DNA of 64,000 bases, taken from the NCBI RefSeq assembly GCF_001306135.1, contig NZ_LGKP01000004.1, positions 124,001-188,000 of the forward strand, read 5' to 3'. Numbering within the stretch: position 1 is the stretch's first letter; each line of letters starts with the position of its first letter. The translations under genes were made by a program, and so were the position numbers. Below the pieces are notes generated by a model. The model was not told the DNA's origin. It did not search any database and worked only from the letters and a program-made list of their open reading frames with translations. Positions 1-64,000 of this stretch are shown here, one piece after another. Origin of the DNA: Herpetosiphon geysericola. Its GTDB lineage: Bacteria > Chloroflexota > Chloroflexia > Chloroflexales > Herpetosiphonaceae.

Positions 1-2
1 TT

Positions 3-203
3 GCCCATAGGCTGAGCACAATTTTACGGGCCGACCGTATTTTGGTGATGGATGCAGGCGAAATTATCGAATCGGGCAGCCATGAGCAATTGTTAGCCCA
101 AGCTGGCCACTACTACAATTTGATCAAGGGTCAGCTTACCAAGCCGCTCAGCGAGCCAGTGGAGCATATAGCCGCACCCAATTTGAATCAACTGACAGCC
201 TAA
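3..203 (+). CDS. ABC exporter, ATP-binding domain (C-terminal end only)
   Basis: Only the last 66 residues are in the window; the gene starts upstream. The fragment opens with the H-loop motif AHRLST and continues with [20 protein letters not shown], the standard end of the nucleotide-binding domain of an export-type ABC protein with fused membrane and ATPase domains. The last ~25 residues are a non-conserved tail. It lies on the same strand as three precursor-like peptide genes that begin 375 bases downstream, so it may be their exporter and, if it carries a C39 peptidase domain at its N-terminus, their leader protease; that part is not visible. A hairpin terminator follows the stop codon. 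Confidence 0.9.
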
Positions 204-208
204 AATCC

Positions 209-235
209 AATTCCCTGCTGAAACAGCAGGGAATT
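209..235 (+). terminator. Hairpin terminator after the ABC exporter gene
   Basis: A perfect 12-bp stem (209-220 with 224-235) closes a 3-nt loop five bases after the exporter stop codon. The T tract after it is weak. A second hairpin lies at 288-295 / 307-314 (TTCTATCA with TGATAGAA). Both separate the exporter transcript from the peptide genes. Confidence 0.65.
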
Positions 236-476
236 GTCCCTCGGATTTACAAACGATCGTCAAGAAAGGTTGGGGCAACATCGAGCGTTCTATCAATCCG
301 CTAAGCTGATAGAATAATCACGCGCAAGTATTTTTACCCTGAAATATCACCTATATGTACCAATAAATAGCAAAAATCATCTAAAATTGCTATTTTTGGA
401 TAAACCTATTTAATACTCAATATAATTTCATACTTATTAAATTCATTATAAAATTCAAAATCTATTTCTATTACTA

Positions 477-504
477 TTGACATTAACCAAATTATTTCTA
501 TAAT
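477..504 (+). promoter_or_regulatory. Consensus sigma-70 promoter of the peptide gene cluster
   Basis: TTGACA at 477-482 and TATAAT at 499-504 are both perfect consensus boxes with a 16-bp spacer. They sit in an unusually AT-rich stretch (about 340-520). The expected transcript start near 511 gives a leader of about 68 nt before the first peptide gene. The remainder of 236-476 holds no open frame that I can support. Confidence 0.8.
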
Positions 505-578
505 CATAATCATTGCTGGAACGAACAAAAATATACCAAACATCGCCATTAATTTCGGTTATTAGAAGAGGAACGATC

Positions 579-767
579 ATGCAAAAACAAACAATGCTGG
601 AAACAAAAAGCGAAGAAGTCATCATTTTCGGCTTGACCTATCTCGAAGAAGAAGCTGCTGAAATTCAAGATGTTGTCGGATGTTTGATGCCAATTGGCAG
701 CGATGGCTACACCGTCACAGGTTGCGACGATAGTGATGGCGGCAACCCAGGCGAACTGATTCCTTAA
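579..767 (+). CDS. RiPP-like precursor peptide, copy 1 (62 aa)
   Basis: This is the first of three paralogous tandem peptide genes. The ATG at 579 is chosen because AGAAGAGGA lies just upstream and because it lines up with the other two starts. The middle block FGLTYLEEEAAEI is identical in all three, followed by D(V/I)VGC. Counting back from that GC gives Ile or Val at -4, Ile at -7 and Glu at -8, which is the pattern of double-glycine leaders, here with GC in place of GG. The tail after the GC begins LMPIGSDGYTVTGCDDSD and ends GELIP, so it has one Cys two residues after a Thr. The peptide is probably a leader plus a modified core. No modifying enzyme is in the window, so the class (lanthipeptide or other thioether or ester type) is undetermined. 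Confidence 0.7.
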   Translation: MQKQTMLETKSEEVIIFGLTYLEEEAAEIQDVVGCLMPIGSDGYTVTGCDDSDGGNPGELIP

Positions 768-817
768 TCGACTTCGATATAGTCGTGCGGCGCGTTTGTG
801 TAAAAGAGGAGCATTCA

Positions 818-976
818 ATGGAATTCGAAACGAACACCAGCGAAGAACTGCCAGTTATTTTCGGCCTGACCTACCTTGAAGAAGAAGCTGCTGAAATCAA
901 CGATATTGTTGGCTGCTTGATGCCAATTGATGGCTATAGCTCAACTGGTTGTGATGATACTGATGCGATTCCATAG
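818..976 (+). CDS. RiPP-like precursor peptide, copy 2 (52 aa)
   Basis: This is the second paralogue, 50 bases after the first. The ATG at 818 follows AAGAGGA. It shares FGLTYLEEEAAEINDIVGC with copy 3 exactly. The tail is LMPIDGYSSTGCDDTDAIP (19 residues): conserved GY, then Ser/Thr-x-Thr-Gly-Cys, then acidic residues, ending in Ile-Pro as in the other copies. The leader is conserved almost to identity while the tail varies in length and sequence, which is the usual signature of precursor peptide families. The function of the product (antimicrobial, signal or other) cannot be told from the sequence. Confidence 0.7.
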   Translation: MEFETNTSEELPVIFGLTYLEEEAAEINDIVGCLMPIDGYSSTGCDDTDAIP

Positions 977-1025
977 GCCAATGCAGCTTTAACTAACGAC
1001 ATTTGTGTGTAAAGGAGTGCAATTC

Positions 1026-1199
1026 ATGGAATTTGAAACCACCCAAACCGATGAAACACCCATGATCTTCGGCCTGACCTACCTTGAAGAAGAAGCTGCT
1101 GAAATCAACGATATTGTTGGCTGTTTGGCCCCAATTAATGGCTATTCGGGCACTGGCTGCGACGATAGCGACGTTCCTCCAGGCACCCAAATTCCCTAA
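1026..1199 (+). CDS. RiPP-like precursor peptide, copy 3 (57 aa)
   Basis: This is the third paralogue, 49 bases after copy 2. The ATG at 1026 follows AAAGGAG. It has the same start (MEFET) as copy 2 and the same leader block. The tail begins LAPINGYSGTGCDDSDVPPG and ends TQIP. Spacing and strand suggest that all three are on one transcript from the promoter at 477-504, ending at the hairpin at 1235-1257. Confidence 0.7.
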   Translation: MEFETTQTDETPMIFGLTYLEEEAAEINDIVGCLAPINGYSGTGCDDSDVPPGTQIP

Positions 1200-1234
1200 A
1201 CCTACAGAAAATTGATCGCTTCCAGCAAGCAAAC

Positions 1235-1257
1235 GAGCCGTGGATTTGCCATGGCTC
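1235..1257 (+). terminator. Terminator of the peptide gene cluster
   Basis: GAGCCGTGG (1235-1243) pairs with CCATGGCTC (1249-1257) through one G-T wobble, with a 5-nt loop and ATTTGGTTT after it. It lies 36 bases after the last peptide gene. The stretch 1258-1375 before the CRISPR array shows no gene. Confidence 0.6.
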
Positions 1258-1375
1258 ATTTGGTTTAATCAGCACTTATAGCGAGATTGGAGCGGTAAAT
1301 CCTACCTAGCCCCAAGCTCAGCACAAGAAACGAGCGAATAAGTGGCAAAAAGCTCTCGTGCCACCTGCGGATGCT

Positions 1376-1404
1376 GTTTAAATCCTCTCTGCGGATCGAT
1401 TATT
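1376..1404 (-). repeat. Degenerate repeat at the left end of the array
   Basis: GTTT at 1376 is followed by AATCCTCTCTGCGGATCGAT and TATTG, a repeat with three changed bases near its start and one base lost near its end. Only 23 bases separate it from the first full repeat, shorter than a normal spacer. Decayed terminal repeats are typical of the end far from the leader, which agrees with the minus-strand orientation proposed for the array. Confidence 0.75.
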
Positions 1405-4400
1405 GCGCTTGCTTCGCTTGGTCAATCGTTTCAGTATCCTCTCTGCGGATCGATTAATTGAAATATCATTGGCAATTCAACGAAAGTGAGGTGCTGTATG
1501 TTTCAGTATCCTCTCTGCGGATCGATTAATTGAAATCTCGCTTTATTGATTCTTGGCAAACAACACAGAATAGTTTCAGTATCCTCTCTGCGGATCGATT
1601 AATTGAAATATTCGCGCCACTGAATCGCTGTCATAAGCGCGTCTGGTTTCAGTATCCTCTCTGCGGATCGATTAATTGAAATTTTTCTCCTAGTTAGCCC
1701 CGTCCCTGCCTGCGACGGTTTCAGTATCCTCTCTGCGGATCGAATAATTGAAATCCCCAACCCGCCGCCCCGCAGCCGACGACCATCCAGCGTTTCAGTA
1801 TCCTCTCTGCGGATCGATTAATTGAAATGATGGCATCGTGCGCAAGGTCAGCGAGGCGGCCACGTTTCAGTATCCTCTCTGCGGATCGAATAATTGAAAT
1901 CATACTCGTTCTGATTCCGTTGATGCTTTGCTGAAGTTTCAGTATCCTCTCTGCGGATCGATTAATTGAAATACATACAGTAGCTCGCCAGTGCGATTTG
2001 CCAAATGTTTCAGTATTCTCTCTGCGGATCGAATAATTGAAATGTATCATGTTCCCCTTGACTCATATGAATTGTTCCAAGTTTCAGTATCCTCTCTGCG
2101 GATCGAATAATTGAAATTTGATCAGCAAATCCTTCGTTGTTGGTATAAATGATGTTTCAGTATCCTCTCTGCGGATCGAATAATTGAAATCGCCGCCGAT
2201 GTTTATAGATTTCAATTTGTCCACAGTTTCAGTACCTCTCTGCGGATCGAATAATTGAAATATCGCGCCGAAGATCAACGCCGCCTAGCCGAACTAGTTT
2301 CAGTATCCTCTCTGCGGATCGAATAATTGAATTTACCTGAAGATGAACCAACCGGATTTGTTTACATTTCGTTTCAGTATCCTCTCTGCGGATCGAATAA
2401 TTGAAATTTGCCACGGTTGGGGGCAAGGTTGGGGCGATGCGCGTTTCAGTATCCTCTCTGCGGATCGAATAATTGAAATTACCTTCAGCCTGATTTGCAC
2501 TATGAAACACAATTGTTTCAGTATCCTCTCTGCGGATCGAATAATTGAAATTTGCCCGCGCACGTCATCAAGCGGCTGATCGTCGTTTCAGTATCCTCTC
2601 TGCGGATCGAATAATTGAAATTGAATGGCTATGCTGATTCGCTGTTTCGCCCAACGTGTTTCAGTATCCTCTCTGCGGATCGATTAATTGAAATGACCGA
2701 TCCGCCCTATGGCACAACTAATCTTGCATGTTTCAGTATCCTCTCTGCGGATCGATTAATTGAAATCCTTTGAACCAATTCGACCGTTCCCATGGTTCTG
2801 CGGTTTCAGTATCCTCTCTGCGGATCGATTAATTGAAATAACGAAGGCATTCAAGCCACGCTGCAATGCCGTGGTTGTTTCAGTATCCTCTCTGCGGATC
2901 GAATAATTGAAATGGCATTCGTTCGCCAGCCTACAAATTCGACCTTGAAGTGTTTCAGTATCCTCTCTGCGGATCGAATAATTGAAATACCCAGCACGCC
3001 ACCACGCATTGATTTAGATCAAGCGCGTTTCAGTATCCTCTCTGCGGATCGATTAATTGAAATTCCTTAGTGGATGAGCGCCGCTTCTTTGTTTAAAACG
3101 TTTCAGTATCCTCTCTGCGGATCGAATAATTGAAATATCGCAACCCATCCGATCCGCTCGGAAGAAAAAAGTTTCAGTATCCTCTCTGCGGATCGATTAA
3201 TTGAAATCCTGGTATCCCGAGGTCAACCCGCTCGATGCGGTAGGTTTCAGTATCCTCTCTGCGGATCGATTAATTGAAAGCGGCGGATTGCGCTCGAACT
3301 GTGGTACACCGATCAGGTTTCAGTATCCTCTCTGCGGATCGATTAATTGAAAGTCAGTTGGCCCAACGGTCACACTCACCATGAGCGTGTTTCAGTATCC
3401 TCTCTGCGGATCGATTAATTGAAAGCTACACCATGATAGGCCTCTCATTGCACTCCTAAGTTTCAGTATCCTCTCTGCGGATCGATTAATTGAAAGCCGA
3501 TGAATCAGAAATCAAGGGAAAAAATCGAAATAGAGTTTCAGTATCCTCTCTGCGGATCGATTAATTGAAAGAATGGCCGTCTATGCCGCGCTGGCAGTGC
3601 GATCAAGTTTCAGTATCCTCTCTGCGGATCGATTAATTGAAAGGCCACACTCGCGATCGCGGCAGATTCAGGAGTTATTGTTTCAGTATCCTCTCTGCGG
3701 ATCGATTAATTGAAAGTTCAATCCACACCAGCGACCAGGCGATTATGGTGTTTCAGTATCCTCTCTGCGGATCGATTAATTGAAAGACAATGCGCAGGAA
3801 TCGCTTATTTTTGGCGGTGACAGTTTCAGTATCCTCTCTGCGGATCGATTAATTGAAAGGATCGCGTTGCAGATCGGCGATGGCATCAGCCATGGTTTCA
3901 GTATCCTCTCTGCGGATCGATTAATTGAAAGCCATCCTCAAAACTTGCAGCAACGCCCCGCTTGCGAAGTTTCAGTATCCTCTCTGCGGATCGATTAATT
4001 GAAAGGGAATCGATTCAATCAAGAGATCGGCGAGTTCGTCGGTTTCAGTATCCTCTCTGCGGATCGATTAATTGAAAGAGAATTTGCCCCAACCCATCCC
4101 TTGGCCCAACAATGTTTCAGTATCCTCTCTGCGGATCGATTAATTGAAAGCCAATCACTTTCCAGTACCAACCCCGCCCATCCAACGTTTCAGTATCCTC
4201 TCTGCGGATCGATTAATTGAAAGATCATCATGCTGTCTATCGCACGTTGCGCCTAGAGTTTCAGTATCCTCTCTGCGGATCGATTAATTGAAAGCGCTAT
4301 AGTCATAAGAGAAACGAAAAGCTAATTCGTTGTTTCAGTATCCTCTCTGCGGATCGATTAATTGAAAGCTACGGCCAACCAGCCCAAAAAGGCTAGTTGA

Positions 4401-7166
4401 CAGGTTTCAGTATCCTCTCTGCGGATCGAATAATTGAAATTAGTAGGTTCTGACCGCTGCCTTGGCCCATCCGGCGTTTCAGTATCCTCTCTGCGGATCG
4501 AATAATTGAAATAACTGAGTCCACCGCAGCGAGTGGAATATTACAATCGTTTCAGTATCCTCTATGCGGATCGAATAATTGAAATTTAGTAGCTTCTTTG
4601 AAGCGGGTGGCACACCACCGGGTTTCAGTATCCTCTATGCGGATCGAATAATTGAAATTTGCACTAAGGCGTGCAACCGATGGCCTTGGGCGTTTCAGTA
4701 TCCTCTCTGCGGATCGAATAATTGAAATTTACTGACCCGCCGTATGGTGTAACGAAAATGGCCTGTTTCAGTATCCTCTATGCGGATCGATTAATTGAAA
4801 GTTGAATATCAGCGAAGGCATTGGATACTTCGCAAATGTTTCAGTATCCTCTCTGCGGATCGATTAATTGAAAGTTTTAAGTAACGGCGCTTCATCATGC
4901 GAATATTGATGTTTCAGTATCCTCTCTGCGGATCGATTAATTGAAAGAACCAAGCTTTCCGAGAAGCTTCAGCGTGAAGTACGTTTCAGTATCCTCTCTG
5001 CGGATCGATTAATTGAAAGGTTGATGAATGCGCCGATGTCGGTAGCGCTGCCGTAGTTTCAGTATCCTCTCTGCGGATCGATTAATTGAAAGAGTATCTT
5101 GCATGAGGTCATCACAAAAATCAAATTCGTTTCAGTATCCTCTCTGCGGATCGATTAATTGAAAGTTGGTCAATCTTCAGTCGTGTGTTGTTTACCAAGT
5201 TGTTTCAGTATCCTCTCTGCGGATCGATTAATTGAAAGCATTGATGCGATGCAAACCATTCACCGTGGCGTAACAGGTTTCAGTATCCTCTCTGCGGATC
5301 GATTAATTGAAAGGTTCGATTCATCGTATTGTTATCTTGAAAAGCATGTTTCAGTATCCTCTCTGCGGATCGATTAATTGAAAGAGTTTGTTTTCATCCA
5401 TCACAAAGCCCATGTCATAGTTTCAGTATCCTCTCTGCGGATCGATTAATTGAAAGCTTTACCTTATCATCGCCATGGCCAAAGCCGAGCAGTTTCAGTA
5501 TCCTCTCTGCGGATCGATTAATTGAAATTTGAAGAAATCGACTGGCCGTTTACCGAGGAACGTTTCAGTATCCTCTATGCGGATCGATTAATTGAAATAT
5601 AACAGCCCCCACGGTCGGCCAAACCTTTGGGTGCGTTTCAGTATCCTCTCTGCGGATCGATTAATTGAAATTGCTGCGTCATGGCGCGTGCGCATCACCC
5701 ACCGGAATGTTTCAGTATCCTCTATGCGGATCGATTAATTGAAATCACCCGCATCGAGCGTGGCACCACGAAATACTGGTGTTTCAGTATCCTCTATGCG
5801 GATCGATTAATTGAAATAACACGATGGGCTTGGCATGATCAAGTAGCTGAGTTTCAGTATCCTCTATGCGGATCGATTAATTGAAATAGGTTCTGAAGCA
5901 ACGAAAGTAGCAGACCTATTAGCGTTTCAGTATCCTCTCTGCGGATCGATTAATTGAAATATCCAGTCGATGACAGCCCGACTGAATCAAATGAACGTTT
6001 CAGTATCCTCTCTGCGGATCGATTAATTGAAATGAAAAAGCAGGTCAGGTTGTACAGCCAATTAAAGATGGTTTCAGTATCCTCTCTGCGGATCGATTAA
6101 TTGAAATACGCAGGCGCAGGATTAGCAGGCTTAGTTTCAACAGGTTTCAGTATCCTCTCTGCGGATCGATTAATTGAAATTGCGTGGCTTTGCAGAAACG
6201 CGCATCGCCATGGTCTGTTTCAGTATCCTCTCTGCGGATCGATTAATTGAAATGACCGTCTTTTGGAGCTTCATCCTGAGGATATAACTGTTTCAGTATC
6301 CTCTCTGCGGATCGATTAATTGAAATTGATCGATAGCCAATACACCACCGCTGATCCGATTTGTTTCAGTATCCTCTCTGCGGATCGATTAATTGAAATG
6401 CATGCAAGGCTTCGCTAGCACTGGTGTAGCCACGTTTCAGTATCCTCTCTGCGGATCGATTAATTGAAATATAAATAACTCAGATCAACCGACAGACGAC
6501 CTAGAAGTTTCAGTATCCTCTATGCGGATCGATTAATTGAAATTGCGGGTGTTGTTTTTGAATTTTGGCGACCTGTGTTTCAGTATCCTCTCTGCGGATC
6601 GATTAATTGAAATTGTTGGCATCAATGCCCATGGACTTGGCTAAGGCGGTTTCAGTATCCTCTATGCGGATCGATTAATTGAAATATGCGATGAAGAATA
6701 GCGTTAATGCTGCTGTGTTGTTTCAGTATCCTCTCTGCGGATCGATTAATTGAAATCCAAAACGACGAAAACAATCGCCATTTTGGCGATGAAGTTTCAG
6801 TATCCTCTATGCGGATCGAATAATTGAAATCCACAATAAACCACGCGAAACCCGCCAAGCCATGTTTCAGTATCCTCTATGCGGATCGAATAATTGAAAT
6901 TGACAAACTGGATCGCGCGATTGTTTCAATGATGTGTTTCAGTATCCTCTCTGCGGATCGAATAATTGAAATTTGATAAACTGATCTCGCCGCTGTCGTT
7001 GTAGGCCAGTTTCAGTATCCTCTATGCGGATCGAATAATTGAAATCTGGTCGCGCCGGCTCGCGCAGCGGATAGCGACCTGTTTCAGTATCCTCTATGCG
7101 GATCGAATAATTGAAATAACCGTAAATATTTTCTAGTTATTTTGATCAGCGGAGTTTCAGTATCCT

Positions 7167-8120
7167 CTATGCGGATCGAATAATTGAAATAACTTGCAAG
7201 GTCGATGGCGACAACCAACGCGGCGTTGTTTCAGTATCCTCTATGCGGATCACGGCCTGCCAAATAAGATTACCAGACGCATCTTCATGAATTGTCTGCG
7301 AAGGATGCCAACGGGTCTCAAGAACCCGTTGGCGCACATGGCGTTGGAATCGAACGCTAATCGTTATCGGCTGCTCATCTTGAGAGAACCAAATTCCCCA
7401 AGCTCCCTCAAATAGTTGAATCGGATCGAATGTCGAATGAACATCAAAATGTTCATCTTCGATAACAGGAACAGAAATAATCCGTTCGATTTTACGCGCA
7501 CGAAGCGATTGAGCTTGTTCAGAAAATCCCACCACATATGTTGAACCACCAAGTGCAATTGGTTCTATCATATAAGGATGAAATACTTCGTTGAAGGCTT
7601 GTATACCCTGTAATGGCTGATAACGCCAACTTATTTTTCGCCCTGATAACCAAGCCTCACCAATTTTTTCTAAGGCCCGTTGGGCCTTACTTTTCAGTGA
7701 CGGTAATCTTGTACGCTGGTGCGCGGTTTGTTGTAGGATATGATCCCCTGCAAGGCTAGCAACTCCTCGGCTAAGAGTCAGACCCAACTTATGCATTACT
7801 TCAAGCCCATGTAAGTTTGATTGTTGAAGATGCTGTTGCATCAAACGTAGGGCAATCATGGTAATAAGGCTTTCATCACGCGATAAACGAACATACATCA
7901 AATAGCTAGCGCGGTCAATGTATACTTGACGATCTTTAGTTCGCCGAATTGGCACATCATCAAGCTCTAATTCTACCAACCATAGCCGAATTGTAGACCG
8001 ATTACAATTAAAAATAGTAGCCAATTCTGATTGACGAATAGGAGTTCGACGTTCAAGAAGGAACCGCTCTAACTGACGAACCCCCATGATCTTGGTATAA
8101 TCATGGTTTTTCTTAGGCAT
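7167..8120 (-). CDS. WYL-domain transcription regulator, C-terminus replaced by CRISPR sequence
   Basis: The N-terminal ~75 residues form a helix-turn-helix domain (RQSELATIFNCNRSTIRLWL). A WYL domain follows (ISWRYQPL, then EPIALGGSTYVVGF and RARKIERI), then the start of the WCX-type C-terminal region (RVLETRWHPSQTIHEDASG). Native sequence ends about residue 289 (LIWQAV). Residues 290-317 are encoded by the truncated repeat, one spacer and part of the next repeat, whose CTATGCGG variant supplies the stop codon. Family members usually continue for roughly 30-40 more residues, so the protein is probably truncated. WYL proteins are known regulators of CRISPR loci, for example the repressor Sll7009 in Synechocystis, so a regulatory link is plausible. 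If the array is transcribed from the minus strand, this gene lies directly upstream of it. Confidence 0.88.
   Translation of the reverse strand: MPKKNHDYTKIMGVRQLERFLLERRTPIRQSELATIFNCNRSTIRLWLVELELDDVPIRRTKDRQVYIDRASYLMYVRLSRDESLITMIALRLMQQHLQQSNLHGLEVMHKLGLTLSRGVASLAGDHILQQTAHQRTRLPSLKSKAQRALEKIGEAWLSGRKISWRYQPLQGIQAFNEVFHPYMIEPIALGGSTYVVGFSEQAQSLRARKIERIISVPVIEDEHFDVHSTFDPIQLFEGAWGIWFSQDEQPITISVRFQRHVRQRVLETRWHPSQTIHEDASGNLIWQAVIRIEDTETTPRWLSPSTLQVISIIRSA
7228..7251 (-). repeat. Truncated last repeat, fused to the WYL gene
   Basis: The first 24 bases of the plus-strand repeat (GTTTCAGTATCC to GCGGATC) are intact, and sequence then switches to the coding region of the WYL regulator. The missing part is the last 13 bases (GATTAATTGAAAT type). 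Read on the minus strand, the remnant keeps the GGAT/ATCC stem and the terminal CTGAAAC, so it could still provide the 5' tag of the adjoining spacer's crRNA. Confidence 0.9.
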
Positions 8121-8181
8121 CTGTTTAGTCTCCTACTACAACGACGATAGCTTAGCACAGCAATAGCAAAAAAACAGTAAT

Positions 8182-8400
8182 TTAATGAGGGGCAATTTTA
8201 AAGATTGCTAATCGATTTCGCTCATCCTGCCAAAGCAAGAAGCCCTTATCTTCAAGCCGTTGAAGATCTTCCATAACCATTTTTGCTGGATAGTCGAGTA
8301 ATCGGGCTATTTCTGCCTGAGTTAATCCATTAGGGGATTGGTTGAGTAAGGTGATAATAGCAGTTTCACGGGTCTTCGAATCTGGATAGCGTCGAAACAT
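8182..8400 (-). CDS. Small winged-helix DNA-binding protein (72 aa)
   Basis: The protein fits a single winged helix-turn-helix domain: TRETAIITLLNQSPNGLTQ and AEIARLLDYPAKMVMEDLQR form the helices and KGFLLWQDERNRLAIFKI the wing. AGGAGG lies just upstream of the ATG. It is 61 bases upstream of the WYL gene on the same strand, so the two are probably co-transcribed and may together control the CRISPR array. No partner or ligand domain is present. The upstream stretch 8401-8616 holds its promoter but no box that I would call with confidence. Confidence 0.75.
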   Translation of the reverse strand: MFRRYPDSKTRETAIITLLNQSPNGLTQAEIARLLDYPAKMVMEDLQRLEDKGFLLWQDERNRLAIFKIAPH

Positions 8401-8616
8401 TGATCGTTCCTCCTGAAATTACAGTTACTAAGTGATAATTTCAAGATACCGATCTAATGTTGCAAAACATACAACATCGTGTTCGACTTCATTCCACACT
8501 CATTGCCTATTGATTGAATATCCTCAACGTAGTTGAAAAAACTAGTCAAATGTCGCTTAAGCCATGAACTTGGCCAAACCAAGCGGCTGAATTACGCGCA
8601 TTGACCTAAAAAAACA

Positions 8617-8647
8617 CGTGCTCCACTAAATCGCTTAGTGGAGCACG
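8617..8647 (-). terminator. Rho-independent terminator of the membrane protein gene
   Basis: CGTGCTCCACTAA (8617-8629) pairs with TTAGTGGAGCACG (8635-8647), a perfect 13-bp stem with a 5-nt loop. On the minus strand a run of T residues follows the stem within two bases. It ends the transcript of the gene at 8676-9056. Confidence 0.85.
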
Positions 8648-8675
8648 CGGGCAATGGTAGTTGGTTGGCGGTAGT

Positions 8676-9056
8676 TTAGAGGGCCAACAAGGCGGTGGTG
8701 CGGGTGCGCAAGGCAATTCCCATCAAAAAGAAGCCGAGCAAGCCATAAATTAATGCTTCAAAGCGATTATCACGGCCACGGGTGAAGGCAAAGGTGGCCG
8801 GAATCGAAATAACCGCGACTGCTGCATACAAAATATGAAACAGATCACGCTGCGGGCGAGCGCCCCCAATGTAGAGCAAAATCCCCACAATTGCCTCAAC
8901 GATCACAAGGCCTTCGCCAATGACCAACGCGCCCCAAAAATCACCTGTTATCGAGCGCCCAGTAAAAAAGATAAAACAACCCCAAATGCCAATAATGATC
9001 ATAAAGAGCATAAAGGCAATTTGCAGCCGATCGTGTAAGATATATAAGATGTTCAT
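8676..9056 (-). CDS. Small integral membrane protein, function unknown (126 aa)
   Basis: Four hydrophobic segments are visible, at about residues 13-31, 42-63, 71-90 and 98-117, joined by short charged loops such as ARPQRD and TRGRDNR. There is no signal peptide beyond the first segment and no catalytic motif. I do not recognise a named family. It has its own terminator. The preceding intergenic stretch (9057-9185) holds only G/C-skewed low-complexity runs of the type seen elsewhere in this window, so it is probably a monocistronic gene. Confidence 0.7.
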   Translation of the reverse strand: MNILYILHDRLQIAFMLFMIIIGIWGCFIFFTGRSITGDFWGALVIGEGLVIVEAIVGILLYIGGARPQRDLFHILYAAVAVISIPATFAFTRGRDNRFEALIYGLLGFFLMGIALRTRTTALLAL

Positions 9057-9185
9057 TGAAAGTCCTTATTCTATGTGGGGGTTGGTAATCGGGGGTCGAG
9101 GATCGGGGTTGAGGGTTTAGAGTCATCAAATCATCAGTTGTGATTAATAACCAACCCCCAAACCCCAATAACCAATCCCCAGTTC

Positions 9186-9530
9186 CTACCCTGCCAATTT
9201 CTGGCGCAAGGCAGCAATTTCGCGCTCAATATCGGCCACGTAATTATCGAGCCAGCCAGGAGCCGACGCGCCCAATTGATTTTGGCGCATGCGCAAGCGG
9301 CGCAATTCGCGCTCGTTTTGGCGCAATTGCTCGCTCAGCGACGGTGCATATGGCTCGGGATTTGGCTCAGCCAAGGCTGCATCGGGCACTTCATCCAAAT
9401 ATTGCACCACTAACTCGCTAACCAAGTCGCTGACTTCCATCGAACGCGCACGACACAACCGCTCCAACCGATCCCGTTGTTCGGCAGGTAAGATAACTCG
9501 ACAGGGCAAAGTAAAGAAACCGTCGCTCAT
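9186..9530 (-). CDS. Coiled-coil protein with a ribbon-helix-helix-like N-terminus (114 aa)
   Basis: The start at 9530 is chosen because GGAGG lies seven bases upstream and it gives an ATGA overlap with the stop of the preceding gene. Residues 1-50 (RVILPAEQRDRLERLCRARS, then VSDLVSELVVQYLDE) resemble a ribbon-helix-helix DNA-binding fold: a short strand, then two helices. Residues 65-114 form a charged coiled coil (LRQNERELRRLRMRQNQL and IEREIAALRQKLAG). It is translationally coupled to the O-antigen-ligase-like gene. It may be a small regulator or scaffold; nothing more specific can be read. Confidence 0.65.
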   Translation of the reverse strand: MSDGFFTLPCRVILPAEQRDRLERLCRARSMEVSDLVSELVVQYLDEVPDAALAEPNPEPYAPSLSEQLRQNERELRRLRMRQNQLGASAPGWLDNYVADIEREIAALRQKLAG

Positions 9531-11611
9531 GATTCCTCCGTTGCGGCTGGCCGCCATACACTGATAAGGAGCAAGCTCCACCAGAGATATATCATATCAC
9601 CGCCGAGCATGGTTTGGTCAAGCATGCCATGAATCACTAAATCTGCTAGCATCGCCAAAGCAACGTAGCGCAAGGCTGCGCTGCTACGCAACCAATGCCA
9701 GAATTGCCAACCAAGCATGGTCAAAACCACTAGCAAACCCAACAAACCAAGTTGCAGCCACACATCAAGCAGTAGATTATGCGGATGCGCCAAGGTCAGA
9801 AATCGAATTTGCGGAATTCCATAGCTGCTTGGCTCAAGGTGGGCAAATTGATCTAAGCCAAAGCCAAGGATTGGTTGATCCTGCACGGCGCGCCAGGCGG
9901 AGGCCCAAATTTCTTGGCGGGCTGAGCCAGTGCCTTCACCAAGCCGTAGCACCCGCGCCAATAAGCTTGGCTGAATCAAACCAAAGCCAAGTAAGCCAAC
10001 AAGCGCCACACCACCAGCCCCAAGCAGCAAACGCCAACGCCGTTGTAGCACTAAAACCAGTGCAACTGCCCCAATGACACCCAGCCATGCGCCGCGCGTA
10101 AAGGTCAACAATACGCCGCAGCTTAGTGGAATACTCAACAGCCACGCTGCTTGGCGCTGTTGCAGGGATTCAGCGCTCAAGGCCAAGGCCAAACTGCCAG
10201 CCAAACCAGCGCCCAAATACACGCCGAGCGCGGTCGAGCTGGGCAATAGGCCGATTAAGCGCGGTACGCCAGTAGTGGCCCAAACGCCTTCGCCCAAGGC
10301 AAAGCGCACCAAGCCATCGCCTGCGACCCAAGCTGCCATTATGCTGTAGCTCCAGAGCATGCTCTGTGGCTTGACCCGTTGCGTCGCCAATAAACCAAGC
10401 GCCAGCAAGGCCCACAATGCTGGCTCGACAATGGTGCGGCGCAATTCACGCAAGGCGGTGGCGCGTTCAACCAAGCCGCTTGAGCTAAAACTAAGCCCAG
10501 CAGCCAGCACCAAGCCCAGCCCAAGCGCAACAACTGGCCAATGCCAGCGCGCTTTGAGCCAAGTTAATTGCGGGCGCTTGCCTTGAAACCAGCGCCAAAC
10601 TACGTGCAAACTAAGCCCTGCACTGCTGATGCCAAACAAGGTTTCGTTGAGCGGAAAGCTGAGATTGTCAACCAAGCGCGCCCGATAATAGAGCGGAATC
10701 GCCAGCAGCGGCAAGCATGCGGCCAAACTTGGGCGCAGCATAATCAGGCCAACTAATGCCAACAAACCAAGCGCTGCCAACGGCCATGGTAGGCCAAACC
10801 AAGCAGCGAAGGCCAAACCAGCAGCTAAAAGCAGCCAATCGGCGACCAGCACTTTGCGCAAGACCCACCACAAGACACCAGCTAAACCCAAGGCCAAGCT
10901 TGTGGCCAAAACCCAACGCCACCATGGGCGCTGCGTTGCTTGGCTGGCGCTGGTTTGTTGCAAGGTTTGGGCATATTGATCAAGTACTTGGCGATAGGTT
11001 TGGTCGAGTTCGCGCAGTTGGCGCTGGCTATAACTTGCCCGCCCAACCTCAATCGCCGCTTCGGTGGCTTGATCGAATGTGCCTGTACTGATTGTAATTG
11101 CACGAGTTTGAAAATATGCGCTGCTTGGAGCCAGCCAATCGCCACGCGTGCCAAGCGGCGGCGGATACAATTTAAGCTGCTCGACGATTGGCCAGGTGGC
11201 AGAACGCAACTGCTCGGCCAATGCGCCTAAATCGCGGGTTTGACCCATCAAGGCAGCATCGTAGGCCTGCAAAGCTTGGCGTTCTTGCTCAGCAGCCAAC
11301 GAGGCCTGCGCCAGCAAATTCACATCATCGGCCAAGGCTTGCCGCGCTTGGGCTTGTTGAACGGGGCTTAGTTGGGCTAATTGCACGCCACGGCGCTCGA
11401 AATCACCGCGCTCGCCATCAAGCACTTCTGCCGCCTCAACCGCAATTTGGCGTTGTTCTGCCTGCTGATTGAGCGTCGTCAAGCTCGCTTGCAATAATGC
11501 AGCAGGAGCATTGGCATTCGATAAAGCTGGCATTGGCAAAAGCAATGTCCAGAGACACAGGCCAACGACGAGCAAAGCCAGCACCCGATCAAACTGGCGC
11601 ATGTGAGCCAT
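9527..11611 (-). CDS. O-antigen ligase/polymerase-like membrane protein (694 aa)
   Basis: The ATG at 11611 is preferred over the upstream TTG because AGGAAAG then sits at normal spacing. The N-terminal hydrophobic segment is followed by a ~200-residue extracytoplasmic region rich in Ala, Gln and Leu (QRQIAVEAAEVLDGERGDFE), probably helical. Many membrane helices follow. The typical Wzy_C signature is seen late in the protein: LTFTRGAWLG, a periplasmic loop with GTGSARQEIWASAWRAVQDQ and PILGFGLDQF, and a HPHNLLLDVWLQLGLLGL segment. Proteins of this family join or polymerise surface glycans. The substrate is unknown, and no glycosyltransferase genes lie beside it. It forms a two-gene unit with the coiled-coil gene at 9186. 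Confidence 0.8.
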   Translation of the reverse strand: MAHMRQFDRVLALLVVGLCLWTLLLPMPALSNANAPAALLQASLTTLNQQAEQRQIAVEAAEVLDGERGDFERRGVQLAQLSPVQQAQARQALADDVNLLAQASLAAEQERQALQAYDAALMGQTRDLGALAEQLRSATWPIVEQLKLYPPPLGTRGDWLAPSSAYFQTRAITISTGTFDQATEAAIEVGRASYSQRQLRELDQTYRQVLDQYAQTLQQTSASQATQRPWWRWVLATSLALGLAGVLWWVLRKVLVADWLLLAAGLAFAAWFGLPWPLAALGLLALVGLIMLRPSLAACLPLLAIPLYYRARLVDNLSFPLNETLFGISSAGLSLHVVWRWFQGKRPQLTWLKARWHWPVVALGLGLVLAAGLSFSSSGLVERATALRELRRTIVEPALWALLALGLLATQRVKPQSMLWSYSIMAAWVAGDGLVRFALGEGVWATTGVPRLIGLLPSSTALGVYLGAGLAGSLALALSAESLQQRQAAWLLSIPLSCGVLLTFTRGAWLGVIGAVALVLVLQRRWRLLLGAGGVALVGLLGFGLIQPSLLARVLRLGEGTGSARQEIWASAWRAVQDQPILGFGLDQFAHLEPSSYGIPQIRFLTLAHPHNLLLDVWLQLGLLGLLVVLTMLGWQFWHWLRSSAALRYVALAMLADLVIHGMLDQTMLGGDMIYLWWSLLLISVWRPAATEES

Positions 11612-11785
11612 ACACAACAATCTTTCCTATGGTCTATACCACATTATCGTGCTGCTATCACACTCCAAGCAAGCAGAGCGCCAATCAGTGTGGGAGCAAA
11701 CATCCTGCGGGTTAATCCTGCTTAGAGGGGTTATCGCCAGCTACGAAGTAGGCTAGGATTAGCAACGGTTCATAGCTGCTGAGCC

Positions 11786-12175
11786 CTAGACATCAAACGA
11801 CGCTTTGGATTGTTGCACCAAGACGCTTGCAACATCAGGTGGCTGCCAATCGGCAGGTTTTAGCTGTTTGCCATCGGCACGGCGCGGGCCGGTGGTTTTG
11901 GCTAAATTTGCCCGATGCACTTCGGCAAACACTGGATTAAGCTCGATGCCATAGGCAAGGCATAGGCCATAGGTAACATACAGTAAATCAGCGGCTTCTT
12001 GAGCAATAGCCACGAGATCGCCAGCGGCAAGGGCCGCCTGGAGCTCGCTATATTCTTCCTGAAGTAATGTTTGGCGCAACGCTTGCACAGCGATAGGAGG
12101 GAGTTGAGGACTATCTGGCAACTCCATTCCAATCGCCTCGTGAAATGCGCGCACCGCAGCGCTATGATCTGGCAT
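11786..12175 (-). CDS. MazG-like nucleotide pyrophosphohydrolase (129 aa)
   Basis: The motif EEYSELQAALAAGD, followed by EAADLLYVTYG, is the EExxE...ExxD metal-binding pattern of all-alpha NTP pyrophosphatases, which hydrolyse nucleoside triphosphates to monophosphate and pyrophosphate with magnesium. The C-terminal part (RANLAKTTGPRRADGKQLKP) matches the 'phosphoribosyl-ATP pyrophosphohydrolase-like' members of this superfamily. The ATG at 12175 is chosen over a TTG two codons earlier. The protein is about the usual length for single-domain members. Likely roles are house-cleaning of non-canonical nucleotides or phage-related NTP hydrolysis; the sequence does not say which. Confidence 0.8.
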   Translation of the reverse strand: MPDHSAAVRAFHEAIGMELPDSPQLPPIAVQALRQTLLQEEYSELQAALAAGDLVAIAQEAADLLYVTYGLCLAYGIELNPVFAEVHRANLAKTTGPRRADGKQLKPADWQPPDVASVLVQQSKASFDV

Positions 12176-12294
12176 CGTCAACCTCGAACCAATGAACCGC
12201 GCTTATCCTACCCGTGATCAGCGAATGCTGCAACTGATGGCCCCGTTTTTGCCATCGTATTCGCTTGACAGTCCCTAGTTCGGAGCCTTTTCGC

Positions 12295-12699
12295 ATGACA
12301 ATGTACTCACGCCAGATTGATGCGCAGACCCGTACTGCGCAATTCTCCTTAGATCCACGTGGGATCTTATGGATCATCTCGCTCCCTGCAGCCCAAGAAA
12401 CGCCTGCTGACGCGACTGAAAATGTAGCAGTCATGCAACGGCTCTTGGCCAATCGGCCAAACAGTGCGGTTATTCTCGATATGCGGGCCTTAGAAGCGAT
12501 CGATCGCGAAGCTCGCCATATTTATACCAACAGCGATGCTAAGTTTCCCTCGCGGGGCTTAGCAATCGTGGTCGAATCGGCAACAAGTCGGATTACCGGT
12601 AACTTGTATATGACGATTAGTCGTGGTAGTGGCCGCCCAACCAGAATGTTTCAAACTCCCGCCGATGCTGAAATTTGGGCGGTGAATCAACTTAACTAA
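12295..12699 (+). CDS. STAS-like (DUF7793-type) protein (134 aa)
   Basis: The ATG at 12295 has CGGAG at suitable distance. The pattern matches the STAS/SpoIIAA-like fold: an N-terminal strand region (GILWIISLPA), a helix (ENVAVMQRLLANRP), the strand AVILDMRALEAIDREARHIY with its Asp-Met-Arg turn, then GLAIVVESATSRITGNLYM and the C-terminal FQTPADAEIWAVNQL helix. I recall similar small domains being annotated as DUF7793 or STAS/SEC14-like; that name is from memory. They occur singly in large bacterial genomes and are thought to act in regulation. No kinase or phosphatase partner is adjacent. Confidence 0.6.
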   Translation: MTMYSRQIDAQTRTAQFSLDPRGILWIISLPAAQETPADATENVAVMQRLLANRPNSAVILDMRALEAIDREARHIYTNSDAKFPSRGLAIVVESATSRITGNLYMTISRGSGRPTRMFQTPADAEIWAVNQLN

Positions 12700-12715
12700 T
12701 TAAAAAATGTTAGGC

Positions 12716-12745
12716 AAGGGGATGCGAGCATGCTCGCATCCCCTT
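12716..12745 (+). terminator. Terminator after the STAS-like gene
   Basis: A perfect 30-base palindrome: AAGGGGATGCGAGCA (12716-12730) directly followed by its complement (12731-12745), then TTG. It can terminate on either strand and separates the STAS-like gene from the DUF2254 gene. Confidence 0.8.
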
Positions 12746-12853
12746 TTGTGGTTAATAATAGCTACAAAACTTGCCAAAACCCACAATTTGCTGCAAGATC
12801 AGCACGGCCCAAGGCTCAGCCGCACGCTGTTTATTCCAAAAACGAGAGGCTTT

Positions 12854-14188
12854 ATGCGCATAACCCGCGAACTTGAAAATCAGTATCATAAGCTGGATTC
12901 ATCGTTATGGTTTCGACCAACGCTGATCGCAATTGGTTCAGCTATTTTAGCGTTTATCACCGTCGAGCTTGATCGCGTTTTCGATTTTGAGCGGGTGGTT
13001 TTTTTGCGGGCTGGAATCGACGATGCGCGGGCGATTCTTTCATCGGTCACGAGTTCGATGCTGACTGTAACAACAGTTACATTTTCGATCATTATGGTAG
13101 CGTTAGTATTAGCCTCGCAACAATTTTCGCCACGAATTATTCGTAATGTGATGCGCGATACGCCTTCGCAGTATGTTTTAGGCACATTTATTGGTACATT
13201 TATCTATAGTTTGCTGGTGTTAGGCCAGATTAATGATCAAGCAGCATTAATTTTTGTGCCAATTCTCTCACTTGCCACGAGCATTCTGCTAACCCTTTTG
13301 AGTATTGTGGCTTTTATTTATTTTGTGCACCACATCGCTGAAACAATTCAAGCTAGCGTCTTGATTGCTCGCGCAGCTGAACGCACAATCGATGTCTTAG
13401 ATCGACGCTTCCCAGAAAGCTTGGGCCATGCAATGGAGCACATCCCAGCGCCGCCAATCCCTAACGAACCCTCAACCACGATTTACAATTCTAAGGGTGG
13501 CTATATTCAGGCGATCGATCCAGTGCCGTTGTTGGAGTTGGCCCAGCGTTTCGATGTCGTCGTTTATATGGATCGTGCGGTTGGCGATTTTGTGCCAACT
13601 GGGAATCCATTGTTGCATATGTTCCCGCAGCGTGAGCTGAATCGCGATGCAATCGCTGAATTTCAAGATGTATTTGAGTTTGGCTTAGAACGCACGTTGT
13701 TTGATGATGTCTTGTTTGGCATTCGCCAGCTGGTTGATATTGCGCTCAAAGCGATTTCGCCTGCGGTCAATGACCCAAGCACGGCCATTAATGCGATCGA
13801 TTTGTTGAGCGATGTGCTAGCCCAGGCCATTCGTCGCCCTGAGCAATCGCCATGTCGCTACGATGAATTTGATCAGCTACGGGTGGTTGCAAACACAATT
13901 ACGTTTCGTCAAATGTTGGGCACTGCAATCAACCAAATTCGGCAATATGCCAAAAGCGAAATTGCAGTAACTGCGCGCTTGTTGGTGTTGTTGAATGAAG
14001 TTGCCTTAGCGAGCAACGACCAAGAGCGACGCGCAATGCTCTGGGAGCAAGCTTGCATCATCGCGCGTGGCGCTGATAAAGGGATTAGCGATCCTTATGA
14101 TCGGGCCTATATTAACGAGCATTTGCTCACTCTCGCCAACACTTTAGCAATTTCAGCTGCGCAACGAATTACACTGACAGTTGGCTAA
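12854..14188 (+). CDS. DUF2254 family membrane protein (444 aa)
   Basis: The ATG at 12854 (GAGAGG upstream) is chosen because the longer frame would start inside the terminator palindrome. Four membrane helices lie in the first ~190 residues (LIAIGSAILAFITVELDR, a second with TVTTVTFSIIMVALVLAS, a third with GTFIGTFIYSLLVLG, a fourth with ILLTLLSIVAFIYFVHHI). A ~250-residue soluble domain follows, with the conserved DIALKAISPAVNDPSTAINA motif. This layout and these motifs match DUF2254, a widespread inner-membrane family without an established function. The last 20 bases overlap the 3' end of the convergent diguanylate cyclase gene. Confidence 0.85.
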   Translation: MRITRELENQYHKLDSSLWFRPTLIAIGSAILAFITVELDRVFDFERVVFLRAGIDDARAILSSVTSSMLTVTTVTFSIIMVALVLASQQFSPRIIRNVMRDTPSQYVLGTFIGTFIYSLLVLGQINDQAALIFVPILSLATSILLTLLSIVAFIYFVHHIAETIQASVLIARAAERTIDVLDRRFPESLGHAMEHIPAPPIPNEPSTTIYNSKGGYIQAIDPVPLLELAQRFDVVVYMDRAVGDFVPTGNPLLHMFPQRELNRDAIAEFQDVFEFGLERTLFDDVLFGIRQLVDIALKAISPAVNDPSTAINAIDLLSDVLAQAIRRPEQSPCRYDEFDQLRVVANTITFRQMLGTAINQIRQYAKSEIAVTARLLVLLNEVALASNDQERRAMLWEQACIIARGADKGISDPYDRAYINEHLLTLANTLAISAAQRITLTVG

Positions 14189-15971
14189 TTGCAGGATCGA
14201 AGCGCTCGACCGTATAGCAATTGCGGCCTGCTGCTTTCGAGCGATACAAGGCTTGATCGGCGGTTTGGGTCAGGCGCTCAGCCTCATTAATTGTCTCGGT
14301 CCAAGCAATCCCAAGGCTAATCGTAACAGTGACAGCGGTTTGTTTGAGCACATACGGCGTGTTGGCAATCGCGGTGCGCAAGCGCTCGGCAATCACGATT
14401 GCCTCTTGGATTGAGGTATGCGGCAAAAAGACCAAAAACTCTTCGCCACCGTAGCGCCCAAATACATCGCTATGGCGCAGTACCAAACGTGCGCGTTGGG
14501 CAATGCCACGTAACACTTCGTCGCCGCTATCGTGGCCATACGTGTCGTTAATCGTTTTGAAAAAGTCAATATCAAACATAATACAAGCCCAGCCTTGATG
14601 ATCGGCAGGTTGATGTTGCAAGGCTTGCTCAATTTGCTCATAGAGGCCACGCCGATTGAGAATCTCGGTCAGCGAATCAGTTTTGGCCCATTCGGTCAGT
14701 TGCAAATTAATTTGTTGAATATCGGCTAATTGCTGATGCAAATCATCATTTTGCAAATGATAGAGCGCAGCTTGATTGCGTGCTTCATCTAAACGATACA
14801 TTGTTTGCAATACTTGCATCCGACGCACCGATTGCTCATTGAACACTGTATCTTTTAATTCATAATAATGTTTATAATGTTTTAGCGAAGTTTTAAAATC
14901 GCCTAAAGCTTCATAGGTATCAGCCAAGGCTTGATGAATACGATAGACTTTTTGTTGATTGGTGCTTGGATTGACTGAAATCAACGCTTGCTCAAGAATT
15001 ACTCGGGCAGTTTGATAGTGCTTCGTTTGATTGAGCAACACACCATGGCGAATTAATGCTTCAATCGCTTCAGGGCTATTATTTGAGCCACATGCTAATT
15101 CATAAGCATGGGTAAAATGCTCAATGGCTTGATTTGGTTGTACTAGCCCAGCATAGGCCAAACCCAAATTATTATGACACTCAGCTTGGCCTTGTTGCCA
15201 ATCGATTTCGTGATACAGCGCCAGCGCTTGTTCGCCATAGCCAACAGCCTGCTCAAATTGGCGCAGAGCGCAGGCTGCGCGCCCGCTGTTATCGAGAATT
15301 TCAGCGCGCATACGCACGTGAGCTGGAAATTGGGTCATTGCTTCGAGCAAGCGCAAGCCATGAGCCAACTCATCAAGCGCAATTTCTGGGCTTTGTAATT
15401 CGCAATGCAAAAAGCCCAGATTATTGCAAATCAAGGCTTCATACCATTGATCATTTAATTGGATCGCATCGCGCTTGGCTCGCAGCAAATATTGCAGCGC
15501 CTCGGTGTAATTGCCCAGCACAATCAACAACACACCTAACGCATTATGGACAGCTGCGCTATGAATGCCACTTGCCAAAAAAGCATCGCTATCTTCGGTG
15601 CCAAGCGATGCCGATTGAAAACTGGTATCCAAAATATCGAGCCAATGGGGATCAGGCTGGCGTGGCGTGGTGAGCTGGCAAAGTTTGCTGGCCCGAAAAA
15701 GATAGGTCAAGGCCTGATGATATGATTGTTCGCTAAATAGCAGCTTGGAGCGCCAGTAAAAACAATCGATCAAGCCTTGGGTGTAGGGCTTGCCATCGTC
15801 GCCAGCCATGCGCGCCAAGCCCTCAGCCTGATGGTTGAGCGACCAAGCCTGTTCATGGTCAACTAAACGCAATTCGGCAACTAATCGGTTCAGCACATCG
15901 ACATGCTGCATTGGGTTATGAATTTCGGCCAATGCAGCATGTAAGGCTGCTAAAGTTGTTGCATGCTTCAT
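14169..15971 (-). CDS. TPR-repeat diguanylate cyclase (600 aa)
   Basis: The first ~400 residues are tandem helical repeats of tetratricopeptide type (for example EALICNNLGFLHCELQSPEI and AECHNNLGLAYAGLVQPNQA), followed by a coiled-coil linker and a C-terminal GGDEF domain of ~170 residues. The active-site motif is GGEEF and is catalytically intact. The inhibitory I-site RxxD is present five residues before it (RHSD). The enzyme should make cyclic di-GMP from two GTP. It has no membrane helix, so it is cytosolic, with the TPR part sensing or docking to a partner. An ATG at 15971 and a GTG three codons upstream are both possible starts; neither has a clear ribosome site. Confidence 0.9.
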   Translation of the reverse strand: MKHATTLAALHAALAEIHNPMQHVDVLNRLVAELRLVDHEQAWSLNHQAEGLARMAGDDGKPYTQGLIDCFYWRSKLLFSEQSYHQALTYLFRASKLCQLTTPRQPDPHWLDILDTSFQSASLGTEDSDAFLASGIHSAAVHNALGVLLIVLGNYTEALQYLLRAKRDAIQLNDQWYEALICNNLGFLHCELQSPEIALDELAHGLRLLEAMTQFPAHVRMRAEILDNSGRAACALRQFEQAVGYGEQALALYHEIDWQQGQAECHNNLGLAYAGLVQPNQAIEHFTHAYELACGSNNSPEAIEALIRHGVLLNQTKHYQTARVILEQALISVNPSTNQQKVYRIHQALADTYEALGDFKTSLKHYKHYYELKDTVFNEQSVRRMQVLQTMYRLDEARNQAALYHLQNDDLHQQLADIQQINLQLTEWAKTDSLTEILNRRGLYEQIEQALQHQPADHQGWACIMFDIDFFKTINDTYGHDSGDEVLRGIAQRARLVLRHSDVFGRYGGEEFLVFLPHTSIQEAIVIAERLRTAIANTPYVLKQTAVTVTISLGIAWTETINEAERLTQTADQALYRSKAAGRNCYTVERFDPAISQLSV

Positions 15972-16063
15972 GCTTGCCACGCAGTGTAATGATTAAAAAT
16001 TCGTTGCATGCATCATAGTGGCTCATGGCAATTGATGCAACTCTTGCGTGGTGTTTTTAATTG

Positions 16064-16846
16064 CTACAATGGCTCGCGCAGCCACCACCAGGCTTCATTA
16101 GCCACCGCCGCGTGTTGCAGGCTAGCAAGTTTGTCGGGCGCAACCAGCCAATCTTCGAAGGCTGCTCGGCTACAGAGCAACGCCGCTCCCGCTGGCACGC
16201 CGCGCTGTTCAAGCAATTTCAGCACATGCTCTAAACCATGCGCATTCAATTCGGGCTTGGCCTCAGCCGCATAGGCATCGAAGGTCGTCACATAGGCTAT
16301 TTGACCATTATGCACTTCCGCAAGCAGGCCAATCGCCAATGCATCAGCATCAAACACACACAATGCAAGCCCAGCCTCTGCGCCAAGTTGCGCCAAAAAG
16401 TGCTCGATCCCAGCATAAGTCCAATGGTTCCAATGGCCTGCTGGCGGCGGTACGGTCACATAGCCTTGGCCGTCGCCCCACAACAGCGAATATACCAGAT
16501 GATAGTAGGCGGGCATGCTCAGGCCACGTTGTTCCGGCTGTTGCGCTTGGCGGGCAACTTCGGCCAAATGCTGCTTGCTGATGACATGTACCCGATCCCA
16601 ACGGCCTTCGCTGGCCAATTCTTCGGCTAAAGCTTGGGGCGTGGTTGCCAGCTGGCCCGTGATTTCGCGCTCAATCTGATTGTTGCTATCCACCGCGCGT
16701 AAAATCTGGTGGCCATCGTGGAGCACATACAGGCCATGTTCGCCAGGCCGTGCTGCCTGGAAGTATTTACCAACTTCGATAAAGCGCCCAATATTGCGCC
16801 ATGTGATTGGATCAAGATCTAACACCTGCCAGAAACGATCAATCAT
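16064..16846 (-). CDS. Unknown protein at the end of the beta-galactosidase operon (260 aa)
   Basis: I do not recognise a family. The ATG at 16846 (GAGGTG upstream) overlaps the end of the GH35 gene by 8 bases, so translation is coupled and the gene belongs to the transporter and beta-galactosidase operon. The protein is soluble, with an acidic and Trp-rich character (WDRVHVISKQHLAEVARQAQ, GHWNHWTYAGIEHFL, WWWLREPL at the end). The stretch ALCVFDADALAIGLLAEVHN and GQIAYVTTFDAY looks like paired beta strands. No signal peptide, membrane helix or recognisable catalytic motif is seen. Position suggests a role in handling the imported sugar or in regulation; that is inference only. Confidence 0.6.
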   Translation of the reverse strand: MIDRFWQVLDLDPITWRNIGRFIEVGKYFQAARPGEHGLYVLHDGHQILRAVDSNNQIEREITGQLATTPQALAEELASEGRWDRVHVISKQHLAEVARQAQQPEQRGLSMPAYYHLVYSLLWGDGQGYVTVPPPAGHWNHWTYAGIEHFLAQLGAEAGLALCVFDADALAIGLLAEVHNGQIAYVTTFDAYAAEAKPELNAHGLEHVLKLLEQRGVPAGAALLCSRAAFEDWLVAPDKLASLQHAAVANEAWWWLREPL

Positions 16847-18857
16847 GCTGCACCTCAACAATCGCTATCGTGTAGGCTGCTAGGCTAATTGGGTGCTGTG
16901 GTTGCAATGCAGCGCCTTCGAATGCTCCCCAGATGCTGGTTAAGCGCACTGGCTGGGCAAAATCCAAGCGTGAGTTGATTGCTTCGGCGGTTGGGTTGGC
17001 GACAAACAACATCTCGCGGCCTTGGTAGCGATGGCTGGTAACCGCCAATTGTTGATGCTGTGGGCGTACAGGCAACCCAGCAGCTAGCTCGGCGCAAAAC
17101 GCAGCCAATTCGGCCTGACTAAGCAAGCCTAAATAGCCATTGCCCAGGGCAACTTGACGCTTGCCTGCCAATTGATCAGCCAAGATCGTACAAGGTTGAA
17201 AATATTCATCAAGGGTTGGCAAAGTCGGGCCAAGCCAAATCGTCGCCCCAGCTTCGGCAGCCTGCAACAAGCGTTGTTGATCGGCGTTGCTCATCCAATC
17301 GATGCTTTGGGCAAACACCAATTTATAGTCGGCCATTCGCTGGCTGCGCAAATGGCTATCGCTCAAATCGTAATCGATATGATTGGCTTCAAGCGTGCGT
17401 CGCAACGAGCCATACCAACTTTGGGAATCAAAATCGTCGCTTTCAGCTTCAAGATCGCTGCTAAAACCCAAATCCAACTCGACCCGATAGAGCGCTGGCG
17501 GCAGATTCAAAAGATCAACATGGCCATAGTGCAAGGTCGAGGTTGCTGCTCGGTAGCGACCAAGATCGTAGCTCATCAGCACCAAGACCTCTGGCTTGCG
17601 CTGAAAGTTCCACCATTGCTGTTGCTGCAAAAAGCCCAGCAAACGCTCGAAAAATTGGGCATATTCAGGTCGATAATCGCCATGACGGGTGATTGGGCAG
17701 GCCAGCCAGCGATCACGCTCGACCAACATATAGAAATTAAAGGCTTTGACGCCATACATCAAAGCCGCCAAGCTCACAAACTCGGTTTCCTCGGGGAGCG
17801 GAGTCATGGCGTGGTGAATCCACAGGCCGCTGCCAAACTCAGGGATGAAGGGCAAGCGGGTTGTGCCAGCCATATAGCGCACCAAGGTGGTCGCGCCATC
17901 AAAACCCTGCGGTTGGCGATAGTAATTAATTCCGACCCAATCGATATGGCCGTTGGATTCCATGGCATTGATATCGAGCGGCGTGCGATATTGAAACGCC
18001 ACATCGTGGAATAACGGCACATCAACCACGCCGCGCTCACGCAGCATATCGGCCATGGTTGCCACAATCCAATTAACATGCACTTCCTTGTAGCGCACCC
18101 AATCGAGGTGAGCAATCAAATCGGGGCGGTTGGCAATGTCTGCATCGCGGGGCGCAACCACAGCCTCAAAGCTGGCATAGTTGGTAGCATAGGCATGATT
18201 CAATTCCTCGATTGCGCCATATTGCTCAGCCAACATTGCTTGATACAACGCCAGCGACGAGGGGCTATAATCGGTGGCGTAGGCTTGTTCATGAAACATG
18301 TAGCAGGTTTCATTATCGCTTTGCACTGCGACAATTGGCCCATGAGGCGCAAGCTGCGGTACAATCACTTGGCACATGTGGTCGAACCACACGCCAACTG
18401 CGGCCACATATTCGGGGCTGGTATACGATGGCACGGGAAATTGATGCGGCGGATGCAAACCCGCTGCCAAACTCATATGCATGGTATCCAGTGCCGTGCG
18501 CGCCTGCATCGCCGGATCGTCCAAAATCCATTGGGGAAAGCCAAAGTCGGTCAATTCGGCGTTGATCAACGGACCAGGCCGGACAATTAACCAGATTGCG
18601 CGTTCATGGCACAGCCGAATAAAGGCCGCGAGATCCTTACGTGGATCGATTTGGCCCCAATCGTATTCGCCGGGAGCGGTTTCATGCACGCCCCAAGGAA
18701 TATAGGTTTCGACCATGGAAAAACCAAGCGCCTTAGCTTGGTCGAGAATATATTCCCAGCGGTCGCGCTCTAAGCGCCAATAGTGGATAGTGCCGGAATA
18801 GACCGGCACCTCCTGACCATTGACTGCGAGACCATTAGCAGTTAGCGTTACGCTCAT
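16839..18857 (-). CDS. GH35-type beta-galactosidase (672 aa)
   Basis: The TIM-barrel N-terminus is recognisable: SGTIHYWRLERDRWE, then VETYIPWGVHE, then IVRPGPLINAE, all typical of glycoside hydrolase family 35 and related clan-A enzymes. The likely acid/base Glu is in VAVQSDNETCY and the likely nucleophile Glu in PFIPEFGSGLW. There is no signal peptide, so it acts in the cytosol on sugar brought in by the adjacent transporter. The ATG overlaps the stop of the ATPase gene upstream (18854-18857), which ties it to that operon. Substrate could be a beta-galactoside, but beta-glucosamine or other glycosides are possible within this clan. Confidence 0.82.
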   Translation of the reverse strand: MSVTLTANGLAVNGQEVPVYSGTIHYWRLERDRWEYILDQAKALGFSMVETYIPWGVHETAPGEYDWGQIDPRKDLAAFIRLCHERAIWLIVRPGPLINAELTDFGFPQWILDDPAMQARTALDTMHMSLAAGLHPPHQFPVPSYTSPEYVAAVGVWFDHMCQVIVPQLAPHGPIVAVQSDNETCYMFHEQAYATDYSPSSLALYQAMLAEQYGAIEELNHAYATNYASFEAVVAPRDADIANRPDLIAHLDWVRYKEVHVNWIVATMADMLRERGVVDVPLFHDVAFQYRTPLDINAMESNGHIDWVGINYYRQPQGFDGATTLVRYMAGTTRLPFIPEFGSGLWIHHAMTPLPEETEFVSLAALMYGVKAFNFYMLVERDRWLACPITRHGDYRPEYAQFFERLLGFLQQQQWWNFQRKPEVLVLMSYDLGRYRAATSTLHYGHVDLLNLPPALYRVELDLGFSSDLEAESDDFDSQSWYGSLRRTLEANHIDYDLSDSHLRSQRMADYKLVFAQSIDWMSNADQQRLLQAAEAGATIWLGPTLPTLDEYFQPCTILADQLAGKRQVALGNGYLGLLSQAELAAFCAELAAGLPVRPQHQQLAVTSHRYQGREMLFVANPTAEAINSRLDFAQPVRLTSIWGAFEGAALQPQHPISLAAYTIAIVEVQHD

Positions 18858-19897
18858 GCCGCAGTTCCTCCGCTACCCTCACCATATAAATGGCAACGAA
18901 CCCAGTGATTTGGCGCAATCGTCTGCACCTCAGGCATAACCTTGCGACAAACATCCATAACTTGGGGGCAACGCGCCGCAAACGGACAACCAGGCGGCGG
19001 GTCGATCAACGAAGGTGGCTCACCACGGGCCACAACTTCACGCTGCCCAAGTGCAATCTCAGGATTCGGCACCGCTGAAAGCAAGAGTTTAGTATAGGGA
19101 TGGGCCGGATTGCCGATCAATTCATCGCTATCGGCACCTTCCATCATTTGGCCCGCATACAATACCATAATCCGGTCGGCAAAATAGCGGGCGCTAGCAA
19201 TATCGTGGGTGATGTAAAGGTAGCCGATGCCAATTTCTTTTTTGAGTTTGGCCATCAGGTTGAGCACGCCAATCCGAATCGAGACATCGAGCATCGAGAT
19301 TGGCTCATCGGCCAGCACAATTTCGGGATCGACCGCCAAAGCGCGGGCAATTGCCACCCGTTGGCGTTGGCCACCAGAAAGCTCGTGGGGATATTTGTTG
19401 GCAATATCTGCTGGCGGATTAAGGCCCACCGTCGCCAACAACTCGTGCACCCGCGGCAACAAATCGCTGCGCCGCTCAACTTTATGGTGAATTTGCAAGG
19501 GGCGCATAATGTGGTGGGCAACTGAGTGGGTCGGATTCATCGAGCCAAACGGATCTTGGAAGATCATCTGCACGCCGCTACGGTAGCTGAGCGAAGCACC
19601 GCGTTTTTCAGTTTGCAAGACGTTTTGGCCGCGAAATAAAATCTCGCCGCTAGTTGGCTCCATCAAGCGGGCAATCAAACGCGCGGTTGTGCTTTTGCCG
19701 CTGCCCGATTCGCCCACGACCGCCAACACTTCACCCCGCCGAATTGCAAACGACACATTGGTTAATGCATGCACATGTTTGCTGCGAAAGAGGCCGCCAA
19801 CCGGAAAATGCTTGGTTAAGTTGCGCACCTCAAGCACCACAGGGTCGGGAGATTCGGCTAATTTCCACTGTTCAGCAGTTAACACAGTTTTGGTCAT
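18854..19897 (-). CDS. Oligopeptide/oligosaccharide ABC transporter ATPase, OppF/DppF type (347 aa)
   Basis: Walker A is GESGSGKST, the signature is LSGGQRQRV and Walker B is VLADEPISMLDVS. The C-terminal extension CPFAARCPQV is specific to the Opp/Dpp family and may bind an iron-sulfur cluster. The ATG at 19897 has GAGGTG upstream and starts eight bases after the stop of the paired ATPase. It works with the protein at 19906 as a heterodimer powering the two permeases. Members of this family import peptides or oligosaccharides; the neighbouring glycosidase favours sugars here. Confidence 0.92.
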   Translation of the reverse strand: MTKTVLTAEQWKLAESPDPVVLEVRNLTKHFPVGGLFRSKHVHALTNVSFAIRRGEVLAVVGESGSGKSTTARLIARLMEPTSGEILFRGQNVLQTEKRGASLSYRSGVQMIFQDPFGSMNPTHSVAHHIMRPLQIHHKVERRSDLLPRVHELLATVGLNPPADIANKYPHELSGGQRQRVAIARALAVDPEIVLADEPISMLDVSIRIGVLNLMAKLKKEIGIGYLYITHDIASARYFADRIMVLYAGQMMEGADSDELIGNPAHPYTKLLLSAVPNPEIALGQREVVARGEPPSLIDPPPGCPFAARCPQVMDVCRKVMPEVQTIAPNHWVRCHLYGEGSGGTAA

Positions 19898-19905
19898 GAC
19901 GCACC

Positions 19906-20919
19906 TCAATACAAGTGACAAGCCACAAAATGGCCTGGTTCAACTTCGCGTAGGCTTGGCTGTTGCAGTGGACATGGGGCAAAGGCCTTGGAACAGCGTG
20001 GGTGAAAGCGGCAACCGCTTGGTGGCTCAAGCATGTTTGGCGGCGAGCCAGGAATCCCAGTCAGGGTTTCCTTGGGGCCGACCAAGGCTGGAAACGAGGC
20101 CATCAAGCCTTGAGTATAGGGATGCAGCGGCTTATTGAAAAGCTCATGGGCATTGGTGGTTTCAACAATCTCGCCTGCGTACATCACGCCGATGCGGTCT
20201 GAAAACTCGACCATCAGCGATAAGTCGTGGGTGATAAACAAAATCGAGAAGCCAAGCTCTTTTTTGAGATACTCGATTTGCTGCATAATATCTTTTTGGA
20301 CGACCACATCGAGCGCGGTAGTTGGTTCGTCCATGATCATTAACTGTGGTTTAAGCGCAAGGGCAATCGCAATCACCACCCGTTGGCGCATGCCACCAGA
20401 AAGCTGGTGTGGATAATCATCAACCCGATTGCGATCAATCCCTACAATGTCGAGCAATTCCGCAGCCCGATCTTTGGCTTGCTGTTTGGTGGTTGTAGGT
20501 TGATGACGCTGAATCACATCGGCAATCTGTTCGCCCACAGTCAAGACGGGGTTGAGGGCGTTCATGGCACTCTGAAACACCATCGAAACATCACGCCAAC
20601 GGAAGGCTTCGAGGCCATCCACATCCATTTCAAGCACATCGTCGCCATCGAACAGTACATTGCCGCCAGTAATAACTGCGGGCGAATGCAAAATCCGCAT
20701 AATGGCGTGGGCGATGGTCGATTTACCGCTGCCCGACTCGCCAGCGAGGCCAAACACTTCGCCTTGGCCAATGCTGAACGAAACGTGCGAAACCGCTTGG
20801 ACAGGCCCGCGCAAGGTCTGGTATTCGACCGAAAGATCCTGAACATCGAGCAACGGCTCTGCCGCACTACTTGCGGATGACTGGGGTGACAAGGACGTTG
20901 CCACGGTTGCGCTTGCCAT
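19906..20919 (-). CDS. Oligopeptide/oligosaccharide ABC transporter ATPase, OppD/DppD type (337 aa)
   Basis: Walker A GESGSGKST, signature LSGGMRQRV, Walker B MDEPTTALDVV and the Opp-family tail CRFHPRCSKAF are all present. The start is the ATG at 20919 with AAGGAG upstream. The gene begins 53 bases inside the 3' end of the permease gene upstream, in another frame, a longer overlap than usual for such operons but consistent with translational coupling. Confidence 0.92.
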   Translation of the reverse strand: MASATVATSLSPQSSASSAAEPLLDVQDLSVEYQTLRGPVQAVSHVSFSIGQGEVFGLAGESGSGKSTIAHAIMRILHSPAVITGGNVLFDGDDVLEMDVDGLEAFRWRDVSMVFQSAMNALNPVLTVGEQIADVIQRHQPTTTKQQAKDRAAELLDIVGIDRNRVDDYPHQLSGGMRQRVVIAIALALKPQLMIMDEPTTALDVVVQKDIMQQIEYLKKELGFSILFITHDLSLMVEFSDRIGVMYAGEIVETTNAHELFNKPLHPYTQGLMASFPALVGPKETLTGIPGSPPNMLEPPSGCRFHPRCSKAFAPCPLQQPSLREVEPGHFVACHLY

Positions 20920-21871
20920 GAGTAGTCTCCTTTTCGGCACGTAAGCGAGGGTTGGTAATTTCGTCGAGGGCATAGTTGAGCATGGTCAAGGCAAAGGCAC
21001 ACAAGGCAATACAGATCCCAGTTGGCACGAATGTCCACCAAGCTCCGGTCAAAATGCCTGCATTATTTTGCGCCCAGTAAAGCATCGTGCCCCAGCTGGT
21101 GGTGCCAACATTGGTCAAGCCAAGGAAGGCCAAGCCAACATCAGCGCCAATCGCATAGACCGTCGAACCAACCATGCTCCCAACAAACACCGAGGACATA
21201 TTTGGCAAGACTTCGCTAAACAAAATTCGCGGCGTGCGCTCGCCGCTGACAACTGAGGCCGCGATAAAATCTTTGGCCCGCAGCGAAAGCACTTGCGAAC
21301 GCATCACGCGGGCAGGCCATGCCCAACCAGTCAGCGTCAAAACCATGACCACCGTTACCGGCCCCGGCTTGAGAAACGCCGCCAGAATAACCAGCAACGG
21401 CATGCCGGGGATAATCAGCATCACATTCGTCAGCAACGAAAGAATATCATCGACCCAGCCGCCTAAATAACCAGCAGTTAAGCCAATGATTGTGCCTACA
21501 ATTGTCGAGGCAATGCCCACGCTGAGGCCAACGCTGAGTGATAAACGGGCGCCCCAAACGAGCTGGCGAAAGACATCTTGGCCTTGACCAGTTGTGCCAA
21601 GCAAGAAGGTTTTGCCGCCAGGCGCTGGAGTGTCAGCGATCCAAGCAGGAGCTAAGTGGGCGCGGCTTTCCATCTTCTTCGGGTTGCCGGGGGCAATCCA
21701 TGGGGCCAACAAGGCCACCATAATGAAGAAAAACAAAATGCTTACGCCAAGCATGGCTTTGCGATTGCGCAAAAAGGCCCGCAGTAAGGGCCAGCGCGCT
21801 AGCCAAGGCCGAGCAGTTTTAGTCGTTTCACTGGATTTCGAGACCAAGGTTTTTTCAGGGGTTGCTTGCAT
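20867..21871 (-). CDS. ABC transporter permease, OppC/DppC type (334 aa)
   Basis: The N-terminus is soluble (TPEKTLVSKSSETTKTARPW). A first helix (MLGVSILFFFIMVALLAPWI), the loop FLLGTTGQGQDVFRQLVWGA typical of OppC, and about five further helices follow. The EAA-type ATPase contact loop reads AASVVSGERTPRILFSEVLP. Start is the ATG at 21871 with TAGGAG upstream. The C-terminus is hydrophilic and overlaps the start of the OppD-type gene. It forms the channel with the protein at 21882. Confidence 0.9.
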   Translation of the reverse strand: MQATPEKTLVSKSSETTKTARPWLARWPLLRAFLRNRKAMLGVSILFFFIMVALLAPWIAPGNPKKMESRAHLAPAWIADTPAPGGKTFLLGTTGQGQDVFRQLVWGARLSLSVGLSVGIASTIVGTIIGLTAGYLGGWVDDILSLLTNVMLIIPGMPLLVILAAFLKPGPVTVVMVLTLTGWAWPARVMRSQVLSLRAKDFIAASVVSGERTPRILFSEVLPNMSSVFVGSMVGSTVYAIGADVGLAFLGLTNVGTTSWGTMLYWAQNNAGILTGAWWTFVPTGICIALCAFALTMLNYALDEITNPRLRAEKETTHGKRNRGNVLVTPVIRK

Positions 21872-21881
21872 GGCACTACTC

Positions 21882-22859
21882 CTAACGTCGAGTGCGTGGG
21901 TCGAGCCACACATACAAAATGTCAACCAACAAATTGGCCCCGAGCACCGCAAAGGTAATCATCAAAAACAAGCCCTGCATCAATGGATAATCCAAGTTGC
22001 GCACTGCTTGCAACAGCAAATAGCCCAAGCCTGGATAGGCAAAGATGATTTCGGTCAGCAAGGAGCCGCTGAGCACAAAGCCAAGCGCCATCCCAAACGA
22101 TGTGACGTTGGGCAATAAGGCGTTGCGGGCTGCATAACTAAACATGATCCGTTTTTGCGATAAGCCTTTGGCCTGCGCCATGGTAATGTAATCCTCGGAG
22201 AGAATCCCGACCATTGTATTGCGCATGCCAAGCATCCAACCGCCAATTGAAGCCAGCACAATACAGCCAGCTGGCAGAATCATGTGAGAAACAACACTCT
22301 TTATAAAGGTGAGGCTGCCCCAATTGACCGATAACGCATCGCTATAGGCGTGGCGCAATGGGAACCAGCCTGCTTGAAAGGCAAGGAAATACAGCGCAAT
22401 CATCGCTAAAAAGAAGTAGGGAAATGCGCCGATGAAGGTAAGTAACGGTGGAGCCACTGAATCGAGGATGCCATTGCGCCGCCAAGCGCCGATAATCCCC
22501 AAGACATTGCCAAGGAAAAAGCTAATCACGGTGGCTAAGCCAGCCAGCAAGATTGTCCACATAAAGCCAGTCGAAATAACGGTTGTGACTGGGGCAGGAA
22601 AGAAATTGATTGAGATGCCAAATTCTCCGCGACTCAAACTCTTCAAATAGGTACCATATTGTTCAAGCAAGGGGGCATCGCTTAGGCCATAAGCTTTGCG
22701 CAGCGAATCGATTTCTTCAGGGCGGAGTTTGCCTTGAAAACGGGCGAAGATAGCCGAGGCTGGGTCACCAGGCATAAGCCGTGGTAGGTAGAAATTGACG
22801 GTAAGCGAGACCCAAGCCGCGACCGCGTAAAAGCCCAGCCGTCGCAACAAGAAACGCAT
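21882..22859 (-). CDS. ABC transporter permease, OppB/DppB type (325 aa)
   Basis: Typical DppB permease. The first helix is followed by the conserved region LPRLMPGDPASAIFARFQGK and LSRGEFGISI, then membrane helices with the EAA-type loop TMAQAKGLSQKRIMFSYAAR and NALLPNVTSFG. The end PGLGYLLLQAVRNLDYPLMQ is characteristic. AAGGAAG lies upstream of the ATG. It is separated from the binding-protein gene upstream by a strong hairpin (22898-22924). Confidence 0.92.
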   Translation of the reverse strand: MRFLLRRLGFYAVAAWVSLTVNFYLPRLMPGDPASAIFARFQGKLRPEEIDSLRKAYGLSDAPLLEQYGTYLKSLSRGEFGISINFFPAPVTTVISTGFMWTILLAGLATVISFFLGNVLGIIGAWRRNGILDSVAPPLLTFIGAFPYFFLAMIALYFLAFQAGWFPLRHAYSDALSVNWGSLTFIKSVVSHMILPAGCIVLASIGGWMLGMRNTMVGILSEDYITMAQAKGLSQKRIMFSYAARNALLPNVTSFGMALGFVLSGSLLTEIIFAYPGLGYLLLQAVRNLDYPLMQGLFLMITFAVLGANLLVDILYVWLDPRTRR

Positions 22860-22897
22860 GGTTCTTCCTTTCAGGGTTTCGCGCCTGGGTCGGGTTA

Positions 22898-22924
22898 GTG
22901 CTGGAGCCGTATTGGCTCCAGCAC
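22898..22924 (-). terminator. Intra-operon hairpin between binding protein and permease genes
   Basis: An 11-bp GC-rich stem (22898-22908 with 22914-22924) with a 5-nt loop. There is no T tract, so it is more likely an mRNA stabiliser or partial terminator that keeps the binding protein in excess over the membrane parts. The second Opp operon has a hairpin at the same place (46976-47008). Confidence 0.65.
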
Positions 22925-22944
22925 ACGACCAAACCAGACACTGC

Positions 22945-24738
22945 TTATTTTGGTTTGATGTTGGTCAAGAGGATCAAGCGGTCTGGTTGAGCGAACGATG
23001 AAAGCAAGACATATGGATTTTCTTCGTTGGGGAAGTTGGTAAAGCGTTTGGTGTTGTACTCGCCCCAATAGATGTTTGGCATAATTGGGATAGCTGGAGC
23101 TTCTTGAACGAAGATCATCTGAATTTCGTTCATGATTTTCTTTTGCTCGGCTGGGTCTGAGGTTTTGACAAATTGTGAGTACAATTCATCGACCTTTGGA
23201 TTGCCGTAGCGGTGCCAGTTGTCGCCGTTAGCTTCGCCAATTGGGGTATCGGCGGTTTCGCCCGACATCAAGCCACGATAGAATTGCAATGGCGTTGGGG
23301 CGTTATTGCTCCAGCCAATCGACATATCGAACTCGCCCTTTTGGACTTTATCGAACCAAGCGCTAAAGTCGTAGGTGCGGGTGGTTGCGTTGATGCCAAT
23401 TTCCTTCAAGCTTTCAGCGATGATTTCATCGGTGGTTACCCAGTCGGTCCAACCGGAAACCACGTTGATGTCGTAGGTCATTGGTTTGCCATCTGGCAAG
23501 ACACGAATGCCATCAGGGCCACGGGTTAAGCCAGCAGCATCAAGCATAGCGTTGGCTTTTTCAACATCGAATTTAACCCAATCGCCAGCGGCGACAGCTT
23601 CTGGGTTCTTCCAATCGGCAAATGATTCAGGCAAACCAGTTGCGTCAGATGGTGAGTTGTAGCTGTAGGTTGCGATTTCGGTAATTTGTTGGCGATCAAA
23701 GCCCATGCTGATAGCTTTGCGCACGTTTGGATCGTTGAATGGAGCCTTGGTGGTGTTCAACAGCAACATCACTGGGGCGTTGACTGGTGGGAACCAGTAG
23801 TGATTGTTTTCTGGATCTTTGGCGACGTAGGTTTTTTCAACATCAGGGATGAAGTTACTGGCCAAGTCGTTTTCGCCATTGATCGTTGCCAAGTTGGCAG
23901 CATCGTTGCTTGGGTAGGCAGGTTGGCGAATGCCATCGATGTAGGGCTTGCCAGCTTGCCAGTAGTTTGGATTCTTGCCAAGTTCCCAGATTTGGTCTTG
24001 GAAGCGGATGATTTCGGTGAATGGGCCGGTTGCAATAGGAGTTTCGTTGGTGAAGGTAACGGGATCAGCAATCTTGCTCCAAATATGTTCTGGCACAATC
24101 ATTTGATGGCCAATATCATACAAGGCGATGGTTGAAACTTCTTTGAACTTCACAACGACTTTATTGCCATCAGCGGTAACCGTATCGATGAAACGCATTG
24201 CAGCGCGGCCATTGCCTTGCAGCTTTTCGTTATCTTTCATCAAGTTGAGGGTATAGGCAACGTCTTTTGAGCTGAATGCTTCGCCGTCTGACCATTTCAC
24301 GCCATCACGGATGGTGAAGGTCAACTCGGTGTTATCGCTATTCCAAGCCCATTCGGTGGCGAGCCATGGCTCAATTTTGCCGGTTGCAATGTTATAAATA
24401 AACATTGGCTCGTAAATCCCGGCGGCGGTTGGCCAGCGGTTATCGCTTGCAAATGGATTGAAGTTGCGCACCCAAGTTGATTGTTGTTGGTCAGAAACCG
24501 TCAAAAATACTTTGCCGTCGCTGCTCGTGGAACCGGTATCTGTGGTTGCCGCAGCAGTTGGTTCGGCGGTTGCATCGGTGCTGCCAGTGGCAGGAGCTTC
24601 TGTTGCAGTAGCGGCTGGAGCGGTTGTGCTTTGTCCTTGAGTTGCTTGTGGCGTGAGGGTTGACGCATCACCACATGCGGCCAACATGCTGATAAAAATA
24701 ATAACCAGCATCATCAACGCAGGAAACCGTAGCTTCAT
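22945..24738 (-). CDS. Extracellular solute-binding lipoprotein of the Opp/Dpp family (597 aa)
   Basis: The signal sequence ends in lipobox LAAC (MLVIIFISMLAAC), then a low-complexity Ala/Thr/Pro linker (about residues 30-72) and an SBP_bac_5-type domain: IEPWLATEWAWNSDNTELTF, IRDGVKWSDGEAFSSKDVAY and NVRKAISMGFDRQQI are family hallmarks. It captures the substrate outside the membrane for the permeases encoded downstream. Size is normal for the family plus linker. The gene lies 96 bases after the LacI gene on the same strand and may be under its control. Confidence 0.92.
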   Translation of the reverse strand: MKLRFPALMMLVIIFISMLAACGDASTLTPQATQGQSTTAPAATATEAPATGSTDATAEPTAAATTDTGSTSSDGKVFLTVSDQQQSTWVRNFNPFASDNRWPTAAGIYEPMFIYNIATGKIEPWLATEWAWNSDNTELTFTIRDGVKWSDGEAFSSKDVAYTLNLMKDNEKLQGNGRAAMRFIDTVTADGNKVVVKFKEVSTIALYDIGHQMIVPEHIWSKIADPVTFTNETPIATGPFTEIIRFQDQIWELGKNPNYWQAGKPYIDGIRQPAYPSNDAANLATINGENDLASNFIPDVEKTYVAKDPENNHYWFPPVNAPVMLLLNTTKAPFNDPNVRKAISMGFDRQQITEIATYSYNSPSDATGLPESFADWKNPEAVAAGDWVKFDVEKANAMLDAAGLTRGPDGIRVLPDGKPMTYDINVVSGWTDWVTTDEIIAESLKEIGINATTRTYDFSAWFDKVQKGEFDMSIGWSNNAPTPLQFYRGLMSGETADTPIGEANGDNWHRYGNPKVDELYSQFVKTSDPAEQKKIMNEIQMIFVQEAPAIPIMPNIYWGEYNTKRFTNFPNEENPYVLLSSFAQPDRLILLTNIKPK

Positions 24739-24817
24739 GGTGGATACCCTTTCTGTATGCGATAGATCGTTCTATCCACACACCCGCGCTGGTCGGTGGG
24801 CCCTACTTTCCAGGCGG

Positions 24818-24833
24818 GCGACAACTTTGTCGC
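24818..24833 (-). terminator. Small hairpin just after the LacI gene
   Basis: GCGACAA and TTGTCGC (24818-24833) form a 7-bp stem with a 2-nt loop, one base after the LacI-family stop codon. No T tract follows, so termination would be partial at best. A second inverted repeat (GATAGATCGTTCTATC) lies at about 24761-24776, before the binding-protein gene, and could be an operator. Confidence 0.4.
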
Positions 24834-24834
24834 G

Positions 24835-25920
24835 TTACACGTTCCGAGGAACGTCGCACGATTGACGAATAATCAAGGTGGTTGGCAAAATGCTACGCTC
24901 AATTGGTTGCTCAGGATTATTCATCCGCATAAGCAACATTCGCACAGCTTCGCGCCCTAGTTGTTCTAATGGCTGGGCAACCGTCGTCAGTGGCGGTGCT
25001 ACCTGCGAGGCTTGGGAAATGTTATCAAAGCCAATCACCGAGATGTCACTTGGAATCCGCAATCCAGCATCGCGAACTGCTTCCATCACCCCAAAGGCCA
25101 TAACATCGTTGGAGGCAAAAATTGCTGTTGGCGGTTCTGGTAGCTGCAACAGGCTTTGCGCTCCACTATAGCCTCCTGGTTGATAGAACGTCCCTTCATA
25201 AACCAATTGCGGATCGACAGGCAAGCCATGGTCACGTAAGGCTGCTTGATAGCCATTCAGGCGATCTTGCGAGCTAAGCATGTCCATCATGCCTGTGATA
25301 AAGCCAATCCGTCGATGACCAAGCTCAATCAGGTAGCGCGTGGCATCGTAGCCACCTTGCCAATTGGTGGTAATGACCACTGGCGTGCGCTCATCAAGCC
25401 CTTGATGATCGATCAGAACATAGGGAAAGTGGGTTTGATCAAGGGTTTCTAAGTAGGCTTCGAGGTTTTCTGGTAAAACCAACAGCAGCCCATCGGTCAT
25501 CCCTTGGATCAAATTGTTGACGTAAATCCGTTCTTTGATTTTGCGGCGATGGGTGGTATAGAGCATCAAATTGTATTGCGCTGCACTCAGTGCGTCATCA
25601 ATCCCTTTGACGATTTCGCCCATATAGCTTGAGCCAAGATCACGCACCAACAACCCTACTGCATATGAACGCCCGCCAGCCAAACTTCTGGCCTGCTGGT
25701 TGACGACATAGCCCAAACTTGTAATCGCTTTCAACACACGTTCACGGGTATCCGATTTCACATATTCTTTGTTGTTGACGACCCGTGAAACTGTTGCATA
25801 CGATACCCCTGCTTCGCGCGCCACATCCATAATCGTGGTGCTGCTCAAGCCAGTGCCATTGGTGCGTCGGCCACGGGGTGGTTTGAGGGTTTGGGTTGCT
25901 TGATCGAGTTTCTTGCTCAT
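24835..25920 (-). CDS. LacI-family sugar-responsive repressor (361 aa)
   Basis: The helix-turn-helix TIMDVAREAGVSYATVSRVV NNKEYV region is a textbook LacI DNA-binding domain with hinge (about residues 30-85). The ligand domain follows (YAVGLLVRDLGSSYMGEIVK, then FPYVLIDHQGLDE, GFITGMMDMLSSQDRLNGYQ and PTAIFASNDVMAFGVMEAVR). The ATG at 25920 is chosen; it gives a basic Lys/Arg-rich arm before the domain. It probably controls the transporter and glycosidase genes on both sides and itself, in response to a sugar. Palindromes matching LacI-type operators lie just upstream (25960-25973). Confidence 0.9.
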   Translation of the reverse strand: MSKKLDQATQTLKPPRGRRTNGTGLSSTTIMDVAREAGVSYATVSRVVNNKEYVKSDTRERVLKAITSLGYVVNQQARSLAGGRSYAVGLLVRDLGSSYMGEIVKGIDDALSAAQYNLMLYTTHRRKIKERIYVNNLIQGMTDGLLLVLPENLEAYLETLDQTHFPYVLIDHQGLDERTPVVITTNWQGGYDATRYLIELGHRRIGFITGMMDMLSSQDRLNGYQAALRDHGLPVDPQLVYEGTFYQPGGYSGAQSLLQLPEPPTAIFASNDVMAFGVMEAVRDAGLRIPSDISVIGFDNISQASQVAPPLTTVAQPLEQLGREAVRMLLMRMNNPEQPIERSILPTTLIIRQSCDVPRNV

Positions 25921-25959
25921 TGCGTTGTGCGCCTTTGCATCTGCGAACCAGATTGTGAT

Positions 25960-25973
25960 TGTAAGCACTTACA
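25960..25973. promoter_or_regulatory. LacI-type operator, perfect palindrome
   Basis: TGTAAGCACTTACA is a perfect 14-bp palindrome 40 bases upstream of the LacI start codon, of the kind bound by LacI-family dimers. Its position suggests autoregulation. Confidence 0.7.
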
Positions 25974-26024
25974 GAAACGTTGTGGGGTTTTGCACCTAGA
26001 GAGGTTGGTTTCGGTTTTTATTTA

Positions 26025-26038
26025 TGCAAACGCTTACA
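26025..26038. promoter_or_regulatory. Second LacI-type operator
   Basis: TGCAAACGCTTACA shares its right half (CTTACA) with the palindrome at 25960-25973 and has a central CG step usual in this family. The 52 bases between the two centres could allow looping or bracket a promoter. Confidence 0.55.
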
Positions 26039-26271
26039 GAAAAAGATTGTAAACGATGGCTCGCACTTCGTCAAGTGGCGAGAAAATGGAGCTAGGAAGG
26101 AATGAGGGGTCTGGGATCGGGGGCTAGGTTATTTAACGTAGAGGAAAGGATGACTACGGGCTTTGGGCTTTTGGGAATAAGAATCAAATACATCAGTGCA
26201 ATCTGTGGCGAAAAACTGAATCTTCGTGCGCTTCGTGAATCACGCTAGATTGGCCGATTCACGCTCGATCA
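26039..26271. other. Intergenic stretch without a gene
   Basis: No open frame or RNA gene is seen. It holds GGGGTCTGGGATCGGGGGC and CTTCGTGCGCTTCGTG runs, the low-complexity boilerplate found in several other gaps of this window. Confidence 0.6.
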
Positions 26272-26307
26272 TAAAAACGGCGGATCTGCACCAAGCACAA
26301 ATCCGCC
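26272..26307 (-). terminator. Terminator of the beta-glucosidase gene
   Basis: On the minus strand GGCGGATT pairs with AGATCCGCC across a 12-nt loop, followed by GTTTTTATG. It lies 17 bases after the stop codon of the GH1 gene. Confidence 0.75.
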
Positions 26308-26323
26308 ACTCCCACAACCTAAA

Positions 26324-27682
26324 TTAGGCTAAAACTTCCAATGGTTGTACTGCATTGGCTTTGACCACGCGGCTATACCAGTGGGCGCTGGCCTTGGGAA
26401 TCCGTTCTTGGGTTTCGTAATTGACCCAAACCACGCCGAAGCGTTGGCTATAGCCCTTGGCCCATTCAAAGTTATCCATCAACGACCAAACGAAGTAGCC
26501 AGCCAAGGGCACGCCAGCGGCAATTGCATCCGAGCAAACGCTCAAATGATCGTGCAAATACTGAGTGCGGCGAGTGTCGTTGACCTCGCCATTGGCATCA
26601 GGGCCATCGTTGTAGCTAGCGCCATTTTCAGTCACATAGATTTTGCCTGGGTTGTAAGCAAATGCCAAGCGCTTAAGCAAATCGCCTAAGCCTTGCGGAT
26701 AGACTTCCCAGCCAATATCGGTGTATTCAGAATCGAGTTTGGGCGCGGTGCCAGTTTTGGGATCGTGAAGCACAGCCCGACTGTAGTAGTTTACGCCCAA
26801 GAAATCGGTGGTTGCAGCCATCGCCTTATAATCGCCATCTTGGACGAAATCGAGGCCATTGGGCAAATAGCCAAGCTCAGTGTAATCGCGCACCATATCG
26901 GCGGGATACTCGCGGCCATAAACTGGGTCGAGAAACCAGCGATTGAAGAAACCATCAAAATGGCGGGTGGCATTCAGATCTTCAGTGCTGCGCGAAGCAG
27001 GCATGGCAGGCGTAAAGTTGAGGGTAATCCCAACGCTTGCTTGGGGAACGTTGCGCCGAATCACATCGACAGCCCAGCCGTGCGAGAGCAACAAGTGGTG
27101 GCTTGCCTTGAGGCCATCGTTCCAATTTTTGCGGCCTGGAGCGTGCTCGCCATTTTGGTAGCCAAGCAAGCCAGCGCACCATGGCTCGTTATGAGTAATC
27201 CAATCTTTGACTGTATCGCCCAAAGCGCGGCTAACCGCATCGGCGTATTCGACAAAGGCTTCAGCGGTGGCGCGCACTGGCCAGCCACCTTGATCTTCGA
27301 GAATTTGGGGTAAATCCCAGTGATAGAGCGTTACAAATGGCCGAATATTGTGTTGCAAGAGTTCATCGACCAAACGGCGATAGAAATCCAAGCCTGCCTG
27401 ATTGACCGCACCACGGCCATTGGGCAAGACGCGTGGCCAAGCCACCGAAAAACGATAGGCTTGCAAGCCCAAACGCGCCATCAATGCCACATCATCACGA
27501 TAGCGATTGTAATGATCGCAGGCAATATCACCATTTGATTGATCAATAATAGCACCAGGTTGTTTACAAAAACGATCCCAAATTGATTCGCTACGGCCAT
27601 CGGCAAACGCAGCGCCCTCAATTTGATACGACGATGTAGCGGAACCCCAGAGGAAATCGGAAGGAAAAGCACGCTGAGTCAT
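26324..27682 (-). CDS. bglA: GH1 beta-glucosidase (452 aa)
   Basis: All family 1 hallmarks are present: N-terminal FLWGSATSSYQIEGA, the acid/base Glu in WITHNEPWC, the nucleophile Glu in IYVTENGAS, and the substrate-site segment YFVWSLMDNFEWAKGY. Length is normal. No signal peptide, so it acts in the cytosol on short beta-glucosides or related disaccharides. The ATG at 27682 has AAGGAG upstream. It faces the same way as the LacI and transporter genes but is a separate unit with its own terminator; a LacI-like palindrome lies 130 bases upstream of its start (27813-27826). Confidence 0.93.
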   Translation of the reverse strand: MTQRAFPSDFLWGSATSSYQIEGAAFADGRSESIWDRFCKQPGAIIDQSNGDIACDHYNRYRDDVALMARLGLQAYRFSVAWPRVLPNGRGAVNQAGLDFYRRLVDELLQHNIRPFVTLYHWDLPQILEDQGGWPVRATAEAFVEYADAVSRALGDTVKDWITHNEPWCAGLLGYQNGEHAPGRKNWNDGLKASHHLLLSHGWAVDVIRRNVPQASVGITLNFTPAMPASRSTEDLNATRHFDGFFNRWFLDPVYGREYPADMVRDYTELGYLPNGLDFVQDGDYKAMAATTDFLGVNYYSRAVLHDPKTGTAPKLDSEYTDIGWEVYPQGLGDLLKRLAFAYNPGKIYVTENGASYNDGPDANGEVNDTRRTQYLHDHLSVCSDAIAAGVPLAGYFVWSLMDNFEWAKGYSQRFGVVWVNYETQERIPKASAHWYSRVVKANAVQPLEVLA

Positions 27683-27812
27683 GCCGGAGTACTCCTTGCA
27701 GACATGCAGTGTCTGCATACTCTAGCCGCATTGCCCCACGCCCGCTATTGTACGGTAGGTTGCGACGCTTGGCAATGGGCTTTTTTTGCTTGATTTCGCT
27801 TAAAACCACGCT

Positions 27813-27826
27813 TGGAACCGGTTTCA
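27813..27826. promoter_or_regulatory. Candidate LacI-type operator upstream of the GH1 gene
   Basis: TGGAACCGGTTTCA is a near-perfect palindrome around AACCGGTT with the central CG of LacI/GalR-family operators. It differs from the sites at 25960 and 26025, so it may bind another regulator of the family. Confidence 0.5.
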
Positions 27827-28030
27827 GAGCGTATCTTAGCAGATTCAGCCTATTTGCACAACATCGTATAAGTAAGATGATTAAATCATGCTAGCACTTG
27901 TAAGAATATGTTTTATTGACGAACAAACTGTTTGGAGCACAGCGTTTGTGTTGAGCGCAATCGTTTTTATTGCTCACATTCGTGCTAATCAATTGGCAAT
28001 TCGATTGATCGGAGGGAGGCTCATACAATC

Positions 28031-28344
28031 GTTTCACCACCCTTCCGTCCCGCCTCAAGGCGGGAGACGCAGGGGGTTTTCAGCCCCCTGCACCCCCAAA
28101 TGTTTCTTCGTGGATTGTTCTTGCCCTGATTGCACGCCAAACGTTGTGCTATCGACGCTTCGCGATCTTCGCGATCTTCGCGGTTGCACAGCTCCCGATC
28201 CCCGACAACCAGTCCCCAACACCTGCACCCCCAAATGTTTCTTCGTGGATTGTTCTTGCCCTGATTGCACGCCAAACGTTGTGCTATCGACGCTTCGCGA
28301 TCTTCGCGGTTGCACAGCTCCCGATCCCCAATCCCCGACAACCG
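28031..28344. repeat. Dispersed intergenic repeat, copy A, with a 135-nt direct duplication
   Basis: 28031-28122 is one copy of a repeat found at four loci. It has two stem-loops, CCGCC/GGCGG and GCAGGGGG/CCCCCTGC, then a segment reading AAATGTTTCTTCGTGGATTG. From 28088 a 135-nt stretch is directly repeated from 28223, differing by one extra CGCGATCTT unit. Open frames across it are repeat artefacts. The rest of 27683-28352 holds the upstream region of the GH1 gene and no gene. Confidence 0.8.
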
Positions 28345-28352
28345 ATCCCCAT

Positions 28353-29012
28353 TTACCGCGCTTGATAAAAATCGCAAATCTCGGTTAAGGGGCAACGCTC
28401 GCAGGCTGGACGTTGGGCATGGCAAATTTGGCGGCCATGCAGCAAGACACTGACATGAAACTGATACATTTGTTCGTCTGGCACAACTGCTTCCAACAAA
28501 TCGTGCGCTGCATCTGCCGACACTTTAGGGCCGATCATGCCAATGCGTTTGGCCACCCGATGAATATGGGTATCGACGATCATGGCTGGCTGATTGCAAG
28601 CAAAACAGAGCACACAGCCAGCAGTTTTGGGGCCAATTCCAGGCAAGGCCATCAGCCAAGCTCGCGCCTCGTGGAGGCTCAAATCGCGCAAAAAATCGAG
28701 GCTAAATTCGCCGCGTTGTTCTAAAATAACAGCCAAGGTATTTTGAATGCGCGCTGCTTTGATTTTGGCCAAACCGCCAACCCGAATCGTCTCCTCAAGC
28801 TCGCTTGATTCAGCGTTGAGCACTGCTGCCCAATTTAAATAGCGCCCTTTGAGTTCGCGAAACGCCCGCCCACTATTGCGATCAGAGGTATTTTGCGAAA
28901 GAATCGTCAAAACCAATTCATCAAGTGGATCCCGTTGGGTATGCAAAACCCGTGGCCCAAAGCGTTCGCGCAAAATCTGCAAGGTTTGGAGCACTTTCTC
29001 AGGGTTAACCAT
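28353..29012 (-). CDS. nth: Endonuclease III-like DNA glycosylase/AP lyase (219 aa)
   Basis: The helix-hairpin-helix LPGIGPKTAG carries the catalytic Lys. The catalytic Asp is in IVDTHIHRVAKR. Four cysteines with spacing C-x6-C-x2-C-x5-C at the C-terminus bind the 4Fe-4S cluster. It removes oxidised pyrimidines and cuts abasic sites in base excision repair. The ATG at 29012 has AAGGAA upstream; a longer frame reaches 29051 but lacks a ribosome site. Early residues DELVLTILSQNTSDRNSGRA are typical. No operon partner is seen. Confidence 0.92.
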   Translation of the reverse strand: MVNPEKVLQTLQILRERFGPRVLHTQRDPLDELVLTILSQNTSDRNSGRAFRELKGRYLNWAAVLNAESSELEETIRVGGLAKIKAARIQNTLAVILEQRGEFSLDFLRDLSLHEARAWLMALPGIGPKTAGCVLCFACNQPAMIVDTHIHRVAKRIGMIGPKVSADAAHDLLEAVVPDEQMYQFHVSVLLHGRQICHAQRPACERCPLTEICDFYQAR

Positions 29013-29128
29013 GTCTATTCCTTCTGGGTTGCATTTAGCCGCAAAGCCCATATTTTGAGCTATACTCCGGTTTGTTGAAGAAGAAAGCTAGAATGCTTAT
29101 TACCGAAAACGAGTTAGGATTAAATTAG

Positions 29129-29170
29129 AACCAAGGCTCTTGAACCTATAATAAATCAAGAACCCTGGTT
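29129..29170 (-). terminator. Imperfect hairpin after the HEPN-like gene
   Basis: A 15-base inverted repeat with two mismatches (29129-29143 with 29156-29170) lies six bases after the stop codon of the gene at 29176. The T run is weak. Confidence 0.45.
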
Positions 29171-29175
29171 TTAAG

Positions 29176-30171
29176 CTAGATCTCGCTCCGGATCACATAA
29201 CTTCCGTTATCAATCCGCTCTACAATAATTGCATCGCGTTCAAGTGCCTTGGCAAAGTCTTGGCGATAGGTGGGATGCATGGCTTTCACGATTTCAGCGC
29301 TCATCGATTCGATAGCTTGTTTCGTAAAATCCAGATGCGCAATCGAAAGATTCGATACCACCAGCGGAAGGTCATAATCTTTGGTCTTGGTTGGTTCTAA
29401 TAGAAAGGTCATTGTATCGAGCTTGACAATTCTCGTACGCATTGCATCAACCAAATTAGCATGAACGAAATTATTCCGCAGCGCACGGACTGCTTTATAT
29501 TGATCATAGATTGTCGAATTGATTTGAAGGCGTTCGCTGCTAAAGCAAATACAGTAAATAGGGGCCATCGCAATTTTTGTATCGATTGGTGCTTTAATCG
29601 CCGTATCACGGGTATCTTTACTTTGCCGAATCGCAGGTTTAAGATACAGATCATAGATGATATTTAATAAACCCTCGAATGCCGAGAGAAACTGAAAAAA
29701 GGCTGAGCGACAAAGGGTATTCCCCTGATGACTCGACGGCTGATCCTTCGCAAGTTCTAAAAGTTCTACGCCGGTATCCATATATAAGCGATAAGGATTC
29801 TGAAGCAACATAAGGTTGCTCGACTCAGAAGTTTTTTTGATTGCCGAATCCTGCGTATTCCGCGCCTTGTTAAAAATTGATTTCAAACTTTCGTAGATTG
29901 CTTGGGCGGTCGCCGCAAGTTGATCATCAGGATAAATAATTAATGTACAGCCATAGAGTTTCCAATCGTTGATCCGCATAAATGCCGTTGGAGCTTCAAG
30001 TTCATAGCTCCATTGACTATTTTTGCTCAACGCAGCATTGGGCATTCCAAATTGGGCTTTTAGGGTCGTATAAATGCTATAAGGCTCAATATGATCAATC
30101 ACAAAGGTATAAGCTTTTTGCTTAAGGGTGATTGGATCGATCAAGGCTGGTTTCAAATCGGTTAAATTCAC
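29176..30171 (-). CDS. HEPN-like protein, partner of a DUF262 protein (331 aa)
   Basis: I do not recognise a named family. Residues 150-245 are helical and end in VRALRNNFVHANL, where R232 and H237 give the Rx4H pattern of HEPN ribonucleases. The helix before it (RSAFFQFLSAFEGLLNIIYD) resembles the first helix of HEPN domains. The N-terminal ~130 residues are mixed alpha/beta (WKLYGCTLIIYPDDQ) and the C-terminus is charged. The ATG has AAGGA upstream and lies 35 bases after the DUF262 gene, so the two are co-transcribed. HEPN proteins often act as toxic RNases in phage defence; here that is inference from motif and neighbour. Confidence 0.6.
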   Translation of the reverse strand: MNLTDLKPALIDPITLKQKAYTFVIDHIEPYSIYTTLKAQFGMPNAALSKNSQWSYELEAPTAFMRINDWKLYGCTLIIYPDDQLAATAQAIYESLKSIFNKARNTQDSAIKKTSESSNLMLLQNPYRLYMDTGVELLELAKDQPSSHQGNTLCRSAFFQFLSAFEGLLNIIYDLYLKPAIRQSKDTRDTAIKAPIDTKIAMAPIYCICFSSERLQINSTIYDQYKAVRALRNNFVHANLVDAMRTRIVKLDTMTFLLEPTKTKDYDLPLVVSNLSIAHLDFTKQAIESMSAEIVKAMHPTYRQDFAKALERDAIIVERIDNGSYVIRSEI

Positions 30172-30206
30172 AGTCTGTTCCTTATCTCAAAAATGCTTGT
30201 CATCTG

Positions 30207-32300
30207 CTAGAGTTCATTATTGTGATAATTGAAGGCTTGTTGGATCAATTCCATCGCATAGTCCAAATCTGCTAGCCCAGTAATGCTATATTCGACTGTG
30301 GCATTCCCCCAGTTTCCAATCCCTGTCGTATTGCGGCCCCGTTGTTGCGGATCATGCAATTGGTCAAACGGAATCCGTAGCCCAACCCGCAAGCGACTTC
30401 GTTGTGGCTCCACAACACAAAAATTAGCCTCCAATTTGAACGCAATATATAAACGGGTTTGTTCTTCTTGAATTGCTGTGCTCAAATTAAGGATCCGTTG
30501 GCGTAGTTCATCATAACATTCACGCCATATCCCTTGTAAAAGTCCCGAATCGATTGCGGTACCTTCAGGCTCTTGGATCGAAATAGGAGCGCGTTCAACG
30601 GCAGTTGGATAAGCCCAGATAGTACATGCAGCTTGCGCAAGCCGAAATGCTCGATCTTGAATCGCTCGCTCATCCCACGCTTGCAAACTCATCAAATCAC
30701 GGTTAAGCATACCTGGGGTATCAGCAAAGCCTCCAGGAGCATGTTTTTTCTCGGCAAAACTGGCCTGCTCATCGCGTGGTTGTTGGACTAAAGAAAGATT
30801 AATTAACCGATTAATCACACTGCCTTGAATTGCTTGCCACTCAATCCCCAACTCATTTTGCCATTCCACCGATAAGGGGTTCGAAGTGGGAACAATTTGG
30901 GTTACACTCAAGTTTGATAGATCATGGCTCGCCTCAGGCGATCCCATATGAATCCCATAGAGTAAGTAATTGCGGTTTCGAAAATTATTAATATCTTTGG
31001 CAAGCAACTCACGCCGAAATTCTTCATCATTGGGGAAGCGCCGATAGCTATCTTTATCTAATAATGCGGCCTCAAGCCGCGCCATAAATGAGCTATCGGA
31101 ATTCAATGAAAAACGGCTGAGCAACTGTGGGTTTTCCATATCGCGTAATAAATTGGCAAAGGTTTTATTGAGCGAATTAGTTGGGATACCACAAATAGCC
31201 CGCCGAAACACATAGCTTTGGCTCAAGCGTATGGTATAGACCATTTCGCGCTTCGATAAGCGGTGAGTTTTATAGACCCGCATACATTGCATCAAAAATG
31301 GATAAGCAACATCAACTCGTAAAATATGTAAATCACGGATTGCTGCATCGAGTTCTTGATCATTGGTTGTAGCAAAATTAAGATCAGCAAAGTACCCAGA
31401 ATATTCGCCAATATCGGCAACAACCTCTTTAACATTGAGGCTATTCTCGGTCATATAACGCTTAAATTCATCATATACATCTTCGATGTTTGGAATACGG
31501 CCAAGCCTAATCGTCAGATAATCACGCATAAACCGATTAAACCGCGCCGAATAATCGCTGCCAAAGCGTTGCTCCATCGGATGCCAATACGTGGTATACA
31601 TTGAGGTCTGATCAGTATGATTTTGGCCCATCAAAATATAATTACGAATCAGATCAGCTTGAGTTAGTTTCAAACCAGTCGAATTTAAACTTTCAAAAAT
31701 AAGCTGAGGGTTATCCTTATCACGTTCAAGCGATATCTCAACAACAATGATCCGTTTGATTGCCTCGAAAATCTTTTGAAGGCTTGCCGTACTTCGAACA
31801 CGATCAAGAAAGTAGCGATAGTTCTCTTGAATGCGAGAGGAAGCATTAGCATGAAACTCTTCACGATTGACAACATTAATCAATGCCGATTTATCACTTT
31901 GGGTTAAGATTAATTTATAATGACGATCTCCCTCTTCATCGTTATTCCGCAGATAATAATTATAAAGCTTCTTACTTGTTATATCGACCGACTCATTCGT
32001 TCGTTCATCAATCATGTTGGCTAAAGCTGCTAATAACAGCGAGAGCGTTGTAAGCCGTTGTTGTCCATCAATGACAAGTAATTGAGGAACCACGCTTTTA
32101 CTATATTGATTATCTTCGACGTAGACAACCGATCCAATAAAGTGACCCTTGATTGAGACATCTTGAGCTAGCCGCTCAATATCACTCCAAAGCTGTTCAC
32201 ATTGTTCACGCGTCCAGCTATAAGTCCGTTGATAGATTGGAATTACAAATTGTTTTGTGCCATTGAGGAATTCAAACAGGGCAGTTTCTTTGGCTTTCAT
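30207..32300 (-). CDS. DUF262 (GmrS-like) protein with altered HNH and a DUF5655-like C-terminus (697 aa)
   Basis: The N-terminal DUF262 domain is clear: QFVIPIYQRTYSWTREQCEQ (residues 18-37) and the ParB-like nucleotide-site motif VIDGQQRLTTL (76-86). The middle region corresponds to DUF1524 (GmrD-like HNH), with LSVTQIVPTSNP and later INLSLV and SFAEKKH. The family's catalytic HIxP is QIVP here (Q468), so nuclease activity may be lost. The last ~120 residues (TRLYIAFKLEANFCVVEPQR to DYAMELIQQAFNY) resemble DUF5655. GmrSD-type proteins restrict modified phage DNA in an NTP-dependent way. The HEPN-like gene follows 35 bases downstream. Together they may form a two-gene defence system. Confidence 0.78.
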   Translation of the reverse strand: MKAKETALFEFLNGTKQFVIPIYQRTYSWTREQCEQLWSDIERLAQDVSIKGHFIGSVVYVEDNQYSKSVVPQLLVIDGQQRLTTLSLLLAALANMIDERTNESVDITSKKLYNYYLRNNDEEGDRHYKLILTQSDKSALINVVNREEFHANASSRIQENYRYFLDRVRSTASLQKIFEAIKRIIVVEISLERDKDNPQLIFESLNSTGLKLTQADLIRNYILMGQNHTDQTSMYTTYWHPMEQRFGSDYSARFNRFMRDYLTIRLGRIPNIEDVYDEFKRYMTENSLNVKEVVADIGEYSGYFADLNFATTNDQELDAAIRDLHILRVDVAYPFLMQCMRVYKTHRLSKREMVYTIRLSQSYVFRRAICGIPTNSLNKTFANLLRDMENPQLLSRFSLNSDSSFMARLEAALLDKDSYRRFPNDEEFRRELLAKDINNFRNRNYLLYGIHMGSPEASHDLSNLSVTQIVPTSNPLSVEWQNELGIEWQAIQGSVINRLINLSLVQQPRDEQASFAEKKHAPGGFADTPGMLNRDLMSLQAWDERAIQDRAFRLAQAACTIWAYPTAVERAPISIQEPEGTAIDSGLLQGIWRECYDELRQRILNLSTAIQEEQTRLYIAFKLEANFCVVEPQRSRLRVGLRIPFDQLHDPQQRGRNTTGIGNWGNATVEYSITGLADLDYAMELIQQAFNYHNNEL

Positions 32301-32396
32301 GAAAAATCCTTAAGCTAGAAGGTTCCTTAGAATAGTAAAAAGAGGTGCTACACCGATCAGAAAAGCAATAGCGAATTTTCTTTGCTTTTCCTATTC

Positions 32397-32442
32397 AATA
32401 GCCCATTCTGATAATCATTATGCGATCACAAGATGGGCTATT
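32397..32442. repeat. Inverted repeat in the upstream region of the DUF262 gene
   Basis: AATAGCCCAT (32397-32406) and ATGGGCTATT (32433-32442) are a perfect 10-bp inverted repeat with a 26-nt centre. It lies between divergent genes (32301-32640) and may be an operator or small hairpin. TGTAAGCGGTTCCA near 32577 resembles the LacI-type sites elsewhere in the window. No other feature is seen in this gap. Confidence 0.45.
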
Positions 32443-32640
32443 AGAATGCAACAAAGCGCATTCCAGCCAACGGTCACGTGGTTCCTGCATGGAATATCCA
32501 GCGTTATTTGTCAATTAATTCTTCCACACTAGTTTACAGCGATTTTATAATCCTAAAAATACCATATTCTAGCCCATTGTAAGCGGTTCCATGCTATGAT
32601 GACGGGTGCTGCAGGCAACAACCCAAGGAGTAAGATTGGC

Positions 32641-33243
32641 ATGACACCCAAACGACCAGGATTTAGTGTGTGTGTGTTCTGTGGTTCGCGCAATGGAGCG
32701 CAGCCCGACTATAGCAATGCTGCAAGAGAACTTGGAATCGCGACCGCGCACCGCGGGTTCGGTTTAGTCTATGGTGGCTCTTCAAATGGTTTGATGGGCA
32801 TTTTGGCGAATAGTGCACTGGAAGCTGGTGGCTATGTCGAGGGCATTATTCCCGATGGCCTGTTTTTAAAAGAAGTTGCCCACCCACGTTTATCGCAACG
32901 CTTTGTTGTGCGCAGTATGCACGAACGCAAAGCTATGATGGCCGAACGTTCAAACGCCTTTATCGCACTTCCGGGCGGTTTAGGCACGTTCGAGGAGTTA
33001 TTTGAGATTTTAACTTGGGCGCAGCTTGGCATTCATGCCAAACCAATTGTGGTCTGGAATGTCAATGGTTATTACGACCCGCTGCTGACCTTTATCGAAG
33101 CTGCGGTCAGCCAAGGCTTTGTCGCCCCCGAACATCGGCGCTTTATCTCAATTCGCACAACGCTTGATGAAGTGCTCCACGATGTGACCAATTTCAAAGC
33201 CCCAACCAGCATTGCCAAATGGCTCGAACGCGATGAATTGTAA
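32641..33243 (+). CDS. LOG-family nucleoside 5'-monophosphate phosphoribohydrolase (200 aa)
   Basis: The family signature PGGLGTFEELFE is present, preceded by MHERKAMMAERSNAFIALPG, and the N-terminal VCVFCGSRNG and GFGLVYGGSSNGLMG match the TIGR00730/LOG family. These enzymes release the base from (cytokinin) nucleoside monophosphates; older annotation as lysine decarboxylase is wrong for this family. The ATG at 32641 follows AAGGAG. Length is normal. It stands alone, ending at the strong terminator at 33273. The substrate in this organism may be AMP or another nucleotide. Confidence 0.88.
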   Translation: MTPKRPGFSVCVFCGSRNGAQPDYSNAARELGIATAHRGFGLVYGGSSNGLMGILANSALEAGGYVEGIIPDGLFLKEVAHPRLSQRFVVRSMHERKAMMAERSNAFIALPGGLGTFEELFEILTWAQLGIHAKPIVVWNVNGYYDPLLTFIEAAVSQGFVAPEHRRFISIRTTLDEVLHDVTNFKAPTSIAKWLERDEL

Positions 33244-33272
33244 AGCTAGCGCACATGTACCTCACGCTACTT

Positions 33273-33322
33273 AAAACTGACTGGGGCTGGAATAAGCAAG
33301 CATTCCAGCCCCAGTCAGTTTT
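33273..33322 (+). terminator. Strong bidirectional terminator
   Basis: A perfect 21-bp stem (33273-33293 with 33302-33322) with an 8-nt loop; TTTT closes the plus-strand side and AAAA the other, so it can stop both the LOG gene and the giant convergent gene ending at 33371. Confidence 0.9.
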
Positions 33323-33370
33323 TTGATAATGATGGCCTCGCACGCGAACGAGCGAGGTCAAACAGCGCAC

Positions 33371-36300
33371 TTAGCGATTAACCATAATCACCGGAGCATA
33401 AATCGTCGTGTTAATCGCCCATTTGTAGACACTACCCGAACAGAAATCGGTCGATTTTGTGCCAGTGCCGTTATCATCGGTGGCCACTCGCAGCGTTGCG
33501 CTCAATGGGGCGTCAGCCCATGTATAGTTGAGCGTGCGCGAAGCCCCAACCGCCAACGGCTGATCGAGCACAAAGCTTTGCAAAACAGTATTGCCATGAT
33601 ACAAGGTCAAGGGCATGCCTGCCGAAATTGCCACGTTCCCACTCGCATTCTCCAAAATGATGCTAATCTGGGTGTTTTGTTGAACGACGCGCACTAAGAG
33701 TCCATTATCGCGACACATGGCATACAACACCACTTCATCACACCCTCGACCTTGGTTATCGTCAGTCACACAAACCTTAGTGGCATAGTTGCCAATCGTG
33801 GCATAGGTATGATTGGCGCTTGCAGCTGTCACTTGGGCAGCCAGCGGCAGCGTATCAATCACCCCATCGCCCCAATCAATGCTGGCGGTCTTGCTATCGT
33901 TGGCAAATGGATCACTCAAGGCCAAATCAAGGGTAAATTGCTCGTTGTAGATTTGGAATTGATCAGGGCCAGCAGCAACCATTGGCGCAACATTGCGCAC
34001 AATCACTGTGCGGTTCAGAATCGTTTCGCCGCCATCATCATCAAGAATCTTGACCGCAACTGGACGAGTTGTGGTTCCATCAATCGAGCGTGCATCAAAG
34101 CGCGTAATTGCCGTGTTCGAATCGTCGAACGCCCCATCGTTATCCAAATCCCACGCGACGCTCAATGGATCGTAGCTGGTTCCAGCATCGTCGATCATCA
34201 CTGCGAGCACGCCAAATTCGCCTTCGTTGACAACCATGGTATTGGTAAACAGCCCTGTTGGGGCCAGATTCGCCACGCTGAGATTAGCACTCGTGGCAGT
34301 TACAGCGCTCGCTTCATCGGCCAAGGCGGTTGCTTGAATGCTGATTGGCGTACCAGCGTCGTCCTCAGGGTAGAGAATGCCGATCGTTGCGGTCAAACTT
34401 GCTCCAGGCGCAAGCATCAATTCCTCAGGAATCTCCAACACATTGCCAATCCGTAAATCAACAATATCGGCTTCGGCTGGCAAATCAAGTTCGATTTGTA
34501 GATTATTGGCGGTGGCCGAGCCTTGGTTGATGATCGTCACCAGATATTCAACTGCTTCGCCTTCGTTGATTGCGCTCCGATTTGGCACAATCGTGACTGC
34601 TAAATCAGCCACAGCTGCAACCTCAGCGAAGGTGTAAACAGCGTTATTGTTCAAATCTTCATCATACGAATCGCTATCAACAGCAACCAAGGTTTCCAGA
34701 TATTCCCGTTGATCAGGATTAATCTTGAGCGTCACCGCAACTGTTGCGACCTGACCAACAAGCAAACTTCCCAACTGACAGCTAACTAATTCAGCTTCTT
34801 GGACACAGCCAACGCTGGCAGTATGCAAACTTGTGCCAGCAGGGAGATAGAATTCTACGAGTGTTTCTGCTGCAACCGAAGGCCCAAGATTAGTGACTGT
34901 TGCGGTAAAGATGGCCAATTCGCCAGCATTCACCACGTCTGCATAGTCAACCGTCAAATCAAGATCCGATAAACGTTCGACTGTAAAGGCCACTTCGCCA
35001 CGATTATCAATCGCAGAGGTTTCGCTAATTGTCGTATCGTTGACCAGCAACTCACTGGTATGCGAGATCAACGTCCCTTCAGCAACATCGGGCTTGACCT
35101 GCCAGGTCAGCGTTTTGGCGCTATTTTGGCTGCCAGCGGGAATATCGCCAAGGTTACAGCTCAAACTTGTTGTCGTACCATTCGTCGCCACGCCACAACC
35201 ATCAGCGTCAGCAAGCGTCACCAATGTATTATTCAGCATGCGTTCAGTTACGATGACATCACGCGCTGGATTAAGGCTGATATTCTTCGGTGCAAGGATG
35301 TAGCTATAGCTTTCGCCTGCAACTACATAGCCTTCAGTCAAACCCTCGTAGCCCATCGCCACATCAGTAGTCAGTTCGTTGGCTTGAACCGTAATATACA
35401 ATGGGATAGTTTGGGTATAGCCAGCGCTCGCAGCATGCACCAACACTTCATAGCTACCAGGCGCCGTATCAATCAACGGGCTTAGTTGTAGATTGACCAG
35501 TTGCCCAACTTCAGCAGTAGCACTCGATAAGCTGGCAAAGAACAATGGCTGATCGGCTTTTTCTTCAATAGTAAGTTCAATTGGCTGATTCCAATCATTG
35601 CCATCGATCGTCAAGACATAGGGCGCGCCAACTTCATGCGGTCGAGCCGCTTGATCCTCAACTACTTCAATATAGAAGCCAGTTACTGCAAGATTGAGAG
35701 TTTTGGTGTAAGCATGTTCATTATCAAAAGCCAACAAGGTAATTGGATAATCGCCATACTCAAGATCAAGCGTATCGGTCAGAATCAAACGGGTTTTTTC
35801 GCCCGGCATAAAGCTTGAGCGCGTGAATGACCAATCAACGCCAACAGGCATATCTACAACATCAACGAAAATCTCATCGCGTTCGCTAAATTGATAGGTT
35901 GCATCAATCTCAACGCTAGTGCTATTGAAGTTCGTCAGGGTCAGATTATCGACGCTGGTGCGCAGGCTAAAGTCTGGTTCGCGCACCGTTACTGGAATGC
36001 TGAGATAGCGCTCGCTGCCATTCGACAAGGCTACCAAGGTCACGGTGTAGGTTCCACCAAGCAAGCTGGCGGCTGGGGTTAGCACCACGCTCGATTGAAC
36101 TCCAACCAAGGTTGGGGTCAAAATTGGTGTGTTAATTTGGGCCGCAAAGCCTTCAGGCAATTCGGCTATTTCCAAAAATACTTGCTCTGGATAAGGATTG
36201 ACACTCGAAGCAATTGTCAAATTGCTTGTGCCTGCCACGCCAGCATCCAAGGTTAATCCACTTGGATTGGCACTCATACTGAATGGCGCAACCAGTGGTG

Positions 36301-39300
36301 TTGCCGCAACAAAGCTCGATTCCGAGGTGCGGCCCGTGCCTGAATCGTAGCCAACGATCATCACGTCGTAGGCTTCGCCACCAGCTAAGCCCGTCACAAT
36401 TTGCGTGCCAGCATCGCCAACATCAATAATCGCGAGATCCTCATCAAATTGATCGTTTTGGCTGCGAACATGAATCTCATAGCCATCAATATCAGGGTTT
36501 GGATGCGGTTCCCAAGCAATATCCAAGCTGCCATAACCTGGAGTAATCACCGTGGTGCTTGTCCAAGTCGGCTGCAATTCGTGCAACACGCTCACTGTAT
36601 TGGGAAAGTATTGACGGCTTGGTGGATTTTGGCCGTCGTTGACTTCGAGCCACAGGTTGTAAACGCCACTCTTGAGCGAGGAAAGATCAAGCGTTTCGCT
36701 GGCGTTTTGGCTACCTTCTGCATAATCGAAGCTTGCCAACGGATAGCCACCAAACTTGGTTACCGTCCCAACATCAACCGTAATCGTCTCGGTGGCCATA
36801 ATGCCATCGGCGCGCAAGAAGTTATTGGTTTTGGTGTAGCTCGCCGTATCGGTAATCGTATCTTGGCTAGCATAAATTGTTGCGGTTGCGGTGTACGGCG
36901 TGCTTTGCATCCATGCCAAATCAACAAGATTATTGCTGTCGTTCTGGTTGCTAACTGCCAATTTTTCAATTGGTGGGCCATAAACGGTGCCGCTAACATT
37001 GATAATAAAATCGAAGGCTGGCGCACGTTGCAAGACCAATTTCCACTGACCAAGCTCAGCATTGGTCACGTTGAGGCTGGTTTGGATCATTGGCGGTGCC
37101 GTCAGGTCGGGTGCTTGGGTGATTGGGTCGCGAATATCGCGTGGATCAACAAACACTTCGTTGAAGGTCACGTTGCCAGAAGGGTTGCTGCCAGTAATGC
37201 GCAAACCATCAGGCCGCACCAAGCTGACTTGCAAATCGCTATCGCTGACCGAGCGCAACATAGTCAACATCAAGTCGCCAGGCCGCGTCATTTCAACCGT
37301 GCTGATAATAATTTCTTGATTGTTGAAACTGTAATCGTTGAACAAGGCTGCATCTTCGGCACTTAGGCTAGCGCGATTCAGTTGCTGTTTGGCGTTCAAA
37401 TCGTGCAAATATTGCGCGCGCCGCAGCGATGGAGCATCGATCAAACGATAATCATCAACATTGCCAACACTAAATCGGCCATTGGTATCAACATAAATTC
37501 CATAATTAGCTCCGGCAATATTGACGCTGGCTTTGAAACCCCAAGTATCGCCATTGCCCCGCTTGAACTTGCCAAACTCCATGCCTGCGCCAATAAAGAA
37601 ATCGTCGCTGGGAATGCGCAAACAGACTTCACGGGTGCGGAATGGCAGCCAAACCCGCCAACAACTATCGACCAAGGCCCCGCGTTTAACCCCAACCTCA
37701 CCATAGATCCGCCCAACTAAGTTGAAGGCACCATCTTTGGTCCAGGCAGTCAGTTTCATATTGCCACGGGCAATTACGGCGTTGATATTCATTTCGGCGG
37801 TAAACAAGAAGGGCACTGCGCCATCGGTAAAGCGCATTTTGGCACTTGCACGGGCAGCTTCAAACATCGAGAAAATCTTCATCGATGCGCCGATGCCAAT
37901 TTCGAATTTATAGGGGTTTTTGACATATTCCATCGACATATTGCCATCGGCAGTGACTGCACGGAAGCTGCCAATCCCCATTTTGCTTTCGATTGTGGCC
38001 TTCATTTCGATTTTGGTCACATTGCTAGTCAGGGTTACCGTACCCTCAATCCGCGTCAGGTCAAAACCGCTTGTCCCCAAAGGAATCGTACATTTGAGCA
38101 CGACACCAACTTTGCGCAATTGGAAGGCATTAATCGCCTCTGCCGAAGCAGGCACAATCCGCATTGCCACTGTTTGATTGCTGCCGGCAAAAATTTCGAC
38201 GCTCACGCCGAGACCGCTACAACCAGCACCGCTTGCATTGGGCAATTTCAACTCACCGCCAGCAGCGATGATCCAGCCATTGCCTTCCTTTTTGAGCGTG
38301 CCTTCGAGGCTCAGCGACATATCGCCAACTTTAATTTCTGGCAATTTGAACGAGCCGCCGCCAATCGAAAAGCCTTCTTTGGAAATCTCAATATTGTAGA
38401 CCGAGACCGATAAGCCGCCCCATTCCTTGGGTATTGCAAATGTGGCTTCGCGGGCTTTAATCGTGCCGTTTTCGATGTTCGCTTCTTTGATTGCCAGCTT
38501 CATGCCTGCAATCGTCAACTCGAAACTATCGACGCTACCAGTCACTTTGCCATCTTTATCGATCTGAACCATACCTTCGGCTTCGGCAGTTTGCGAGGCG
38601 AGGGTAATTGAAACTTTGCCAGCAAACACAAAGCTATATGATTTATCTTGCTTGAAATCAAGCCCAAGCGTGCCTGAAATCGTGACTGAATTAGTTGGGC
38701 TTGGTTCGCCATTTTCTTTGCCGATCGTAAATTTGACCGGAATTTTGACCGCCGCATCGCCAAACGAAAGCCCATTCTCGTCAATCACCACTTTGGTGAG
38801 AATAATTTTGGTGCTGCCAAGAAACGCTGGTAAGGTCAGGCTGGCTGAATTGGTTGAAAAGCGTTGGGTATTGAATTCAACATTTTTCAATTCGAGCTTC
38901 GAACTTGCCACGGTCAGGGTTAATTCTTTGAGTTTGCCAGAGAACTTGCCCTTTTTATCCCATTTCGCGCTGAATTTGGTTTCCATTTCGCTGCTCTTGA
39001 TCAGCACTTTGAGCGTGCCTTCAAGCTCTAGTTCCATGGCTGGGTCGGTAATGGGGTTGGTTACAACAAACTTAACTTTATTTTTAGTAAAGCGAATGCT
39101 ATCGCCAAGCCCAAAATCGGGCAAATCGCTGGCAATCGCGCCTTCGCCAATCGCAAAGCCATTTTTGGTGATTGAAACCTTCTTGACCGTGATGGTTAAT
39201 TTCTTATCTTCTTTTTTCTTATCGCTCTCTATCGCTGCGCCCCGAGCTGAGGCGTTTGGCTCTTGCTTCTTCTCCGATGGGAAGGTAATCGTAAAACTGG

Positions 39301-41572
39301 CTTCATCGACCTTCAAGCCCGAATTACTAATCACCACATCTTTCATTTCGAGATCATGGCCAGCAATTTTAAGCTCAAGTTTTTTGATTGTGCCTTTGAC
39401 ATTGCCTTGCCAATCGATTTTGAGTTCAACCGGAATCTTGCGATCGTTACTTGCGACATGTAAATCAAGCGTGCTATCAATCTGGAGGCTAAAGCCCTCC
39501 TTGCTATCGTACATGATCGTGGCGGAGTTTTTGATAAAGGCAATTGCTGGGGTATACGCTCCGGTTTGGCTCAAGGCAGCTGTTTGGGCCAAAAGGCTGG
39601 TTGAACTTAGTGGATTGGTGCTCGTCGTTGGTTTGCCAAAGGGATAAATATTGGGCAAGGGAATTTTCACCCCAACCCCGCCAAAGGTGATTGATTTTGA
39701 AGTAACTTCAATCTGCGCGACAATCCCAGTTAGCTCACCAAGCTGCTTGGGCATGGTCAACAGCGCTTGCTTCACTTTGATTTTATCGCCGCTAAAGGTT
39801 GCATCTTTAACTTTGACCTTCAAGCCCGCAAAGAACATTTCAAACTCGTTGATTTTGGCTTCGCCCTTACCACCTGGCTTAATCACCCCAGTCACGCGCA
39901 AGGTATTCTGCTTCGCCGTGCCTGAAACAGGGTTGGTGCCAGTGAGAATGCTGCTTGGTTGCAGCAAGGTGGTAGTAGTGATTTTGGTGGTAGGGGTTAA
40001 ATTCGAGGTGGTGGTAATACCAGGCAACGAGACCTTGAGTTCAGTCATAAAGCCCGCTTCACCAGACAAAATCGCCACATCACTAATTACGGCACTGCCT
40101 AAAAGTTGGAAGCCTGCCAAATGCTTAATCGTTGGCGTAATTGTGGGGCTTGGCGTGATAAATGGCTTATCTTTGCTGACATCAATTTCAAAATCGCCCT
40201 TGAACAAGGGGAAATTTTCTTCAATTTGCGAGACACTGCCATAGGTTGTCACGATCGTTGGCGTCCCAACCGCATCCCATTTGATTTTATCGTCTGGCCC
40301 AAGGCGCAGGTGATAGGTATATTTGCCATTCTTTTTAAAGCCAATTTCGACTGCGCCTGAAGCTTCGGTCTCGCCAAAGAAGCTGGTAAACTCTTCAGCT
40401 GCAATCACAATCTTGCCAACCTCTTGTTGGGTGCGCTTGGTTGAGGTAACAGCAGTAGTTACTTTAATCGAGGCTAGTTTGGTATCAGGGTTAACAATTA
40501 ATGAATCTTTGACCGTCAGGGTGCTGGTTAAAATACCATTGCCCTTCATTTTTACCGGGATTTCATAGGTTTTGGTTTGATTAACATTTAAATTGCCAAC
40601 CGTACAGATCACCTGATCAACATCTTTGAGCAGACAACCACTGACTGGCGCTTGAAAAATACCATTTGCAGGCAAACGCTGAGTCATTTCGACCGCTGAG
40701 GCAGCTTGACCACCAGTATTGCTAATCGTCACGGTGTAAGTGATCAACTCATCAAAACTGGTTGCTAAAGGAGCAGTCGCGGTAATTGCCAATTTAGCGG
40801 ATGGGGTTTGAACTGGATTATTGAGCGCCACTTGGGGTTGAATTCGCAAGCCGCTAAAATCGGCTTCTGCTTGTTGGCTTGGCAAGCTGGCCAAAAATTG
40901 GGTCATTGCTGGGCTGCTTGGCTCAACTAAGCGGGCTTTCGGTCGAGCTGGGCTACTTGGCAAGGCTGGCACCAGTACCGTTTCCGCCGGATCAAGTGCT
41001 GGATCGACAACTGTAAGTGCTGGAGTTTCAATCCGGGCCGCGTTTACAGCGACGGCTGGCATCTGCGCAGCAGCGAGAGCATCGAATTCTTGGGCAAAGG
41101 CCTGCGGGTCAGTATCAGGGCGGGCAGTCATCTGCCAGGTTGCGCCAATCGCCGCCTGATTATTTTCCCACAAATAGGCATCAGCTTGCAGCGCCGAGCT
41201 GACTGCTGGATCATTAACGCTTGGTTGCATTGGCAAGCCCAACGCTACCCGATTAAGATAATAGCTAATTTGCTCCTCGATCGCTTTATCGCCAGCGACT
41301 TCGGGCAACGTACCATTAAATACATCTTGGACAGCCAATAAGGCAGCTTCTTGAAACAAATCAGGATCAGTAGCGGCAACGCGTTGCAAGTACGGGTCGA
41401 GAGCTTCAGTTTGACCACGAATCAAGCCAGTTGCTTGGGCTTGGGCGGGCGAGGCGGCAGCAGGGTTGGGAGCTGCAGACGATGTTTGGGGATGGACTAC
41501 CAATTGAAGGCCCAACAATAGGATTAAGCTCAGGCGAACCGCCCGGGCAAACCGACTGGTTTCACGAATCAT
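33371..41572 (-). CDS. Giant secreted multidomain repeat protein (2733 aa)
   Basis: The ATG at 41572 has AAGGGAG upstream and gives a signal peptide (RLSLILLLGLQLVVHPQTSS, then AAP). A DUF11-like domain lies at about residues 250-345 (ELITYTVTISNTGGQAASAV). Roughly residues 390-1350 hold many ~100-residue beta-rich repeats with shared phrases such as LELKIAGHDLEMKDVVISN and MKLAIKEANIENGTIKAREA. A fibronectin III-like domain (about 1740-1830, SLDIAWEPHPNPDIDGYEIH), more DUF11-like domains (QGSATANNLQIELDLP) and a PKD-like region (VAWDLDNDGAFDD) follow. It ends in TIYAPVIMVNR, which resembles short tails I associate with secreted Chloroflexota proteins. It is probably an extracellular or surface adhesin or matrix protein. 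It is monocistronic and convergent to the LOG gene. Confidence 0.85.
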   Translation of the reverse strand: MIRETSRFARAVRLSLILLLGLQLVVHPQTSSAAPNPAAASPAQAQATGLIRGQTEALDPYLQRVAATDPDLFQEAALLAVQDVFNGTLPEVAGDKAIEEQISYYLNRVALGLPMQPSVNDPAVSSALQADAYLWENNQAAIGATWQMTARPDTDPQAFAQEFDALAAAQMPAVAVNAARIETPALTVVDPALDPAETVLVPALPSSPARPKARLVEPSSPAMTQFLASLPSQQAEADFSGLRIQPQVALNNPVQTPSAKLAITATAPLATSFDELITYTVTISNTGGQAASAVEMTQRLPANGIFQAPVSGCLLKDVDQVICTVGNLNVNQTKTYEIPVKMKGNGILTSTLTVKDSLIVNPDTKLASIKVTTAVTSTKRTQQEVGKIVIAAEEFTSFFGETEASGAVEIGFKKNGKYTYHLRLGPDDKIKWDAVGTPTIVTTYGSVSQIEENFPLFKGDFEIDVSKDKPFITPSPTITPTIKHLAGFQLLGSAVISDVAILSGEAGFMTELKVSLPGITTTSNLTPTTKITTTTLLQPSSILTGTNPVSGTAKQNTLRVTGVIKPGGKGEAKINEFEMFFAGLKVKVKDATFSGDKIKVKQALLTMPKQLGELTGIVAQIEVTSKSITFGGVGVKIPLPNIYPFGKPTTSTNPLSSTSLLAQTAALSQTGAYTPAIAFIKNSATIMYDSKEGFSLQIDSTLDLHVASNDRKIPVELKIDWQGNVKGTIKKLELKIAGHDLEMKDVVISNSGLKVDEASFTITFPSEKKQEPNASARGAAIESDKKKEDKKLTITVKKVSITKNGFAIGEGAIASDLPDFGLGDSIRFTKNKVKFVVTNPITDPAMELELEGTLKVLIKSSEMETKFSAKWDKKGKFSGKLKELTLTVASSKLELKNVEFNTQRFSTNSASLTLPAFLGSTKIILTKVVIDENGLSFGDAAVKIPVKFTIGKENGEPSPTNSVTISGTLGLDFKQDKSYSFVFAGKVSITLASQTAEAEGMVQIDKDGKVTGSVDSFELTIAGMKLAIKEANIENGTIKAREATFAIPKEWGGLSVSVYNIEISKEGFSIGGGSFKLPEIKVGDMSLSLEGTLKKEGNGWIIAAGGELKLPNASGAGCSGLGVSVEIFAGSNQTVAMRIVPASAEAINAFQLRKVGVVLKCTIPLGTSGFDLTRIEGTVTLTSNVTKIEMKATIESKMGIGSFRAVTADGNMSMEYVKNPYKFEIGIGASMKIFSMFEAARASAKMRFTDGAVPFLFTAEMNINAVIARGNMKLTAWTKDGAFNLVGRIYGEVGVKRGALVDSCWRVWLPFRTREVCLRIPSDDFFIGAGMEFGKFKRGNGDTWGFKASVNIAGANYGIYVDTNGRFSVGNVDDYRLIDAPSLRRAQYLHDLNAKQQLNRASLSAEDAALFNDYSFNNQEIIISTVEMTRPGDLMLTMLRSVSDSDLQVSLVRPDGLRITGSNPSGNVTFNEVFVDPRDIRDPITQAPDLTAPPMIQTSLNVTNAELGQWKLVLQRAPAFDFIINVSGTVYGPPIEKLAVSNQNDSNNLVDLAWMQSTPYTATATIYASQDTITDTASYTKTNNFLRADGIMATETITVDVGTVTKFGGYPLASFDYAEGSQNASETLDLSSLKSGVYNLWLEVNDGQNPPSRQYFPNTVSVLHELQPTWTSTTVITPGYGSLDIAWEPHPNPDIDGYEIHVRSQNDQFDEDLAIIDVGDAGTQIVTGLAGGEAYDVMIVGYDSGTGRTSESSFVAATPLVAPFSMSANPSGLTLDAGVAGTSNLTIASSVNPYPEQVFLEIAELPEGFAAQINTPILTPTLVGVQSSVVLTPAASLLGGTYTVTLVALSNGSERYLSIPVTVREPDFSLRTSVDNLTLTNFNSTSVEIDATYQFSERDEIFVDVVDMPVGVDWSFTRSSFMPGEKTRLILTDTLDLEYGDYPITLLAFDNEHAYTKTLNLAVTGFYIEVVEDQAARPHEVGAPYVLTIDGNDWNQPIELTIEEKADQPLFFASLSSATAEVGQLVNLQLSPLIDTAPGSYEVLVHAASAGYTQTIPLYITVQANELTTDVAMGYEGLTEGYVVAGESYSYILAPKNISLNPARDVIVTERMLNNTLVTLADADGCGVATNGTTTSLSCNLGDIPAGSQNSAKTLTWQVKPDVAEGTLISHTSELLVNDTTISETSAIDNRGEVAFTVERLSDLDLTVDYADVVNAGELAIFTATVTNLGPSVAAETLVEFYLPAGTSLHTASVGCVQEAELVSCQLGSLLVGQVATVAVTLKINPDQREYLETLVAVDSDSYDEDLNNNAVYTFAEVAAVADLAVTIVPNRSAINEGEAVEYLVTIINQGSATANNLQIELDLPAEADIVDLRIGNVLEIPEELMLAPGASLTATIGILYPEDDAGTPISIQATALADEASAVTATSANLSVANLAPTGLFTNTMVVNEGEFGVLAVMIDDAGTSYDPLSVAWDLDNDGAFDDSNTAITRFDARSIDGTTTRPVAVKILDDDGGETILNRTVIVRNVAPMVAAGPDQFQIYNEQFTLDLALSDPFANDSKTASIDWGDGVIDTLPLAAQVTAASANHTYATIGNYATKVCVTDDNQGRGCDEVVLYAMCRDNGLLVRVVQQNTQISIILENASGNVAISAGMPLTLYHGNTVLQSFVLDQPLAVGASRTLNYTWADAPLSATLRVATDDNGTGTKSTDFCSGSVYKWAINTTIYAPVIMVNR

Positions 41573-41871
41573 AGAAGCTCCCTTATTAATACCACCAAGC
41601 CTACAATTGAACCCAAACAAGGCCCTGAAAAAAGGCGCACTCAAATAGCCAGCAGGCTTACGCGCTTGTGCCGAGAAAACGAATTAAATAAAGCTGTTGC
41701 GCTGAGATAGCGACAACAATACGCCTATTACCAACGCCTGCCTATAGGCTATTCGTCCTATCGAGCAATTTATCCCCCATAGCACCAACAAGCACTATAA
41801 TGAAGCATGGACTAATGATGCATAGCAAGCGATTACCAGTGTTGATCTCAGCCACAAATGAGGTGTTGCGC

Positions 41872-42696
41872 ATGTTTACGGTTGGTGAATTCGCCAGAAT
41901 TGCCCAAGTTTCGAAGCGTTTTTTGCGCTACTACGATGAATTAGGCCTATTTCCACCAGCAACTATTGATCATAGTAATGGTCGGCGTTATTACAGTGCT
42001 GAGCAATTGCCTGCATTAAATCGCATTTTGGTGCTCAAAGACTTGGGCTTTTCGCTTGAACAAATTCGCGATTTAAGCCACGATCAGATTTCTGCTGACC
42101 AAATGCAACGTCTCTTGCGCCAAAAAAAAGCTGAAATCGAGGCCCATCTGCGCGAAGAAATGCAACGTATTCAGCGTATAGAATCGCGGCTGAATGCGCT
42201 TAACGATTTCGATAAGCCTTTAAATGTTGTGCTCAAGCCAATGCCTAGCCAATCAGTGCTTAGCACCCGCATCATCGCCGAAAATTTCGAATCTGGCTTG
42301 CAGGCAATTCAACAGATTCGCCAGCATTTGCCAACCAGCAAACGCTATGGCATGTGTTTTTGCATTTGCCAAACCCACAATGACTCGCTGTTTGATATGG
42401 ATCTTGAAATTGGCTGTTTTATTGAGCAAACAAGCCATGCTCCGGTCAAGATTTCCCAGCAACTTCAACTACGTTTTGATCAGCACCCAGCCAGCGAACT
42501 CATGGCCGCCAGCGTCGTTCAAGGCCCAATTGAAAAAATTCTGACCAGTTATGAGCAGATTGGCCGTTGGGCCGAACTTAATGGCTATCGACCAACCGCC
42601 CTACCCCGGGAAATTTCGCTGCGCTTGCCTGAAAATTCCGATGGCAGCGATTTGCTGACCGAAGTGCAATTTCCAATCGAGCCAATTCAAAAATGA
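41872..42696 (+). CDS. MerR-family regulator with GyrI-like effector domain (274 aa)
   Basis: The N-terminal winged helix is typical: MFTVGEFARIAQVSKRFLRY YDELGLFPPA region with the Arg-Tyr-Tyr of MerR proteins. A dimerisation coiled coil (residues ~85-120, QMQRLLRQKKAEIEAHLREE) and a C-terminal ~150-residue domain follow that fits the GyrI-like small-molecule-binding fold (BltR/BmrR type). The ATG at 41872 aligns with the usual MerR start; the longer frame is not needed. It probably senses a lipophilic compound and activates the two downstream oxidoreductase genes through the promoter at 42724-42755. TATAAT at 41796-41801 may belong to its own promoter; no other feature is seen in 41573-41871. 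Confidence 0.88.
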   Translation: MFTVGEFARIAQVSKRFLRYYDELGLFPPATIDHSNGRRYYSAEQLPALNRILVLKDLGFSLEQIRDLSHDQISADQMQRLLRQKKAEIEAHLREEMQRIQRIESRLNALNDFDKPLNVVLKPMPSQSVLSTRIIAENFESGLQAIQQIRQHLPTSKRYGMCFCICQTHNDSLFDMDLEIGCFIEQTSHAPVKISQQLQLRFDQHPASELMAASVVQGPIEKILTSYEQIGRWAELNGYRPTALPREISLRLPENSDGSDLLTEVQFPIEPIQK

Positions 42697-42723
42697 ATAG
42701 CTGATGAGTGGGCCAAAATAGGG

Positions 42724-42755
42724 CTTGCAGTTAACGTTACGTGAAGATTTAGACT
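42724..42755 (+). promoter_or_regulatory. MerR-type promoter with 19-bp spacer
   Basis: -35 TTGCAG (42725-42730) and -10 TAGACT (42750-42755) are separated by 19 bp, the long spacing that MerR regulators untwist. An imperfect palindrome runs from CTTGCAG to GTGAAG (42724-42746) around GTTAACGTTAC. It lies between the MerR gene and the oxidoreductase gene it probably activates. Confidence 0.72.
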
Positions 42756-42789
42756 GCTCATGGATTTGATTTTCTAGTGAGGAAAACCC

Positions 42790-43635
42790 ATGACAGCGAA
42801 TAATCTGATTTTGGTAACTGGCGGCACTGGCAAAACTGGCAAACGAGTTGTTGAGCGTTTGCAAGCGCAAGGCCATAACGTGCGGGTTGGCTCACGTTCA
42901 GCCAGCCCAAGCTTCGATTGGGATGATCAGCAAACCTGGCCCGCAGCCTTGGCCGATGCCCAAAGCGTCTACATCAGCTATCAACCAGATCTGGCAGTTC
43001 CCAGCGCCATCGACACGATTCGCGCATTCAGCCAGTTGGCAGTCGCTAGTGGGGTCAAACATTTGGTGCTGTTATCAGGGCGTGGTGAAGCTGCTGCGCA
43101 AGCCTGCGAGCAAGTCATTCAAGCAGCAGGAATCGCTTGGACAATCGTGCGGGCTAGCTGGTTTATGCAAAATTTCAGCGAATCGTTTTTTCATGAACCA
43201 TTGCTCAATGGCCAAATCTTCTTGCCAGCCAGCGAGGTCAAAGAGCCATTTATTGATGCAGATGATATTGCCGATGTTGTCGTTGCAGCCTTGAGCGATG
43301 TTGAAACTCATGCTGGTCAACTCTATGAAGTGACTGGGCCGCGCTTAATGACCTTTGCTGAAGCAATTAGCGAAATTGCCCAAGCTAATGGTAGCCCAAT
43401 CGATTATCAGCCAATTCCAATCGAAGCCTATATTGGGGCGTTGCACGAGCAACAATGGCCAGCCGACATGATTTGGTTCGTCGAATTTTTGTTTCGCGAA
43501 GTGCTCGATGGCCGCAATGCCTACCTCAGCGATGGAGTTGAACGCGCTTTGGGTCGCCAGCCCAACGATTTCAGCAATTATGCCCGTGAAGCAGCAGCCC
43601 GTGGCGTTTGGCAGCTTTCCAGTGTAACTCGCTAG
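42790..43635 (+). CDS. NmrA-like NAD(P)-binding oxidoreductase (281 aa)
   Basis: The N-terminal Rossmann motif is GGTGKTGKRVVERLQAQGH. The family follows the atypical short-chain dehydrogenase/NmrA pattern: VYISYQPDLAVPSAIDTIRA, then VKHLVLLSGRGEAAAQACEQ and the active-site-like TIVRASWFMQNFSE, then DADDIADVVVAALSD. QOR2-type quinone oxidoreductases share this layout. GAGGAAAA precedes the ATG. It is in line with the MerR regulator and a flavodoxin gene, which suggests handling of redox-active or electrophilic compounds. The exact substrate is unknown. Confidence 0.85.
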   Translation: MTANNLILVTGGTGKTGKRVVERLQAQGHNVRVGSRSASPSFDWDDQQTWPAALADAQSVYISYQPDLAVPSAIDTIRAFSQLAVASGVKHLVLLSGRGEAAAQACEQVIQAAGIAWTIVRASWFMQNFSESFFHEPLLNGQIFLPASEVKEPFIDADDIADVVVAALSDVETHAGQLYEVTGPRLMTFAEAISEIAQANGSPIDYQPIPIEAYIGALHEQQWPADMIWFVEFLFREVLDGRNAYLSDGVERALGRQPNDFSNYAREAAARGVWQLSSVTR

Positions 43636-43693
43636 GTTGATAATTCAGCCCTTCGCTTAATAGATGAGTGAGGGGCATTTGAAGGAGTTTGCG

Positions 43694-44218
43694 ATGACGA
43701 ATCCCACAATCCTCGTAACCTATGCCAGTCGCGGCGGCTCCACGATTGGTGTAGCCGAAACGATCGCCAATGTGCTTACTGCACAAGGTTTGAACGTCGA
43801 GCTTGTACCAATGCACCAAGTGCGCGATTTGAATCGCTATCAGGCGGTCGTGGCGGGCAGTGCGATTCATAAAAATCGTTGGTTGCCAGAGGCCTTAGCC
43901 TTCGTCAAGCAGCATCAAACTGTATTGCAAACCAAACCCTTTGCGGCTTTTTTGACCTGTTTGGCCCTGGCAATGACCAAGCAACCAGCCAAAACCAGCG
44001 CCGAAGTGGACGAATGGCTGCAACCTGTGCGCAATTTGGTGCAGCCCCAGAGCGAGGGTATGTTTGCTGGCGTGCTTGATCTGAGCAGAATCAGCGTGGG
44101 TTATCGACTATTGTTTCGCGGCGCAATGCTCGTGCGGCGCTGGCGCGAGGGCGATTATCGCAATTGGCCAGCAATTGAGGCTTGGGCAGCTGGATTGCCA
44201 AAACAACTTGCGATGTAA
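43694..44218 (+). CDS. Flavodoxin-domain protein, protoporphyrinogen dehydrogenase-like (174 aa)
   Basis: The N-terminus TILVTYASRGGSTIGVAETI is the FMN phosphate-binding loop of flavodoxins. AVVAGSAIHKNRWLPEALAF and PFAAFLTCLALAMTKQPAKT match the long-chain Flavodoxin_5 group that includes HemG-type menaquinone-dependent protoporphyrinogen IX dehydrogenase. The ATG at 43694 follows AAGGAG. It is probably co-transcribed with the oxidoreductase 58 bases upstream under MerR control. No haem biosynthesis genes are near, so a general quinone or electron-transfer role is as likely as protoporphyrinogen oxidation. Confidence 0.8.
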   Translation: MTNPTILVTYASRGGSTIGVAETIANVLTAQGLNVELVPMHQVRDLNRYQAVVAGSAIHKNRWLPEALAFVKQHQTVLQTKPFAAFLTCLALAMTKQPAKTSAEVDEWLQPVRNLVQPQSEGMFAGVLDLSRISVGYRLLFRGAMLVRRWREGDYRNWPAIEAWAAGLPKQLAM

Positions 44219-44810
44219 CAGGCTTTGAGGATTGGTTGTTGGGGGTCAGGGATCGGGAACCGAGCAACCGCGAAGATCGCGAAGGATACGAAGAGCATTT
44301 TAGCCACGAATTGCACGAAAGGCCAATAGCAACAATAGAAATAACCCAAAAGAGCCAGATTAGTGGCTAGGGATCAGGGAACAGGAACCGAGCAACCGCG
44401 AAGATCGCGAAGGACACGAAGCTGGGGCTATAGGCTTTTGGATCTTGGCTATTGGATTCATCCCTCATCCTTCGGTTGCTCTGCGCCTCTGCGTTAAACA
44501 GCGTAAAGGCAAAATTTTGGCGTGTAAGTAGCGTAAGAACAATCCACGAAGAAACATTTGGGGGGGCAGGGGGCTGAAAACCCCCTGCGTCTCCCGCCGG
44601 CGGCGGGACGGAAGGGTGGCGAAACAGGCTTTGGATATTGGTTGTCATAGATCGGGAACCGAGCAACCGCGAAGGACGCGAAGAACACGGAGCGCATTTT
44701 AGCCACCAATTCCACACATTACCCGAAAAATCTTCCGCTAGCCAAAAGCCTATAGTCATTCTTTCCTCTACGCCTCTGCGTTAAATAATTAATCCACATC
44801 AAACCCGAAA
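44219..44810. repeat. Gene-free stretch with dispersed repeat copy B and boilerplate repeats
   Basis: 44535-44625 is an inverted copy of the four-locus repeat (copy A at 28031-28122), with the same two stem-loops. Around it, GGGAACCGAGCAACCGCGAA followed by GGACACGAAG-like text recurs at about 44250, 44375 and 44650. Frames that cross this region on either strand are repeat artefacts. Confidence 0.8.
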
Positions 44811-45878
44811 TTAATGCTTCAGCCGCGGATCAAGTGCATCGCGCAAACCATCGCCCAATAAATTAAAGCCCAATACCGTCAGCATAATCGCAATGCCAGG
44901 GAACAGCGCATACCACCATTGGCCAGTGCCAACATACTCGCGGGCGGTTGACAGCATCGAACCCCATTCAGGCCGGGGTGGTTGGGCGCCAAGCCCCAAA
45001 AAGCCCAAGGCCGCAACACTGGTAATCGATGAAGCCACGCTCAAGGTCATTTGTACCAAAATTGGAGTTAAGCTGTTGGGCAAAATATGGCGCATCAGCA
45101 TGCGCATTCTGCTGACCCCAACTGCCTCGGCAGCATGAATATACTCTTGATTACGCACACTCAACACCGCAGCCCGTGCAATCCGCCCGAAAATCGGAAT
45201 CTCGATCACAGCCACCGCCAACATCGCATTGAACAACGGCGGGTCAAAGATCGTTTGCAAAATTGGTAATTCGGTAATTTGTTGGCTAAATTTATACGAA
45301 AATGATTCACGATTATTGCTGATTGCGGTCAAAGCAATTGCCAGCAGAATTGAGGGAAACGCCAGCAAAATATCCATCAGCCATGTTGTGATCGTATCGA
45401 TAATACCGCCAAAAAAGCCCGAAACCAGGCCCAGCAGCGAGCCAAAAATAACCGCCAAGACTACGGCAAACGTGCCAACGGTCAGCGAAATTGGTGCACC
45501 ATGTAAGACCCGAATAAAAATATCGCGGCCTAGTTGGTCGGTGCCGAATGGCCGTTCAAAGCGCCCCCACGGCGTATCTTTGCGCGCTTTATCGATACTT
45601 TTCTTCGCAGCATCGGCCCGCTCTTCCTGGCTCATCAGCCACGATGGCGGCTGCAATTTATTAGCTGTATCACGATTGAGGGTTTGGTCGAGTGGTTGCA
45701 CAATCGGCGTGATAATCGCAATCGCAAACAAAAAGGCACAAATCGCCATGCCCATGAGGCCAACCGTGCTACTCAATAGCCGCCGCCGAGCGTCACTCCA
45801 GAGCGAACGCGGCTTGCGCAACAGTAACGCTTGATCGCTCGTCGGTTTATTGGTGATAGTTGGTTCAGTTGTCGCCAT
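44811..45878 (-). CDS. Second Opp/Dpp system: permease, DppC type (355 aa)
   Basis: The first helix (VGLMGMAICAFLFAIAIITP) is followed by an unusually long soluble loop (QEERADAAKKSIDKARKDTP) and then the DppC loop RPFGTDQLGRDIFIRVLHGA. Five more helices and the ATPase-contact loop EYIHAAEAVGVSRMRMLMRH are present. The start is the ATG at 45878 with AAAGGG upstream. It pairs with the permease gene 40 bases upstream. No ATPase genes follow: the stretch after it is the repeat-rich gap, so the ATPases must be encoded elsewhere or shared with the first system. Confidence 0.9.
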   Translation of the reverse strand: MATTEPTITNKPTSDQALLLRKPRSLWSDARRRLLSSTVGLMGMAICAFLFAIAIITPIVQPLDQTLNRDTANKLQPPSWLMSQEERADAAKKSIDKARKDTPWGRFERPFGTDQLGRDIFIRVLHGAPISLTVGTFAVVLAVIFGSLLGLVSGFFGGIIDTITTWLMDILLAFPSILLAIALTAISNNRESFSYKFSQQITELPILQTIFDPPLFNAMLAVAVIEIPIFGRIARAAVLSVRNQEYIHAAEAVGVSRMRMLMRHILPNSLTPILVQMTLSVASSITSVAALGFLGLGAQPPRPEWGSMLSTAREYVGTGQWWYALFPGIAIMLTVLGFNLLGDGLRDALDPRLKH

Positions 45879-45918
45879 AGTCACCCTTTACTAGCCCAGT
45901 GCAAAACGCCGAGCAGCG

Positions 45919-46959
45919 TTATTTAAATTGAATCCGTGGGTCAAAGAAGCGGTAGGAAATATCAACCAAGGTATTGATCAACACAAACACCAGCGAAACA
46001 AACATCACGCCGCTTTGCACCACCGGATAATCACGCGCCAAAATGCCATCGAGTAACCAGCGCCCAATGCCTGGCCACGAAAAAACCGTTTCAGTCAAAA
46101 CGGCTCCGCCAAGCAAAAAGCCCAGTTGCAGCCCAATCACCGTAATCACGGGAATCAGGGCATTGCGCAAGCCGTGGCGCAAAATCGTAATTCGGGCTGA
46201 TAAACCTTTGGCCCGCGCGGTGCGAATATAATCTTGATACAACACTTCGAGCATTGCCGAACGGGTCATGCGCGCAATGCTTGCCAGCGGCACAGTTGCC
46301 AAAGCAAGGCTCGGCATAATCAAATGTTTAAAGGCATTCGCGGTTATGTCAAATCGACCAAGCAACAAGCCATCAAGCAAATAGAGGCCTGTAATTGGCT
46401 TAAACGTGCCATGCAAGCTGGTATCAAGCCGCAAACTAGGATCGAGCCATTTGAGCTTGACCGAGAACAAATATTGCATCATCAAGCCAAGCCAGAAAAT
46501 GGGAATTGAAACGCCGAGCAGCGCCACAATCATACTGCCAGCATCAAGCAACGAGCCACGTTTGGTCGCTGAAACCACACCTGTGGTTACCCCAACCACA
46601 ACCGCAATCAACAAGGCGCTCAGCGCCAATTCAATTGTCGCTGGAAAACGCTCCTTTAATTCTTTGGAAATTGCTTGGCGGGTTTTGATCGAATCGCCAA
46701 AATCGCCAGTGGCAAAATTGGTGATATAGGTTACATATTGGCTTTCAAAAACATTGCCGCCCTCAAAATTGAGGTATAAGGGCCGATCAAGCTTGAGTTT
46801 GGTGCGCAAAGCTGCGCGTTGCTCGGGGGTTGAGCGTTCGCCCAAGATAATAATCGCGGGATCGCCGGGGATGGTGCGCAACAGGGTAAAAACCAGCAGT
46901 GAAATGCCAAGCAGGACGGGAATAATGCCAAGCAGTCGACGAAAAATATACCCAAGCAT
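45919..46959 (-). CDS. Second Opp/Dpp system: permease, DppB type (346 aa)
   Basis: The conserved DppB start YIFRRLLGIIPVLLGISLLV, then LRTIPGDPAIIILGERSTPE, the central helices and the ATPase-contact loop RTARAKGLSARITILRHGLR and NALIPVITVIG are all present. The C-terminal PGIGRWLLDGILARDYPVVQ is characteristic. It follows the binding-protein gene with a strong hairpin (46976-47008) between them and precedes the DppC-type permease gene by 40 bases. Confidence 0.92.
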   Translation of the reverse strand: MLGYIFRRLLGIIPVLLGISLLVFTLLRTIPGDPAIIILGERSTPEQRAALRTKLKLDRPLYLNFEGGNVFESQYVTYITNFATGDFGDSIKTRQAISKELKERFPATIELALSALLIAVVVGVTTGVVSATKRGSLLDAGSMIVALLGVSIPIFWLGLMMQYLFSVKLKWLDPSLRLDTSLHGTFKPITGLYLLDGLLLGRFDITANAFKHLIMPSLALATVPLASIARMTRSAMLEVLYQDYIRTARAKGLSARITILRHGLRNALIPVITVIGLQLGFLLGGAVLTETVFSWPGIGRWLLDGILARDYPVVQSGVMFVSLVFVLINTLVDISYRFFDPRIQFK

Positions 46960-46975
46960 GGATTCTTCCTTACTA

Positions 46976-47008
46976 TACGCCGCTTGTTAAGGGCTAACAA
47001 GCGGCGTA
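46976..47008 (-). terminator. Intra-operon hairpin between binding protein and permease genes
   Basis: A perfect 14-bp stem (46976-46989 with 46995-47008) and 5-nt loop, with no clear T tract. It occupies the same position as the hairpin at 22898-22924 in the first Opp operon and probably sets a high ratio of binding protein to permease. Confidence 0.7.
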
Positions 47009-47022
47009 GGCTCGGCTATTGG

Positions 47023-48810
47023 TTATTTGGTGATCGAAATTGGCGCGAAGGATTCGCCACCAGTTGGGTTTGGCACCCAACCTTGCAGCGCTTTCTTGGC
47101 GGCCAACACTGGGGGAGCATGAACAATCGGAATCCGTGGCAAATCGGTGTTAATCAACTTGCCAGCTTCTTGGAACAATTTAATCGATTCTGCAGGTGTG
47201 GTTGCCGCACCAGCGTCAGCCAGCAACTTCCACACTTGTTCGTTGCTATAACCAGCTTCGTCGGCGTTGCCTGGGCCAAAGTGGGTGAACAAGAAGTTAT
47301 TTGGGTCGCCATAGTCGCCCGTCCAACCCAACATCACCATGCCGTTTTTCAGGCCAGCATCCCAGTTATCGAGGTAAACGCCCCAATCTTCGGTTTTGAG
47401 TTCGACTTTGATCCCAACGTCGGAAAGTTGGGCGGCGTAGAGTTCAGCCACCGATTTGGCATCTGGGTAGTAAGGCCGTGAAACCGGCATATACCACAAT
47501 TCCAAAGGCAATTCGGTGCCATCGGTCAAAACCATGGTGCTAAAGCCATCTGGATAACCAGCTTCGGCCAACAAGGCTTTGGCTTTGTCTGGATCATAGG
47601 CATATGGCTCTAAATCGCTTGGGCGATAATCCGACAAGCCATCGGGCAAGAAGTCGTCGGCAATCGAGCCAACGCCACCATACGAGGCATCGAGAATTTC
47701 TTGCTTGTTGATTGCATAGGCCACTGCTTGACGAACTTTTACATCATCAAATGGCTTATTGTTGAGGTTCAACGACAAGTAGGCGATGTTGAACGGCGTC
47801 AAATCGACAACTTGCAAATCGGCGCTGGATGAGATTTTATCGCGGCTATCGGCGTTCAAGTTGATCGTGAAATCAATTGTGCCAGCTTCCAACTCGGCCA
47901 AGCGTTGGGGAGCTTCAGCAATAAAGCGCACAACCACACCTGGCATTTTGGCCTTATCGCCCCAATAGGCTTCGTTGCGCACCAAGGTAATGCTTTGGCC
48001 AGCATCCCAGCGCTCGAATTTGAATGGGCCAGTGCCAACGCCGCCAACTTCTGGCGAGCCATATTTTTCTTTGGCAGCTTTCACCGCTTCTGGCGATGAA
48101 ATCCCAAAGTATGATGCAGCCAAATAGCTTGGCAACAATGGCACAGGGCGGGTCAAAACAAACTTAACCGTGGTTGGATCAACGGCCACAACTTCTTTGA
48201 AGGCGCTGTTAGGATCGCCAGCATAGCCGCCAAAGATGTCGGGCACGATGTTGTATTGCTTGCCCTCGGCGCGGAAGCCAAACTCAAAATCGGGCACAAA
48301 CAAGCGTTGGAAGTTGAAAACAACTGCATCAGCATTGAAGTCGGTGCCGTCTGAGAATTTGACCCCTTCACGCAGGGTAAACGTCCACTCGGTCGAGTCG
48401 GCGTTTGGTTCCCATTTGGTGGCCAATTCTGGTTGCACTTCTAATGTGCCAGGCTTAAAGCCCAGCAACGATTCTTGGATTTGGCGGGTTACGATCAAGG
48501 CTGTGCCAGTCGTCGTATCCATTGAATCAAGCGAATCTGGCTCGCCCGAACCACCAAAGACCAAATAATCATCAGCATTACCAGCGGTTGGAGCTTCGGT
48601 TGCAGCAGCGGCTTCAGTTGGCGTGGCTGCGGCGGTGTCATCTGTAGGAGCGGTAGTTGCGGCGGCGGTGGGTTCGCCACCAGTAGCAGGAGTTGAAGCA
48701 ACGGTGGCAGTTGGGGTGGCACTTGCGCCACAGGCAGCTAGTAGCGGTATCATCAATACCAGCAGCAAAAGCCAGCCAATCGAACGCTTACCCGGTTTAC
48801 GGAAAGACAT
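47023..48810 (-). CDS. Second Opp/Dpp system: solute-binding lipoprotein (595 aa)
   Basis: The basic N-terminus and hydrophobic stretch (SIGWLLLLVLMIPLLAAC) end in lipobox LAAC. A ~55-residue Ala/Thr/Pro/Glu-rich linker leads to an SBP_bac_5-type domain (PELATKWEPNADSTEWTFTL, REGVKFSDGTDFNADAVVFN, VKVRQAVAYAINKQEIL). AAGGAGG precedes the ATG. It delivers peptides or oligosaccharides to the permeases at 45919 and 44811. It differs from the binding protein at 22945 in sequence but has the same size and architecture. Confidence 0.93.
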   Translation of the reverse strand: MSFRKPGKRSIGWLLLLVLMIPLLAACGASATPTATVASTPATGGEPTAAATTAPTDDTAAATPTEAAAATEAPTAGNADDYLVFGGSGEPDSLDSMDTTTGTALIVTRQIQESLLGFKPGTLEVQPELATKWEPNADSTEWTFTLREGVKFSDGTDFNADAVVFNFQRLFVPDFEFGFRAEGKQYNIVPDIFGGYAGDPNSAFKEVVAVDPTTVKFVLTRPVPLLPSYLAASYFGISSPEAVKAAKEKYGSPEVGGVGTGPFKFERWDAGQSITLVRNEAYWGDKAKMPGVVVRFIAEAPQRLAELEAGTIDFTINLNADSRDKISSSADLQVVDLTPFNIAYLSLNLNNKPFDDVKVRQAVAYAINKQEILDASYGGVGSIADDFLPDGLSDYRPSDLEPYAYDPDKAKALLAEAGYPDGFSTMVLTDGTELPLELWYMPVSRPYYPDAKSVAELYAAQLSDVGIKVELKTEDWGVYLDNWDAGLKNGMVMLGWTGDYGDPNNFLFTHFGPGNADEAGYSNEQVWKLLADAGAATTPAESIKLFQEAGKLINTDLPRIPIVHAPPVLAAKKALQGWVPNPTGGESFAPISITK

Positions 48811-49386
48811 GAGACCTCCTTAAGCTAGGCGTTCCTACGATAGTCTTACACTCGTCATCTCCACTGATCCAGAGCGGTGCGGTGCTCGTATTATAGGGCA
48901 AAATTCATGTGGGGTAAAATCTCGTTAATCTATTATGATTAAATTAAGATTGTAAGCCCCATTCTGCTGCTGCTATTTCTGGGTTCATTCGCGCTGCTTG
49001 GGGAGCAAAATCATTTGTGGAGATCACCACCCTTCCATCTCGCCGCAAGGCGGGAAACGCAGGGGTTTTGAGGGGTCGGGGGCTGGGGATCAGTATCCCG
49101 TGCTGAGCCACCCTCTGTTGCCAACCCCGATGATTTTCCGATAGCCAAGAGCCTTCTCCCCTTCGTGCTCTTCGTGCGCTTCGCGGTTCCCATTCTCCTG
49201 ATTCCTGAAAAATGGCCCCTGATCCCTGATCCTCAACGTGCCTTCGCGTCCTTGGCGCCCTTCGCGGTTCCTTTCCTGTTTTCCTGCTTCCTGACAACTG
49301 GCCCCTGATCCCTGATCCTCAACCCTCAACGTGCCTTCGCGTCCTTCGCGGTTCCCGTAATACTAAATCTTAGAACATTCGATCAA
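48811..49386. repeat. Gene-free stretch with dispersed repeat copy C and boilerplate repeats
   Basis: 49024-49068 is a shortened copy of the four-locus repeat (CACCCTTCCATCTCGCCGC, then GGCGGGAAACGCAGGGG). From 49150 to 49360 the phrase CTTCGCGGTTCC with GGCCCCTGATCCCTGATCCT recurs two to three times. 48811-48960 is the upstream region of the second binding-protein gene. No gene is supported. Confidence 0.75.
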
Positions 49387-49390
49387 AAAG

Positions 49391-49417
49391 CCCCTCTCCT
49401 GCGAACCAAGAGAGGGG
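49391..49417 (-). terminator. Terminator of the phosphatase gene
   Basis: CCCCTCTC (49391-49398) pairs with GAGAGGGG (49410-49417). On the minus strand the stem is followed by CTTTTTGATC, 16 bases after the stop codon. Confidence 0.85.
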
Positions 49418-49432
49418 TTGCGATGAATACGA

Positions 49433-50074
49433 TCAAAGGGCGGTTTGGTTTTCGCGCACAGTGGCCAATTTACCAAGGTGACAGGCTTCGCTCAGGCTCA
49501 CCAAATAAGGCAAATCTTCGCCATATTCGATCACGCTAATCGAAGCATTGGTAATCCACAGGCGGTTGATTCGATCCATATTGATGCCTAAAGCATCGGC
49601 AACCAAAATCTTCACAACCACATCGTGGGTTGAAAAAACGACAGTTTGATTGGCGCGTTCGCTCAAAACCCGTTCTTTAAAATCGATTACACGCTTAAGA
49701 ATATTGGAGAAGCTTTCGCCATTGGGCATTTGCGAGCGGGTGGGGAAATATTGCCACTCACGTAATTCAGCGCCATATTGGGCTTTTACATCGGGGCTAT
49801 AGAGTCCCTGCCAATCGCCGTGGTGAATTTCAAGCAAGGCTGGGTCGTCGATAAATGGCACATCGGGGTGGAATTCGGCAATCGCGCGGGCGGTGTTGTT
49901 GGCTCGTTGCAAGGGGCTGGCGTAAATCACATCCAGCTTTTCGCGCTTGAGGCGTTGGGCTAAGGCTTGGGCTTGTTGTTGGCCGAGTTCGCTCAATGGC
50001 GCATCTTCTTGGCCTTGATAGCGACCGATTTTATTCCACTCACTCTCACCGTGGCGCACCAAAATTAACCGCAT
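49433..50074 (-). CDS. Histidine phosphatase superfamily protein (213 aa)
   Basis: The catalytic motif LVRHGESEWN is at the very N-terminus, with RxQG (GRYQGQEDAPLSELG) next. The second half of the active site appears as ASPLQRANNTARAIA, EIHHGDWQG and FSTHDVVVKIL, which supplies the second His. It is the typical single-domain cofactor-independent phosphatase of the phosphoglycerate mutase-like group; alpha-ribazole phosphatase, PhoE-type and sugar-phosphate phosphatases share this pattern, so the substrate is unresolved. It has its own terminator and no operon partner. Confidence 0.88.
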   Translation of the reverse strand: MRLILVRHGESEWNKIGRYQGQEDAPLSELGQQQAQALAQRLKREKLDVIYASPLQRANNTARAIAEFHPDVPFIDDPALLEIHHGDWQGLYSPDVKAQYGAELREWQYFPTRSQMPNGESFSNILKRVIDFKERVLSERANQTVVFSTHDVVVKILVADALGINMDRINRLWITNASISVIEYGEDLPYLVSLSEACHLGKLATVRENQTAL

Positions 50075-50413
50075 AAAGCCTCCAAATGTAAGGATGAAGG
50101 GTGAAGGATGAAGGATGAACGGCCCTCACCGAGGCGATTCATCAGTCAACTCAATCCTTCATGGTTGCAGGGTTGTGCGTCGTTGCAGTGAGTGAGCTGC
50201 ATTGCTCTACGGCGTTGTATCATACCAGATCTTGCAAGATTGGTGGCTAGCTCTTTAAAGGATGAGCTGTTCTTAACCAAAATATTACAAATATGTTATA
50301 GTACGATAAATCAGCCCCCGTAGCATCAATCCAGCCCATTTTTGTGGTTATACTCGTCAAAAACCCAACCCATTTTCATGCATCATGGTCTAGCTTGCTA
50401 GGAGATTTAACCC
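50075..50413. other. Intergenic region upstream of the ABC importer operon
   Basis: The left part has a short run of GGATGAAGG repeats. An AT-rich inverted stretch (ATATTACAAATATGTTATAG, about 50281-50300) probably overlaps the importer promoter or an operator. No TPP-type or other riboswitch motif is recognisable despite the thiamine/iron-type importer downstream. Confidence 0.5.
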
Positions 50414-51586
50414 ATGGCTCAATCGAAGCTTGGCGCTTTTCGGCTCCGTGCTGCTAAATTAGCAGCCTTATGTATGATCGTTTCCTTGATGATTACGGCC
50501 TGTGGCTCAGCTGCCAGCGAAAATACTGCTGTGCCAACCACTGGCTCAGGTGGCACATCCTCAACAATGGATGCTTTGATTGCAGCCGCCAAGGCTGAAG
50601 GCGAATTAACCGTCATTGCCTTGCCCCACAACTGGCTCAACTATGGTGAAATGATTGAAAATTTCTCGAAAAAATATGGCATCAAAATCAACGAACTCAA
50701 TCCTGATGCTGGTTCGGGCGATGAAATCGAAGCCATCAAAGCCAATAAAGATAATAAAGGCCCGCAAGCTCCCGACGTAATTGACGTTGGCTTTGCGTTT
50801 GGCCCATCAGCCAAGCAGGAAAACTTGCTTCAACCCTACAAAGTTTCAACCTGGGACACAATTCCGAATGAGTTGAAAGATCCTGAAGGCTATTGGTTTG
50901 GCGATTACTACGGCGTGTTGGCCTTTGCAGTCAACAAAGATGTGGTCAAAAATGTGCCCCAAGATTGGGCCGACCTCTTGAAGCCTGAATACAAAGGCCA
51001 AGTCGCTTTGGCAGGCGATCCACGGGTCTCGAACTTGGCGATTCAGTCAGTCTATGCCGCAGCCCTCGCTAATGGCGGCAGCTTAGATAATGTGCAACCA
51101 GGCTTAGATTTCTTCAGCAAATTGAACCAAGCAGGCAACTTTGTGCCAGTTATCGCCAAACAAGGCACTTTGGCGCAAGGCGAAACCCCGATTATGATCA
51201 CCTGGGACTATTTGGCAATTAGCGCTCGCGATGAGTTGGGCGGCAACCCCGAAATTGAAGTAGTTGTGCCAAAATCAGGCGTGCTTGGTGGCGTATATGT
51301 CCAAGCAATTAGCGCCTATGCACCGCATCCAAACGCCGCCAAATTGTGGATGGAATACCTCTACTCAGACGAAGGCCAATTGACCTGGCTCAAAGGTGGC
51401 GGCCACCCAGTCCGCTACAACGATTTGGTTGGCCGGAATGTAATTCCCGCCGAAATTGCCGATAAATTGCCAGCAGCCGAACTCTATGCCAACGCCGTCT
51501 TCCCAACCTTGGCCCAACTCGAAGCCTCCAAGAAAGTAATTGTCGATGGCTGGGATAAAACCGTCAATGTCGATGTCAAGGAATAA
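50414..51586 (+). CDS. Iron/thiamine/phosphonate-type ABC importer, solute-binding lipoprotein (390 aa)
   Basis: The signal sequence ends in lipobox ITAC (MIVSLMITAC). The mature part follows the SBP_bac_6/ThiB-FbpA pattern: LIAAAKAEGELTVIALPHNW, VIDVGFAFGPSAKQENLLQP, WFGDYYGVLAFAVNKDVVKN and HPNAAKLWMEYLYSDEGQ. This group binds ferric iron, thiamine, 2-aminoethylphosphonate or polyamines. The four following genes form a complete importer on the same strand: binding protein, two permeases and an ATPase. The ligand is not predictable from the residues I can see. GGAGATTTAACCC precedes the ATG. Confidence 0.9.
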   Translation: MAQSKLGAFRLRAAKLAALCMIVSLMITACGSAASENTAVPTTGSGGTSSTMDALIAAAKAEGELTVIALPHNWLNYGEMIENFSKKYGIKINELNPDAGSGDEIEAIKANKDNKGPQAPDVIDVGFAFGPSAKQENLLQPYKVSTWDTIPNELKDPEGYWFGDYYGVLAFAVNKDVVKNVPQDWADLLKPEYKGQVALAGDPRVSNLAIQSVYAAALANGGSLDNVQPGLDFFSKLNQAGNFVPVIAKQGTLAQGETPIMITWDYLAISARDELGGNPEIEVVVPKSGVLGGVYVQAISAYAPHPNAAKLWMEYLYSDEGQLTWLKGGGHPVRYNDLVGRNVIPAEIADKLPAAELYANAVFPTLAQLEASKKVIVDGWDKTVNVDVKE

Positions 51587-51607
51587 TTAAGGAAGGATCG
51601 CCTGTCT

Positions 51608-52507
51608 GTGGCAGAACAAGCTTCAGAACGTGGTCGGGGTGCGCAATCGCCGCACCTCGGCCTTCGTCGCATTAATTGGAGTTGGCTGGGCACAGTGCCG
51701 TTTTTCCTCTTTGCCTGTGCCTTTTTACTGCTGCCGTCGGCCTCACTGGTTATCGGCAGTTTTCAGGATAATCAAGGCAACTTCACGTTGCAAAATATCA
51801 CCGATTTGAGCCAGCCAAGCATTGTCAACGCCTATTTGCTCAGTATGAAGGTCAGCGGGGTTACGGCCTTGCTTGGAACCTTGGTTGGCGGGTTGTTGGC
51901 GTGGGCCATGGTGCTTGGGCGCTTGCCGCGCTTTGTGCGCGCCTTTTTGATTCCCTTCTCTGGCGTGGCCTCGAACTTTGCTGGCGTGCCCTTAGCCTTT
52001 GCTTTTATCGCAACCTTGGGGCGGGTTGGCTTTGTCACCGTTTTGCTTAAAGATTTGGGCTTTAATCTGTATGACAAAGGCTTTAATTTGTATAGCTTTT
52101 GGGGCTTGAGCGCAACCTATCTGTATTTTCAAATCCCCTTGGTTGTCTTGATTCTTACTCCAGCCTTTGAGGCCTTGCGCCCACAATGGCGCGAAGCTGC
52201 TGAAAGTTTGGGGGCCTCTGGGGGTTATTATTGGCGCAGCGTGGCCTTGCCAATTTTAACTCCGGCACTGCTGAGCACCGTTGTTTTGCTGTTTGGCAAT
52301 GCCTTTGGCGCCTATGCGACCGCCTATGCGCTGACTGGCGGCTCGTTGAATATTGTACCAATTATGATTGGGGCGCAAATTCAGGGCGATATTTTGCATA
52401 ATCCCAATTTGGGCTATGCGCTGGCCTTTGGCATGATGCTGATTATGACCTTCGTTTTGGTGCTCTATAGTTGGCTTCAACGCCGATCGGCACGGTGGTT
52501 GCAATGA
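51608..52507 (+). CDS. ABC importer permease 1 (299 aa)
   Basis: It starts with GTG at 51608, 21 bases after the binding-protein gene, with AAGGAAGG upstream. After a basic leader, helices begin with TVPFFLFACAFLLLPSASLV. The typical CysT/PotB-like spacing (FTLQNITDLSQPSIVNAYLL) and the ATPase-contact loop EAAESLGASGGYYWRSVALP are present. It has six or seven membrane helices. It overlaps the next permease gene by four bases (ATGA), so the two are made in equal amounts as a heterodimeric channel. Confidence 0.9.
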   Translation: MAEQASERGRGAQSPHLGLRRINWSWLGTVPFFLFACAFLLLPSASLVIGSFQDNQGNFTLQNITDLSQPSIVNAYLLSMKVSGVTALLGTLVGGLLAWAMVLGRLPRFVRAFLIPFSGVASNFAGVPLAFAFIATLGRVGFVTVLLKDLGFNLYDKGFNLYSFWGLSATYLYFQIPLVVLILTPAFEALRPQWREAAESLGASGGYYWRSVALPILTPALLSTVVLLFGNAFGAYATAYALTGGSLNIVPIMIGAQIQGDILHNPNLGYALAFGMMLIMTFVLVLYSWLQRRSARWLQ

Positions 52508-53289
52508 AAAAACGTCCTTCATTAGTTGCGTGGCTGTTTATTGTGCTTGGCACAAGCTATTTCTTGTTGCCGTTGATCGCAACCTTTCTCTTTTCGTTAC
52601 GCGCTAAAAAAGACACGTTGGGCTTTACTGCCTATCAACGGGTTTTTGCTGATAGCAGCTTTTACGCAACCTTCAGATTTTCAGCATTAATGGCCTTGCT
52701 AACGATTATTGCGAGCATGCTGTTGCTGGTGCCAACGGTCTACTGGGCCTATTTGCGCCATCCACGCTTGCACCGTTTGATCGAGTTAGTTTCATTGATG
52801 CCGTTTGTGATTCCGCCGATTGTTTTGGTTTTTGGCTTGATCAAATCCTACAGCCGCCCGCCAGTGATTTTGGTGCAAAGTCGCGGCTTGTTGATTGCAG
52901 GCTATATGGTGTTGACGCTGCCATATATGTATCGGGCAATTGATGCTGGCCTGCGCGCCACCAACGTCAAAACCCTGACCGAAGCAGCCCAAAGCCTTGG
53001 TGCTGGCTGGCCACGCATTATTTGGCAGGTAATTGTGCCGAATATTCGCGGTGCCTTGGTCAATGGCGCGTTTCTGACCTTTGCCACCGTGCTCGGCGAA
53101 TTAACTCTGGCCCAATATCTGGCGTGGCCTGCCTTCGGCCCCTATCTGGCGCGGATCAGCCAAAACAAAGCCTACGAGCCAGCAGCATTAACCATTATTA
53201 GTTTTGCCCTCACTTGGGTCATTTTTGGGATTGTGCTTTTGGTCAATAGCAAAGATCAGCAACAAACTCAATTTGGTGGAACCCACTAA
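52504..53289 (+). CDS. ABC importer permease 2 (261 aa)
   Basis: The ATG at 52504 overlaps the previous stop (ATGA); a longer frame is not needed. Hydrophobic helices start at SLVAWLFIVLGTSYFLLPLI. The contact loop is EAAQSLGAGWPRIIWQVIVP. The layout is that of PotC/ThiP C-half type permeases. It is the second half of the channel with the protein at 51608, and the ATPase gene follows nine bases after its stop. Confidence 0.9.
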   Translation: MKKRPSLVAWLFIVLGTSYFLLPLIATFLFSLRAKKDTLGFTAYQRVFADSSFYATFRFSALMALLTIIASMLLLVPTVYWAYLRHPRLHRLIELVSLMPFVIPPIVLVFGLIKSYSRPPVILVQSRGLLIAGYMVLTLPYMYRAIDAGLRATNVKTLTEAAQSLGAGWPRIIWQVIVPNIRGALVNGAFLTFATVLGELTLAQYLAWPAFGPYLARISQNKAYEPAALTIISFALTWVIFGIVLLVNSKDQQQTQFGGTH

Positions 53290-53298
53290 GGAACCGTT

Positions 53299-54360
53299 AT
53301 GGCTTTTATCGAATTACACAATTTAACCAAGCAATTTGGCCCAACAACCGTGGTTTCGCCCTTAAATTTGGCGGTTGAGCGCGGCGAATTTTTGTCGGTG
53401 CTCGGCCCCAGCGGCTGTGGCAAAACCACAACCTTGCGCATGATCGCTGGCTTTGAAGCGCCCAGCGGCGGCTCGATTAAAATCGATGGCGTTGATATAA
53501 CCAGAACTCCACCAAGCAAACGTAAGATTGGGATTGTGTTTCAATCGTATGCCCTGTTTCCCAATATGAGCGTGGCCCAGAATATCGGTTATGGCTTGCA
53601 AATCGCCAAGCTAAGCAAACAGGCAATCCAGCAGCGGGTTGATGAAATGCTGGCGATTATTCATATGCAAGAATTTGCCAACCGCTACCCGCACCAACTT
53701 TCTGGTGGCCAACAACAACGGGTTGCGCTGGCTCGCGCTTTGGCGATTCGGCCCCAAGTTTTGTTGCTCGACGAGCCACTTTCGGCGCTTGATGCCAAGA
53801 TTCGGGTTTCGTTGCGCCAAGATATTCGGTCCATTCAGCGTGAGCTTGGCATCACCGCAATTTATGTTACCCACGATCAAGAAGAGGCGCTTTCGCTTTC
53901 GGATCGGGTGTTGATTATGCAAAAGGGCGAAGTTGAGCAACTTGGCACGCCAGCAGAAATCTATAACAACCCCAAAACCAGCTTCGTAGCGCAGTTTGTG
54001 GGCACGCTCAATACCCTTGAAGCCACCCTCCACGATGCCAAGCGTGGCATTTTACAGTTTGGCAGCCAGCAATTTGAAGTAAGCGATAGCTTCGATGTAG
54101 CCCTGCAAGGCTCCAAAGTCCAAGTAGCTTTGCGGCCTGAAAGGCTCAGTCTGAACGGCGCGGCCAGCCAAAATCAACTCCATGGCGTGGTTAAAGAGCA
54201 GATGTTGCTTGGGCCAATTGTGCGCTTTCATATTGAAGTTGAGCAACAGTTGCTGTTTGTCGATGTGTTCAATGACACCAACGTGAGCAGGTTGCCCAAG
54301 CGTGGCGAGGCTGTAGTGGTCAACTTTGCGCCCCACGATTGCTTAGTTTTAGAACGCTAA
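53299..54360 (+). CDS. ABC importer ATPase, PotA/FbpC type (353 aa)
   Basis: Walker A is GPSGCGKTT, the signature LSGGQQQRV, Walker B LLLDEPLSALDAK, and the switch His is in VTHDQEE. After residue ~240 a C-terminal OB-type regulatory domain follows (GSKVQVALRPERLSLNG), as in PotA, FbpC and related transporters. AAGGAACC precedes the ATG. It powers the importer formed with the two permeases upstream and ends the operon. Confidence 0.93.
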   Translation: MAFIELHNLTKQFGPTTVVSPLNLAVERGEFLSVLGPSGCGKTTTLRMIAGFEAPSGGSIKIDGVDITRTPPSKRKIGIVFQSYALFPNMSVAQNIGYGLQIAKLSKQAIQQRVDEMLAIIHMQEFANRYPHQLSGGQQQRVALARALAIRPQVLLLDEPLSALDAKIRVSLRQDIRSIQRELGITAIYVTHDQEEALSLSDRVLIMQKGEVEQLGTPAEIYNNPKTSFVAQFVGTLNTLEATLHDAKRGILQFGSQQFEVSDSFDVALQGSKVQVALRPERLSLNGAASQNQLHGVVKEQMLLGPIVRFHIEVEQQLLFVDVFNDTNVSRLPKRGEAVVVNFAPHDCLVLER

Positions 54361-54370
54361 AAACTACAAA

Positions 54371-54386
54371 CGGCCCAGTTGGGCCG
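54371..54386 (+). other. Short hairpin after the importer operon
   Basis: CGGCCCA and TGGGCCG (54371-54386) form a compact stem 10 bases after the ATPase stop. It may be a processing or protection hairpin; the better terminator is at 54527-54549. Confidence 0.4.
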
Positions 54387-54526
54387 CTTGCAGGAGAGAA
54401 GAGTGTGTGTGAGGAGGAAGGATTTGAACCTAGTATGCCAGCACCAGCTTACGGCCTACCTAACAATTAATCCAGCAGATACTCCTATCATCACCTAGCC
54501 ACATGGCCTATGCTTCCCTCATCCCC

Positions 54527-54549
54527 AGCCCTGCCTTGCGGGGCTTTTT
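54527..54549 (+). terminator. Terminator between the importer operon and the Csm operon
   Basis: AGCCCTGC (54527-54534) pairs with GCGGGGCT (54538-54545) through one T-G wobble, with a 3-nt loop and TTTTT across the end. It insulates the CRISPR-Cas operon. The surrounding gap 54361-54764 also holds a tRNA-like string that I rejected as a gene. Confidence 0.8.
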
Positions 54550-54764
54550 GATTGTATCAATCAAAACCCCACAGCATCAAAGTTCAACTATATACCTATC
54601 TACAATAGACGCTTAATGTAAGCCAGCTGCAAAAACGCAAGCTTAATTGCATCAATTTAAACCATGAGCGTTAAATCGAACGGATATTCGTCTTTCTAGC
54701 GCACATATATGGACTGCCCATCAGCTAAAGTAAGTGCATCGTGAGTGTTCTCCAAGGAGGTTGT

Positions 54765-56948
54765 ATGAGTGATCCCCCAGTCATAGGGGCATTGAAGAGT
54801 ATGACAAACTCGGTCGAGGCTTGGTCAACTACGCCACTAGAATCAATCTTCAACCAAATTAGCCCATCAACCGAGCCAACTTCAGCGCCCTATTTTCTGC
54901 AAGCGCAACGCTTTAGCCTAAGCGAAACAGCGCTTTTTCCAGTCAGCGAACGGCCACAGGTTCCCGCCGATTTACATACCGAATTCAGGCAAGCGCTTGA
55001 CCAGTGTAGTAAGGAGCCAAGCACTCATTTAGCCCAAATGCTGAGCATCTTTCAGGATTATGCATGGGCTGTTGGCTACCAGTCAAATGCTGATGAAGCC
55101 ATTGATCCGGTTGTGTCGCTCTACGATTATGCCCGCACCAAGGCTTCTTTGGCCGCAGCAGGCAAGCAAGCGTTATTGGTCGGCGGCGATATTTCCGGCG
55201 TGCAAGATTTTATCTACACCATCGCGGCCAGTCGGGCCGCCAAAAGCCTGCGTGGGCGCTCGTTCTATTTGCAAATGCTCACCGAAGCGCTTGCTGGCTG
55301 GGTTTTGGCCCAAGCGGGTATGCCAAGCAGCAATTTGCTCTATAGCGGCGGCGGGCGTTTTTATGCAATCGTGCCAGCTGCATGCGCGGCGCACATCGCT
55401 CAATGGCGCCGCGAGCTTGGCCAATTTCTGCTCAACGTGCACGATGGCGAATTGTACGTTGCCTTGGGTGCGGCCACGATCGTCGATGCAAATCACGATT
55501 TTGGGGCCTTGTTCCGCGCAGTCAACGATCATGTGACAGCTGATAAACGCCGGCGCTTTGCAACCCTTGATTCGCAAACAATTCAAGCCAGCCTGTTTAC
55601 CCCGCGCGGCCATCGCGGCAACGAGGAAGATCGCTGCGCAACGTGTGGTTATATGGGGCCAACTCAGCTCTTTGTTACCGAGCAGGTTGATCCAGGCGAA
55701 ACGGCAGGCAAGCTTTGTCTGCTCTGCGAAAGCACGATTAAGCTTGGCTTTAGCTTGCACGATGCCCAATTCATTTGCATAAGTCGCCCAGCTTCCAAGC
55801 TTAGCACCGTCACGAGACGCGCCTCATCAAAGGATATTTTGGCGGCCTTGGGCACCCAGGTCGAGATTTGTTTCGATCAGAAGGAATTGCGCAGCTATCT
55901 CAATCGACATCCCGATCAATTAATCCATGTGCAAATCATTCGCCCATTTACTGGCGATCTGAAGCTGTTAACTGAGCTGCGTAGCCAATATCGCCAGCAT
56001 GTTTTCAGCTTTCGCCCAATCGTCAATGTTACGCCCAAAAAGAATGGCGCGGTCAAATCGTTTGATCAGCTAGCAGACGCTAGTCGTGGGATTAAGCGCT
56101 TTGGGGTGCTGCGCATGGATGTTGATGATCTTGGCGATATTTTCGGCTATAGCCTTGCCAAATCGTCGCTGGCTCGCATTTCAAGCCTCAGCGCCGCCTT
56201 CTCGCGCTTTTTCGAAGGCTGGGTTGGCGAAATCTGCCGCGACCAACAAATCGTTACGTCAATCTACCAAGCCGATCAAGCCCCAAGCGAACAAATCTAC
56301 AGTGTCTATTCTGGTGGCGATGATCTGTTTGTGGTTGGCGGCTGGGATGTGCTGCCCCACATCGCGAATCGCATTCAACACGATTTACAACGCTATACCG
56401 GCTATAACCGATTAATCCATGTTTCAGCAGGATTGAGCCTGCATACCAAGAAGTTTCCCTTATATCAAGCGGCCAAACTCGCCCACAATGCGCTTGATAA
56501 TGCCAAGGATGCCCCGCTACGCCAGGAAATCCGCAAAAATGCCTTGGAATTTCTTGATCAAACGATTGCATGGGAAGCCTATCCCGCACTCGTCGATTGG
56601 CATCAACGCTTGTGGCACCTCTATCAGGCCGAACAGGGCATGGTGCGTTCACTGTTGCAGGTGTTGATGGAACTGTATAGCCAATATCAGGAACATAGCC
56701 AAAAACACCAAAAATCAGGCAATCATCAAACGGCTTATGGTCCATGGATTTGGCGCGGTAAATATCAACTAGCACGGATTCGCGACCGCCACCCCAACGA
56801 TCAAGAACTAAAAGATTTATTAGTCGATATGGATACTTCTTTATTCTCCAACTTCGATAAGCCGCATCGCATCAGCCTGCGCACCATCGAGCAACTTGGC
56901 CTCGCCGCCCGTTGGACACAATTATTAATTCGTGAGCAAGGAGATTAA
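54765..56948 (+). CDS. cas10: Type III-A CRISPR effector Cas10/Csm1 without HD domain (727 aa)
   Basis: AAGGAGG precedes the ATG at 54765. The Palm1 domain begins LLVGGDISGVQDFIYTIAAS; zinc-ribbon cysteines CATC and CLLC lie at about residues 290-325; Palm2 carries the cyclase motif SGGDDLF (G517-D520), so cyclic oligoadenylate synthesis from ATP upon target RNA binding should be intact. The usual N-terminal HD nuclease, with its His-Asp pair, is absent: the protein starts directly at the region that follows HD in other Csm1 proteins, and no HD-coding sequence lies upstream. So ssDNA cleavage is probably lacking and immunity would rest on RNA cleavage and signalling. It heads the operon csm2-csm3-csm4-csm5-csm6-csm6-cas6. 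Confidence 0.95.
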   Translation: MSDPPVIGALKSMTNSVEAWSTTPLESIFNQISPSTEPTSAPYFLQAQRFSLSETALFPVSERPQVPADLHTEFRQALDQCSKEPSTHLAQMLSIFQDYAWAVGYQSNADEAIDPVVSLYDYARTKASLAAAGKQALLVGGDISGVQDFIYTIAASRAAKSLRGRSFYLQMLTEALAGWVLAQAGMPSSNLLYSGGGRFYAIVPAACAAHIAQWRRELGQFLLNVHDGELYVALGAATIVDANHDFGALFRAVNDHVTADKRRRFATLDSQTIQASLFTPRGHRGNEEDRCATCGYMGPTQLFVTEQVDPGETAGKLCLLCESTIKLGFSLHDAQFICISRPASKLSTVTRRASSKDILAALGTQVEICFDQKELRSYLNRHPDQLIHVQIIRPFTGDLKLLTELRSQYRQHVFSFRPIVNVTPKKNGAVKSFDQLADASRGIKRFGVLRMDVDDLGDIFGYSLAKSSLARISSLSAAFSRFFEGWVGEICRDQQIVTSIYQADQAPSEQIYSVYSGGDDLFVVGGWDVLPHIANRIQHDLQRYTGYNRLIHVSAGLSLHTKKFPLYQAAKLAHNALDNAKDAPLRQEIRKNALEFLDQTIAWEAYPALVDWHQRLWHLYQAEQGMVRSLLQVLMELYSQYQEHSQKHQKSGNHQTAYGPWIWRGKYQLARIRDRHPNDQELKDLLVDMDTSLFSNFDKPHRISLRTIEQLGLAARWTQLLIREQGD

Positions 56949-56950
56949 TT

Positions 56951-57394
56951 ATGCCTGAGATTAGCGAACAAGACCGCGAAGCAATTATTAATAGCGATGA
57001 TATTGAATTATTAGTCAAAGCTGCCGAAAAAATTGGCAAAAAGCTAGCAGAAGTTAATAAGCTTACTGCAAGTCAGATTCGCGGCATTTTTGGCACAGTC
57101 CGCCGAATCGAGATGGATTGGGTCATGCCTAGTTTGCAGCAGCAACGCACCGAAACTGTACGGCGGGCCCAACGTGAATTTGCCTTGCTCCAGCCACGCT
57201 TGGCCTACCAAGCCAAACGCGAGCGCGGTGGCGCAGTTCAAGCCCTCAGCGACGAATTAACTCCAGCAATTAAGTTGGTGATGAAAGCTAAAAACCTTGG
57301 AGCTGAGATTTACTACCAACGCTTCCGTAACTTTGTCGATTTCTTCGAAGCAATCTTGGCCTATCATCGCGCATTTGGCGGCAAAAATAATTAA
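56951..57394 (+). CDS. csm2: Csm2, small subunit of the type III-A effector (147 aa)
   Basis: The family core is clear: KLTASQIRGIFGTVRRIEMD, then FALLQPRLAYQAKRERGGAV and the end RFRNFVDFFEAILAYHRAFG. Csm2 lines the inside of the crRNA/target duplex along the Csm3 filament. The ATG lies two bases after the cas10 stop, with AAGGAG inside the end of cas10. All-alpha and soluble, normal length. Confidence 0.95.
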   Translation: MPEISEQDREAIINSDDIELLVKAAEKIGKKLAEVNKLTASQIRGIFGTVRRIEMDWVMPSLQQQRTETVRRAQREFALLQPRLAYQAKRERGGAVQALSDELTPAIKLVMKAKNLGAEIYYQRFRNFVDFFEAILAYHRAFGGKNN

Positions 57395-57441
57395 TTCCAT
57401 TAATAAGTAATTAACTCTCTTGATAAGTGAGGATACAATCT

Positions 57442-58209
57442 ATGTCAGATAAAACAAATCCACTCAAAATTGTTGGCCGCATTTTCGTCAATTTTGAAAT
57501 TCATGCCTTAACTGGCTTACATATCGGCGGCGCAGCAGGCACGTTGGCCATTGGTAACGTCGATAATCCAGTCATTCGCAATCCCTTGACCAAAGAACCT
57601 TATGTGCCAGGTTCATCGTTACGCGGCAAAATGCGCTCACAGTTAGAAAAGGCTTGCGGTTTGATCCAGAACTTCCCAATTGGTAAAGGGGTTTCTATTC
57701 ATTCAGCGACAACAAAAGAAGAGTATAAAGCAAGCCCTCTTTTGCATATTTTTGGTATTTCTGCCTCAGAATTTGCGACTGCCCCAACTCGCCTAATTGT
57801 GCGCGATGCAGCTTTGAATAAGAAATCTCGCGAGGATCTCGATAATGCCCGCACCGATTTGCCCTATACCGAAGTTAAATGGGAAGCAGCCATCGATCGC
57901 GTAACCTCAGCGGCCACTCCACGCCAGCAAGAGCGGGTTCCGGCTGGGGCAATTTTCGACGGTGCACTGACCTTCACGCTCTACAACGATCAAGATACCA
58001 AGCTCTTCAACACCGTCATTCGCGGGCTTGAGTTGGTTGAAGAAGATTATTTGGGCGGCCAAGGTGCGCGTGGCAGCGGCCAAGTTGCCTTCAAAAATAT
58101 CGAGATCAGCTTCAATCACCACGAACAAGCAGTGCTAAGCAAACACAAGCTTGAATCGTTGGCCGAGCTGCGGGCGTTATGGGCGGCTCAAGGCTATGCT
58201 GATAAATAA
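57442..58209 (+). CDS. csm3: Csm3, backbone subunit and target-RNA nuclease (255 aa)
   Basis: The Cas7-family RAMP starts LTGLHIGGAAG, then NVDNPVIRNP (D41 corresponds to the catalytic Asp of Csm3), and YVPGSSLRGKMRSQLEKACG. The C-terminal glycine-rich loop is DYLGGQGARGSGQVAFK. Several copies form the filament that binds crRNA and cuts target RNA at 6-nt intervals. The start at ATG 57442 has GAGGA upstream, 47 bases after csm2. Catalytic residue retained, so RNA slicing is expected. Confidence 0.96.
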   Translation: MSDKTNPLKIVGRIFVNFEIHALTGLHIGGAAGTLAIGNVDNPVIRNPLTKEPYVPGSSLRGKMRSQLEKACGLIQNFPIGKGVSIHSATTKEEYKASPLLHIFGISASEFATAPTRLIVRDAALNKKSREDLDNARTDLPYTEVKWEAAIDRVTSAATPRQQERVPAGAIFDGALTFTLYNDQDTKLFNTVIRGLELVEEDYLGGQGARGSGQVAFKNIEISFNHHEQAVLSKHKLESLAELRALWAAQGYADK

Positions 58210-58221
58210 GAGGAGCGCAGC

Positions 58222-59247
58222 ATGGAATTTAATCTAATTCGGCTTCAGCCCCAAGGCGCATTTCACTTTGGCATGCAAGGCATCGACATGGAAATTGTCA
58301 GCGAAACCTGCCCCTCGGATACGCTGTATGCAGCGCTGTTTTGGCAGGCTTTGCAACAAAACCATCGCTGGGCTGAGGCTCCCGAAAATCCACCATTCAC
58401 GATCTCATCGTGCTTTCCATATGTTGATGGCATTCAACTCTTGCCAGTGCCGATGCTGCCGCCAAAACTCAACGATGAACAAAAGCCAGGTGAGCGTAAA
58501 CAATTCAAAAAAGTGCGCTTTATTTCCAGCGAGATTTTCATTAATCTGCTGGCAGGAAACCACTCGTTACGCGATTATTTTCAGCCAGCTAATGGCGTGA
58601 GCTTACAACATGGCAGCGTGTTGGTTAGCACAACTGAATTTAATGCCAGCCAACGTGATGCAGAAAAGCCACTTTGGAAAATCGATTCGATTCCGCATGT
58701 GGCGGTTGATCGTTGGAGCAACGCCACGACCTATTATGAAACTGGCCAAGTGCGTTTTGCCCCAGGCTGTGGCTTGGCCATTTTGGCGCTTGGCGATATG
58801 CAGCAACTGATGCAGCTCTTGGGGCAAGTTGGCATCGATGGGCTTGGCGGGCGGCGCAGCAAAGGCGTTGGTCAATTTGAGCCAGCATTACAAACCGAGA
58901 CCCTCAATTTGCCAGCAGCTACCAGCGATTCGGTGATTGTGCTTTCGCGCTATTTGCCAAGTGCTGCCGAGCTTGCAGCAGGCGTTTTGGCCGAGCCAGC
59001 AGCCTATAGCCTAGAGGATGTGACTGGCTGGATGTATTCGCCAGCAGTCAAAGCCCAGCGCCGCAAAGCAATTTGGATGATTGGGGTTGGCTCGCGCTTG
59101 AATCGCGCAGGGCTAGCGCATTCGATTGTTGGCACAAGCGTCGATGTAGCCCCAACCTACGACAATCCAAGCGCTGGGGTCAAGCATCGAGTTTGGCGGC
59201 ATGGGCTAGCGCTCACGGTTGGCTGTAGCCCAGGAGACGAGCAATGA
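58222..59247 (+). CDS. csm4: Csm4, Cas5-like subunit (341 aa)
   Basis: The start LIRLQPQGAFHFG, with SDTLYAALFWQAL, is the Csm4/Cas5-group signature. The glycine-rich loop GIDGLGGRRSKGVGQFE and the C-terminal HRVWRHGLALTVG also match. It caps the 5' tag end of the crRNA and contacts Cas10. AGAGGAGCG precedes the ATG 12 bases after csm3. It overlaps csm5 by four bases. Confidence 0.94.
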   Translation: MEFNLIRLQPQGAFHFGMQGIDMEIVSETCPSDTLYAALFWQALQQNHRWAEAPENPPFTISSCFPYVDGIQLLPVPMLPPKLNDEQKPGERKQFKKVRFISSEIFINLLAGNHSLRDYFQPANGVSLQHGSVLVSTTEFNASQRDAEKPLWKIDSIPHVAVDRWSNATTYYETGQVRFAPGCGLAILALGDMQQLMQLLGQVGIDGLGGRRSKGVGQFEPALQTETLNLPAATSDSVIVLSRYLPSAAELAAGVLAEPAAYSLEDVTGWMYSPAVKAQRRKAIWMIGVGSRLNRAGLAHSIVGTSVDVAPTYDNPSAGVKHRVWRHGLALTVGCSPGDEQ

Positions 59248-60329
59248 GTGTCCATTCACTAACCATTGAAACCCTCTCGCCAGTGCATATCGGCGCTGGA
59301 GGGCCAGATTTACGGCGCAATATCGATTTCGCAATCTTCGGCAAAACGCTGTATATGCTTAACATCGATGCGGTACTCGAAGCGATTTTGCCCGAAAATC
59401 CCAACGATCGCTACTACCAACAAATCTTGAGTACTCCCGACGTAGGCAGCTTTTTATCAGAAGAATTACTTAGGAATAACCCTAAACTCTATCATTATCA
59501 AACAAGTGAGTTCAAACCAAAAGCTGATATTCTGCGTCCCGTAATCAAACATTGGACTCATTCACCCTATATTCCAGGTAGCAGCCTCAAGGGTGCATTA
59601 CGCACTGCTTGGGTTCGTCAACAATATCAACAACATAACCTCAATTTAGATGTACGCCAATTAGAAGGTAAGTATGCAGCATTTAGAAAGCAAGAAGCCC
59701 GCTTGCTTAGCCCAAAAGCACCACGCCCAGCCCTAGTTCCCAACTATGATCTCTTTCGGGCAATCCAAATCAGCGATAGCCAACCATCTCCCGATAATTC
59801 ACTCACACTTTACAATTCGTTGGTATTTCCTGCCTCTAATAAAGGGATTCCAATTGTATTAGAAGCAATTAAACCGCGTATTACCTTGCAAGCACGGATT
59901 AAATTTGATGACTATATCTTAAAAACCCAAGCCAAGCATTTTGGGGTGCACGAGCAAGGATTTAATTCCGAAGCATTAAAACAAGCTTGGCGCACGCAAG
60001 GAATCGCCCGCATTCAACAAGAATTGACCTTCTGGACCAATCGTCGCGAAGGCGAGCATGTTCAGCAATTCTTTAGCCAGCTTGAACAACAGGCTAACGC
60101 TGCCCCTGACAATTGCTTTTTCATCGATATTGGCTGGGGCACAGGCTGGAAGAGCAAAACGCTTGGCGACGTAATCAAAACACCGCAACTATCTCAACTC
60201 ATTCATCAGTATGAGCTTAGTCGTAAACACAATGTAGGAGATAGATTTCCCAAGACACGGCGAGCTGTTTGTGATTTAAATGATCACTTAAAAAGACCAT
60301 TCGGCTGGATCAAAGTGACGCTAAATTAG
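59244..60329 (+). CDS. csm5: Csm5, Cas7-like end subunit (361 aa)
   Basis: The start LTIETLSPVHIGAGG and the motif SPYIPGSSLKGALRTAW are diagnostic for Csm5. A C-terminal region rich in aromatic residues follows. Csm5 sits at the 3' end of crRNA and helps recruit trimming nucleases. ATGA overlap with csm4 indicates translational coupling. After it, a 179-base gap containing a dispersed repeat copy (60371-60435) separates the core effector genes from csm6. Confidence 0.94.
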   Translation: MSVHSLTIETLSPVHIGAGGPDLRRNIDFAIFGKTLYMLNIDAVLEAILPENPNDRYYQQILSTPDVGSFLSEELLRNNPKLYHYQTSEFKPKADILRPVIKHWTHSPYIPGSSLKGALRTAWVRQQYQQHNLNLDVRQLEGKYAAFRKQEARLLSPKAPRPALVPNYDLFRAIQISDSQPSPDNSLTLYNSLVFPASNKGIPIVLEAIKPRITLQARIKFDDYILKTQAKHFGVHEQGFNSEALKQAWRTQGIARIQQELTFWTNRREGEHVQQFFSQLEQQANAAPDNCFFIDIGWGTGWKSKTLGDVIKTPQLSQLIHQYELSRKHNVGDRFPKTRRAVCDLNDHLKRPFGWIKVTLN

Positions 60330-60370
60330 GGGTCGCTCATCCCATACCAACAATCCACAACCTGAATTAT

Positions 60371-60435
60371 GCGGGAGTGCAGGGGGATGAAAACTCCCTG
60401 CATCTCCCGCCTTGAGGCGAGACGGAAGGGTGGAG
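60371..60435. repeat. Dispersed intergenic repeat, copy D, inside the Csm operon
   Basis: The copy has GCAGGGGGATG and CTCCCTGC arms and the CCCGCC...GGCGAGACGGAAGGGTGG block, inverted relative to copy A. Its two stem-loops lie between csm5 and csm6 and could attenuate transcription into the csm6-cas6 half of the operon. Confidence 0.75.
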
Positions 60436-60508
60436 ATCGAAAGACCACCTGGTAAGAATTAAGAATCAGGGATTAGAACCGCGTTTGAGTTTGAATCAGG
60501 AGCAGCAA

Positions 60509-61951
60509 ATGCGACGAATTGCTTTATGTAATGTTGGCAATAGCGATGTAGCAGTGAACGGTGTAATCATCCGCCCACCCCGTCCAGCAGGCGAACAGCA
60601 TTGGCAAACCTATAGCGAGCATGCGTTCAGTGCACCAATTATTGATGCCTATGCTCGCTATTTTGAACAACGGCAAATTGTGCTTGATTGTGTGATTTTA
60701 TTTGATACCGATCAGGCAGAAAATCCCACCACGAGCATCACCGATCGCTATGGCGTTAGTTTGCGGGATAAAGATACTTGCTGGTTTGGTAAAATTCTAG
60801 AGCGCTATCTTCAAGAGCGTTGGAGCCATGTGATTCGTTCAGTTGAACGGCGCACAATTCATAATGTCAATCCAAGTTTATACGATGATGCGATGCACGC
60901 ATTTGGTCAACAATTGAGCGCCATTAATCATCAAGCAGATACCTATTATTATGTACTGGCTGCTGGGGGCACGCAAGCTTTCAATAATGCGTTGCAATTT
61001 AAGGCAATTGCTCGTTTTCGCGAAAATTGTTATGTCTTGTATAAATCCGAGCATGATTCTGCTCCCTACTCATTAAATATTCCAAAGCAATTGCTTGATT
61101 CATTTAATATTTCAACCGCAATTCAACTTATTCGCCAGCATAATTTTCTAGGGGCAATTACCCTGCTCGAAGGCTCGGTTGATAAAAATATTATTGAAAT
61201 TTTGTGGTATGCCAAATATCGCGAAGATTTTAATTTTGATTTAGCTGCGCAAATTATAGAGCGAATTCAATTCCATGTTGATGGAATATTACGCGATTTA
61301 ATTCGTTCGATTCAGCATAACGCCTATCAGATTAATCAGACTGATCTAAAATTCCTCTTGGTTGAGCTTTATTATAATGCCCAGATTGCTTATGATAACG
61401 GACGCTATGCCGATTTTCTTGGACGTGTGTTTCGCTTTCAAGAGACAGTTTTGCGTTATGTCGTCGAAACTAGCTTTAACATCTCAACTGATTATAGTAA
61501 AGCCAAGAAAGCAGCAAGTAGCACCCAATTTACCAAATTACTAGCCGATGATCCGGCATTATTTGAGCATCTTGAGCAAGCGACAATTGATGGCAATAAG
61601 CTTGATTATAGCCATTTTTCAGTGCCAGTCTTGGTTGCAATGCTCAATTTTCTTACCAAGCAGCAAGCACAAACGTATATTTCGCAACGACAAGCAGGAA
61701 TCTATATCGGTTTGCGTGAGCAGATTAATAAATTGAGCAATCTCTCTGAAATGCGCAATCAAAGTGTTATTGCTCACGGCTTTGAAGGTGTTTCCAAAGA
61801 GCAAATTCTTGAAAAACTTAAGCTTAACCAAGACCAAACCCCATTAGATCTGCTGCGCACAATTTTAGCCAAAATTGAGATTTCTGTTCCTCCATCACCA
61901 TTTCAGCAGATTCAAGCCGTATTAATTGAAAAACTCTATAGCTTAATCTAG
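60509..61951 (+). CDS. csm6: Csm6-like CARF-HEPN ribonuclease, first copy (480 aa)
   Basis: The N-terminal CARF domain starts IALCNVGNSDV and has the ligand-site motif LAAGGTQAFNNAL (residues ~150-162), which binds cyclic oligoadenylate. A helical middle leads to a C-terminal HEPN domain with EMRNQSVIAHGFEG, in which R416 and H423 give an Rx6H active site. On activation by the Cas10 signal it should cut RNA non-specifically. The ATG at 60509 has AGGAG upstream; the longer TTG frame is less likely. It is followed after six bases by a second Csm6 of similar layout. Confidence 0.9.
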   Translation: MRRIALCNVGNSDVAVNGVIIRPPRPAGEQHWQTYSEHAFSAPIIDAYARYFEQRQIVLDCVILFDTDQAENPTTSITDRYGVSLRDKDTCWFGKILERYLQERWSHVIRSVERRTIHNVNPSLYDDAMHAFGQQLSAINHQADTYYYVLAAGGTQAFNNALQFKAIARFRENCYVLYKSEHDSAPYSLNIPKQLLDSFNISTAIQLIRQHNFLGAITLLEGSVDKNIIEILWYAKYREDFNFDLAAQIIERIQFHVDGILRDLIRSIQHNAYQINQTDLKFLLVELYYNAQIAYDNGRYADFLGRVFRFQETVLRYVVETSFNISTDYSKAKKAASSTQFTKLLADDPALFEHLEQATIDGNKLDYSHFSVPVLVAMLNFLTKQQAQTYISQRQAGIYIGLREQINKLSNLSEMRNQSVIAHGFEGVSKEQILEKLKLNQDQTPLDLLRTILAKIEISVPPSPFQQIQAVLIEKLYSLI

Positions 61952-61957
61952 GAGCAA

Positions 61958-63319
61958 ATGATGAGTCGATTATTAATTTGCAATATTGGCAATCGTGATA
62001 TTAAGGTGCCAGCAGGAACGTTTCCCGCTGATATAGACGATAATCATCGAGCAAAAATTAGCTATCTGCGTGAATATAAAGCCAAAATCAAAGATTCAAT
62101 TCAAATAACGATGATTACAAAAATTATCGATTATCTTGAGCATGATTCGCTAGATTATATTTTATTATTTGGCACCCAACAAGCGAATTCAGCCTATCAA
62201 CATACTGATACTTTGGCTGACGCAGAGCTGATCGGTGAATTATTGGTTGAACGCTGGAATTTTCGGCCTGAACAAATTTTAGTCCATGCGCTTTCGGCCA
62301 ACCCAACCCACCAAAACGAGCTAATTCGCTTTTACGAACCAGTGCTGGCAGCCTACGACCAGCAACTTCAGCCAAGCCAGGTTATCTTGGAGGTAACTGG
62401 TGGCACGCCAGCAATGTCAACTGCTTTACAATTAACGGGCACTGAAATTTTTCAAGAGCGCGCCTTGCCCGTCTATATCGCCCCCGATAGTGCGCTGCCG
62501 CAACCAATCTCGATTGGGCGGCGCATTTTGGGTGGCCCTTTGCGTAAAGTGATTCAGGCCAATTTAGCGACCTTTCAATATCATGCTGCGCTCGATAGTT
62601 GGCGCTTGTACCGGCCTTATTTCACCGATCTACAGAGCGAAAGTCGCGCCAAAGTTATTGAGGGCATGCTGGCCCATGCCGCCGCGCGGGTCAATCTCGA
62701 TGTGCCGCAGGCGCTTTTAGCAATTCGCGGCTTGGTTGGCTTGGCCGATGGAGTGCACGATGCGAAAATTCATCGCTTGTACAATGCGCTCACGCCGCTA
62801 TCGCATGAAAATGCGTTGGCTGAAGTGTTAGCATTGGCAGAAATTCGCCTGAAAACCAATAGTTATGCCGATTTTCTGACTCAATTGGTACGTTATATTG
62901 AAAATAGTTTGCGTTTGGTTTGTTTGCGCTTAAACATTCCATTTATTAATCGACAAGGCCACGCTGATCCGCATGGAGCCAAAGTTGATGCAGCTTGGCT
63001 GCGCCAACAGCGAATTGAGAAGATTAGCGTTGGTCAGGCAGGCTTACAAAAATTATTGAGTAGTTATGCACCACAGGATGCAAACGTGCAGCTTGTGCTC
63101 AAATTAGCCAAAACATGTCAACCCTTGATTGAATTACGCAACGAAATTACCCATAGCTTGGGTGGCGTTTCGCAAGCCCAAATCGAACAAGCCTATGGCG
63201 CGACTGTAAGCACGATCTTGAACAATATTCAGCAAAGCTACCAACAATTAACACAACGTTCGTTAGAGCAAAATCCCTATGATGTCATTAATCAATGGGT
63301 TATTGAGCTATTAGATTAA
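61958..63319 (+). CDS. csm6: Csm6-like CARF-HEPN ribonuclease, second copy (453 aa)
   Basis: The CARF domain starts LLICNIGNRDI and has EVTGGTPAMSTAL (145-157), the cyclic oligoadenylate site. The HEPN active site is ELRNEITHSLGG with R394 and H399 (Rx4H, against Rx6H in the first copy). Apart from motifs and order, the two proteins are strongly diverged, so they may respond to different ring sizes of cyclic oligoadenylate or form a heteromer. AGGAGC precedes a double ATG at 61958/61961. Six bases separate it from the first copy, 23 from cas6. Confidence 0.9.
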   Translation: MMSRLLICNIGNRDIKVPAGTFPADIDDNHRAKISYLREYKAKIKDSIQITMITKIIDYLEHDSLDYILLFGTQQANSAYQHTDTLADAELIGELLVERWNFRPEQILVHALSANPTHQNELIRFYEPVLAAYDQQLQPSQVILEVTGGTPAMSTALQLTGTEIFQERALPVYIAPDSALPQPISIGRRILGGPLRKVIQANLATFQYHAALDSWRLYRPYFTDLQSESRAKVIEGMLAHAAARVNLDVPQALLAIRGLVGLADGVHDAKIHRLYNALTPLSHENALAEVLALAEIRLKTNSYADFLTQLVRYIENSLRLVCLRLNIPFINRQGHADPHGAKVDAAWLRQQRIEKISVGQAGLQKLLSSYAPQDANVQLVLKLAKTCQPLIELRNEITHSLGGVSQAQIEQAYGATVSTILNNIQQSYQQLTQRSLEQNPYDVINQWVIELLD

Positions 63320-63342
63320 TTTTGAGCATAAGGAATACCACG

Positions 63343-64000
63343 ATGCCAATGGCGTTAATGATGCAAATTCGGCCCGTCGCCAATGCCAAGGTTCAGCCAA
63401 ATTTGGCCCGCGCAACTCACGCTGCCATTTTGAAGCTGATTCAGGCTGCCAATCCCGATTTGGCCCAGCAAATTCATGATGAAATTGGAGTTAAACCACT
63501 GACCGTCTCGAATGTGTTGGGCCTCAAGCCCCAAGCCAACCACGCCATGGTCACAACCAGCGCCGACTATGGCTTGCGGGTCACGCTCTTAACTCCTGTT
63601 TTGGAAGATCTGGCCCAGACGTGGCAGGCAGACCAGTTGGAATTATTGGATCTTGATGGCAGTGCTTGGCGAGTTGAGGCAATTTTACGTCAAGACCATG
63701 AACATCCGTGGGTTGGTCAGCACAGTTATAGCGAATTGTTGGCGCCCAGCATGGCCCAAGATTCGATTGCACGCCGCTGGACGCTGCAATTCCATTCGCC
63801 AGTGACCTTTCGGCAGCGCGGGTTGAATCAGCCGATGCCAACTCCAGATTTGGTATTTGGCAGCTTGCTTGATAAATGGAATGCAGTTGCGCCGCTAACT
63901 TTTCCTGAAGAAGTCAAGCGCTTTGCCAGCGAATGTATGGCCACCAGCTATTTTGAATTACGTTCACAGCGCGAGCCAACCAAAAACCAAGCCTTGCAAA
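63343..64000 (+). CDS. cas6: Cas6 CRISPR RNA endonuclease, cut by the window end
   Basis: The first 219 residues are in the window with no stop. AAGGAA precedes the ATG at 63343. The N-terminal RRM part reads NLARATHAAILKLIQAANPD and QQIHDEIGVKPLTVSNVLGL, typical of Cas6 with a His in the expected early region. The second part shows LQFHSPVTFRQRG, then MPTPDLVFGSLLDKWN, the classic C-terminal Cas6 signature. It cleaves the array transcript within the repeat, leaving the 8-nt 5' tag. It is the last visible gene of the type III-A operon; cas1 and cas2, if present, lie beyond the edge or elsewhere. Confidence 0.92.
   Translation, partial: MPMALMMQIRPVANAKVQPNLARATHAAILKLIQAANPDLAQQIHDEIGVKPLTVSNVLGLKPQANHAMVTTSADYGLRVTLLTPVLEDLAQTWQADQLELLDLDGSAWRVEAILRQDHEHPWVGQHSYSELLAPSMAQDSIARRWTLQFHSPVTFRQRGLNQPMPTPDLVFGSLLDKWNAVAPLTFPEEVKRFASECMATSYFELRSQREPTKNQALQ

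Follow-up and report, generated by a model that had tools for sequence, protein, structure and literature searches.

In Herpetosiphon geysericola three short genes stand in a row behind the end of an ABC exporter gene, and the questions raised by this locus are what kind of peptide the row encodes, which enzyme modifies it, and where it is cut from its leader. The window, i.e. the whole stretch of DNA that was analysed, comprises 64,000 nucleotides (contig NZ_LGKP01000004.1, positions 124,001 to 188,000). A first-pass annotation had proposed a new RiPP family with a thioether-capable core holding a single Cys. The evidence compiled here points elsewhere: the locus very probably comprises the precursor genes of a graspetide (omega-ester peptide) cluster, with a predicted ester-ringed product.

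Precursor genes and operon layout

As read from the contig sequence upstream, the window opens inside an operon of two genes, namely in the second, the gene of a C39 exporter, which follows an ATP-grasp ligase gene. The ligase gene (G000:C2:120936-121994) lies outside the window just upstream of the exporter, whose ATG, preceded by AGGAGG, falls within the final bases of the ligase gene; the exporter starts at G000:C2:121984, 2017 bases before window base 1. The features of the window are the following.

1..203, + strand: C39-peptidase ABC exporter (PCAT), 3' end; gene start outside the window
208..236, + strand: 13-bp hairpin past the exporter stop codon (RNA fold and alignment)
477..504, + strand: TTGACA-N16-TATAAT promoter of the precursor genes (exact letters; kept in 8 genomes)
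579..767, + strand: precursor 1, 62 aa, core LMPIGSDGYTVTGCDDSDGGNPGELIP (PF14409, 92.7 bits)
818..976, + strand: precursor 2, 52 aa, core LMPIDGYSSTGCDDTDAIP (PF14409, E 1.6e-19)
1026..1199, + strand: precursor 3, 57 aa, core LAPINGYSGTGCDDSDVPPGTQIP (PF14409, E 2.2e-18)
1235..1257, + strand: 9-bp terminator-like hairpin after precursor 3 (fold, alignment)

The first hairpin, for which the RNA fold of 205-245 gave -21.4 kcal/mol, is matched at the same position in other Herpetosiphon genomes by a hairpin of different sequence, and it is probably the 3' end or an attenuator of the enzyme operon. In the alignment the letters of the promoter at 477-504 are identical in 8 genomes amid surrounding sequence that has diverged, and the promoter is therefore very likely used. 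The hairpin at 1235-1257 likewise has a counterpart near the same place in other Herpetosiphon genomes. The frame drawn by the first-pass annotation, with an ABC exporter ending just upstream (at 203), a perfect TTGACA/TATAAT promoter and a terminator, was thus recovered, the last as a terminator-like hairpin. Directly after the precursor operon comes a large CRISPR array (window 1428-7189) with at least 66 repeats of GTTTCAGTATCCTCTCTGCGGATCGA[AT]TAATTGAAA, spaced about 73 bases apart.

The description of three tandem precursors with a common leader, a variable remainder and an Ile-Pro end was borne out. Each of the three genes is preceded by a Shine-Dalgarno-like GGAG or GAGG, and each product carries the identical block FGLTYLEEEAAEI, continued by [QN]D[VI]VGC; the leader is followed in all three by GY[ST]xTGCDD[ST]D, and the C-terminus is IP. 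With precursor 3 as the query, the other two were recovered in the genome with E-values of 1.9e-23 and 1.8e-15. Across 29 homologues dN/dS amounts to about 0.07 for the 20-residue leader block and about 0.04 for the 11-residue core motif, with dS near saturation in the latter, so that both segments are under strong purifying selection. Taken together with the E-values of the genome search and of the PF14409 matches, these low ratios place the resemblance of the precursors far beyond chance.

The ATP-grasp ligase

The first-pass annotation had left a modifying enzyme to be looked for upstream, and the enzyme found there is an ATP-grasp ligase of the graspetide type. Its best profile matches are TIGR04187 (195.6 bits, E 1.2e-57), MvdC (175.1 bits, 1.9e-51) and MvdD (161.5 bits), all of them below every curated NCBIfam (equivalog) cut-off. 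The closest solved structures are AMdnB, MdnB, CdnC and MdnC (E 3.9e-29 to 6e-26), and the DWRR and EINPNGQF-type blocks align with those of solved graspetide ligases; the AlphaFold model of the enzyme is poor (pLDDT 59). Judged by its sequence, the neighbouring ligase is of the microviridin-synthetase type.

In all nine genomes with full-strength PF14409 precursors, a member of the same ATP-grasp clade (>600 bits) and a C39 exporter adjoin them, whereas the next ATP-grasp proteins among 400 Chloroflexota genomes reach at most 170 bits; genome G006 holds neither precursor nor ligase. H. aurantiacus has a second graspetide-type ATP-grasp gene on a different contig (G001:C2:28400-28993, 164.5 bits).

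Some RiPP ATP-grasp enzymes add an amino acid or close a peptide head to tail instead of forming side-chain esters, and PMC8939145 cautions that ester-forming and other RiPP ATP-grasp enzymes are hard to distinguish without a phylogeny. For the present ligase such an activity is very unlikely, since the best family and structure matches (MvdC, MvdD, AMdnB, CdnC) are all side-chain ester or amide ligases, the score of RimK-type models, at 37 bits, is far below theirs, and the conserved donor and acceptor residues of the precursors lie in the core.

Conservation of leader and core

The core motif [ST]xT[GS]CDDxD occurs in 29 of the 30 peptides, and the broader form [ST]xTxC(x)DDx[DE] in all 30, such that the conserved Ser/Thr donors and Asp/Glu acceptors typical of graspetides, in which Lys may also be a donor, were found throughout. 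The core had been described earlier as Thr-Gly-Cys; the Cys of this triplet is invariant (30/30), but the residue before it is Gly or Ser in relatives, and Thr-[Gly/Ser]-Cys is the better description. The one divergent precursor (G024, L043 1877-2065) combines the same leader with the core TCTACSDDGE, which retains donors, Cys and acids, although its ligase is only 50% identical. This precursor sits upstream of the ligase, not downstream of the exporter. Between the second and the third acid Val or Ile can replace Ser/Thr, so that a Ser/Thr at this position is probably not needed as a donor. The PFFARFL leader and the TxKYPSD-type core of the microviridin group are absent from all precursors.

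A core with Ser/Thr residues and a single Cys invites a reading as a lanthipeptide or another thioether RiPP, in which dehydrated Ser/Thr would be joined to the core Cys, and C39 exporters are indeed common in class II lanthipeptides. The enzyme that accompanies the precursors in nine of nine genomes is, however, an ATP-grasp ligase, and dehydration would leave the invariant DD and D/E unexplained. Moreover, no LanC-like protein (PF05147, LANC_like) was found in the whole genome at E 0.001 or better, which further disfavours this reading. A lanthipeptide is thus highly improbable, and the thioether-capable core proposed at first finds no backing in the present evidence.

Within the graspetide assignment the invariant Cys could itself act as a donor, giving one thioester and two esters. 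A native thioester is conceivable because the core offers three candidate donors ([ST], T, C) for three conserved acids (D, D, D/E), the third acid and the invariant Cys being available for such a bond. The known ability of graspetide ligases to form non-native thioesters upon donor replacement supports this possibility (PMC13097080; PMC12291112). On the other hand, the literature searched contained no natural thioester graspetide. The Cys may instead be free, disulfide-bonded, or placed at an inhibitor contact. Spare acids are, besides, common in graspetide cores, and a role of the Cys as donor is on balance unlikely.

The C39 exporter and the Gly-Cys site

The exporter had been flagged for a possible C39 domain, which was indeed found (PF03412, E 1.4e-28); in the alignment with PCAT1 it has the Cys, the His and the Asp. 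No gene family adjoins graspetide ligases more often than C39 exporters do (PMC8939145). The earlier reading of the peptides as RiPP precursors with a double-glycine-type leader is equally supported: E-8, I-7, V/I-4 and G-2 match the pattern, with C-1 at its end. Gly-Cys occupies -2/-1 in all 30 peptides in place of Gly-Gly, Gly-Ala or Gly-Ser, and it is the cut site predicted from the leader.

Since I/V-V-G-C, as in DIVGC, resembles the lipobox [LVI][ASTVI][GAS]C, one may ask whether the peptides are lipoproteins. Yet the segment ahead of the Cys is rich in Glu and has neither a positive N-terminus nor a hydrophobic stretch, and the genes that go with this leader are those of a C39 exporter and an ATP-grasp ligase. 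With a mean hydropathy of about -0.2 over the 15 residues before the Cys, the lipoprotein reading was rejected and can hardly be entertained.

The peptidase departs from the usual pattern as well. At the place of the oxyanion-hole Gln, six residues ahead of the catalytic Cys, six of six precursor-linked exporters have Ala or Val, while the Gln is kept in PCAT1 and in five other C39 proteins of the same genomes; precursor-linked exporters (G000:C2, L005 2-400, and homologues) are the only ones without it among those compared. As a consequence of the missing Gln, efficient cutting by C39 after Gly-Cys is uncertain. The Gly-Cys site and the missing Gln co-occur at every locus checked, and the two may be co-adapted, or the Cys may serve something else, the correlation lying within one clade. 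That the product is a natural graspetide with a native thioester Cys, and that the C39 peptidase which matures it became suited to Gly-Cys through loss of the Gln, is as a combined reading decidedly unlikely. The two features that involve Cys, the Gly-Cys site and the invariant core Cys, are the only parts of the cluster that a specialist might not expect.

Family and distribution

The precursors match PF14409 ('Herpeto_peptide, Ribosomally synthesized peptide in Herpetosiphon') with scores of 66.3-92.7 bits, where the curated Pfam cut-off is 22 bits. A 2022 graspetide paper (PMC8939145) lists this family with those that a 2009 analysis had predicted to be targets of ATP-grasp enzymes, and the proposal of a new RiPP family does not hold. 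The locus is a further Herpetosiphon graspetide cluster of a known but little-studied family. In the literature searched, which covered the specialist papers in part, no account of the production of a PF14409 peptide was met.

In total, 30 precursors (28 distinct) were collected across 9 genomes, with 1-6 per genome: six Herpetosiphon genomes have 3-6 each, and a single one occurs in each of three others, two of them from Herpetosiphonaceae and the third from the same order. The search of 400 Chloroflexota genomes added a single match, which was weak and was set aside. Six precursor loci were recovered when a named collection covering 84,980 species was scanned; they lie in Herpetosiphon giganteus, H. 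llansteffanensis, H. aurantiacus, two Herpetosiphonaceae MAGs and one Chloroflexota MAG.

Several candidates were discarded. The weak PF14409 match in G064 is a stretch within a longer unrelated reading frame, that in G039 is under the cut-off and has an internal stop, and that in G021 (23.6 bits) belongs to a genome without an ATP-grasp of the precursor-linked clade. G021 holds a lone leader-like peptide, IFGLCYLDEEDASKRIVGCS, with no adjacent ATP-grasp (G021:C94:40614-40694; L015 around 1501-1581), which is possibly a relic. A viral source was not supported, no relative of the precursors being present in viral contigs.

Proposed pathway and relation to known systems

In the proposed graspetide pathway the conserved leader (IFGLTYLEEEAAEI) would dock on the ATP-grasp ligase, which would phosphorylate Asp carboxylates within CDDxD. 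The two hydroxyl-bearing residues ahead of this motif, [ST] and T, would then attack the phosphorylated Asp, giving two nested side-chain esters, each with a loss of 18 Da. The calculated masses of the linear cores are 2679.168, 1969.828 and 2373.079 Da; two esters would lower them by 36.02 Da to 2643.147, 1933.807 and 2337.058 Da, and three links with a thioester among them would lower them by 54.03 Da. The C39 domain would cut after Gly-Cys, and the exporter would release bicyclic acidic peptides of 19, 24 and 27 residues. All chemical steps are taken over by analogy from the family (PMC13097080, PMC10885120). Two nested esters are the most economical reading of [ST]xTxCDDxD; ring number and connectivity are a guess, and connectivity can usually not be read from the sequence (PMC8939145). 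By analogy with the characterised graspetides, all of which are protease inhibitors (PMC8939145), the released peptides would be expected to act extracellularly in this manner, an activity predicted from the class. The multiple copies would present one ring scaffold with differing tails.

Among known systems close to this one, the PF14409 cluster of H. aurantiacus DSM 785 (CP000875) shares the precursor family, the leader, the core motif, the tandem layout and the neighbouring ATP-grasp and C39 exporter genes; it has five precursor copies against three in H. geysericola, and the tails of its cores are different. Microviridins and chryseoviridins (MdnB/MdnC, CdnC, AMdnB) use the same ligase family and an acidic, Ser/Thr-rich core behind a leader. 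Microviridins, however, employ the MdnB/MdnC pair where one ligase is present here, and the Herpetosiphon precursors lack PFFARFL, TxKYPSD and the lactam Lys and have an invariant Cys. Plesiocin, thuringinin and fuscimiditide, on the other hand, receive all their cross-links from one ATP-grasp enzyme, as proposed here, and the nested rings of fuscimiditide, with donors N-terminal to the acceptors, resemble the suggested arrangement. In contrast to these three, [ST]xTxCDDxD is a short turn whose loop contains the Cys, and there are no core repeats within a precursor; no PIMT gene was identified beside the cluster. PCAT1/LahT-type systems share the fusion of C39 peptidase and ABC exporter and the leader positions E-8, I-7, V/I-4 and G-2, but have Gly, Ala or Ser at P1 where Cys stands here, and Gln where Ala or Val stands here.

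Apart from its Cys-related features, the locus extends a known family. With one ligase, one exporter and cores of 19-27 residues, the cluster is small and thus a convenient test system. It is suited to asking which rings [ST]xTxCDDxD yields, whether cutting after Gly-Cys is possible for a C39 peptidase that lacks the usual Gln, and whether graspetides can use Cys as a native donor.

What the first reader, a model, noticed from the sequence alone, without database searches (positions are those of the whole stretch)
7167..8120. CRISPR array fused in frame to a WYL regulator gene, truncating the protein
Seen: the last repeat is cut after 24 bases and continues directly into WYL coding sequence; the last ~28 codons of the frame are repeat and spacer sequence, with the stop supplied by a repeat variant. 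Known: WYL proteins regulate CRISPR loci (for example Sll7009). Inference: a deletion removed the WYL C-terminus and, if the array is read from the minus strand, its leader. The gene's promoter would then drive a chimeric mRNA-crRNA transcript, and spacer acquisition at that end would be frozen.
Basis: partly seen in the sequence, partly recalled or inferred. Interest (0 to 1): 0.78.

Follow-up and report, generated by a model that had tools for sequence, protein, structure and literature searches.

The report
CRISPR array orphaned by cas-operon deletion
A predatory soil bacterium (Herpetosiphon) has lost in one ~9.5-kb deletion all the protein genes of one of its CRISPR immune systems, leaving the memory bank spliced onto a broken regulator gene; several of its stored records match elements the bacterium now carries, so the loss may have ended self-attack, but this is a known kind of event rather than a new device.

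Summary
The junction is real. The array (82 repeat copies, 1375-7251) ends at 7251 after 24 nt of a repeat. From 7252 the sequence is the 3' part of a minus-strand WYL gene, which keeps 289 codons and gains a 27-residue array-encoded tail.

In the sister species Herpetosiphon llansteffanensis (G004) both flanks of the locus are conserved. Between the WYL gene and the array lies a complete type I-A operon (cas3-cas8a-cas7-cas5-cas6-cas1-cas2-cas4) plus leader. A ~9.5-kb deletion in the window genome removed all of it, and I found no copy elsewhere in the assembly.

Minus-strand orientation is now supported: protospacers have a 5' CC(C) PAM in 7 of 8 matched spacers. The full-length WYL protein has a WCX domain (251-326) that the truncation cuts at residue 290. 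"In frame" carries no meaning, because an array has no reading frame.

Five spacers match DNA resident in the same genome, four with a CCC PAM. Loss of interference probably relieved or permitted autoimmunity. An intact III-A system 47 kb away could in principle reuse the array, but has its own repeat and Cas6. Verdict: well-documented deletion scar, known in kind; interest moderate to low.

The parts
1375..7251 (-). Type I-A-family CRISPR array, 82 repeat copies of 37 nt (crRNA sense ATTTCAATTAATCGATCCGCAGAGAGGATACTGAAAC), leader side at the right; now without cas genes or leader
   Evidence: orientation from 5' CCC PAM and from leader/cas position in relatives
7228..7251 (-). Truncated leader-proximal repeat: keeps the stem (GAUCC..GGAU) and the 8-nt ACTGAAAC handle, lacks the first 13 nt
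7251..7252 (.). Deletion junction; ~9.5 kb (cas3-cas8a-cas7-cas5-cas6-cas1-cas2-cas4-leader and the WYL 3' end) present here in G004 and G005 is missing
7252..8120 (-). Retained part of the WYL regulator gene (codons 1-289 plus 2 nt of codon 290 of a gene that has 353 codons in relatives)
7167..7251 (-). Array-derived 3' end of the chimeric ORF (27 residues plus TAG stop from a repeat variant)
8182..8400 (-). Small winged-HTH gene upstream of WYL, same strand, conserved in G004 and G005
8457..8477 (.). Putative operator ATGTTGC-N7-RCAACAT upstream of the HTH-WYL genes; perfect palindrome in G004 and G005, one base off in the window
3281..3316 (-). Spacer matching own contig C29 (2 mismatches, CCC PAM)
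3354..3388 (-). Spacer matching own contig C29 (3 mismatches, CCC PAM)
4513..4548 (-). Spacer matching own contig C44 (1 mismatch, CCC PAM)
4875..4910 (-). Spacer matching own contig C23 near 482 kb (4 mismatches, CCA)
5672..5708 (-). Spacer matching the tail tape-measure gene of an own prophage, contig C23 near 463 kb (2 mismatches, CCC PAM)
54741..63319 (+). Type III-A system of the same contig (Cas10, Csm2-5, two Csx1), continuing past the window end with Cas6, Cas1, Cas2 and its own array of a different repeat; the leading candidate in-trans user of the orphan array

Best explanation
The window holds the scar of a single deletion of about 9.5 kb in an ancestral type I-A CRISPR-Cas locus. 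That locus read, in transcription order on the minus strand, HTH - WYL - cas3 - cas8a - cas7 - cas5 - cas6 - cas1 - cas2 - cas4 - leader - array. The deletion ran from codon 290 of the WYL gene to nucleotide 24 (plus-strand count) of a leader-side repeat. It removed all eight cas genes, the leader and half of the WYL protein's WCX domain. The join used little or no homology: 0 nt against the G004 sequence, and at most ATC if the lost ancestral sequence resembled G005 there. What remains is an orphan I-A array with no interference, processing or acquisition genes of its own. Shown by tools: the ancestral arrangement, the breakpoints, the absence of the cas genes from the assembly, the orientation, the loss of WCX, and five spacers matching the bacterium's own resident DNA. 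Inferred: the truncated WYL protein is non-functional as a dimeric regulator; the array is now mostly inert; the loss was tolerated or favoured because it ended (or allowed) conflict between I-A spacers and resident prophages and mobile elements; and the event is recent, because the array repeats and the WYL frame have hardly decayed.
For: Full-length WYL orthologues (353 aa) in G004 (97% aa over the shared part) and G005 (83%). cas3-8a-7-5-6-1-2-4 lies between WYL and the array in G004, named by NCBIfam/PADLOC, Cas8a/Cas7a/Cas5a = I-A, with the same gene layout in G005. Homology to G004 resumes exactly at 7252 and runs on through the right flank; the left flank of the window array (436-1274) is orthologous to sequence left of G004's array on contig C115, so it is the same chromosomal locus. 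The 9.5-kb DNA finds nothing in the window's genome but gives long matches in G001, G002, G004 and G005; Cas3 protein 0 hits; only one cas1, that of III-A; no close Cas6. PAM: CC(C) on the 5' side in minus-strand sense for 7 of 8 matched spacers (chance about 4e-8). WCX (PF25583) at 251-326 in the full-length protein, not detected in the window protein. Self-matches: 5 of 8 matching spacers hit the own genome; for the cas-intact G005 array 0 of 6-7 (Fisher P about 0.03).
Against: One genome only; no second strain with the same junction was available. The assembly is a draft (46 contigs), so a cas operon lying wholly in an assembly gap is not formally excluded. Self-matches are imperfect (1-4 mismatches), and the control is one other array. 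The order of events (prophage arrival versus cas loss) cannot be told. The WYL part shows no obvious relaxation (window branch 2 non-synonymous and 7 synonymous changes), which says only that the loss is recent or the protein still constrained.
Confidence: 0.9

Rival explanations
1. Assembly artefact: the WYL gene and the array were joined wrongly inside a repeat, and the cas operon was left out.
For: Draft assembly (46 contigs); probably H. geysericola GC-42, an Illumina/SPAdes genome of 46 contigs (PMC4653791); the junction lies inside a repeat.
Against: The two sides share essentially no sequence at the join (0 nt overlap against G004), so no shared k-mer would drive a false join. A misjoin would leave the cas operon or leader on some other contig; searches with DNA and with Cas1/Cas3/Cas6 proteins find none, although estimated completeness is 100%.
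Confidence: 0.05
2. Working chimera: the cas-operon promoter upstream of the HTH gene now drives an HTH-WYL'-array transcript, and the III-A system or a stand-alone Cas6 processes and uses the crRNAs. Cutting at the truncated repeat would leave the WYL' message without a stop codon.
For: Genes run toward the array with no predicted intrinsic terminator between. The truncated repeat keeps its stem and 8-nt handle. Complete III-A system with its own Cas6 on the same contig and a solo cas6 at C3:130508. Type III using type I crRNAs is known in Marinomonas (PMC5576922), and spacer sharing between I-A and III is inferred widely (PMC8482600).
Against: I-A and III-A repeats differ (about 21 of 37 positions alike by eye) and each system has its own kind of Cas6. 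In Marinomonas the III-B machinery could not process I-F arrays without Cas6f (PMC5576922). No expression data.
Confidence: 0.12
3. Adaptive loss: resident prophages/mobile elements matched by I-A spacers made the system autoimmune, and the deletion was selected for that reason (a hypothesis about why the deletion spread; it does not compete with the deletion itself).
For: Five self-matching spacers, four with CCC PAM, one in a prophage tape-measure gene; none in the cas-intact G005 control. Precedent: P. aeruginosa lysogens with an imperfectly matched prophage delete CRISPR-cas regions (PMC11406979); S. epidermidis loses the locus under plasmid selection (PMC3784566).
Against: Small numbers; the elements may have arrived after the deletion; an anti-CRISPR could have tolerated the conflict beforehand.
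Confidence: 0.4

Closest known systems
Orphan (isolated, cas-less) CRISPR arrays, e.g. CRISPR05 of Marinomonas mediterranea (PMC5576922)
   Same: An intact-looking array of type I repeats without adjacent cas genes
   Different: Here no matching cas set was found elsewhere in the genome, and the deletion that made the orphan can be read at base resolution from sister genomes; one end is fused to a gene of the lost operon
CRISPR-cas deletions under self-targeting or plasmid selection (P. aeruginosa PA14/DMS3, PMC11406979; S. epidermidis, PMC3784566)
   Same: Loss of the cas region together with resident elements matched by spacers
   Different: Those are laboratory selections; this is a natural isolate, the array is kept and only cas genes and leader are lost, and no phage or IS sequence is seen at the junction
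WYL regulators next to CRISPR-Cas and other defence loci (Sll7009, BrxR; PMC4012209, PMC9122601)
   Same: HTH-WYL-WCX protein encoded at the head of a defence operon with an inverted repeat upstream
   Different: In the window the WCX (dimerization-type) domain is cut in half and replaced by an array-encoded tail
Type I-A CRISPR-Cas of Herpetosiphon llansteffanensis CA052B (contig NZ_PUBZ01000126.1 = G004:C124)
   Same: Same locus, same repeat family, same flanks, orthologous WYL and HTH genes
   Different: Has the whole cas operon and leader; its array (about 142 repeats) seems interrupted by an IS3-like element, and only one spacer resembles any in the window

Membership tests
Type I-A CRISPR-Cas system (functional) | Cas8a/Cas7/Cas5/Cas3 effector genes | tested here: not met
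   Absent from the assembly by DNA search of the operon and by Cas3 protein; present in G004
Type I-A CRISPR-Cas system (functional) | Leader plus cas1/cas2/cas4 next to the array | tested here: not met
   Leader/cas4 DNA not found (no control genome of its own; one search has controls); only a III-A cas1 in the genome
Array derived from a type I-A locus | Same repeat family at the same chromosomal locus as a I-A operon | tested here: met
   Repeat shared with G004/G005; both flanks orthologous to G004
Array derived from a type I-A locus | 5' CCN-type PAM | tested here: met
   CC(C) at the 5' flank for 7 of 8 matched spacers; CCN listed for I-A in PMC8482600
Orphan CRISPR array | Array with no adjacent cognate cas genes | tested here: met
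   Whole-genome searches find no I-A cas genes; nearest cas genes are the III-A set 47 kb away with a different repeat
WYL-WCX transcription factor | HTH + WYL domain | tested here: met
   PF13280 at 149-217 above cut-off; HTH_11 at 16-57 below cut-off
WYL-WCX transcription factor | WCX C-terminal domain | tested here: not met
   PF25583 251-326 in G004; not detected in the window protein at E<=0.1, sequence leaves the family at residue 290
crRNA donor to type III-A | crRNAs processed and bound by Csm | not testable with these tools
   Needs small-RNA or pull-down data

The most novel reading that the evidence does not exclude
After losing its own cas genes the array was captured by the promoter of the lost operon and is served by the III-A (or solo) Cas6, so that one message encodes a truncated WYL protein and feeds a frozen crRNA set to the III-A complex; Cas6 cutting at the truncated repeat removes the stop codon of that message.
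Probability: 0.1. Interest if true: 0.6.

Novelty: new member of a known kind. Interest (0 to 1): 0.36.

Why it matters
It gives a base-resolution, natural example of how an orphan CRISPR array arises: both flanks and the ancestral operon survive in a sister species. It links the loss to resident elements matched by the leftover spacers. That makes two open questions testable in an unmodified isolate: whether cas loss follows prophage conflict, and whether type III systems keep orphan type I arrays in use. As a mechanism it is not new.

Tried and rejected
Rfam scan of the window: nothing. Phage and plasmid collections: no spacer matches at megablast sensitivity; protospacers came only from genus genomes. 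A leader remnant in the window: none. IS or phage sequence at the junction: not seen by reading the sequence. AlphaFold model of the full-length WYL protein: mean pLDDT 59, too poor to use, so the WCX statement rests on Pfam. Reading the array on the plus strand: rejected by PAM side and by leader position in relatives. Translocation or inversion of the cas operon to elsewhere: rejected by searches. A named second strain with the junction: genome contigs gave only H. llansteffanensis. A first call of the variant-pattern script misread offsets and was redone.

Full report
Observation. The array in the window runs from 1375 (a degenerate copy) to 7251, 82 repeat copies of a 37-nt repeat with 33-38-nt spacers. 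The last copy matches the repeat for exactly 24 nt and then the sequence is WYL coding sequence. The minus-strand ORF 7167-8120 has 317 codons; 289 of them and two bases of the next are WYL, followed by 27 array-encoded residues and a TAG stop supplied by the CTCTATGCGG repeat variant. The three frames beyond the junction are open for 6, 27 and 2 codons, so 'in frame' carries no weight: some short tail was inevitable.

What was there before. The window is contig C2:124001-188000 of a Herpetosiphon draft genome of 6,140,412 bases in 46 contigs. This is probably H. geysericola GC-42: that genome is reported as 46 contigs, though 6.24 Mb (PMC4653791), and its reported identity to H. llansteffanense is 91% (PMC6210107), equal to the 91% seen at this locus. 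In G004 (H. llansteffanensis CA052B) and G005 the WYL orthologue is full length, 353 aa. Downstream of it G004 has cas3, cas8a, cas7, cas5, cas6, cas1, cas2, cas4, then a leader, then an array of the same repeat family; G005 has the same gene layout. The subtype is I-A by Cas8a, Cas7a and Cas5a matches. Window 7252-12755 and onward is collinear with the G004 right flank at about 91%. The window left of the array (436-1274) is orthologous to the left part of the fetched stretch of G004 contig C115, which carries about 98 more repeats of the same family; an IS3-like element appears to split the G004 array between C115 and C124 (read from the two contig ends). The same locus is therefore compared on both sides, and the difference is the missing cas operon.

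The deletion. If the first G004 repeat is taken as the left breakpoint, about 9,518 bases are missing. Any leader-proximal spacers lost with them cannot be counted. The join shows no overlap against the G004 sequence; if the lost ancestral bases resembled G005 (CAATCATAG), up to three bases (ATC) could have been shared. The 9.5-kb region finds no match in the window's genome while the same search gives long matches in G001, G002, G004 and G005. Cas3 protein is absent. The only cas1 is that of the III-A system. The nearest Cas6 in a search with the I-A Cas6 is 28% alike. This argues against translocation and against a simple misjoin.

Orientation. Eight spacers match places in the six genus genomes other than arrays. 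In minus-strand sense, seven of the eight have CC(C) directly 5' of the protospacer and no common motif on the 3' side; the chance of this is about 4e-8. A 5' CCN PAM is listed for type I-A (PMC8482600). This settles, as far as sequence can, that crRNAs were read from the minus strand and that the leader was at the right.

Effect on the regulator. Pfam places a WCX domain at 251-326 of the G004 protein. The window protein leaves the family at residue 290 and no WCX is detected. In BrxR the C-terminal domain is the dimerization domain and has the WCX core fold (PMC9122601), so the truncated protein probably cannot dimerize normally (inference). A palindrome ATGTTGC-N7-GCAACAT upstream of the HTH-WYL genes is perfect in G004 and G005 and one base off in the window; it may be their operator (inference).

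Age. In the WYL part the window branch has 2 non-synonymous and 7 synonymous changes, the G004 branch 4 and 11. Only three full-length repeats carry private changes (2007, 2226, 2297). Both suggest that the deletion is recent compared with the species split (inference; array turnover could also keep repeats clean).

Self-matches. Five spacers match the bacterium's own genome with 1-4 mismatches, four with a CCC PAM: two on contig C29 (3281-3316, 3354-3388), one on C44 (4513-4548), two on C23 (4875-4910 with CCA, 5672-5708). The last lies in the tape-measure gene of a prophage with terminase and major head genes. C29 encodes an FtsK/terminase-like ATPase and other phage- or mobile-element-like proteins. 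The array of the cas-intact G005 has hits in other genomes for six or seven spacers and none in G005 itself (Fisher P about 0.03). This fits relief from autoimmunity, for which there are laboratory precedents (PMC11406979, PMC3784566), but the numbers are small and the order of events is unknown.

Could the array still work? The same contig carries a complete III-A system with Cas10, Csm2-5, two Csx1, its own Cas6, Cas1, Cas2 and an array of at least 57 repeats of a different 37-nt sequence. The truncated repeat keeps a stem and the ACTGAAAC handle, and no minus-strand intrinsic terminator is predicted between the HTH gene and the array. Type III complexes can use type I crRNAs, but in Marinomonas this needed the type I Cas6 (PMC5576922), which is missing here. 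I therefore rate an inert array as most likely and in-trans use as possible.

Verdict. It is a clear natural example of a known process. Interest 0.36.

Noticed in passing
L088 (G002:C37) 3822-7015 and L089 (G001:C2) versus L051 3317-6513: G001 and G002 share the leader and cas4-cas2-cas1-cas6 module with G004 at 82-91% DNA identity, but the homology stops at the start of cas6; beyond it G002 has a I-B effector set (Cas8b/Cas7b/Cas5b/Cas3) and a WYL protein only 28% alike. This looks like an effector-module swap between I-A and I-B around a shared array and adaptation module.
   Followed up: partly
G000:C3:130508-131410 (L091 12484-13437) and relatives: A stand-alone cas6-like gene present in all six genus genomes; no CRISPR array within the 20 kb fetched around it in the window's genome.
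   Followed up: partly
window 579-767, 818-976, 1026-1199: Three tandem paralogous short ORFs (52-62 aa..EEEAAEI..DIVGCL.PI..TGCDD..) left of the array, next to an ABC-transporter end; they look like ribosomal peptide (RiPP) precursors, but no NCBIfam match.
   Followed up: partly
window 1428-7190: Repeats carry three biallelic positions whose alleles alternate along the array (for example CTT ATT CTT ATT near the leader end), more mosaic than simple copying of the leader-proximal repeat would give.
   Followed up: no
L110 13300-13554 and L051 1-180: The G004 array seems interrupted inside a repeat by an IS3-like element with TGATGTGGTC/GACCACATCA ends and a GAT duplication, seen as a contig break.
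   Followed up: partly
window 4332-4366 versus L110 6867: The only spacer resembling one in G004 differs by about two bases, suggesting independent capture from related targets rather than shared ancestry of spacers.
   Followed up: no
window 33371-41644: A 2,757-aa minus-strand ORF with DUF11-type repeats, probably a large surface protein.
   Followed up: no
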